A DNA stretch of 36,429 nt, taken from the NCBI GenBank assembly GCA_022925895.1, contig JAKSYS010000635.1:1-36429 (forward strand), in the 5' to 3' direction. This DNA comes from Fragilaria crotonensis. Its lineage: Eukaryota; Bacillariophyta; Fragilariophyceae; Fragilariales; Fragilariaceae. The notes under the pieces were generated by a model. That model was not told where the DNA came from, ran no database searches, and worked only from the letters and a program-made list of their open reading frames with translations. Below are positions 1-36,429 of the stretch, in pieces (position 1 is the first letter of the stretch; the number at the start of each line of letters is the position of its first letter). The position numbers were made by a program, and so were the translations under genes.

Positions 1-250
1 TACGTACACTACAAAATACTGTAGTATGAAATACAGTACTCGTACTCCTCTACTCAAGTATACTACTAGCTACCGATAGTAGAGTGCATTTTACATATTC
101 CGGAGTACTGTATCACATAACGTGATGCATCGCAAAATGCATTGTAGCACTACAGTATGATACAAGGTTAGGATATCGGTATGGTACTGGTACCGTGACC
201 TTACCCCCATCACCCTTCAGTCGTGGCTCGTGGCGTGTCGTGGCTATCAC
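1..250. other. Left flank of retroelement 1
   Basis: AT-rich, GTAC-rich intergenic DNA with no supported gene. The first copy of repeat A of the adjacent retroelement begins at 251, so this is pre-insertion flanking sequence. The bases just before the junction (ending in TATCAC) are not repeated after the right end at 6467, so no target-site duplication is visible. That is normal for tyrosine-recombinase elements. Confidence 0.6.
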
Positions 251-452
251 CTGTACGACGGGAGCACTGACGTAGCGACAGCCAGACGTACATGGTACGC
301 ACGAAACTCTCCAACGGTGCCTTGAAATGCATCTAAACGATAAGGACATTCTTTAGGTTGATCAGATCAACCCCAAGTAGTCTACGGGTGTAACGAGGCT
401 CTGAACAGCAGAGCCACGAGCACGAGGAGACTAGCTCCAAAATTGTTTAACC
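251..452 (+). repeat. Split direct repeat A1 (element 1 left end)
   Basis: Copy of the 202-bp repeat A, differing from A2 only at 295 (G here, A at 6114). The leading C at 251 also matches the last base of B1, so the boundary is ambiguous by one base. The repeat contains two perfect inverted repeats: 356-372 (GGTTGATCAGATCAACC, 8-bp arms) and 397-415 (GGCTCTG and CAGAGCC with a 5-nt loop). Both are kept in A2. Confidence 0.93.
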
Positions 453-485
453 ACCTGCTGGCACAAGACTTGAAGAATCCAAGTA

Positions 486-2363
486 ATGGCACAGCAGCAG
501 CCACCCGATGCCACCGGCACGCTGCCTCCCAGTAATTACCGGGAGTTATACGCTGCGGTCGGGTATCAGGCAGGCAAACCAGCACCAGGACGCCTCGTGG
601 CGAGCTACCGGTTCACCGAGACCTTAGGTGGAGGAGAAAGACCTACGCCGACAAACTTGAGGGAACAGACCTATGCTCTCAGCGAGCGTCGACCGATGAC
701 GTTCCTCTGTCTTTTGAGGAGACCGGATGCCAGCGTTGAAGTGCGAATCCTACATCGCATGATGCGATACTTTGAGCTACCCAACGAAGGGGGAGGCAGG
801 ATGATCGACTTGAGCATGGCGCTACTGGGCGATGTGCGCGCGGCCCAAATGCCAGTCGTCGAAGTGGACAACTCGCATTTCTCTCTCATTGGTGCGGGAG
901 TGCGAGTACCAACCATCGCCATTATGCCCGAGCAACTGGCGGCAGCGCCGCCAGGGGTCTACCTCGGACCATACGGGGCCGATGATCCCGATACCGAGGT
1001 AGTACGACCTCGTATGACCCAGGTTATCCCCACCAAGTATGCCGCGGCACTTATACATCGGGACGGGATCGCACCAGCGATTGCCTACCAAGAACTGGCG
1101 GGTATGTTAGCGGCGGACGGTACGTTGGAGGAGTGCAGCGATGTACTCTCGTGGCTGCGAGTTGCCTGCACCGCGCGAGGTGGTGGGGGCGACCAGGCAG
1201 CCCTACCCGCAGTGGCGCAGAGTTTCGCGCTACTGCTCCTACCAGCTGCAATCAGCGATTACGTTGCGGCGAAGGTTTATGCGGATCTCCCTGGTCAGCG
1301 ACGCGGTGGTGGAGACACGACCGTGGGAACCTTTGACCAGATGCTGACGGCGGTACAGCGGCTCGCCGCTGACGCGGGTGAAGGGGGAACAAGAGGAGCA
1401 CGGGAATCCAAAGGGGTGCTAGAGGCTTACAGAGAAACCTACGCAGTCCTCCTTCGCTACTGTCAGGTGACCACCGTCGATGAGCTGGCTCCCATCTGGA
1501 GTCGCCTCGCACGCTGTGCAAAGGGCGAACAACAGTCGGTGATCCAACAGGAGATGACCAGTGTTTGCGTCGCGCGGGGACTCACACCTGACCTCTACTG
1601 CCCAGCGGTTACCACTGGGCTGAAACAGGTAGTCTCGAGCCTAAACTTCGCCGGCAATGGGCCAGACGATCTATCGGCAGGCTGCCAGCCATTTCTGGTG
1701 GCGTATACAAATCAGTCCGATCACTACCGAGCACTGGACGACGCGACGGTCGCGAATCAGCTTGATCAGGGAACAGCCAACGCATCGCTAGCCGACATAC
1801 GCGACATCCGAGCGAAAGAGAAGGTTAAGCTCCCGCGCGATCTCAATCAAGTAAGCCTCACCTTGCGGCGTTACGCTGTACTTGTACACACCTTGTTTAA
1901 AGGACCCGGAGAGTCCAATCCCTTTGTGAAGTGCATGTGGCTTCTCGCCAACGCCTTCCACGAACGGCTGCCGCAGTTTCTGGGTCAACACCAAGCACTA
2001 GCAGGTACTACCCCATGGGGGGAAGTCTACCCAGCGCATGTCCTCCGACACGTGCAGATTAACGCGTACGAATACTTACAGGCCCTTCAGGTGGGAAGTA
2101 TCGGTGGCACAGGGGAGGCCGGCGACACGCCGGAACTCCCGTCATTCCGGGATCTCCTCCGCGACCTCCAGCGGGGCAGTTTCCACATGTCACCCTCGTG
2201 GTTGCCACTACCGATGACGGTCACGGTGGAACCCACACCGCCTGCGAGCAGGGCACGGGCCATCAATACCAAGAACCGCGCCTCTACAGCCGCCTCCGCA
2301 GCCTCGAGCCTTACATCTACGACCAGTGGGGACGCGGGAGCGGAAGTGGGGGTACGGCGGTAG
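486..2363 (+). CDS. Gag-like ORF1 of element 1
   Basis: A 625-residue ORF starting at an ATG 33 bp after repeat A1 and lying upstream of the RT. By position it is the structural, Gag-like ORF1 of a DIRS-order retrotransposon, probably forming the nucleoprotein particle. I see no CCHC zinc knuckle, protease motif, signal peptide or membrane segment. The last 60 residues are rich in Ser, Thr and Ala and are probably disordered. A better-ordered block around residues 440-540 contains aromatic and Leu-rich segments (for example LRRYAVLVHTLFKG). The function rests on gene order, not on a recognised domain. The frame is intact, unlike the RT region. Confidence 0.7.
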   Translation: MAQQQPPDATGTLPPSNYRELYAAVGYQAGKPAPGRLVASYRFTETLGGGERPTPTNLREQTYALSERRPMTFLCLLRRPDASVEVRILHRMMRYFELPNEGGGRMIDLSMALLGDVRAAQMPVVEVDNSHFSLIGAGVRVPTIAIMPEQLAAAPPGVYLGPYGADDPDTEVVRPRMTQVIPTKYAAALIHRDGIAPAIAYQELAGMLAADGTLEECSDVLSWLRVACTARGGGGDQAALPAVAQSFALLLLPAAISDYVAAKVYADLPGQRRGGGDTTVGTFDQMLTAVQRLAADAGEGGTRGARESKGVLEAYRETYAVLLRYCQVTTVDELAPIWSRLARCAKGEQQSVIQQEMTSVCVARGLTPDLYCPAVTTGLKQVVSSLNFAGNGPDDLSAGCQPFLVAYTNQSDHYRALDDATVANQLDQGTANASLADIRDIRAKEKVKLPRDLNQVSLTLRRYAVLVHTLFKGPGESNPFVKCMWLLANAFHERLPQFLGQHQALAGTTPWGEVYPAHVLRHVQINAYEYLQALQVGSIGGTGEAGDTPELPSFRDLLRDLQRGSFHMSPSWLPLPMTVTVEPTPPASRARAINTKNRASTAASAASSLTSTTSGDAGAEVGVRR

Positions 2364-2494
2364 CCAGCACGCAGGAACCTACGTAGCAAACCCAGCACGA
2401 GACACGGAGTTTGACACACTCAATTGCGACCTCAGATGCGGGATCTCCTCCGTGCGCATCCGCCGCTCGCAAATGATGCAGGAACGAATTTTGT

Positions 2495-5029
2495 GTGTCC
2501 TGGTGGGGCCGAGGCGGCTGCTACACGAACTGTGGACGTGCAGCCACGCACCGCCCGTTTGCATCCCAGGAGCGCACCCGCCTGCTCGCACGTCCGCACA
2601 CACCTTGTGGTTCCGGCCACAGCATCGGGAGGGCACCAGCGCTTGACAGGGCGGCCAGGGTACGGCGGCTGGTTCAGCTACCGCGCCCTGGCTCCTCGAC
2701 GCACCGCCTTGGCTCGGCGATCAGGACTTGGCTACCAGAGGCAACCACGCGCGCTCGACCGGGACGAAACCCAGCGCCAAAACCCTCGAACGCGGAACTA
2801 ACATTACGTAAGTATGCAGAACGTGCAGCACATAAATTAGCGAATATCGGATCATGGGAACTGTTTGTCTTGGAAGAACGTGGCCCAGCAGACATAGCGG
2901 ACACCGTGGGAGCACTCCCCCACAAAGCAGCTCGCTTGATGGAACACCTTCGTCGCCGCGGAGTGGGGGTCCCGCTGCAGACGGGGCCCTGGGCACAGGC
3001 AACGATCATTCAGGCGGCCCGGCGGGGGTCCCACCAGTCTGCTGACGCCGATATCGACTTCGTGTGCACCGAGATGCTAGAGTTTTGCGCGCAAGGTTTT
3101 TGGACGGTCCTGCCACTATCAGTGGCGCTCACACTCCCCCACCTGCGACTGTCGCCGCTGGGAGTCGTGCCCCAGCGCGATCGCCGGTCGCGACTCATTG
3201 TTGACTACACCTACTCCGGGGTTAACAATGAGACAGCGCGCCTTGCACCCTCAGAAGCAATGCAATTCGGGAAGACCCTTCAACGTGTCCTGGCAAAGAT
3301 CGTGCAAGCCAACCCGGCCTACGGGCCAGTGTATCTTGCCAAAATTGACATCGCCGATGGGTTTTACCGCATCGGTCTCCAGCCGCGCGACATCCCACGC
3401 TTGGGAGTCGTCCTGCCCTCGGATACCAGCGATCCTCTGGTGGCGTTCCCATTAGCCCTGCCGATGGGCTGGGTTGAGAGCCCACCATACTTCACGTCGG
3501 TCACCGAGACCGCCTGCGATTTGCTCAACGCGGCATTGCGGCGCTGGGACCCCCCACTACCGCACCGCCTCGAAACACTGGCCGCGACGCCCCCCGCGAC
3601 CACCACTCAAGTGCCGACCTCGTCCACGGTTGCAGCGGCTGCATGGCAGATGGCCCGTATGGGCTCGCCGACCTTGCAAACCCCCCCGCTTGCGTATGTC
3701 GACGACTTTATTCTAGCGGCGCAAACCACCCGCCACCAGCGACGGGTGATGTGCACAGCCCTCCACTCGATCGACCGAGTCCTACGTCCCCTCTCCCTGA
3801 CCGGTCGAGCCGCAAGGAACCCGTGTCGGTGAAGAAGCTCCGACAAGGTGACGCGTGCTGGTCCACGAGGAAGGTAGTACTCGGCTGGGACCTGGATACC
3901 GTGGCTGGTACGTTGTGCCTACCTCCGCACCGCCTGGACCGCCTCTACGCACTCCTTGACGCCTTCCTACCTACACGCAAACGGGTCCCTATCGCCGACT
4001 GGCATCGCCTGCTGGGCGAACTTCGCTCCATGGCCCCGGCGCTGCCGGGCGCACGTTTTTTCGGTTCTCCAAGACACGCTCCGCCAGAAGTCCCGCCACC
4101 GCCTTCGGCTCACTCGCCAGGTCTTCGACAGCTTAGCCGACTTTCGGCTTATCGCTGCCTCCCTGCGGGACCGTCCTACGCGCCTACGAGAACTCGTGCC
4201 GTCAGGCATCCCGGTTGCGTTCGGAGCCTGTGACGCGTGCGGCCGAGGTATGGGTGGCGTATGGTTCCGCCCCAACCAGGGCCCCATCGTTTGGCGCGCC
4301 ACGTTTCCGCGGGCTATCCAACGCGCGCTTGTGACAAGCGACAATCGCAGCGGCACCTTGTCGATTTCCGACCTTGAGCTGGCAGGCACGCTCGCGCATA
4401 AACACGCCCTCGTTCAGTGTAACCCAGCCGCGGTGGCCGAACGTCTCATCTGGATGGCCGGGGATAACCGCGCTTCCTTAGCGTGGGCCACCAAGGGGTC
4501 CTCCACAACCCGCTCAGCCCGGGCCTACCTCCTCCGCCTCAACGCACTCCACCAACGCCGCTTCCGCTACGTTCCTCATCACGACTTTATCGCTGGAAAA
4601 TCCAACGTAATGGCCGATGACGCGAGTCGGCGTTGGGATTTGTCCGACAGTGCCCTGCTCTCACACTTTAACGCTCTGTACCCCCAGGACACCTCATGGA
4701 CGTTGCTCCACCTGGAACCCAACATGCTCTCTGCCGTGATTGGTGCGCTGTCGAAACAACGCTACGTGCCAGCCACTCTACGCATCGTGTCGCCGCCACT
4801 GCCGCCACCTCGCGCGTCTGGCTCCGTTTCTGCCGCGCCAACGGCATTTGTCCGGACCTCAGCGACATCCCCGGCGACCCCGTCCCAGTCCTGCTCCTCT
4901 TCGCCCACCAGTACCGCACCGGGCGCATTGCCCCCCGCGATCGCCCAGTGCGCTCTCGCACAGTGGAGGAAGCCGTGCGCCAGGTGGCACAGGCGTTCTC
5001 CCGGGTGGGGTCCGTGGACCCTCGCCTGA
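2495..5029 (+). pseudogene. Reverse transcriptase-RNase H ORF2 of element 1, two frame breaks
   Basis: Encodes a DIRS-type reverse transcriptase followed by RNase H. RT signatures are PLGVVPQRD, the LAKIDIADGFYRI palm motif and the catalytic AYVDDFILAA box near 3690-3720. RNase H shows GACDACGRGMGG, ISDLELAG, AGDNRASLAW and GKSNVMADDASRRWD, matching the D-E-D-D set. The main frame (codons starting at 2495+3n) is left near 3785-3830, where it hits a stop at 3830-3832. It is resumed near 4052, in a run of six T (4054-4059). In between, the thumb/connection segment (VVLGWDLDT, LLGELRSM) is read in the -1 frame. The breaks compensate, so two 1-nt indels or assembly errors explain them. The frame opens at a GTG (2495). 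No upstream ATG is obvious in this frame, so the true start is unknown. The end overlaps the recombinase ORF by 334 bp. Confidence 0.88.
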
Positions 5030-5913
5030 ATTCCTTTGGCGACTTGGATTTTCGTCTTCGAGCCCTCTTTCGAGCTTGGCACAAAGCCGACCCGCCCCCT
5101 ACACGAGTGAAGCCGCTCCCCTTGTCGGTCATCCGTCAGGCGTACGCTTTGGCCTTCACACAACCCCCGGCGTCGCGGCTTGCCGCTACCGGTGACTGCC
5201 TTGTCTTGGCTTACTACTTCCTTCTCCGCCCTGGCGAGTACAGCGGTTGCCCCCGCACCGTTGCCGACGACCTCTTTCGCCTCCAAGACGTCGGCCTCTC
5301 CATTGGGCACCGTCGTTTGGACCCGATTCACTGCCCCCTCAACGATCTGCTCGCCGCCTCCTTTGGTTCCGTCACCTTTACCTCGCAGAAGAACGGCGTC
5401 GGGGGCGAGACGATCGGCCACGGCCGGAGCGGCCACCCCACTCTGTGCCCCGTCCATGCCCTCATCCGCCGCGTTCAGCAACTTCGCCTTGACGGCGCCA
5501 CCCCTGTGACGCCGCTCAACGCCTACAAGACCCCCGACGGCACGTGGCAATACGTCCTCCCCGCTGACGTTACCGCCCTCCTGCGCTCTGCCGTCGCGCT
5601 CCTTCCCCACACGGACCTGGCGGCACGTGATTTCACCGCCCGTTGCACTCGCGCCGGCGGCGCCATGGCCTTGCTCTGCGGCGGCATCGGCGCCGATCGC
5701 ATTCGCCTCATAGGGCGTTGGCGATCGGACGAAATCTACCGTTACCTCCATGTTCAAGCTCAACCCGTTATGGCCGAGGTCGCCGCCACTATGCTGCGCG
5801 GCGGCGATTTTCGCCTCAACTCCCCACCCTTTCCCACCGGCTCCCCCGGTGGCCCACCCTTTCCGGATCCTCCTGGCCCATTTGGCCAACGAGGTGCCAA
5901 TCCCCACTCATGA
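4696..5913 (+). CDS. Tyrosine recombinase ORF3 of element 1
   Basis: A 405-residue tyrosine recombinase that would integrate the circular DNA made by reverse transcription. The N-terminal core-binding (SAM-like) region starts near residue 30 (ATSRVWLRFCR). The catalytic region has box-I Arg in LLRPGEYS (about residue 177), a possible Lys in FTSQKNG, box II RCTRAGGAMAL (about 316) and the presumed Tyr nucleophile in IGRWRSDEIYRYLH (about 347). The first position of box II, usually His in HxxR, is Arg here (CGT at 5641-5643). The ATG at 4696 lies inside the RNase H ORF in another frame, and similar ORF2/ORF3 overlap is known in DIRS elements. The last nine codons and the stop lie inside repeat B1. 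The C-terminal tail is Pro/Gly-rich. Confidence 0.9.
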   Translation: MDVAPPGTQHALCRDWCAVETTLRASHSTHRVAATAATSRVWLRFCRANGICPDLSDIPGDPVPVLLLFAHQYRTGRIAPRDRPVRSRTVEEAVRQVAQAFSRVGSVDPRLNSFGDLDFRLRALFRAWHKADPPPTRVKPLPLSVIRQAYALAFTQPPASRLAATGDCLVLAYYFLLRPGEYSGCPRTVADDLFRLQDVGLSIGHRRLDPIHCPLNDLLAASFGSVTFTSQKNGVGGETIGHGRSGHPTLCPVHALIRRVQQLRLDGATPVTPLNAYKTPDGTWQYVLPADVTALLRSAVALLPHTDLAARDFTARCTRAGGAMALLCGGIGADRIRLIGRWRSDEIYRYLHVQAQPVMAEVAATMLRGGDFRLNSPPFPTGSPGGPPFPDPPGPFGQRGANPHS

Positions 5914-6070
5914 ATGGAGAGGGCACCTCGGAAGGTCGGCGTGCGCGGCAGCATAGTAAAAAGCGCCACTACCGCCGACACTACAACAATACACACTCAC
6001 TACCACTACTACATTATACATCGCAGCTGGCGCGAAGTCGGGGAGCCTGTCGAAAGCAGGAAACTCCCGC
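5886..6070 (+). repeat. Split direct repeat B1 (element 1, internal)
   Basis: 185-bp repeat B, abutting A2 directly. It differs from B2 at one base (A at 6058, G at 6455). It contains the stop codon of the recombinase ORF (5911-5913). Its 3' end forms a hairpin, GCAGGA-AAC-TCCCGC (6056-6070), with one mismatch that is perfect in B2. Confidence 0.93.
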
Positions 6071-6271
6071 TGTACGACGGGAGCACTGACGTAGCGACAG
6101 CCAGACGTACATGATACGCACGAAACTCTCCAACGGTGCCTTGAAATGCATCTAAACGATAAGGACATTCTTTAGGTTGATCAGATCAACCCCAAGTAGT
6201 CTACGGGTGTAACGAGGCTCTGAACAGCAGAGCCACGAGCACGAGGAGACTAGCTCCAAAATTGTTTAACC
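6071..6271 (+). repeat. Split direct repeat A2 (element 1)
   Basis: Second copy of repeat A, with one difference from A1. It follows B1 without a gap. The B1/A2 junction is where the ends of a circular replication intermediate would meet in the split-direct-repeat model. Confidence 0.93.
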
Positions 6272-6282
6272 CGCCCGCCCGC

Positions 6283-6467
6283 CCAACGAGGTGCCAATCC
6301 CCACTCATGAATGGAGAGGGCACCTCGGAAGGTCGGCGTGCGCGGCAGCATAGTAAAAAGCGCCACTACCGCCGACACTACAACAATACACACTCACTAC
6401 CACTACTACATTATACATCGCAGCTGGCGCGAAGTCGGGGAGCCTGTCGAAAGCGGGAAACTCCCGC
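6283..6467 (+). repeat. Split direct repeat B2 (element 1 right end)
   Basis: Second copy of repeat B, forming the right terminus. It is separated from A2 by 11 bp of C-rich sequence (6272-6282). It ends in a perfect 6-bp-stem hairpin GCGGGA-AAC-TCCCGC at 6453-6467. The flank ATGCCACA follows directly. Confidence 0.93.
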
Positions 6468-6734
6468 ATGCCACAAGGTACAGTACGTGTACCAGGCATG
6501 TAGTAGCTATTTACAAGACAAGACACAAACAAGCAGCGATGCGAGACATGCCGGACGGAAAACGAATTCAGTCACATCAGGGAAAATTTGGGTCGTATGT
6601 AGGAACGACCTCACATTTTTGGGTTGTCTCTGGTCACGCTACCTCAATCCATTTACGCCCCCGAACCATGACAATACAAAGTGGGGTCGTCGTATAATAC
6701 CATCCAATCATAAACTCTCTTGCTGCGCGATACC

Positions 6735-7013
6735 ATGGATACGAGTAATGCATCATTGATCGATCGCGCTTCAGAATCGCAGTCGACCAAAGGCCGACCT
6801 CGACGAAACACAGTTACGTTTGCTGATAACATCGTGACTCATGAATTTCCGACGAATGAATGCCAGTGCATCAATCAGACGAGTGATTTGAACAGCGCAG
6901 ATTATGATGCCAAGACTGACGACGTTGACTTCCCTGAAATGCAAGTATGGGATATTGATGACTCGGAGACATTCCAGCACCTTGTAAACAATTTGAAATT
7001 GATTTCCTCTTAA
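6735..7013 (+). CDS. Hypothetical short ORF
   Basis: A 92-residue ORF from the ATG at 6735 (an in-frame upstream start at 6720 is also possible). It is hydrophilic, with a basic stretch KGRPRRNTVTFADN followed by an acidic C-terminal half. There is no transmembrane segment, signal peptide or known domain. No continuation is visible in the same frame. It may be the start of the broken coding region that follows rather than a functional gene. Confidence 0.2.
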   Translation: MDTSNASLIDRASESQSTKGRPRRNTVTFADNIVTHEFPTNECQCINQTSDLNSADYDAKTDDVDFPEMQVWDIDDSETFQHLVNNLKLISS

Positions 7014-7421
7014 CTTGCAAGATTGATACCGAAGGCGCTGAAGCATCAGATCAGCACGTGTAACATATGTGTTGAGAATCGTTCCTACCCTTACTATCTT
7101 ACGAATGGTGACACTGCGGAAGGGACTTGGAAACTGCACACCGCCTCAAATTTTCCGTGTCATCGCCATATGAAGTGGAAGTTAGATCTTCGGCATTGCC
7201 GCTCAGATTCCGGTGGATGCCTCGTGAATGCCTGGGTATTCTATGCTTGAGCCCTATTTCATAACGAGAAACTTCCGACGGACGAGACTGGCTTTGGACT
7301 CTTGATTGTGAACACAGTCTGGAAGGTTATCATAGATTACAGCTGTAGAGATCGTCGATAGAATGAGGGCATCGTTGAACAAAACAGTTGCCGTCAAGTT
7401 CCAGGATGCTTTCCTTCATCT

Positions 7422-7807
7422 CTGGTTGCTCGTGACATGGGCCTTGTGGCTGCTGAGCTTCTGAGCGAGATCGATCTTCACTACAGCATTCCAGTGGATC
7501 GACATTGGGGATGTCACATAATTTTGCCTGCCCCTCGTTAATAGCTTGTTACCTCACATCAGGAGGTACATCAGGAGGAACTGGAGGAAAGAAGGGACGC
7601 ATGTACATTAATCATGGTCACACGTTGACGAGCCTTCCAGGAGAACTACTTTAGAGCTAGCATCGATTGTACCATCATAGTTACCTCGAGATCCATTTTC
7701 CTATGTGGGAATTTTGGTATGCATGGTATGCGACTTCAAATGGAGACGAGATTCACGTCGTGGCTGAAAAGATCTTTCCCAAGCGTTTCGAGTGTGCGGG
7801 CTTGTGA
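7422..7807 (+). pseudogene. Possible decayed coding relics
   Basis: Two protein-like open stretches are separated by stops. One (7422-7541) reads LVARDMGLVAAELLSEID and continues to a stop at 7539. The other (7661-7807, another frame) contains the aromatic block LEIHFPMWEFWYAWYATS followed by VVAEKIFPKRFEC and then a stop. The amino-acid texture suggests former coding sequence, but no family is recognised and neither piece has a start. This is weak evidence. Confidence 0.18.
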
Positions 7808-8140
7808 TTCCTCAGCCACCTGCCCGTCCACCGTCCACATATGATGTGAGTATTAGTAAGTAAGGACCAGGATGCGTCCTTCGGTTGATTGTTGATTCTA
7901 GCAACCTTCCTGACAAGGTGCAGGGGGAGTCCGAATAAAGACTTTTCCAACTCCAGTACTATTTGCAGAGGACTGAACGATGTAAAAACGTTCTGAAGAC
8001 TACTGTTGTGCTAATTGCAGGTACCGTACTGTCGACTGGAGTACGGACTACTGGCGTTTGTGTTCCTCAATGTAGTCATAGGATACCAGTCGTACTCCAA
8101 GTATCTCCGAATTACACTTACACATACGTCCTATAAAAGT

Positions 8141-8297
8141 CGAAGGCTATGCCTTCGAGTTCTGTTCGTTCGGGTCGTCCTCTCTTTCCAAACTAGTCGC
8201 TTCCTAGTATACTCTTCACCGATTCTTGGCGTCGGAATCAAGTCCTAGGAAAACCTCCTCCCCGCTGTTGCCTCCCTCTCTCTCAGTTCTGGGGCGC
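8141..8297 (-). repeat. Split direct repeat B2 (element 2, outer end)
   Basis: 157-bp repeat, identical to 8442-8598. Its outer end is a perfect hairpin: CGAAGGC-TAT-GCCTTCG at 8141-8157, with 7-bp arms and a 3-nt loop. In the sense orientation this is the 3' terminus of the element. Confidence 0.93.
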
Positions 8298-8314
8298 TAG
8301 GGCGGCTGGGTGGG

Positions 8315-8441
8315 AATTTAATTTCTAGATCTAGTCTTCGCCTTCGTCTTTCTCGTTGCCGTTCGTTGCGATTGTGATCGCTGCCTCACTTCCTGACGTT
8401 CGGCATCGGTCTGTCAGTCGTCCTTCCTCACGGACATCCCA
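8315..8441 (-). repeat. Split direct repeat A2 (element 2)
   Basis: 127-bp repeat identical to 14724-14850. It is separated from B2 by 17 bp (8298-8314), C-rich in the sense orientation, and directly abuts B1. Confidence 0.93.
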
Positions 8442-8598
8442 CGAAGGCTATGCCTTCGAGTTCTGTTCGTTCGGGTCGTCCTCTCTTTCCAAACTAGTCG
8501 CTTCCTAGTATACTCTTCACCGATTCTTGGCGTCGGAATCAAGTCCTAGGAAAACCTCCTCCCCGCTGTTGCCTCCCTCTCTCTCAGTTCTGGGGCGC
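8442..8598 (-). repeat. Split direct repeat B1 (element 2, internal)
   Basis: 157-bp repeat identical to 8141-8297. The hairpin at its A2-facing end (8442-8458) sits exactly on the B1/A2 junction. The recombinase stop (8721) lies outside this repeat, unlike in element 1. Confidence 0.93.
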
Positions 8599-8720
8599 CA
8601 CATTATCCACTCCTTCCTCGTCGACCTGGTTTGGGTGACCGACAGCTCTAAGGCTGTCCAGGAGGTAATCGGGGCCCCGGGCGGCTGCCGATGAACCTAG
8701 GGCGTCTCGTGAATTAAGGG

Positions 8721-10148
8721 TCAGGCGTCTTTCCTATCGATTGTGAAGAATTCTGGGTTCGTAGTCATCACGTCTGCGACTCCTCTCGTCATCTGTTGCA
8801 CCTGGATTCTGATATAACGCATGAACGTCTGACTTCGCCATCGCCCAATAAGCTGAATCGTTTCTGCCGGTACGCCCGCCAGGAACATCGCCATCGCTGC
8901 GCCCGCTCTGAGTGAATGCGTCCCAATTCTGCTTGCCGGGAAACCGAGTCGTCCTTCTCCATACTGAATGGCTGCCGCGCGCAGGTGCCGTAACACCTCC
9001 CCGACGTAATCGTCGTCACGCGTCCCCGACGCGAAAGTTGCAACCAGGTTCATCGGTCGCGTCGCCACATCTTTCCACCGCGTCTCGTCCAGATCATACG
9101 AAGAAATGCGCGACACCAACTCAGCTAAAGCTCGAACCGGGCACAGTCCCGCCTCCGGCTTTGTCTTCGTTCGATGCTGCGTAACTGTTACTCCGCGGTC
9201 GCCATTCTTTTGCGTCCGATTGGTGACAGAAACGGTATCTGCATTCACCAAAGCAGATTCGTGAGGAGCGCCGTCTATCGTCTTGCCATTTCGTCGGAAT
9301 ACGATATCCCCTATCTGCACGGTCTTCGTCCTCCTGGATCCGCTCGCCTCAGAATACTCGCACGAACGCATCGCAAAGAAAAAGGCTCCCGTCACGAGCT
9401 GGCCAATCGCCCGGTGCGTCTCAGTCGTTTTCACCTTCGCCACCATCTCGACCACTGCCGCCGGCAATGCTTGTCGCTGGCTGGGCTCGGGATTGTCCAA
9501 GGCGTATCCTCTCAATTGTGCAGCCAAAAGTGGGTCGAGTCGTCCTCGAGAATCGTGTGCGGGACTGCCAAGTTTGTTAGCCCGATAGGTCTGCACCACG
9601 CCGTCGATGGCGGCACGAACTGTGCCCGCCTTCCGTCCAACGCGAGATCCATGAGTGTGTCCGGTACGCTGCGTCGACGGCCGTCCTTCGTCCCGGTCGT
9701 CTGCGCCTCCCGTCCATCCTTCCCTGATCGCAGCGGCGAATCCTGTGAAAACTTCGATTCGCTCCTCGGGCTTGAGTCGAAGAAGGAAGGGGTCATTCTC
9801 GTTCCCGATTTCACCGAGGAAACTCTGGAACCTTCGCCAGCTGCGATCCCGCTGGGCGCGGGTCTCGATGGTAAAGGCTGAGTCTTGGGCAGTAGCTGCA
9901 GCAGCGAGCCAACGTCCGTAACGATCTTCTCCGGGAGCGAAACAACAAGTCGAAAGTCCTGTGGAATTTGGTGAGCGAAATTTTTCTTGATCAATTCGAC
10001 GACCTCCAAATCCCCTAAATCGAAATCTCGCGACAGCACGTCGGCGACCGCGTTTTCCTTGCCAGGGAACCATTGTGAATAGTGCGTCAACTCGTGGTCG
10101 ATCATGTACCGAGCCATCGTCCGCGCGATGGCCAGATGCAGTGGGCAT
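8721..10148 (-). CDS. Tyrosine recombinase ORF3 of element 2
   Basis: A 475-residue tyrosine recombinase with an ATG at 10148. The first ~90 residues are Arg-rich and overlap the RNase H ORF, so they may not all be used. The core-binding domain starts near residue 95 (TRAQRDRSWRRFQSFLGE). Catalytic motifs are the box-I Arg in FFFAMRSCEYS (about 263), box II THSLRAGAAMAMFLAG with a complete HxxR (about 414) and the presumed Tyr in IGRWRSQTFMRYIR (about 443). Its job would be to insert the circular DNA copy at a short core sequence. It overlaps ORF2 by 637 bp in a different frame, and the recombinase core-binding domain lies within the shared segment. Confidence 0.91.
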   Translation of the reverse strand: MPTASGHRADDGSVHDRPRVDALFTMVPWQGKRGRRRAVARFRFRGFGGRRIDQEKFRSPNSTGLSTCCFAPGEDRYGRWLAAAATAQDSAFTIETRAQRDRSWRRFQSFLGEIGNENDPFLLRLKPEERIEVFTGFAAAIREGWTGGADDRDEGRPSTQRTGHTHGSRVGRKAGTVRAAIDGVVQTYRANKLGSPAHDSRGRLDPLLAAQLRGYALDNPEPSQRQALPAAVVEMVAKVKTTETHRAIGQLVTGAFFFAMRSCEYSEASGSRRTKTVQIGDIVFRRNGKTIDGAPHESALVNADTVSVTNRTQKNGDRGVTVTQHRTKTKPEAGLCPVRALAELVSRISSYDLDETRWKDVATRPMNLVATFASGTRDDDYVGEVLRHLRAAAIQYGEGRLGFPASRIGTHSLRAGAAMAMFLAGVPAETIQLIGRWRSQTFMRYIRIQVQQMTRGVADVMTTNPEFFTIDRKDA

Positions 10149-12025
10149 TCATCTCCGAAACTCGATCGAGCAATCCACCCCGTCGCTGATGAACTGTCAC
10201 CTTGGCAAAGGACGACGTCATCCTCGACCCACGGCTCCCCAGCTTGATGCTCCACCCAAACCCCGACCAGAGCTGCAAGGAACTCAAGGCAGTTGAGGGA
10301 ACCCCGGCCAATCCAATCCGGCGGCAGGAGCAGGCGCCAGGCGATTCCACTTTGAAGACCGTAGCCCCCCATCCCTTGGGGGCACGCGTCCACTCGAACA
10401 ATCCGAGTCGGCCAACGGAAAACGAGACGGTTTATCGAGATGCCTTTCGCTGCAGCGTCCAAGAATGTTTCCCACAGCTTTAAGTCGGCTACCTGAGAAT
10501 TCGAGAGCTTTACCAAGCCGCACGCTTGGGCTCGCTCGCTGGCTCGATAAAGTCGTCCGAGGAAAGGTCGCGAGTTCGGAACCACGTAAGCCGCGTGATT
10601 TAAACGGCCAATCGTGGTCTCAAGCTCCTTTGCATGGGCCCTTCGTCCGGGCAGGGACCCCAACCGTTGGAGCTCGTTCACCCAGACGAGACGCTTGTCC
10701 GTTGGAGGCGAGACCTTGAAAGAGCGAGTGTTAACGTCCCATCCGAGGATCGTTTTCCTTTCGGACGCCTTAGCCTCTGCGAGGAACTTCGAGGCAGCAA
10801 GGAGGTCGTCTCTCGGAAACGATTCTGGCGCCCGCTCGTCTACAGGCCGTCCCACCAGGTGCATCGCGAGAGGTAGGACTGCCTCCGCTTTCTCTTCATC
10901 CCGGGCCAGGAAAACACCGAAGAGATCGTCGAGGTAGCACTCAAACTTCGCCAGACCGTCGTCCACGGGGTCTTCGACTGACATCGTGAACGCTTTCCCA
11001 AATTCGTCACCTGGGTCGACGTGTCCTCTGTCGTTGTCCACTGCTTCACTCGTCCGAAGGATCTTTTGCTGGGGAGCGCTCCACACAGTGGGGTCCCAGT
11101 CACTCCTCCTCACGAGGTGGTTTGCCAGGTCAGTGATCACTTCTGAGATGTTGCTCCACTGCGACGGGTTTGGTGCCCCTCCGAACGTCATCCGTAAGGC
11201 CACCAGTAGCATGCCCACTGTGCTAGTGCAGGACTTGAGCGCCGTCTTCGCTTTGAGGTGAACCCGCCTGTACGCCGACTTGAAATCGACCTTTGTAATC
11301 AACAACCTGTCGCTCGGGAACCGCCTCCGCAGTTTGCACGTATAGTGCAAAAAACGGAGCAACGCCCGACCGAATCGAGCTGGTGTAAGTCTGTCCGCGT
11401 CCACCCGATCATTGACGCTCCGTCTCGTTCCTCGAGTTGCGTTAAAGGACTGATCGTGCGTAAGTCTGAGCTTCGTCTCCTTAGCTCCGTCGGCTCCTAC
11501 AGTCGACTGCGACACCACCCCCAACGGCGCCACCTCGCAGTGAGGCAGCTCAAGGGCAGCTTCCTTTGGTAGCGGGAGTTGCCATCCGCGTCTTACTTCG
11601 TCCTTTAGCATGTCGAGCAGCTTGGCCTCGTGGCCCCGGGCCGATTTATGATTGCCGCGGGCCAAGCAGGCGGCGACGTCCGTGAGACGCTCCGCGTCGG
11701 AAATGTCGCGAAGAGGGAATTCCGCCCCGTCGGTGATGCGCTCCGAGAAAGCTGACCACAGGGGATGACGCGAGAGCAGCGGGGCCAGTACGTGAGCCGG
11801 CCGGAATTCCGAGCCGGGCGAAATCGTCGAAAAAGGTTGCGCAGCGAGGGCAGCACGTAAGTCCCCTGAGTAGCGTCGAAGGACGGCGAGATTATTGGCG
11901 GCAGCAGCTGGCGTCCATTCGAAGACAAAAGCGGTGTGGTGCGTACTCGGTTGGGGGGCGTCGAGAATCGCGCGGAACCGTCCGGGAGGGTCGACAAAGG
12001 TAACGGCGGGAAAACGACGCCGCAA
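9512..12025 (-). CDS. Reverse transcriptase-RNase H ORF2 of element 2
   Basis: About 837 residues, open throughout. An N-terminal region typical of DIRS-order RTs (SGDLRAALAAQ, GSEFRPAHVLAPLLSRHPLW) precedes RT motifs ELPHCEVAPLGVVSQ, LLITKVDFKSAYRRVHLKA and the catalytic CYLDDLFGVF box (about residue 363). The thumb has TILGWDVNTRSF. RNase H follows with IVRVDACPQGMGGYG (about 545), NCLEFLAAL, CQGDSSSATGW and GKENAVADVLSRDFD (about 663). The tail after about residue 700 shares DNA with the recombinase ORF. The first codon at 12025 is TTG and no ATG occurs before the conserved region, so expression probably depends on frameshifting from ORF1, which overlaps it by 421 bp. Confidence 0.92.
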   Translation of the reverse strand: MRRRFPAVTFVDPPGRFRAILDAPQPSTHHTAFVFEWTPAAAANNLAVLRRYSGDLRAALAAQPFSTISPGSEFRPAHVLAPLLSRHPLWSAFSERITDGAEFPLRDISDAERLTDVAACLARGNHKSARGHEAKLLDMLKDEVRRGWQLPLPKEAALELPHCEVAPLGVVSQSTVGADGAKETKLRLTHDQSFNATRGTRRSVNDRVDADRLTPARFGRALLRFLHYTCKLRRRFPSDRLLITKVDFKSAYRRVHLKAKTALKSCTSTVGMLLVALRMTFGGAPNPSQWSNISEVITDLANHLVRRSDWDPTVWSAPQQKILRTSEAVDNDRGHVDPGDEFGKAFTMSVEDPVDDGLAKFECYLDDLFGVFLARDEEKAEAVLPLAMHLVGRPVDERAPESFPRDDLLAASKFLAEAKASERKTILGWDVNTRSFKVSPPTDKRLVWVNELQRLGSLPGRRAHAKELETTIGRLNHAAYVVPNSRPFLGRLYRASERAQACGLVKLSNSQVADLKLWETFLDAAAKGISINRLVFRWPTRIVRVDACPQGMGGYGLQSGIAWRLLLPPDWIGRGSLNCLEFLAALVGVWVEHQAGEPWVEDDVVLCQGDSSSATGWIARSSFGDECPLHLAIARTMARYMIDHELTHYSQWFPGKENAVADVLSRDFDLGDLEVVELIKKNFAHQIPQDFRLVVSLPEKIVTDVGSLLQLLPKTQPLPSRPAPSGIAAGEGSRVSSVKSGTRMTPSFFDSSPRSESKFSQDSPLRSGKDGREAQTTGTKDGRRRSVPDTLMDLALDGRRAQFVPPSTAWCRPIGLTNLAVPHTILEDDSTHFWLHN

Positions 12026-14703
12026 GGCAAACGAGGGAGGGGAACAAGCGACTTACGTGGGGTGGGTGCAGGTTGCGGCGTCGTCCGTAACGTGGCAAGT
12101 TGCGTCGTCGTCCGTAACGTGGCAAAAGGACTTGTCTGGGTCGCGGCGGGGTCAGGTGGCGCGTCCGGCTTGTGCGTCGTCGTCTTGAGCATATCGAAGC
12201 GATGCGTCGGTGTCACAGCTGATGCTGATGTCGCTGTCGCCGTTGCATGGGACGTCGGACGAGCGGAAAAAGGCGAATGCGAACGAGCTGGGGCGCCCGG
12301 CGACGTGGTGCGAGCACTCGTACGGGCGAGGTGAGCGGGCGGTGGGGCTGGCGGGAGACCGTCGGCCCCCGCGACGTGGCGATAGTGGTCGAACTTGGCC
12401 CGTGGCGAAGCATACAGCCGTGCCGCGGCCGAGCGTGCAAGTAGTTCGTTGTGAGCTTTGCCTACATTCGTGTGCGGGAGCGTCCACGTTTCCTTTGGTA
12501 GGAAATTGTACGCAGTATCGGAGTTTCCTACTAGTTTGGGTTTCTTTGCTGCGTCTGCTGGCTGCCGACTCGGCATGCGTGCCCTACAGGACTCGATCCA
12601 TTTCCCAAGCGCGGTCGACTGCTCGCCCGTCAAGGCCACATGCGACGCCCGGAAGAAGCACGATTCGTTGCACACGCCGTTCAAGTGGTAGCGGCAGCAG
12701 AGGTTCGGGACTGGCGCCTCCTTGGCGTGGTCCAGAAATACTTGCCAAACGTCCCGACTCGTGAGCTTGAAAAGGCGTCCACTGGGGTTTCGGACTGCGT
12801 TCGTCGGGTAGGAGCTCCCACCCTTGCCCGATGCGCCTCCTCCGCTCGTCGCGGCGCGCGTGGCGTCCGCAGGACCTAGTTTTGCCTTTAAGGACGGGCA
12901 CAACGGAGGAAGGAACATGCCATCTTCCAGGTGCTGCCGCTCGGCCTGGAAATCGAATAAGGTCGTGTTGACCGCGTCGATGTGTCCGCAACTGGCGCAG
13001 GATGTAAGATACTGCTGGATGCGTCTTTCGACGAACCACCCGAGGCGGCTCGGAGCGGTGGCGTCCTGAAAAGCGAGACGTCTGAGATTTGCGACCGTGG
13101 TCCCACCGGTCCGAGTTAAGAAATGAACCCACGAACCCAACATCAGCGTGATCGGCGCTGCTGAACCGAATATGAGCTCCGTCACGCCTGCCATATTCTC
13201 GAACAGTTCGGCCAGAGCGCGAAAGTCGCGAGGCACCACGTGGCGTACGAGGGTCAGCTTCTTAATGTCCTTATCCGACAAACCCGTCGTCGAATCGGCC
13301 ACCTTCAGCTGCATCCTCATTAGGTCGTCCACGGCGTCAGAGTCGTCCGCACCACCCGTCAGCGACTTCTTCTCAAGGGGCTGAGGGCCGCACGAGAACA
13401 AGCTGAAGGCTTCGGGCCGATCGTTCGTAGTTGCAATAAAGGATGCCATCCGCACCGCCGAGCAGAAACCGGATGGCAACCATACGTCAAGCCCCAAGCG
13501 GGTCTTCAGGTGGTGATGCAAGTGCTGAGCCACGTAGGCTGCATTCGTTAGTCCCAAGATCTCCGTGTAAGTCTCCACCGGCGACGATCTCGACGCTCCG
13601 TCACCATCCCTCTCCGATGCGAACAAAATCATTTGTTGGGTGGTGATCGGGAAGGCGTCGAAACCTTTCTTCGGTGCAGTCATAGCGGCTCCTTTCGCAG
13701 TCGCTTGGATCGCGAGCGCGTTCGCTAAGTTCGTCCACACTTCCACCCCCACCGCGTCGACTCCGCGGGGAGCGGCCTCGCGAGCTGGGGAGCTCTCCTG
13801 CGCCGGCGTGGCTAGGGTCGGCAACAAGTAACGTCGATGGATACCGCTCGCCCAACGATCCGCTCGCTTGCTAAATGCAAGTCCCGTCCCTACTCCCTTC
13901 GCGCCTCCTTGGAATACTGTGGCGCGTTGGGTTGCATGATTCCAAAGCCAGATCGGGACGTAGGCTGCCTTCTTCGCCACAGGGGACTCGACCGGGTCAT
14001 GACCGGCCGCTCGCGCTCTCTTCCTGATCGCGTCGATCGCTATGAGGCAGAACTCGCCCGCGTCCGACGTGTACGCCCTCATCAGTGCCGCCACGAGGAA
14101 ACCCGGGAGCGGGAGTACGTTAGGCAGCACGATTGCGGCCCCCACTCCCGCCTCCGGGTCAATGTCGTCATTGTCCTCGTCGCTGTCCGTGAACAAGTCG
14201 GTGTCGTAGTCTTTTGGTTTCTTCGTTTTCTTGGCGCCTTTCTTCGCTTTTCCTTTACCTTTTGTCTGTCCTTTCGATCCTCCCAGAAGCTCCTTAGCTT
14301 TAGGGTGAGTAAGTGCGACGTCCCCAATCTCCGACCAATGGACCATTCTAGACCACTCGTAATTGAACCCGGTCTGTTGGTCGTACGTCCCCGTTTGACT
14401 AAGTACCACGGTAGCGGCGGTACTGCCGGCACCAATGAGCGCCCAAATGTCTGCGTCGTCGTCGTCGTCGATATCGTCGTTTCCATCCTGATGAACATGG
14501 TGGATCGTTTGAAAATCGCCGCCCTCGTGAGCGATGAGATGTCCAATTTTGGGAGAGCAGAACCGTCGAAAACCCGCCACGGTGTTAAGTGCCTGCGCGT
14601 GACGGTCTGCAAACGTGTCGACGGCGTCCCATTGATCGAGATCCTGAAAAACGTCCGCCCATGTCTTAGTAGTGTTATCGTCGTCGTGATCCGAAGTCGG
14701 CAT
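11605..14703 (-). CDS. Gag-like ORF1 of element 2
   Basis: A 1032-residue ORF with ATG at 14703, starting 21 bp inside repeat A1. It has an acidic N-terminus, a Lys-rich tract followed by an acidic tract (about residues 145-185), a long ordered central part and a zinc-binding-like cluster CCRYHLNGVCNESCFF followed by RASH (C-x7-C-x3-C-x5-H, about residues 668-688). The Pro/Ser/Thr-rich C-terminal ~200 residues are likely disordered. The cluster could bind nucleic acid, as Gag zinc fingers do. The last 140 codons overlap the RT ORF in another frame and look like its shadow, so the functional protein may end earlier or pass into ORF2 by frameshift. The Gag role is inferred from position. Confidence 0.78.
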   Translation of the reverse strand: MPTSDHDDDNTTKTWADVFQDLDQWDAVDTFADRHAQALNTVAGFRRFCSPKIGHLIAHEGGDFQTIHHVHQDGNDDIDDDDDADIWALIGAGSTAATVVLSQTGTYDQQTGFNYEWSRMVHWSEIGDVALTHPKAKELLGGSKGQTKGKGKAKKGAKKTKKPKDYDTDLFTDSDEDNDDIDPEAGVGAAIVLPNVLPLPGFLVAALMRAYTSDAGEFCLIAIDAIRKRARAAGHDPVESPVAKKAAYVPIWLWNHATQRATVFQGGAKGVGTGLAFSKRADRWASGIHRRYLLPTLATPAQESSPAREAAPRGVDAVGVEVWTNLANALAIQATAKGAAMTAPKKGFDAFPITTQQMILFASERDGDGASRSSPVETYTEILGLTNAAYVAQHLHHHLKTRLGLDVWLPSGFCSAVRMASFIATTNDRPEAFSLFSCGPQPLEKKSLTGGADDSDAVDDLMRMQLKVADSTTGLSDKDIKKLTLVRHVVPRDFRALAELFENMAGVTELIFGSAAPITLMLGSWVHFLTRTGGTTVANLRRLAFQDATAPSRLGWFVERRIQQYLTSCASCGHIDAVNTTLFDFQAERQHLEDGMFLPPLCPSLKAKLGPADATRAATSGGGASGKGGSSYPTNAVRNPSGRLFKLTSRDVWQVFLDHAKEAPVPNLCCRYHLNGVCNESCFFRASHVALTGEQSTALGKWIESCRARMPSRQPADAAKKPKLVGNSDTAYNFLPKETWTLPHTNVGKAHNELLARSAAARLYASPRAKFDHYRHVAGADGLPPAPPPAHLARTSARTTSPGAPARSHSPFSARPTSHATATATSASAVTPTHRFDMLKTTTHKPDAPPDPAATQTSPFATLRTTTQLATLRTTPQPAPTPRKSLVPLPRLPCGVVFPPLPLSTLPDGSARFSTPPNRVRTTPLLSSNGRQLLPPIISPSFDATQGTYVLPSLRNLFRRFRPARNSGRLTYWPRCSRVIPCGQLSRSASPTGRNSLFATFPTRSVSRTSPPAWPAAIINRPGATRPSCSTC

Positions 14704-14723
14704 ATCAGGTCTCTAGGCGGGCC

Positions 14724-14850
14724 AATTTAATTTCTAGATCTAGTCTTCGCCTTCGTCTTTCTCGTTGCCGTTCGTTGCGATTGTGATCGCTGCCTCACTT
14801 CCTGACGTTCGGCATCGGTCTGTCAGTCGTCCTTCCTCACGGACATCCCA
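14724..14850 (-). repeat. Split direct repeat A1 (element 2, 5' end)
   Basis: 127-bp repeat identical to 8315-8441. It is the 5' end of the element in sense orientation and probably holds the promoter. The flank ACACGTAG follows. Confidence 0.93.
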
Positions 14851-15316
14851 ACACGTAGTACTGTACTACTCTGCCGGTAGTATGACATAGGTATTTTAGG
14901 TTTGCTACTAGTAGCGGATGTACTATGTCGTATGTCAAATCGTCATATTCCGTCCCGGGTTTAATTGGTTTTTTGGCGTCCATGTTTATCGGAACAATCT
15001 CCGATACAGAATTCAGCGATAGTGAATGCAGAGGGCAATACACAAGAAAGGCACAGAACCTTCTTTTCAGTGCCAAAATCAAATCAGATGCACGGTGGCA
15101 CATTTTCTGCGATTGTTTGAAGATTTTCTGGTGAAAATGTGAAAATGGGTGAACTCATGTGTCACTCGCCAATCCCATCATTCTTGTCGTATATGTTATA
15201 CAACATCCAATCCCGCGATTCCACGAAAATCGTAGACATTCTGATTTTCGAGTGATGATAGCTGAGCTCATATTGTGAGCCGCATTTGCCTGAATCAAGC
15301 AGATACCATTGAAATA
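14851..15316. other. Intergenic region upstream of the GF-repeat gene
   Basis: AT-rich, with no gene, RNA or repeat that I can support. It would contain the promoter of the plus-strand repeat-protein gene at 15317. Confidence 0.5.
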
Positions 15317-17954
15317 ATGGACGACGGAAGAAGTCCTGCCGATGTCAATGTAGGGATGGTTGTTGGTTTTTTTCTCATTTGCCTTTCATCGTTAGTTTTG
15401 TTGCTTTTCTGCTGTTGTTACCGAGATTATGACAAGCGCACTAGAGGAGCTATCGGCAGCGATGAAAAGTGCTTGCCCACTGATGAAGAAAGGGGTCTTG
15501 ATCTCGTCGAGACTGACTCCTCGGGCTCCGAGTCGTCTAGAGATGTTTCAGCGTTGATCATGTTTCTGAAGGGTCAACAAGCTGGTATGGCAGAAGGATT
15601 CGAGAATGAGCCTCTTGACGCATATGCAATTGGATACATTGACGGTTCCCACTTCTCTTCCGAACGGAAAGAGGCGCTCACCGATGCTCAAGTCTTACAG
15701 CAAGCTAAAAAATTGGGCTACGGTGGACCTAGCGCCAACGCGTACGTCGAAGGTTTTCAAAACGGAGTCCGCAGTCGTATGTCCACCGAGTCACCCAATC
15801 AGCGACAGCGCTACGAATCTGGACTACTCAACGCAGAAGCACGAGGACTTCATGATATTGACCGCGAAGCGTATGCCAGAGGATATGCCGCAGGGGAAGC
15901 TTCGGGAGTGGGAGTAGAGAAAGAATCGGACGTCCTCCAGAAGGCGGAGTTTTCCGGTTTCACTGGATCCCATGCCGAGCTCTTTGCCGCTGGGTTTAGT
16001 GATGCTGTTAATGGTCTCAACGCCACAGACGTGCTCTCCCCAGCCGCTGCATTCCAGAAGGGCCTGTCCAATGCCGCCGCTCTCGGGTTGTCGGAGAATG
16101 AAGCCATCGAGCACGCAACTGGTTTTAGTGACGGTTATGGTTTAACTATTGTTGGTGACGGCACAAATACCCCGTCCAAGTCGGACATGTTTGCGAAGGC
16201 TTCAGACGCTGGCGTTGCTGGTGAGAGTGCTAAAAGTTATTGCGCTGGCTTCGAGGAAGGAGTCGACGAAGCCAGGATGGCTCGCAAGCATCTCATTCTG
16301 AAAGGGATGGATCGCGCTGAAAAATATGGTATGACGAACGATTCTCAGTCTGCTTTCGCAGTTGGATACAAGGACGGTTGCATGAATGCTTCAGCTGGAA
16401 AGGCCCCTCCTGGTGACCAAATGCTCAAGGAGACCTCCAGAAGTCTTCTGTTCTCCGACGACGATGCTGGGGCTTACATCCGCGGCTTCAGGGATGCCAG
16501 CGAGTCCAATTCAAAATGAACACTGCCAAACGAGTCGTGTTGCTGCCAGAAGCTCTCCTTGAGAAAGGCTTTCTTGAGGCCAAGGAGCAGGACAGCGATG
16601 ACGAGGCGGCAGCGCGCGCTGCAGGAATGCATGACGGGTACCGCCACGGTCTCACTGGCGGTGCATTGAAGACAAAGCAAGCTCTTCTCGCCAAGGCTGG
16701 AACAGCTGGATTTCAAGGCCATGATGCTGATATCTACTTGGCCAGTTTCCAGACGGGTGTCCTGCATGGTCATCAAGCGAGAGATGTCAATGCCTTGAAC
16801 GGTAGGCGTAAAGCTAGCGGACTTGGCATGTCCGGAGACGTCGCCCGCCTACTCGAGCGGCTATCGCGATGGATATGCACAAATGATCAGCGGAGATGAC
16901 CCAGCAGAACTTACCGAATCCGCTGTCAACAAGAGGGCTCAAAAGTTGGCACTGCTGCCACGTTGACAACCGCATACGTCAACGGATTCCAAGATGGCCG
17001 TCGCGACGGCAAGGAAATTGTCCATATCGGTCATACTTATTCAAATGGAGCTTCGTATGCGAAAGGCCTAATCGAGGCGAAAGAGCACAGAGTAGCCGGC
17101 GATATCTGCCATATCTTTGCATCTGGTTACAGTGAAGGGTACCAAATGGGAATAGACGGTAGTGACGCACTTACGGATGAAGATGTAATTGCGTCTGCTG
17201 GTGAGCATGAATTCAACGACAAGAAGTCTCGGGAGGCCTTCAGCGCTGGCTTCGCTGGTGGTTACGATGACGGCGTTGAGACTCGAAAGAAGCATGCCAA
17301 GAGAGTTCTCTCTCCTAACGGCGCTCTGGAAAGGGGTCTAACCAACGCAACTTCCAGCGGCCTGAAGGATGAGGCTGCAAATGCTTATGTTGGCGGGTTC
17401 AGCGACGGATACGCTGTTGGACTAGCCGGTCACCAATGCAGAACCGAGAGTCAGCTGATGGACTACGCGTCTGATCTCAATTTTTCAGGAAGAATAGGAA
17501 CCACTATACATCAGGCTTTCAAGAAGGATGGAAAGAAGGGTCTGCAGGGGCTGCGAATAGGAGTGTCGCAGGATTAAGCCCAGACGACGCGATGACGAAA
17601 GGCTATACCAAAGCAACGGTCCTTGGCATGCGGGGATCAACCGCTGATACATTTGGAAGTGGATACCGCGATGGCTATGCGGAAGGAATCAAACGCGTAT
17701 TGGATTCTTCAACAGCAGCCGATCTAAGCCGTGAAGAATTGGCGAACAACGCGAGAAGCCTAGGCTTCACGAAGACGAAACTGATGCATGCATATATTGC
17801 AGGACACCTTGTTGGTCAAAAGGATGGCGGCATAGTTGTTCGACACCATTCCTTGTGCGATGTTCACCTGTGCATATCGAACACCTGCACGACCTGTCGT
17901 CAGATGAAAGAGCCGGTCTTCCTTCACATCCCTCACGGATACAACCCTGTCTGA
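15317..17954 (+). pseudogene. Membrane-anchored GF-x-DGY repeat protein, frameshifted
   Basis: Read from the ATG at 15317, the product has one N-terminal transmembrane segment (about residues 12-35, GMVVGFFLICLSSLVLLLF) followed by Cys-Cys-Cys and a charged patch. Then come about 18 degenerate repeats of roughly 38-50 residues, each centred on AY-xx-GF-x-DGY-xx-G. Cores start near 15619, 15739, 15868, 15981, 16113, 16234, 16356, 16473, 16615, 16735, 16850, 16972, 17114, 17237, 17384, 17502, 17650 and 17790. Longer units contain a K-RVLSP-x-ALxxGL linker, and shorter ones carry a Gly-rich turn. The repeats continue through four apparent 1-nt frame breaks (about 16510, 16850, 16945 and 17495), so it is a decayed gene or has assembly indels. 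No repeat is lost at the breaks, which argues against introns. The motif vaguely recalls the GX3-repeat of Yae1-like proteins. The function is unknown. Confidence 0.75.
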
Positions 17955-17970
17955 GATGCCTGCTATCGTT

Positions 17971-17976
17971 AATAAA
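17971..17976 (+). promoter_or_regulatory. Possible poly(A) signal
   Basis: AATAAA lies 17 bp after the stop of the GF-repeat reading frame at 17954. The position fits, but the hexamer is common in AT-rich DNA. Confidence 0.3.
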
Positions 17977-18735
17977 AGTCTAATTGAAATAGACTAGAGT
18001 CACCCTTGTCATGAATCATGTCCCCATCATGCTCGTACGATTCAGCGGAATTCCAAGACGGTCAAGCAATGATTTCATGGTACGACCTGGTAAGGGGTGA
18101 GATAGGTAGGCACTTCGATTCCACGACGTGTCATAGCCAAAGAACGACGAGTACGAGTACTCCTTCTGTATGTGGTACTTGCAGTACGACATGAGTACGG
18201 TTTCCTACAAATGGTTTTATTGTATACTCCGAGTGCATACGGCTGCTTGTCGCAGGTATCGTCAATATGAGTTACTCGGAGTAAAGTGATGATGGAGTAT
18301 GGAGTATGCTCGGAAGCTTGTCATGCAGGTGTGGAATCCTGACACTTTCAATGTCAAATTCCAACCACAGTCAAAGGTCAACGTGTCTTGTTCGCCTATT
18401 GCCCATTCAGACCATTGAGCAATGTAATGGTTCACGATACACCGGACTTCAACATTTCTCAATCTACTCACAAAGTAACGACGAAGCGGAAATTAGTGAG
18501 CATGTTGGAGAGCGCACTGCGAATCGCCAAATTTGTTTTTGTGAAGAAAATGGTTCTGAAGTACGAAGCACATACGAACAAACAAGATGTACCCGAAATT
18601 CGAAGGAATTTCTGCATCGACTACTTTATACCGCAGAAATTATTGTGCCATTCAATGCTATGTTACTATAGCCTCGTTTACGCAGTCTCACAAGCTACAA
18701 GCTACACATATGGGATGAATCAGTTGACGTCACAT
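17977..18735. other. Intergenic region
   Basis: GTAC-rich, AT-rich DNA downstream of two convergent genes (GF-repeat gene on plus, Cys-rich gene on minus). Open stretches here have no recognisable protein character. Nothing else is supported. Confidence 0.5.
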
Positions 18736-19238
18736 TTAACGACCGATTTCAGCTTGGTCCTGGTAGTCAGCGGCGTTCTTCTTCAAGTCGCCAATCTTCA
18801 CGCAGCAGCCAACCTTAGGGTAGACAGTAGCACCAAAAATAGAGACAGCAATTGGCACCTCCTTGTTGCATGGAAGAGCAGCGGAGATGACAAGCTGGCA
18901 GACCTGGAGCTGAGCATTGACGACAGAGCAGCCGTCGCACTCAAACTTAGGACCACAGCAGATGAGCGGGAGGCAAGGGCGCTAGGTTTGCAGCAGACTT
19001 CACACTGCAAGCAGCAGAATCCTAGCTTTCCAGAGCAGCCAGTGCAGTCACCATCCTGTTGTTGCACGGAAAGAGGAGATTCACATCAAAATGAGAACTC
19101 CAAAATCATTCACAATGACGACATGATGGCAGCAGGGAAGTGGTGAATCGTACGACATACCTTGTAGATACCGCAGTTCACACAGCAGAGAGCGCAGCAA
19201 AGGGCAATGTTTTCTTCGTCAACAGCGTCGTCACCCAT
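18736..19238 (-). CDS. Small Cys-rich protein, two exons
   Basis: Spliced minus-strand gene encoding 107 residues. Exon 1 (19238-19161) starts MGDDAVDEENIALCC and ends CGIYK just before a GTATGT donor. Exon 2 (18981-18736) starts RPCLPLICCGPKFEC and ends at TAA. The acceptor is fixed: in the exon-2 frame a TAG lies immediately upstream (18983-18985), so the only usable AG is the one at 18982-18983. The protein has about 15 cysteines in CC, CxxC and CC pairs, in both exons, with a short acidic N-terminus. No signal peptide is evident, so metal binding or lipid anchoring is as likely as disulfides. Exon 2 uses mainly C- or G-ending codons, suggesting good expression. The ATG context AAACATGGG is favourable. 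I do not recognise a named family. Other frames across exon 2 are shadows. Confidence 0.75.
18982..19160 (-). other. Intron of the Cys-rich gene
   Basis: 179-bp GT-AG intron: donor GTATGT (19160-19155) and acceptor CTAG ending at 18982. Phase 0. Unspliced reading would run out of frame before the conserved Cys-rich exon 2. Confidence 0.7.
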
Positions 19239-19886
19239 GTTTGTTTCGGTTGAATGGCTTGTCGGTAAAGAATCTTTTTATGATCCGTAGCATAGAAATT
19301 CACTTGGATTCTGTGGAGATTGCAGGATCAGGGATTGACTATTTTTCTCGACGTCGACAAATTAAGCATCAAAATTCGATACACATTCGCCAATGCATTT
19401 TTGAATCATGTGGACTTACTCGCACAATATCGGGTTTATTCACAAGTGTTTCAGTATACACTGGTACTCGAGGTCACACGGAGCACATGATTTTCCTTCG
19501 ACATCTATCCGTTGGTGGGAGTTGCCGTGACACGGTGGAACAAAGGGATGGGTTAATGGTATAGTAGTTTTCAGTCGAGACACATCCGTTATGCCGTTTC
19601 CCCAAGGAAAGTGCAACCACGAATTAGATTACATGTATGTGAACTATGAACACATATGATAGTACAGTACCACGCTCGAGTACTTCAAAGGTACAAGTAG
19701 CACTATGCCATACGGATGTACTACTAAAACAACCATGTAGGGCATAGTATATTCCCCAAGTAGAAAAAACTCCGTGCTGTCGCCGTGCTAAACTGGAGGA
19801 TTCCGGCGTACGACAGTACGACAGTACGTGTAAATGGTAAGAAATAGTTTCGTATCGTACTAGTACAGTAGAAAACATACGGCGAG
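19239..19886. other. Intergenic region, promoter of the Cys-rich gene
   Basis: Region between the start of the minus-strand Cys-rich gene and the 3' end of the Crypton relic. It is rich in GTAC/TAGTAC words, especially 19640-19880. No gene is supported. Confidence 0.5.
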
Positions 19887-21923
19887 CTAAACTCGGAAGT
19901 TGGGATTCAGAGTCCCATCCTTCTTATCCCTCTTAAGTCCATTAATTATGTTGGTCACTGAAGTCTGACCGCCATAGACAGCATAAATCTTGTCTATGGC
20001 AGTCTCTGCCATGTCACCTTACCGAATCAGTCATCCCACCAAATCCCACACCACCTTTTGGCGGTGGTACCGATGCTTTGAGCGACCTCGCTCAGAGTAG
20101 GAGAACAGTCTAGCTGCTTTCCTCCCACCGACATCATGATGATACTCTTGCCAGAGGTCGTGAAGACTTCTGGGCGTCGGCATCAGCGTCGCCATCACTG
20201 CGAGGTCGTTCGCAGCAGCTCGTTCGGGTACCTCCCCCGCTGCGCCTTCGTCGTCTCCTCTCCCCCCACCAGCAGTCCGTCGTCTCGCAGGTTGCAATGC
20301 AATTCGCCTCATGTTACCATTCAAAATGCCAAAGCACTGCTCCAGATTCACCTTGATTATGTTAATCGCTGTTTTGAGCTCCAAGTTGTCTTGTCGTAGT
20401 GAGAGTAAACCTGATTGCATTCCCAACAACTGATTTCAAATTGCCACATTGTTTGTCCCGGGCACACCGCCATGTTCTTGTCCAGCAACTCCGTCAACTT
20501 CAATTGTCCCAACCATGTCAATAAACACTGCTCCATGATTGCCCGACACTGTCACTGCCATCTTCTTGATTGGATTCAACTCGGCATCATAGTCAGCACC
20601 ACGAACATGCTCCCATTCCAAAAGTACATCTCGTTTGAAATCATTCGGAATATACTCGTCAGCAACTGGCGAGCAAATCAGCCACAACAAAGCCTTACCA
20701 AGTACAAGACAAGCGGAATCAGGAGTCGCTTCCTGATATTCGGAACGACGTGACTCAGGACAAAAGTGTTCATCATCGTCGCGTCGAGTGCGGGATCTGA
20801 CACATAAAAGCAAGGACCACCACCACACAACTTCTCAGCAACCTTTGCGTCTGGGTAAGGAAGTTCAACGTCATCATACATGTCTGATACTCTACCTGAT
20901 CCCTTCCATCGGCCTCTGATATCCTTCTCATCCTTGGTCACTCCACATCTTCGTGCGAACGTAGACGGTAGCAGCATACGTTCGAATACTGTGACTTCCC
21001 AGCATGGACACTTCACCTCCTCCTCTTTTGGCACCTTGTTGTTTGCCTCTGAATTCCTCACGCCTGAACAGGACAGTAAATGCAGCTTGAATCATTGCCT
21101 TAGACTTAAGTCCGCCTTCAGGAACACGTACGTCGTCGCTGATACCAAAAACGTACGGCGAATTCATTGCTGTCGGATTCAATTTCAGATTCAACTCAAG
21201 CCACAAAGCAATTGAGCAAAGAACACAATACACAGGATTTAGAGAACCAAGCACAATTTGCCATTTGTCATCCACATTTTTGGACCAGTTCAACCTTGTT
21301 TTCAGAGCGCTTGCAAACGTGTCATGTACTCGAATGTGTTCCAATACTAGTTGCGTTGAGTCATCCACCCGAGCTATCAAATGAAATTGAAAGTTTGTCA
21401 TCGCCAATATACCATACCTTTTCCAGAAAACATCATGTGCATTATTGCTCCTACAGCCTGCAGATAGAACATTACAGATTCAAAAGGTCATGCATAGCAA
21501 CAAATTCCTGACCTAACATTGGACGTCGAGTTTGCGAATCCACCCCTTGTTTTCTCGCCTCCTTCTTCTTGACGCGCTTGATGACGAGGGCATTCACCAG
21601 CGCACTGCGGGTAGGGTTTCCTTCACTTTTTAGTCATACTCCACGTGTCGCGATTCGGCATGAAAAAACGAAATTGCTTTTTTGTCCATTGCCAACGAGT
21701 TTGCTCGTGCCGAAATTGGGTTTGCATCCCCTGCCGGCTCCGTTGTCCCAAATGCCTTCATATTCAGATACCTTGACACCTCACTTGGGGTAATAGCAGC
21801 CAACACTTCCATTGCATGCACATGATCACGAGAATACTCACTTCCAACCGCTCGGTTGTGGACAAACGACATGAATGAAGCAAGAATACATTTGTACTTA
21901 TTCAGAGTTTTGGTGTCGACCAT
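19887..21923 (-). pseudogene. Crypton-like tyrosine recombinase, multiply frameshifted
   Basis: Remains of a DNA transposon recombinase of the Crypton type (the stramenopile CryptonS group is the best match from memory). It starts at the ATG at 21923 (MVDTKTLNKYKCILASFMSF), with a core-binding domain including ITPSEVSRYLNMKAFG and KKAISFFH. The catalytic part shows box II GSHSIRTYAAT, then KDEKDIRGRWKGSGRVSDMY and DVELPYPDAKVAEKLC with the candidate Tyr. The C-terminal region has NMRRIALQPARR, PRSLHDLWQEYHHDVGGRK and AIDKIYAVYGGQTSVTNII, ending at a TAG at 19887-19889. The frame changes at several points, including about 21640, 21420, 20980, 20745, 20430 and 20030, so the copy is dead unless these are sequencing errors. 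No terminal repeats are seen, as expected for Cryptons. Confidence 0.85.
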
Positions 21924-24671
21924 GATAAGAACAGTACTCTTGTTTTGTGGGGCAAATGTACTACAAATATGTAGAAGAGTACCTCGGGAAAAAAGTTGCA
22001 TTCATTCCATATACGAAGCACGTAAGTATACCGTAGGTGCAACAGATGTTGCAGATCCCAAAATGCTGGTACTAGTATCGTTTGCAGTTGATATGCCCCA
22101 CTCAAACGCATGAAAAAACGTCATCAAGTACCCCTATTATGCAACATAGTACCAGTTCTAATTAATCCGCAAGATCCCTGGATTCCTATTGGATAGTACA
22201 ACACCGGTTGCATTTCCGAAGTAATACTGATGTACTCGAGTACTGTAGTACAATTACTACTAAATACCGCATTTCCTCGACTGTGGTCAAACAACAAGAA
22301 GCCAAGCCCATATCAAAATCAGGCTACAGCAGTTAGAAAATCAATGATGTCCTCCAACGACTGTAAACTCATGTGGTTACTATTCCAATACCCTTCATTC
22401 TTTGCTCCTATGTACAAGTACCTTCACTACCAGTGATCCGGCAGTCGGAATTGGCTTCTGAATTGACTTGAGAATTTCCACTGCAGCCTGAGTACAATGC
22501 CAGTCTTGTTGGTGACCCTGGTTGATGTGTTGACCCTTACTAACAACTCATCTGCTGATACTTTTCTTCCGCAGCCCAAATTCCCTAGAAACAAATGCTT
22601 AGGGCATACAGCCATCACCCTTGGACTTGGCTAGTACTAGTAGTGAGGAGCATTGACCTACCCAAGTCCTGCTTCCAACTAGGTATTGAGCAAATAAAGT
22701 CTCACCTTGACCAAATTTCAAAATTGGTCTTGTCCTTTCTGAAATGCAAATGGTAGTGGTTGGTGCAGCCAAACAGTTTATTAAGATGACAAGACTGCAG
22801 ATTTGAACAGAACACCCCCCTCCACCAGCAAATGTGATCTTGCTTTTGTTACTTCAGCCTTTGAGAATGTTTCCACGTTTAACCCACTTTGTTGAGAATG
22901 ATGCAAAAGAATTGAAATGGCATGAGATACCGCAGTCAAAACCACTTTCCTGTGATGGGCAGTCTTTATATTGAACACAATGATGAATCACATTTGCATC
23001 TGTCTGTTGTATATGTGCATATTTTGCTCATGGAGAATGAATGTGTTGAGAAAAGATTGACCTTCTTAATAATGGCTGCATTTGTCTGCTGTTGTATATA
23101 TGCATACTTTTGCTCGAGGAGAATGAATGTGTTGAGGAAAGATTGACCTTCTTAACAAGGACTGCTGCAGTACTCTATTGGTGAATGCGCTTTTGAGCGC
23201 ATTCCGGATTTTCAAAAAATGATATGTCAACATTGAAGTATGCAGCCACACCACGAAGACAAATTGAATGATCAGTATCTGTGGGAAACCAAGAAGAGGC
23301 TGGGACAAGCCTTCTGATCCTCCTTTGTTTCATCTTCTTGTTGGTCATGTGTGAGAGAAGAAGCAGTGAAGTTTGATGAGAAAGAAGGAAGGGCTCAGAA
23401 GCAAGGCTACCAATCATGCTACCAATCATGGGTGGGAAAGGTTCTTGACAAGTTCGGCAGAAAAGCCATACACTGGATAATGCTGTCAACAACTGATGTA
23501 CTGTGAAATTCCTTGCTGCTCAGACATGGCATATCAAGCTCAGTTGCCTTGAGAGTGGTTTGTGCAATATGCGGACTACCGGGGAAGTGACCGGCTACTT
23601 TGCAACAATTTTTAGGAGGGAGCTGCTGAACAGAGTGTCTGAACTCAATTGAAGACAGAAGAATTGGTGTGATCCACCACTGTGGAGGACAAGCAAGTGC
23701 TGGAGACAGTTGAAGTAAAGGGATGGCAACAATGCAAGAATCGGAGTCCTCTCAGGTGTCATGATGTAGCTAGATGGATGACAAATGGTGCTAACTAAGA
23801 TTGGCGAAGCAAACTGTACTCTACTTTGCTTGTATGAGAAACTATGTGCAGCGCTGTTGTCATGCATGCGTAAATCAATCGCCAAGAACACACCATGAGT
23901 GGCAGCCTTGATAAACAAGTGCCATTTATGAGGCATGGCCAGCATGGCACACTTGCACAAGTTTATGAACACACTCAATGGAGTTGGAACATTTAATATA
24001 CTGAATATGAAAAGAGGAAGTTGAAACAATTTCAAAGGGAAACATGAGGATAAATCTGATGGCACAGTCATGAATGATGCTCATTTCGGTGTCCTCTACA
24101 TCAGGTGAGGGTGGCAGGCATGAGAATTAAGAATTGGTTGAAATACTAATTATCAGCAGACTGTATGGGTGATATTGGAACAACAATGAGCAAAGCTATT
24201 GGTTTTCTTGAAAAGGTCATACCTATTAGGTTGAAATGGTAAAACAGTAATTCTGTTATCATAATTCTTGTTTTGCAGAATGCTGGGCAACACAAACTTG
24301 TGTGTGAGATATTGTCATTCCCCCTCCAAAATAAAATGAACACTTAAATGGTGTTTCGTTATTTCCCCTGAAGTTTATGACTGTCACGCCCAGATCGCCA
24401 TTATTCAGAATAAGTAATCACACCCAACCAGCCAAATCACAACTCCTCTCACGCCGAGCGCAACATCAACCGAACACGGACAGGCACAAATTACCCTACC
24501 TGGCACCAATAGAAGTGACAAGGGACGACTGTGTCATTGATCGTTTGTCGTACGCCAGAAACGAAATTCTTCGCCATGAATGCATGCCCCTACCGGTAGT
24601 ATTTAAGCTCAAAGTATTCTATGGTACGAGGAACTACTCGGATAAAACAGGGCATCCATCAGTCACCTGGC
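21924..24671. other. Gene-poor AT-rich region
   Basis: About 2.7 kb in which I can support no gene. It contains one imperfect tandem duplication at 22996-23160. Open stretches such as 23595-24071 (minus) lack recognisable domains and have low-complexity composition. The last ~300 bp would include the 3' UTR of the fluoride-channel gene. Confidence 0.45.
22996..23160. repeat. Imperfect tandem duplication, two ~81-85 bp units
   Basis: Unit 1 (22996-23076) and unit 2 (23077-about 23160) share TGAATGTGTTGAG and AAAGATTGACCTTCTTAA with a few substitutions and small indels, about 90 percent identical by eye. It is probably a local duplication. Confidence 0.75.
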
Positions 24672-26536
24672 CTAGTTTTGGTGTCCCGCTACCCGATCAG
24701 CCCAATCTACGCCAGACATAGTGACCAGACCAATCACCATACCCCAGAAGATGGTGCTCGATGCATAATAAACACCATTCAAGCGAAGAAGCAGTGGGTC
24801 AATGCCTTGCAGCACTTCCACGATAAACATACCAACAGAACTGAGAGTTCCACCAAAGCCAGAAATGAAGGCAACCAGAACAATGCGTTCTCGGGGACCA
24901 GGATTTCCCGCCAGCAAAGATCCGAGCGATCCATGGAGAGCACATGCCAGCAAGTTGCAAGTAAAGGTACCGAGAGGGAAGCCAGGGCGAATTCCATTAT
25001 ACCGAGATAGTCGCCATCTGGCCATGACGCCGAAAGGACTAAACAACAGGCTCAAGGCGATGAGTTGGGATTCAGGGTCTTTATAGAATCCCAGCGAAAC
25101 GACTTGTGCCACCATCGACAAGATAAAGAATGCAGTCGCAACTGAGCGCACAGAAGGCAGTTCCAACTTCGGTTTCGCAGGCGGTGTCGGATCCCCTTCA
25201 GAACCTTCTTCTCCGAGATCCAATGAGTGCTCGTTTTGAGAGAGCCGAATACCATAACCACGGCGTTCATCCCTCCTCACTTCTTGCCGACATCGCCATG
25301 CAAAGATATAGACCGCGACATGCTGACCGAATCGATACGAGACAATTGGCAACTGCAGGCCCAACAGATACCCCACCAGGGCTTCCTGGACATTCCCAGC
25401 TCTAATCAAAGAGACCATACTGGAATTCCACGAGCTGAAGGATGACAGCGCTCCGCAGAACCCGTCTCGAAGTCCAAGCATTAGATCCTCGGACATGGCA
25501 GCAGGAGTTGTCCCTACCTTCCAACCGTCAGCGAGGGTGACTTTGGTAAGCCGTTGAAGGTTGGAGGTCAGCATTCTGGCTTCACTTTGAACATGTCCAG
25601 CAAGAGAACTCGACACATCGTATATGATTTGATCCAGATCGCGTTCAAGCGCTGTGCCATAGTCAACAGCGTCATTGTGAGGTTGTTGGGAGGTGTGGGT
25701 CGATTTGCTTCGCCATTTCGCGATTCATCATCATCTTCATTCTTCCCGTCACTTTCTTCGTTAACGACATCAGTAACTTCTTCATCGTGATTGCGCCGAT
25801 AGCCATCCGAAAAATAATGCTCCATCAAGTCAGCCTCTTCCTTCGCAACCGGAAACAGAAGAAGTGACTGACTTGCACGAATACGACGCTCGAGAGCCAA
25901 AAGCTGCACATGGCGAAGCTCTGCGTCTCCTTTCCTTGGACGAGGTCGATAGATGCGATTGCGTTTACGACGTCGCAAGCGTTCTAAACGAGGCGAATCT
26001 GTAGAATGCAAGAGCGGATCGTGTTCGTCCTCCGCCTCATCTTGTCTCTGGTCAGGTGTAAAACGAGTTTCAATAATGCTCATGAGATCTGGTCCGGATG
26101 CAAGACATCCCATAAGAAAGGATGAAAGAGAGTTGAGGGGTAGATTGACAAACAGCGCCGAATCTTCTCGAAACGTCCCATCGAAATAAGAAAACCAGCC
26201 TGCTGCGGCCAAACGAAACAATATGCCAAACTGCGTGAAGATAGATAGTATGATAATGTCATCGTAATACTTCCAGAACTGCTCCACAAACAGGCGATTT
26301 TCCTCATCGACGTTATTATTTCCGCTGCAACTCGATTCGCCTGACTCAGTTTCGTGCTGGGGTGCAATGGCTCCACGGCCGGGATAGAAAAAGTTGCGAA
26401 TCGCCTTCTGCGACTGGAGTTTAAATTGCTCGTGCAGGGCAGCATTGTTTGAGGATCCAGCAGCTTGATCGTCTTCTCCCTCCCTTCCACCCTGCATCGA
26501 AGGTGAACGCGGTGGCGACGACGTCGGGTCAGGCAT
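24672..26536 (-). CDS. FEX: Two-domain fluoride channel (FEX/CrcB family), frame break in linker
   Basis: Exports fluoride passively across the plasma membrane. Eukaryotic FEX proteins carry two CrcB/Fluc domains in one chain, as here. Domain 1 begins at about residue 90 with QFGILFRLAAAGWF and FVNLPLNSLSSFLMGCLA. A long charged, acidic linker with RRRKRNRIYRPRPRKG follows, then GLRDGFCGALSSFSSWNS. Domain 2 has GFPLGTFTCNLLACALHG and VAFISGFGGTLSSVGMF, including the conserved Asn in the GT-xxx-N motif. The start is taken as the ATG at 26536; upstream in-frame codons lack an ATG. The reading frame changes between about 25690 and 25620, inside the linker. That means a 1-nt indel or an unrecognised short intron; both flanking frames are clearly coding. 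The total is about 625 residues with 8-9 membrane segments. It is probably a host housekeeping gene rather than mobile DNA. Confidence 0.85.
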
Positions 26537-29500
26537 GATTGGCAGCGTGCCAGGGAATAATGTTTGCAACTGGAATTAATGTCCAAAGATTGCCGCGGAT
26601 GGGTTCGTGTACGTTGGTCTCTCACTTCATCGTGCTATACCAGGCATGTGTGCCACCCAGGCGCCAACGGTCCACTCCCCCGTCCCCCGTCGTACAACGA
26701 GGCCTCAAACTTCGAACACTCTTGCGACGGTTGAATCGTACGTGATCGTAGGTGGGACTTGGACTATAGTACCTAGTACCGTAGACGAAATGTACATCGT
26801 GAACGGGTATGCATACTTGCACCTACTCTACTAGTAGTAGTAGTATGTATACCTGGTACAAAGTGCCTATGGTAGGTTGCATTTTGGAGTGATAGTTGGA
26901 TGACATACACAGTACGTGTTGCACCGTTGCACCCAGTCCTCATCTAGTCGTTTGTTGTTCTACCGGTAGTACCAGGTATCATACAGTACATGTACTTGTA
27001 CTTGTACCTTGTACAGTACCATTTACTGTGCCAGCTTGATTTTGTGCTCATATTTTTGCCACCAAGTAGGCGTAGTATTAAATGTACATGTCGCAGAATT
27101 AACTACGAAGTGTACGTTACTAGTCACTTCCTCGTCTAACAGTAATTTTTAATTTTGGGGTGCGAACGAACAACGCGGAGCGACAGCAAATACACGTAGC
27201 ACACATTTACTAGTCGTATGTACCTGGTACAAGTAATGTAGATACGACGCTACTACGGTTAGTACCTAGAGCTGTACCTAGTACCTAGTACTCGGACTAC
27301 TTGTACCAGCGTTACCTGGGCTACAAAGTACCAGTACTCGGACAAAGTAACCGTACCACATAAAAATGGCTTGGAACCAATAGTTTCACAAGAGTTTTAA
27401 ATTACTATATCTCCGTAGAAACATAAATGTTCAACAAACAGTTCTTATATCATTGATCCTTCATCTGCTTGTCAACAGCAATGAGGAATGATCAAAGTAC
27501 TGGAGCAAGATCCGAATTGCCGATCGATGATATACAAGTCTTCGTTTTTCATTTACTGGCTCAAAGTCGTGTATAAATATAAATACATATATATATAATA
27601 TTTTATATTCCGTTCTTCATATTTTTTCACAAGAGTTCGATGAGTGAATCGTCAATCGAAATTCGTATTGGTACAGGGTTTTGTACGAGCTGTTTGTACC
27701 ACACAGTGTAGAACGAACGCCAATTGGAATTCTCTCAAACGTATGAAAATATACAGAACTGTAGCTTGTAGAAATTGGGAGGGCATCCTCGACATGTGAA
27801 AAATGGTCGTGCAACAATGTTTTGACGTCTCATCTACAGTATGCGTTTTTTAGAGAATTGAGCATTTAAAATGCTTTTCTATCAGCAGAACATATCTCTA
27901 TTGGTTATCTGAGGAGAGCTTTATAATAGGTCACGGTGTGAAATAATGGAAAATGGATTGTTTTTGTGTAGAGTTCCTTGAATTTCACAAGAGATTGGTT
28001 CAAAGCCAATTTATCGGGTCAAAGCCATTTTTATGTGGTACCAGGTACAAGGCATTGGAGTACATTGTACATTCCAGACTCCAGACTAAGTCAAATTTTG
28101 TTGATTTCTTTGAAAAATCAGTTTCAACAGGCATCCAACTTCATGACAACTACTCCAGTTCTCATTACTGTACAACTCCTCAAGATCATGTGAATGAAAG
28201 TTATGATAGCTTTTAGCTTCTGTAGTACTTGAAATCTTGCATTTCTTAGTGCCACTCCTCAGAAGTATTGGCCCATGCACCACTTATCATCCTTAGTACT
28301 ACAGGATAGGCTTGTGCTTAATACTAGGGTGCAAATATATTCTGAGTGTCAGCACTCACACACTTTGTGCACTATTAGTAGTAAACTGGAACCCTCAGGA
28401 ATTCTTGTCAGTGGTATGGGTTTTGTGACATGTGGAAGGCTTTTCAACAACCCCTCATGCTCTCCTGCTATGAAAGAAGAAACAGCAATTAGCATATCCA
28501 AGGAACTGGAAGTTGTTGTATCAGAGTTGAAGTCCCGCCTGGACATTGGACATGTGACGAGGCAAACAACAAAAATCAACATCAAGTGATCAAAGTGATT
28601 GATCCAGTTGACTGTTGACATGCTGATCTTGTAATCACATGCCGTTGTCATGCTAAGATATGTGGCCTTTAAAAGAACCTTCCTTTGCTTTCCTCTACTG
28701 AAGTCTGTGCAGTTATGCTTCTTGGCAGCTCCAATATGGAGACAGCAAATGAAACCAGCAGCAGGCAATAGGGCAAGCAACTAGTATGTTGCTCACTCAA
28801 TGGTCTAGAAAATTTTCAAGGCATCCTCAACTTCGTCCACTTTATATCTCATTCTCTTAATTGGAATTTACTAAAGTGACCTTTCAATTATTACTTCTTG
28901 TTTATGTCACATAACAAGTCATGCTGATACCCATGCATATCCATCATCCAGCACCTTTATCATTGGATTCATGGGCATGCTCTGCTAAAGAAAGAACATG
29001 ATCTAGTTGCAAGCTGATGATGTGGTTTTATGCTTGAAATCTTTGGTACTAGTATGTGCATGCATTGCATGCTGGGACAGGATTGCTTGGACATCAGCAT
29101 GCATTCTTGGACAGAACAACCACACCAGTCAACATGCATGATGGTATCTATCACTGTTGCCTGTTACAAACTTAGTAGTCACAAAGACTGGGATGCCTGC
29201 CATCTTGCCACATTGTTTTGAGAACAGTAGTAAGCCCAATAGAAGCACAACACATGTCATAAATATTGATGGCAACTTGTGCTTTATCTTCAGGACCTGG
29301 ATTGGGCACTCCATATGCTGTCACACACATCCATGATTGCATCAAGTCATCATGGAGTGATTCATAGAAGTTGCTTTGTTTTGCAAAGTCAACTATGTCT
29401 GAATCCTTGACATTTTCTACGTTGTCCTTGAGGTCATGAAGCAAACAAGATTGCATGTAAGATGTTACAGATATTTGTAAAAATCCAATTTACTTGCACT

Positions 29501-29701
29501 CTTATTTTTTCAACATAACACTCAACATGTAGAAATTTGTTAGTACTGGCGAAAGTACTGGAGTATGTTACTGTTATCATCTGTAGTACAGTACTTCTAC
29601 GCTGACGACTCCAGTACTGTAGCCGCCAGTAATTATTCCGTACGCTACTTGTAATACTGTACTCTACTAGCAGTAGAGGACAAATCGAGTGCAATGACTC
29701 G
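26537..29701. other. Gene-poor intergenic region
   Basis: About 3.2 kb with no supported gene. 26750-27370 is dense in GTAC, TAGTAC and GTACCTAG words. 27540-27620 is nearly pure A/T. 28200-29460 is AT-rich unique sequence with short open stretches, for example 29172-29456 on the minus strand, which I could not assign. The first ~200 bp upstream of 26536 would hold the fluoride-channel promoter. Confidence 0.45.
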
Positions 29702-30083
29702 GTGGCAAAACAACAATACTGGAGAGTCGCAGCCGCACTCCGGTGGGTGGCAAAACGAATATATACTGTGTAATGTAGGGGGCATGACCAGCAACATCTT
29801 CTGGGACTGCACAATGCATTGCGTACTGCACACCCCATTTTTTTTGCATCGGAGTCCCGTATTCGCGATCGACTAATTCGAGTGGCAAAAACACGGATCG
29901 AGTGGCAAATCAACGCACTGTTCACGTAAAAAATTTGCCACCCTACGTGCCACCAGGGTGGCAAAAATAACTGGAAATTTTTTGAACGATACTGTAACCA
30001 GAGGCACCGTATCTACAAGTGTCTACAGACCTATCCTGTACACACATACTGACCAGAATGGAAAATACCACTTCGGTGGCAAA
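29702..30083. repeat. Cluster of GTGGCAAA octamers
   Basis: Six direct copies of GTGGCAAA start at 29702, 29747, 29882, 29902, 29958 and 30076. One inverted copy, TTTGCCAC, lies at 29934-29941. Most direct copies are followed by more A residues. Spacing is irregular (20-135 bp). No gene is associated. Confidence 0.7.
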
Positions 30084-30470
30084 AAGCAAAAGATGTACTC
30101 ATAACTCATAGACTCGAAGGGATCCGATTACTGGAGTACTCGTTGTAGCGATACTGTTCCATGTAATAACAGTATTGTATTCCAGTAATGTATGGAATAC
30201 TCGCCAGTCCCAATATGTAGAATGTCGTATGATGACGAAATTAGAGTGCCAGTTAATCGGATCCAGGATCATGGCCTGTCATCAAGTCATCACCGTCATC
30301 TGTCATCATTCATCGTCACGCCTTTGTCCACTCGCTGTACTGGAACTCTTCTACCGGTTATGAACCATGCTGTTCTTGTACAACGTACAAGTACTATTCT
30401 ACGGTAGGTAGCCATGGACAATGACACTGGACACACCATGGTGCCATGGATAGCAAATGCATCTACTGCG

Positions 30471-30663
30471 CACTGCACACTGCACACTGCACACTGCACA
30501 CTGCACACTGCACACTGCACACTGCACACTGCACACTGCACACTGCACACTGCACACTGCACACTGCACACTGCACACTGCACACTGCACACTGCACACT
30601 GCACACTGCACACTGCACACTGCACACTGCACACTGCACACTGCACACTGCACACTGCACACT
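30471..30663. repeat. Perfect heptanucleotide array, 27 copies of CACTGCA
   Basis: Twenty-seven uninterrupted copies of the 7-mer CACTGCA plus a 4-bp partial copy. The array is preceded by near-matching CTACTGCG and followed by CACTACAA. Because 7 is not a multiple of 3 and the unit makes no stop, long open frames run through it in all frames; these are artefacts, not genes. Confidence 0.97.
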
Positions 30664-31329
30664 ACAAACATCACGAATCACGAGTCATATACAGGTTTAA
30701 ACACAGTACCTGGACGGTCAAAATTACGACGAGTACCTGGACGGAATAAAATATTAGTGATTTCAAAGTATTCATCCAGTAAGATCGATGATGCACCTGA
30801 GTAAACATCGATAGTACGCCCCGAACGATAGGGGGTTACTGTAGGACTTTTTTGTTGAAGTGGTCGTGTTCAAAAGTTGGAACGAGAAAAAAATGGAGAT
30901 TTTTCCGGGCTCACCTTAGTTTCAATTTCATAATTAAGCGCCTTATCACCGTAGCATGTCACGGAAAGGAAAGAAAGACTTCAGTGCTCTTGTGATCCCA
31001 GTGGTAAATGTTGGTAGACCGATGCTGCAGCAAATGCCTGACTCTGTTTTCCTATCGGTAAGTTTTTCATTTCTAGCGGCTACCGCAAAGTCGACATCGT
31101 CAAAGTAACTTATGAAAATTTTAGTTTGTTCGGGAATCAATTTTTTCATCCTACGGCTGTTTCCCTACAAACTACCTCATGCTACTAATTTAATCGCACG
31201 AAAATCAATAATTTTATTACGAAATACAATATATTCACGTTGTGCAGATCAACTGCAATTCGAATGCCCTCGTTACAAATGTGTCACTTCTAAGGCAACA
31301 TAATCGTAGCACATAGGCCTGTGATGTAT
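30664..31329. other. Intergenic region
   Basis: AT-rich DNA with several runs of T and A. No gene, RNA or repeat is supported. Confidence 0.45.
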
Positions 31330-32016
31330 CTTTAGCAAGTCTTATCATGGGGTTAAATTTTTGACATTTTAACCCCTGGGGTCTAAAGTTTAGATCCTCC
31401 ACGTCGAACGAAAAAAAGCAAGTCTTATCATTTTTAACTTGATAACTCAAACCCTTTTGAAGAACAGTGTATGGTAAAATCAAGAATCGAGCTCCCCTTG
31501 TATACTCATCACTCATCACTCGTCAACAACGACAACATTGCCACGGCAAATTTGATTGCCGAAGCAAATCACACCCACAGGAGACTGATGACCATGGGGT
31601 GAGCATTGTGGAAAGACAATGGAACAAAATCAACAGGAGTGCTCACATCTCTGCTCCTGAGAATGCGTTGTGGAGGTGACATTGTTGTGTATGCAGTACT
31701 AGTACTAGTCGTATGCATACATGTAGTGATGTGTGACATCCACACCGTGCCTTGACGAGCAGAATTCGTGCCCAAAAAAAGGGGATAGTGGTATATACAT
31801 GGCGTAGGAAACGCGTAGATGATTTAGACCCCGAGGGGTCTAAACTTTGACCCTGGGGTCAAATTCGCTGAATTTAGACCCGGGATTAAAAAATAGACCC
31901 CAGGGGGTCAAATTCAAGATCCTAAAAAATGACTTATACCCTCCCATAAGACTTGCTTTTTTGATTTTTTTTCGATTCGGGACTCACTTAACCCCATGAT
32001 AAGACATGCTCTAAAG
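31330..32016. mobile_element. Short non-autonomous element with terminal inverted repeats and palindromic boxes
   Basis: The two ends are inverted copies of each other. The left end (31330-31356) and the reverse complement of the right end (32016-31988) share CTTTAG and GTCTTATCATGGGGTTAA with a 2-nt indel and one mismatch. The length is about 687 bp with no coding capacity. Further in, AGCAAGTCTTAT recurs inverted on both sides. Several palindromic boxes of the type TTAGACCCC-NN-GGGGTCTAA lie inside, notably 31824-31843 and 31846-31863. No convincing target-site duplication was found. It is probably a MITE-like element; the superfamily is unknown. Confidence 0.65.
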
Positions 32017-32290
32017 GGTGAACTACTGAGATGTTACATGCAGGATTGTCTGCAGATGGACCAACGTGCAAAAAACGTCGAACAAATATGAGATAATGGA
32101 AATGGACTCAATGCACTGCACTAGTGACTGAACTGTCCAGGTACTATGTCAAAAAAATTCGATGAAAAAAATATTCGACTAATCATCTCTTAATCAATTA
32201 TCTATCTTCAGTACCATATGAAGTGCTTAAAAGTATCCCCAAGGTGCTGTCTATGGTATCCAGCCTTCAGAATTGAAAAATGACGGCGCC
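32017..32290. other. Short spacer between the MITE-like element and the Harbinger transposon
   Basis: AT-rich, no gene. It ends at the ATT that forms the left target-site duplication of the Harbinger element. Confidence 0.5.
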
Positions 32291-32293
32291 ATT

Positions 32294-32324
32294 AGAGAGA
32301 TCCTCTTTTTATTGTTTACAGTAC
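32294..32324 (+). repeat. Left terminal inverted repeat of the Harbinger element
   Basis: 31-bp end, 16 bp identical to the right end, then a 5-bp variable patch, then TTTACAGTAC identical again. Confidence 0.85.
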
Positions 32325-32542
32325 GGAACCCGTAACCTTACGAAGATTTGGCGTAAATTTGTTCCTGTAATTTACAGTGTAAAATTGATGTCCTCTTTTT
32401 AGAAAAAACAAGATAAATTTCACAACTCAGATTCCTTCGAAATTTCTAGTGTCATTCAACTAAGATTCCTTTTTAAACGGGACTCACAGTCGCCGAGCCG
32501 ATTTGATTATTCCATCCTCACAAAGCGCGGCAAATCGTAAAC

Positions 32543-33835
32543 ATGTCGATTCGACGATGGAGTTCATTTTTGGAGCGTCACCGCTGCCTCGTTTGGCAGC
32601 AAACCGCACTCATACTTTTGAATGAGATTGAGGATAGCAGCAGTAGCTCGTCCTCATCATTTTCGTCCAACTGTAGTATGAATAGCGACAGCGACGACGA
32701 CGAGGAACTCGACGATGATGACGAGATGGAGCTTCTTGACGAATTCCTTCTCGCATTTTCCAATGCGAATGCGATTACACTTGATTTGAACCAGATTATT
32801 GAGCATCCTACCATAAACTGGCGTTGGAAGGATGGTTTGACAGTTCAACAGTTATCTGCTGATGATGCTCTGACTCATTTTCGATTCAGAAAGGTACATT
32901 TGCAAGAAGTGTCAGATAAGCTCTGGCCACGACTTTCCGCTCATCTTGTTGGAACAAAAGAGAAAATTGTATTTGGAGATGGTCATTATTCTGCACCTTA
33001 CGAAACTCTTTTGCTTTTGGTCCTTTTTCGACTTGCTAGACCACGTCGAATTCGCCGCGACATGGAAGAATTCTTCGGATTTCGAAGAAATAAAATTTGC
33101 ATCGGCATCAAAGCAATGGTGTGTGCTATGTACTCCCTTGCGGTGCAGTACCTTGACAATCCAGCATTGTTTCATCACCTTATGCCCCGTTACTCTAACA
33201 TCATCAACGCAAAGTGTGGATTAGACAACAATGTTTGGGGGTTCCTTGATGGAACATTGCGCAGGACATGCCGTCCAACTTACTATCAGGAACAGATGTA
33301 TAGTGGACACAAACGTATCCATGGCATTAAGTTTCAGTCTGTTGTCACGCCAGACGGCTTTTTTGCATGCATGTTTGGTGCTATCAATGGAAAGCGACAT
33401 GACTCCTACATGCTGACTGAAAGTGGGTTGTTGCAATCACTTCGCGCCATGATGCCAGCTGGTGAAAATGAGCAAGATGGAGAAAACAACATATATTCCT
33501 TGTATGCTGATCCAGCATATCCGCAATCAGCATACATTTTTGGTGGATATCGAAACCCACGTCCAGGTTCTCGTGAAGCTTTGTGGAACGCACAAATGTC
33601 AAGTGTTCGTGAGTCAGTTGAATGGGGCTTTTCCTACATTAACAAGTATTGGTCATTTCTGAACTTCCAGTCAGGCTTAAAGGTTTTCAAGTCACCGATT
33701 GGCAAGTACTATATCATTGCAACATTCCTTTCCAATTTGCGAACTTGCTATTATGGAAACCAGACCATGAGCTTTTTTGATTGTGCCAATGATAGCCTTA
33801 CAATCGATGAATATTTGTCACTGATTGACAACTAG
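32543..33835 (+). CDS. Harbinger (HARBI1-like) DDE transposase
   Basis: A 430-residue nuclease that cuts and rejoins the transposon ends. Residues 31-70 are Ser- and Asp/Glu-rich and probably disordered. A helical region follows (RRDMEEFFGFRRNK, helix-turn-helix-like). The DDE catalytic domain (DDE_Tnp_4 type) has Asp236 in GFLDGTLRRTCRP, the family's NGKRHDSYML motif (286-287), Asp323 in YADPAYPQSAYIF, and Glu357/360 in VRESVEWGFSYI. The length and motif order fit intact HARBI1-like transposases. The ATG at 32543 has an AAACATG context. The neighbouring minus-strand SANT/Myb-like protein is its expected DNA-binding partner. No frame damage is visible. Confidence 0.93.
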   Translation: MSIRRWSSFLERHRCLVWQQTALILLNEIEDSSSSSSSSFSSNCSMNSDSDDDEELDDDDEMELLDEFLLAFSNANAITLDLNQIIEHPTINWRWKDGLTVQQLSADDALTHFRFRKVHLQEVSDKLWPRLSAHLVGTKEKIVFGDGHYSAPYETLLLLVLFRLARPRRIRRDMEEFFGFRRNKICIGIKAMVCAMYSLAVQYLDNPALFHHLMPRYSNIINAKCGLDNNVWGFLDGTLRRTCRPTYYQEQMYSGHKRIHGIKFQSVVTPDGFFACMFGAINGKRHDSYMLTESGLLQSLRAMMPAGENEQDGENNIYSLYADPAYPQSAYIFGGYRNPRPGSREALWNAQMSSVRESVEWGFSYINKYWSFLNFQSGLKVFKSPIGKYYIIATFLSNLRTCYYGNQTMSFFDCANDSLTIDEYLSLIDN

Positions 33836-33887
33836 TCCTGAGTCCTAACTCTACTAGTAGCTATTTCAAAAGTACTATCTAGATAGA

Positions 33888-34886
33888 CTATTCATCACTG
33901 CTGCTACCACTTCCTCCGTTGTTTTTCTTGGACATGTGCTCCTGAAAAAATCTGAACATGTCGGCTTGCAGCTTCAACTCCTGCTCTTTCAACTTGAACG
34001 CCCTCTCCTGTTCAACTTCCTTCATTTGAAGTTGCTTGGCCTTCAAGACAAGCTTTTCCTTACTAATTGACTCCTTGGTGCGGCCTCGTGCCTCCATGCG
34101 CTCGTTCGCAGCTTTATGGAAAGCCATGACGTCATTGTTCGAGGGAATTGGCGACACACAGTTTGGTGCATGCTTCCTCTTTCCAGCTTGTCTCAAATCG
34201 CGAAGCTGCTCAACAGAGAATTCACCCATAGAAGCATCGCGAAGAGCTTTGGCCTCCTTTTTGTCCTTTTCCCTTTCTGCGGCCGAAGAAGTGTTTAGCA
34301 TCGCTGCGTTGTTCGTTGCTGCGGAATAGCGTACGAGGAGTTCCTCTAGTCCCAACTGAAGTTCAGTCGAGCGATCCTCATCATCGCAACCAGAGTTCAA
34401 CGGAACACTCCTTTCAAACTTCTTGATGAATGCCATCAACTCAAGGAACCGACTCTTCATCTGACGCGCTTTGCAACCTGAAGGGAACACTGCATTTCCA
34501 TCCGGAGCTGCAGATATGCTCAGATACTTGGCACTTGTAGCCCAGGCTGCCATGCTCTTCCCATGAGGAGCCTCAAACGGTAAGTCTGCAATCAACTGCC
34601 GCACAAGCATGATGTCCATCAAATTTGTGGGATCTGTCAAGAATGGAGCCACCTGCATGACCCTTCCATTCTTGACAGTTGAGACTGTTGACGCGGGCAA
34701 CCACCTCAATCGAGCACGTGACGAAGACGCCAAGTTTCTCGTGTCCACGTTGCCGGAGGAAGATGTCGTTTCTTCCGTTGAATCACCCGAAACAAGGGCG
34801 ATCGAATGACCTACATCGCGATGTGGTTGTTCTAGAACAACCACATCGGAATGGCAAACGTCATCGTCGAGTTCCGATGAGGACAT
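33888..34886 (-). CDS. SANT/Myb-like accessory protein of the Harbinger element
   Basis: A 332-residue protein from the ATG at 34886. A disordered Ser/Asp-rich N-terminus is followed by a Myb/SANT-like helical region (about residues 85-150: DIMLVRQLIADLPFEAPHG, SGCKARQMKSRFLELMAFI). A long charged coiled-coil-like C-terminal half follows (EREKDKKEAKALRDA, LKLQADMFRFFQEHM). In Harbinger transposons such a protein binds transposon DNA and carries the transposase to the nucleus. Here it is divergent, and the call rests on its place inside the element and the helix pattern. A 30-bp perfect palindrome (34819-34848) lies within the codons for VVVLEQPHRD. Frame intact. Confidence 0.8.
   Translation of the reverse strand: MSSSELDDDVCHSDVVVLEQPHRDVGHSIALVSGDSTEETTSSSGNVDTRNLASSSRARLRWLPASTVSTVKNGRVMQVAPFLTDPTNLMDIMLVRQLIADLPFEAPHGKSMAAWATSAKYLSISAAPDGNAVFPSGCKARQMKSRFLELMAFIKKFERSVPLNSGCDDEDRSTELQLGLEELLVRYSAATNNAAMLNTSSAAEREKDKKEAKALRDASMGEFSVEQLRDLRQAGKRKHAPNCVSPIPSNNDVMAFHKAANERMEARGRTKESISKEKLVLKAKQLQMKEVEQERAFKLKEQELKLQADMFRFFQEHMSKKNNGGSGSSSDE
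34819..34848. repeat. Perfect 30-bp palindrome inside the SANT ORF
   Basis: Two 15-bp arms meet at 34833/34834 with no spacer; the core is GTTGTTCTAGAACAAC. It lies near the 5' end of the minus-strand coding sequence and could extrude as a cruciform or fold in the mRNA. Confidence 0.95.
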
Positions 34887-35210
34887 GATACAAGATACAG
34901 TTTTTTGTGTTCGCGAACTTCCAGTGACACGCCAAAGCGCGCCGCCTCAATTCAGAGCGCGCCGCAAGATGAAAAGTCTACAAACTACTAGAATGTACGC
35001 TGATATACACATATTGTTTTCCACGTGGAGGTACTTTCCGAACAAAGTAAACACGTGGAACGGAATTTGTTCAGTGTCAAGTTGAAGGGAAATTCGGGCT
35101 TCAAATTTACCGAAGGACCCCAAAATTCATAAAGTTAAGGGAAAATGGAATCTCAATTTTACAAAGCTGAGGACCCAGAACCGGTACTGGGTCCGGAGTT
35201 CTGTAATTTT

Positions 35211-35241
35211 GTACTGTAAAAAGGCAAAAGAGGATCTCTCT
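35211..35241 (-). repeat. Right terminal inverted repeat of the Harbinger element
   Basis: Reverse complement matches 32294-32324 at 27 of 31 positions and is followed by the ATT target duplication. Confidence 0.85.
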
Positions 35242-35361
35242 ATTATAGAGCGAACTAGTGGGTACCTCCCAATTGGTCGGACTTTTGGAATACGTGTACG
35301 GTATGGGTTGTGCACGGTTGTGTGTACTGTTTGTACAGTTCAGTACTATACGCAAGTAGTG

Positions 35362-35901
35362 CAGTACCCCAGAGTGGTCATACTCCGTAACAGACGCACG
35401 CACTGACGCAACTACGTATATGCAAATCTTACCGACATCGCTTACGGAGTACTCCAGTATGCATGTATGACATATATCATACTCCGAGTATGAGACAGTA
35501 TTCATTTGATCCAGTACCCCAGAGTGGTCATACTCCGTAACAGACGGACGCACGCACGCACACACGCACACAATTAATTTATAACTAGTGGGTACCTCAC
35601 ATTTGATCGGAGTGTCTACTACAGGAAACTGGACGTACAGTACCCCCAACCTGGTCGTACTCCGTACCACTACTTTTACTGTTACTGTTTACTTTCAGTA
35701 CTCAACCCTGGCGAAGTGAAAAAATTCAGACAGTATTCATTTCATCCAGTACCCCAGAGTGGTCATACTCCGTAACAGACGGACGCACGCACTCACGCAC
35801 ACAATTAATTTATAATATAGTAGGATAGTAGGATATCCTACTATATTATAAATTATTATGTGCGTCCGTCTGTTACGGAGTATGACCACTCTGGGGTACT
35901 G
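35362..35901. repeat. Dispersed repeat family: three direct copies and one inverted copy
   Basis: The core CAGTACCCCAGAGTGGTCAT plus ACTCCGTAACAGAC occurs at 35362-35395. It recurs inside ~90-bp copies at 35494-35584 and 35729-35815 (both starting GACAGTATTCATTT and ending CAATTAATTTATAA). It is inverted at 35847-35901. The third copy and the inverted copy form a large imperfect hairpin around GGATATCC (about 35831-35838). Confidence 0.9.
35584..35668 (+). repeat. Left arm of a perfect 85-bp inverted repeat
   Basis: Reverse complement is identical to 36196-36280. The arms enclose 527 bp and begin and end with ACTAGT. They could be the long terminal inverted repeats of a ~700-bp foldback-like element. 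A diverged relative of the outer ~30 bp also lies at 35253-35282. Confidence 0.9.
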
Positions 35902-36195
35902 TTGCACTGTTACGTGGATTACATGTACTACAGGTCTACAGTACATAAACGGACGGTAATTTATGTTGAAACGACAGTGTGTTACGTTACTGAACTACAA
36001 TACTATACGAATTCAAAGTTACTGGATGGAATACTCATTGAATTTGCTGTGAACAGGTTACTTGACAAATGCTACTGTAAAATATACCGTGCGATAAACT
36101 GCAATACTGGGGCATGATAAGTACCTGGTACTGTACTTCATGAAGTTTCCTACGTTGGTACCATGGTACTGCATACTGTAGGGGAAAAAAGTATT
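35669..36195. other. Interior of the inverted-repeat unit
   Basis: AT-rich, GTAC-rich sequence holding the third direct and the inverted copy of the 90-bp family. No coding sequence is supported. Confidence 0.5.
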
Positions 36196-36280
36196 GGTAC
36201 GGAGTACGACCAGGTTGGGGGTACTGTACGTCCAGTTTCCTGTAGTAGACACTCCGATCAAATGTGAGGTACCCACTAGT
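36196..36280 (-). repeat. Right arm of a perfect 85-bp inverted repeat
   Basis: Identical in reverse complement to 35584-35668. It is followed by AGTAGAAT. No clear target-site duplication is seen. Confidence 0.9.
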
Positions 36281-36429
36281 AGTAGAATAATTTTTCTAGT
36301 CCAGGTACTATGTTTAAACTCGTACCGCAATACTAGTACCGATACAAAAGCTCGAGTCGAAATTGAGATGTTCGTTCTGTACATGTATCAGCTCCACTTC
36401 GTATTGAAAGCATCGATTTTGATCTGAAC

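Follow-up and report, generated by a model that had tools for sequence, protein, structure and literature searches.

A short hairpin at the 3' end of repeat B in two split-repeat tyrosine recombinase retrotransposons, and its possible place in recombinase attachment

Background

The closest described counterparts of the two tyrosine recombinase (YR) retrotransposons discussed here, EL1 and EL2, are the Ngaro elements of the DIRS order. Both share with Ngaro the layout A1-[ORF1, RT/RH, YR]-B1-A2-B2, and there is no target duplication and no methyltransferase match; their A/B repeat lengths are 201/185 (EL1) and 127/157 (EL2), beside 236/152 in a Xenopus family (PMC9210276, excerpted text). PAT-like elements combine split repeats with a methyltransferase domain. 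The seven ORFs of EL1 and EL2 gave no methyltransferase match in Pfam at E≤0.1, which is a weak negative, because even the reverse transcriptase hardly matched Pfam. DIRS1 itself has inverted terminal repeats together with internal complementary regions, and its 3-bp junction is identical to the target (PMC3266345, excerpted text). As at a DIRS1-type circular junction, the join in EL1 and EL2 adjoins a short palindromic sequence with a 3-nt centre, and target duplication is absent; unlike DIRS1, however, they have direct split repeats in place of inverted terminal repeats and internal complementary regions, their border lies at the edge of the palindrome, and the 3-bp identity is absent. The excerpted texts on the Ngaro/DIRS group make no mention of a hairpin at the B end, and give no description of how these elements are primed; in four papers on the group the word hairpin does not occur at all.

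Likenesses are also found farther afield. In a typical YR site, two inverted repeats flank a spacer of 6-8 bp (PMC3212892, excerpted text). EL1 approaches loxP and the usual core, with 6-bp inverted arms on either side of an 8-bp spacer in which the border lies, and the modelled EL2 recombinase is Cre-like, but the arms are short (against 11-13 bp), no core of this kind is present in EL2, and the terminal hairpin is made by an additional inverted arm. Integron attC sites likewise have their palindrome to one side of the circular join, recombine close to its outer edge and are served by a tyrosine recombinase; they also have R and L boxes, extra-helical bases and GTT/AAC at the crossover (PMC2727003, excerpted text, and in part general knowledge). 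EL1 and EL2 have neither the boxes nor the extra-helical bases, the AAC of EL1 is the hairpin loop and not the border, and the elements are eukaryote-like retrotransposons. Helitrons resemble them in a short hairpin at the element 3' end (PMC8969392, excerpted text), and differ in enzyme, mechanism and CTRR 3' ends.

A fixed structural mark at the join of such elements would offer a concrete recombinase substrate, would tell which end bears the binding sites, and would help annotators to place the element 3' end. To our knowledge, circle closure and the choice of integration point in split-repeat YR retrotransposons have so far been deduced from anatomy and not demonstrated experimentally.

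Anatomy of the two elements

The window, the whole 36,429-nt stretch of DNA analysed, holds two YR retrotransposons, both with the A1-[ORFs]-B1-A2-B2 split direct repeats of a Ngaro-type layout.

252-6467, + strand: EL1, YR retrotransposon
252-452, +: EL1 repeat A1 (element 5' end), 99.5% identical to 6071-6271
486-2363, +: EL1 ORF1, 625 aa, gag by position only
2495-5029, +: EL1 RT/RNase H region, frame interrupted around 3830-3956
4696-5913, +: EL1 tyrosine recombinase, 405 aa, 28% identity to EL2 YR (E 7e-25), 45% to L004
5886-6070, +: EL1 repeat B1, last 15 nt (6056-6070) a hairpin with one A.C mismatch
6071-6271, +: EL1 repeat A2, start flush with the hairpin
6283-6467, +: EL1 repeat B2, last 15 nt (6453-6467) a perfect hairpin and the element 3' end
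14850-8141, - strand: EL2, YR retrotransposon
8141-8297, -: EL2 repeat B2, 8141-8157 a perfect hairpin and the element 3' end
8315-8441, -: EL2 repeat A2, sense start TGGGATG at 8441, 100% identical to 14724-14850
8442-8598, -: EL2 repeat B1, 8442-8458 a perfect hairpin, 100% identical to 8141-8297
8721-10148, -: EL2 tyrosine recombinase, 475 aa, motifs THSLR...GRW...RY
9512-12025, -: EL2 RT/RNase H ORF, 837 aa, aligned with EL1 pieces
11605-14703, -: EL2 ORF1, 1032 aa, gag by position
14724-14850, -: EL2 repeat A1 (element 5' end), left side without hairpin

Each element encodes a tyrosine recombinase. In that of EL1 the catalytic His position (the His of HxxR) is Arg (TARCTR). That of EL2 matches Phage_integrase at E 0.0047, below the cut-off, and the PHROG integrase at E 3.3e-4; its predicted structure, a low-confidence model (pLDDT 57.8, pTM 0.46), resembles Cre (Foldseek E 6e-6), and the integron integrase structure 2a3v is also among the matches (E 1.6e-3). 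The EL1 RT/RNase H region matches RVT_1 at E 0.0046, below the Pfam cut-off, and the EL2 ORF has no Pfam match of its own; the open pieces of EL1 align with EL2 at E 5e-12 (RT) and 3e-8 (RH), and the RH piece is 37% identical to L004, one of two relatives described below. The RNase H of both elements, which gave no profile match, is presumed from its motif. Neither ORF1 has a Pfam match at E≤0.1.

A hairpin forms the 3' terminus of repeat B

EL1 B2 ends in GCGGGA-AAC-TCCCGC (6453-6467), a perfect stem with a 3-nt loop, and in B1 the first arm reads GCAGGA (6056-6061), which leaves a single A.C mismatch (6058/6068). The forward strand of EL2 reads CGAAGGC-TAT-GCCTTCG at 8141-8157 and 8442-8458 (sense CGAAGGC-ATA-GCCTTCG). 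The terminal 15 nt (EL1) or 17 nt (EL2) of B are thus a hairpin with a 3-nt loop, and A begins on the next base, with TG on the sense strand (A2 at 6071 and 8441, A1 at 252 and 14850). Re-reading of the sequence bears out the letters and coordinates given in a preliminary description of this DNA, as well as its observation that A opens with TG directly after the hairpin. The same description had set the hairpin exactly on the B1/A2 junction, and here a correction is needed: the hairpin abuts A but does not straddle the junction, since the palindrome makes up the 3' terminus of B, and at 252 and 14850, the left ends, there is no trace of it (the left flank of EL1 A1 reads GGCTATCACC immediately before TGTACG). 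Because the left ends are without the hairpin, the border between element and target lies at its 3' edge and not at its centre. A DIRS1-style crossover in the loop, with AAC or ATA as the junction triplet, was rejected because the left ends lack the right arm. Comparison of both flanks revealed no target-site duplication at either element.

The two hairpins had also been called unrelated in sequence. This is correct for EL1 against EL2, but not wholly so for the wider family, in which EL2 and L004 have GGC-ATA-GCC in common. Four loci with unrelated arms were compared (EL1, EL2, L004 and L009), with the B end defined in two, EL1 and EL2.

Chance expectation and stability

Hairpins are about twice as frequent in the window as in shuffled sequence (94 against 46.6), and those with a 3-nt loop and a perfect stem of at least 6 number 23, against a mean of 9.85 in 20 shuffles. 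The 3' edge of a maximal perfect hairpin with a stem of at least 6 and a loop of 3-8 falls on a given base at 0.258% of window positions, and within 1 nt of it at 0.77%. Such an edge is exactly flush at EL1 B2 and EL2 B1; the stem of EL2 B2 is by chance one pair longer through the first base of the flank, and EL1 B1 lies outside the count owing to its mismatch. At window density, and after multiplication by 12 to allow for the choice among 6 boundary types and 2 edges, the probability of joint placement at the same boundary in two elements is about 8e-5 (flush) to 7e-4 (within 1 nt). By the same hairpin criterion, perfect hairpins, whether spanning the boundary or within 4 nt of it, are absent from all 10 of the other split-repeat boundaries.

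In 24-nt windows with 20 shuffles, the B-end hairpins reach -6.7 kcal/mol in EL1 and -7.3 in EL2, where the shuffle minima are -6.2 ± 1.1 and -5.7 ± 1.2 respectively; both are unexceptional, and thermodynamic strength was rejected as a signal. EL1 also has an imperfect hairpin starting 5 nt into B, its outer stem 8 bp long, and further hairpins in repeat A, all of them stronger than the B-end hairpin in 40-nt windows.

Junction core, arm copies and target sites

The EL1 junction is straddled by CTCCCG-CTGTACGA-CGGGAG, that is, by 6-bp inverted arms around an 8-bp spacer holding the border, in which CGGGAG (6078-6083, in A2) is an inverted copy of the hairpin arm. Arms of at least 6 were found at 108 of 4000 random window positions with a spacer of at most 10, and at 238 of 4000 with a spacer of at most 20. 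The EL2 junction has only 5-bp arms 16 bp apart, which 813 of 4000 random positions equal, and a core common to both junctions was rejected, being present only in EL1. Within the opening 30 nt of A, an extra hairpin-arm copy has p 0.015 in EL1, 0.088 in EL2, 0.017 in L009 and 0.42 in L004 (better of two orientations, with A in L004 and L009 assumed to start right after the inner hairpin); EL2 has it only weakly, L004 not at all, and L009 in direct orientation.

Circle and target agree across the junction at 3 (EL1) and 4 (EL2) of 16 bases, as by chance, and of a 3-bp junction identical to a target triplet EL1 has one base (C) at the border and EL2 none. The empty target of EL1 matches the palindrome of L004, the relative nearest to EL1, over 8+7 nt, a post hoc comparison in which none of 36,399 window positions scores as high; the match is less striking because the left flank of EL1 repeats GTGGC, where 6 of the 15 window positions with the next best score, 14, are found. 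The arms of EL1 itself (GCGGGA) do not match those in its target. Against 1000 random window 80-mers, the joined EL1 target ranks within the most stable 5.8%, whereas the EL2 target lies at the 84% quantile, and hairpins in target sites were rejected as a rule.

Interpretation

Overall, the reading we find best, to which we give a little less than even chances, is that the palindrome belongs, at the DNA level, to the attachment site used by the element's own tyrosine recombinase and forms part of it on the B side. Because both elements carry a YR gene and the hairpin abuts the base at which A1 and B2 would join, a recombinase-site role, already suggested in the preliminary description, is the best supported, with the exception that the centre of the hairpin is excluded as a crossover core. 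The model for this group of elements has a circular intermediate. Reverse transcription would give a circle joining the B2 end to the A1 start, for which the internal B1/A2 could serve as template; the recombinase would bind repeated half-sites at the B end (and, at least in EL1, one more inverted copy inside A) and strand exchange with the target would take place where the palindrome ends on its 3' side, so that, after integration, the 3' end would keep the whole palindrome and the 5' end none of it, and the target site would not be duplicated. Arguments for the attachment site are the flush hairpin of both elements, absent by the same criterion from the 10 other boundaries, a YR gene in each, the straddling core of EL1, the arm copies in A, the core common to EL2 and L004 and the EL1 target match. 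Against it stand the definition of the B end in two elements only, the broken stem of EL1 B1, the lack of a usual core in EL2, the patchiness of the arm copies, the absence of circle/target identity and the stronger hairpins elsewhere in EL1.

That the genome is rich in palindromes and the hairpins fall at the junction by coincidence, serving no function there, would fit the doubled hairpin density, the equal or stronger hairpins of EL1 in A and near the B start, and a sample of two elements, but we judge it unlikely in view of the flush placement in both, even with the factor of 12, and of the strong hairpins in L004 and L009. We also hold it improbable that the hairpin works in RNA, as a 3'-end structure of the genomic RNA or as a pause or transfer signal at B1/A2. 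If its last base is paired, a stem at the 3' terminus could self-prime first-strand synthesis, or the stem could stop reverse transcriptase and cause a strand switch between the A copies, and in both elements the 3' terminal base is indeed the last paired base of the stem, as self-priming requires. Self-priming also requires, however, an RNA ending exactly at B2, whereas the full internal copy of B1/A2 suggests that RNA ends are incomplete and repaired from it; the change in EL1 B1, a single one, puts an A.C mispair into the sense RNA, while the opposite strand gets a G.T, which is tolerated; and an extra arm copy in A would be superfluous to an RNA signal.

Recombination on a folded single strand, in which the recombinase would act on the hairpin of single-stranded circular cDNA much as the integron integrase acts on attC, is in our estimate quite unlikely. 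It would have structure conserved in place of sequence, and it agrees with a palindrome that lies entirely to one side of the join and has the border at its edge, with the different sequences but common shape of EL1 and EL2, with the missing overlap identity in both, with the far stronger hairpins of L004 and L009 (that of L004 with a bulged base) and with the appearance of 2a3v among the structure matches. Yet the EL2 model fits Cre better than IntI, the stems of EL1 and EL2 are short, perfect and free of extra-helical bases, the border is at the outer edge of the stem and not within an outer box, and the common GGC-ATA-GCC core and the arm copies in A point to sequence recognition. The slimmest chance of all goes to the extension of this reading to Ngaro-like elements at large, whereby they would integrate from single-stranded circular cDNA and the recombinase would join the edge of the folded hairpin to a double-stranded target without overlap identity. 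If true, recognition of the hairpin as a folded strand would account for a shape and position kept where sequence is not, and such integration would give the attC recombination of integrons a eukaryotic counterpart carried by retrotransposons.

Searches and relatives

Searches by tblastn confirmed no relatives among viral contigs (queries labelled P0002, P0001, P0005, A1, A3 and A4), genome contigs (A3) or phages (P0001), and motif searches of viral contigs gave 0 stretches, or 3 with none at E≤1e-3. Searches of whole genomes by means of the alignment A4, scoring only the best few candidates in each, gave 1/210, 1/396, 0/5, 0/396, 0/395 and 0/398, the positives being two genomes already known, and DNA searches of G001 and G002 for further copies found only the known contig. 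A further search yielding 15 stretches gave the two YR relatives at E≤1e-3, L004 and L009, from contigs filed under bacterial MAGs; the other 13 were dropped.

Because it is not possible to say where B ends in these two, they are not clean tests of the B-end position. The B copies of L009 have a 12-bp hairpin between them (-14.7 kcal/mol against a shuffle minimum of -9.5 ± 1.4). In L004, a 38-nt hairpin with a bulged base (-16.5 kcal/mol against -7.3 ± 1.2) lies between YR and the next ORF, which shows no detectable similarity to EL1 ORF1 (E 3.1) and is therefore called gag by position only. The core of the L004 hairpin, GGC-ATA-GCC, is identical to that of EL2, an agreement expected about once in 4096 for two 3-nt-loop hairpins.

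Two elements with the layout of Ngaro retrotransposons

The window carries two tyrosine recombinase (YR) retrotransposons, EL1 and EL2, whose nature suggests a eukaryotic host. They are listed here with the copies of their direct split repeats A and B and their reverse transcriptase/RNase H (RT/RH) regions.

Features of the two elements (coordinates, strand, feature)
252-452, +, EL1 A1
486-2363, +, EL1 ORF in the gag position
2495-5029, +, EL1 RT/RNase H region, frame broken
4696-5913, +, EL1 YR
5886-6070, +, EL1 B1
6071-6271, +, EL1 A2
6283-6467, +, EL1 B2
14850-14724, -, EL2 A1
14703-11605, -, EL2 ORF1
12025-9512, -, EL2 RT/RH
10148-8721, -, EL2 YR
8598-8442, -, EL2 B1
8441-8315, -, EL2 A2
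8297-8141, -, EL2 B2

Both show the A1-[ORFs]-B1-A2-B2 order outlined for Ngaro elements (PMC8547959, PMC9210276, PMC4157794), and by this layout we regard them as new elements of the Ngaro kind, of which families are known from a brown alga (PMC12477816) and a flagellate (PMC8547959). Their recombinases share 28% identity over 398 columns (E 7e-25). Pfam searches gave weak matches under the Pfam cut-off, to RVT_1 in EL1 (E 0.0046) and to Phage_integrase in EL2 (E 0.0047). The predicted structure of the EL2 recombinase (pLDDT 57.8, pTM 0.46) found Cre chains as its top structural matches (E 6e-6), with 30 of 30 matches at E<=0.001 being Cre or Cre-derived. Arginine replaces the catalytic histidine of the HxxR motif both in the EL1 recombinase (TARCTR; 4696-5913) and in that of a relative, L004 (SARSLR), so the replacement may characterise the family instead of marking decay. 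Stops break the EL1 RT/RH frame at 3830-3956; EL2, with three uninterrupted ORFs and 100% identical repeats, looks the younger of the two.

A hairpin at the border between element and target

The preliminary description placed a hairpin at the B1/A2 junction of each element, and this is borne out. The 3' end of B reads GCGGGA-AAC-TCCCGC in EL1 and, in the sense orientation, CGAAGGC-ATA-GCCTTCG in both EL2 copies; the hairpin is perfect at three of the four B ends, EL1 B1 having one mismatch, and in both elements the first base of A is the base directly after it. The left ends read GGCTATCACC|TGTACG in EL1 and TACTACGTGT|TGGGATG in EL2. Because the whole hairpin is kept at the right end and none of it at the left, element and target meet at the hairpin's 3' edge, and crossover within the 3-nt loop is thereby excluded.

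The signal is the hairpin's position, not its strength. The window is palindrome-rich: perfect hairpins (stem of at least 6, loop of 3-8) number 94, where 20 shuffles average 46.6, and those with 3-nt loops number 23, where the shuffles average 9.85. In the comparison with shuffled sequence that the preliminary description proposed, hairpins are thus about twice as frequent in the window. At the window's own density, the chance that a hairpin's 3' edge coincides with a given base is 0.258%, or 0.77% if it may be one base off. For two elements sharing the boundary, with a factor of 12 for choice of boundary and edge, our arithmetic puts chance at roughly 8e-5 to 7e-4, and no perfect hairpin of this kind lies across, or within 4 nt of, any of the 10 further boundaries that were inspected. 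As structures the B-end hairpins are modest (DNA parameters, 24-nt windows), at -6.7 kcal/mol in EL1 against a shuffle minimum of -6.2 +/- 1.1 and -7.3 in EL2 against -5.7 +/- 1.2; EL1 repeat A holds one at least as strong (GGCTCTGaacagCAGAGCC, -7.8), and an imperfect hairpin near the EL1 B start reaches -10.2 (40-nt windows). Weighing placement against this background, we consider coincidence unlikely.

In the circle model of this retrotransposon group, the element's RNA would be copied into a circle in which the B2 end meets A1, with B1|A2 serving as template for that join. Most likely, the recombinase would bind the B-end palindrome, with strand exchange at its 3' edge; the recombinase-site reading of the preliminary description is therefore favoured as a site of binding and fails for the loop as crossover point. 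Its other suggestion, a priming signal, belongs to a role at the RNA level, by self-priming at the paired 3' end or reverse-transcriptase pausing, which we find doubtful; the change in EL1 B1 leaves an A.C pair in the sense strand and a G.T pair in the other, one base that gives a faint hint in favour of the cDNA strand. Recombination of a folded single strand, by analogy with the integron attC substrate (PMC2727003), seems improbable.

EL1 repeat A also contains a second perfect hairpin with a 3-nt loop, GGTTGATCAGATCAACC, at 356-372 and 6175-6191.

Possible half-sites around the junction

The EL1 junction is spanned by CTCCCG-CTGTACGA-CGGGAG, one side of which is the hairpin's right arm and the other an inverted copy of it within A; the border falls in the 8-bp spacer. 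Arms of at least 6 occur with spacers up to 10 at 108 of 4000 random window positions and up to 20 at 238. The arrangement resembles the site typical of a YR, in which 6-8 bp separate two inverted repeats (PMC3212892), though the EL1 arms are shorter. EL2 offers at best CCTTC-16 nt-GAAGG, matched or beaten at 813 of 4000 positions. For an extra arm copy within the opening 30 nt of A, scored in whichever of the two orientations fits better, the empirical p is 0.015 in EL1 and 0.088 in EL2, and, with the A start assumed, 0.42 in L004 and 0.017 (direct orientation) in a second relative, L009; such a copy is suggestive, not firm. Circle and target agree at the border in 3 of 16 bases for EL1 and 4 of 16 for EL2 (hand count), which is chance level, so the 3-bp identity described at DIRS1-type junctions (PMC3266345) is absent from both.

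Relatives on other contigs

Searching the genome_contigs collection by motif returned 15 stretches, two of them coding for YR relatives, L004 and L009, on short contigs filed in bacterial MAGs and taken to be eukaryotic DNA; searches of viral contig, phage and genome contig collections and whole genomes gave no further relative. L004 (3,038 nt; RNase H 37% and YR 45% to EL1) runs RNase H, YR, about 500 nt and a same-strand ORF, in which no similarity to EL1 ORF1 was detected. Between YR and this ORF lies CGCATCTCAGAGGTGGC-ATA-GCCACCGTCTGTGATGCG (840-803 on the minus strand; -16.5 kcal/mol, shuffle minimum -7.3 +/- 1.2), whose centre, GGC-ATA-GCC, is identical to that in EL2; if the ORF is gag, the hairpin would mark a B|A join, as might come from a circle, from a tandem arrangement or from an assembly path that passes through A. 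A run of about 19-nt repeats (967-1100) lies between the hairpin and YR. L009 (5,515 nt) has RT/RH, YR and an opposite-strand ORF. It also carries a B-like repeat twice, spaced 415 nt apart, with the second copy truncated where the contig stops. Counted from the first copy's start, nt 202-230 form a hairpin of 12 bp with a 5-nt loop, and the repeat start holds a still stronger one. In this contig (minus strand 573-1 and about 2455-1328) the opposite-strand ORF sits between YR and the repeats, and the start of B is duplicated in tandem (56 nt) on either side of a strong GC-rich hairpin. On whether relatives' B repeats end in a hairpin, both contigs speak for a strong hairpin in the sequence that follows YR; they say nothing on placement flush with A, because the B end cannot be placed in either.

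The EL1 target site

The joined EL1 flanks (237-251 + 6468-6482), GTGGCTAT-CACC|ATGCCAC, match the L004 palindrome (GGTGGC-TAT-GCCACC on that strand) at 8 + 7 nt, the most extreme of eight palindrome/target comparisons; the EL2 palindrome against the EL1 target came second (1.7% of random positions), and the remaining six were unremarkable. The score of 15 was reached at 0 of 3000 random and 0 of 36,399 window positions, and 14 at 15 window positions, six in the EL1 left flank, which repeats GTGGC. EL1 may have inserted into a sequence like the join of a related element, or arms of this type may be preferred by related recombinases; this single site, found post hoc after many comparisons, proves little.

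Literature and other features of the window

We found no description of the B-end hairpin in print within the scope of our literature searches: PMC4157794, PMC8547959, PMC9210276 and PMC3783388 never use the word 'hairpin' in their main text, and no titles or opening abstract lines among the matches listed, a set with the Goodwin and Poulter originals outside it, mention a hairpin ending split repeats.

Elsewhere, a 430-aa ORF at 32543-33835 matches DDE_Tnp_4 (E 4.9e-20), a DDE transposase that we take to be of PIF/Harbinger type, and an ORF at 24672-25616 (-) with two CrcB stretches (E 2.9e-17) is presumably a fluoride-channel type protein. The stretches 34819-34848 and 35362-36292, with a 13-bp perfect hairpin, a 22-bp hairpin (35806-35855) and inverted repeats (95%; 35572-35677/36187-36292), are perhaps small inverted-repeat elements.
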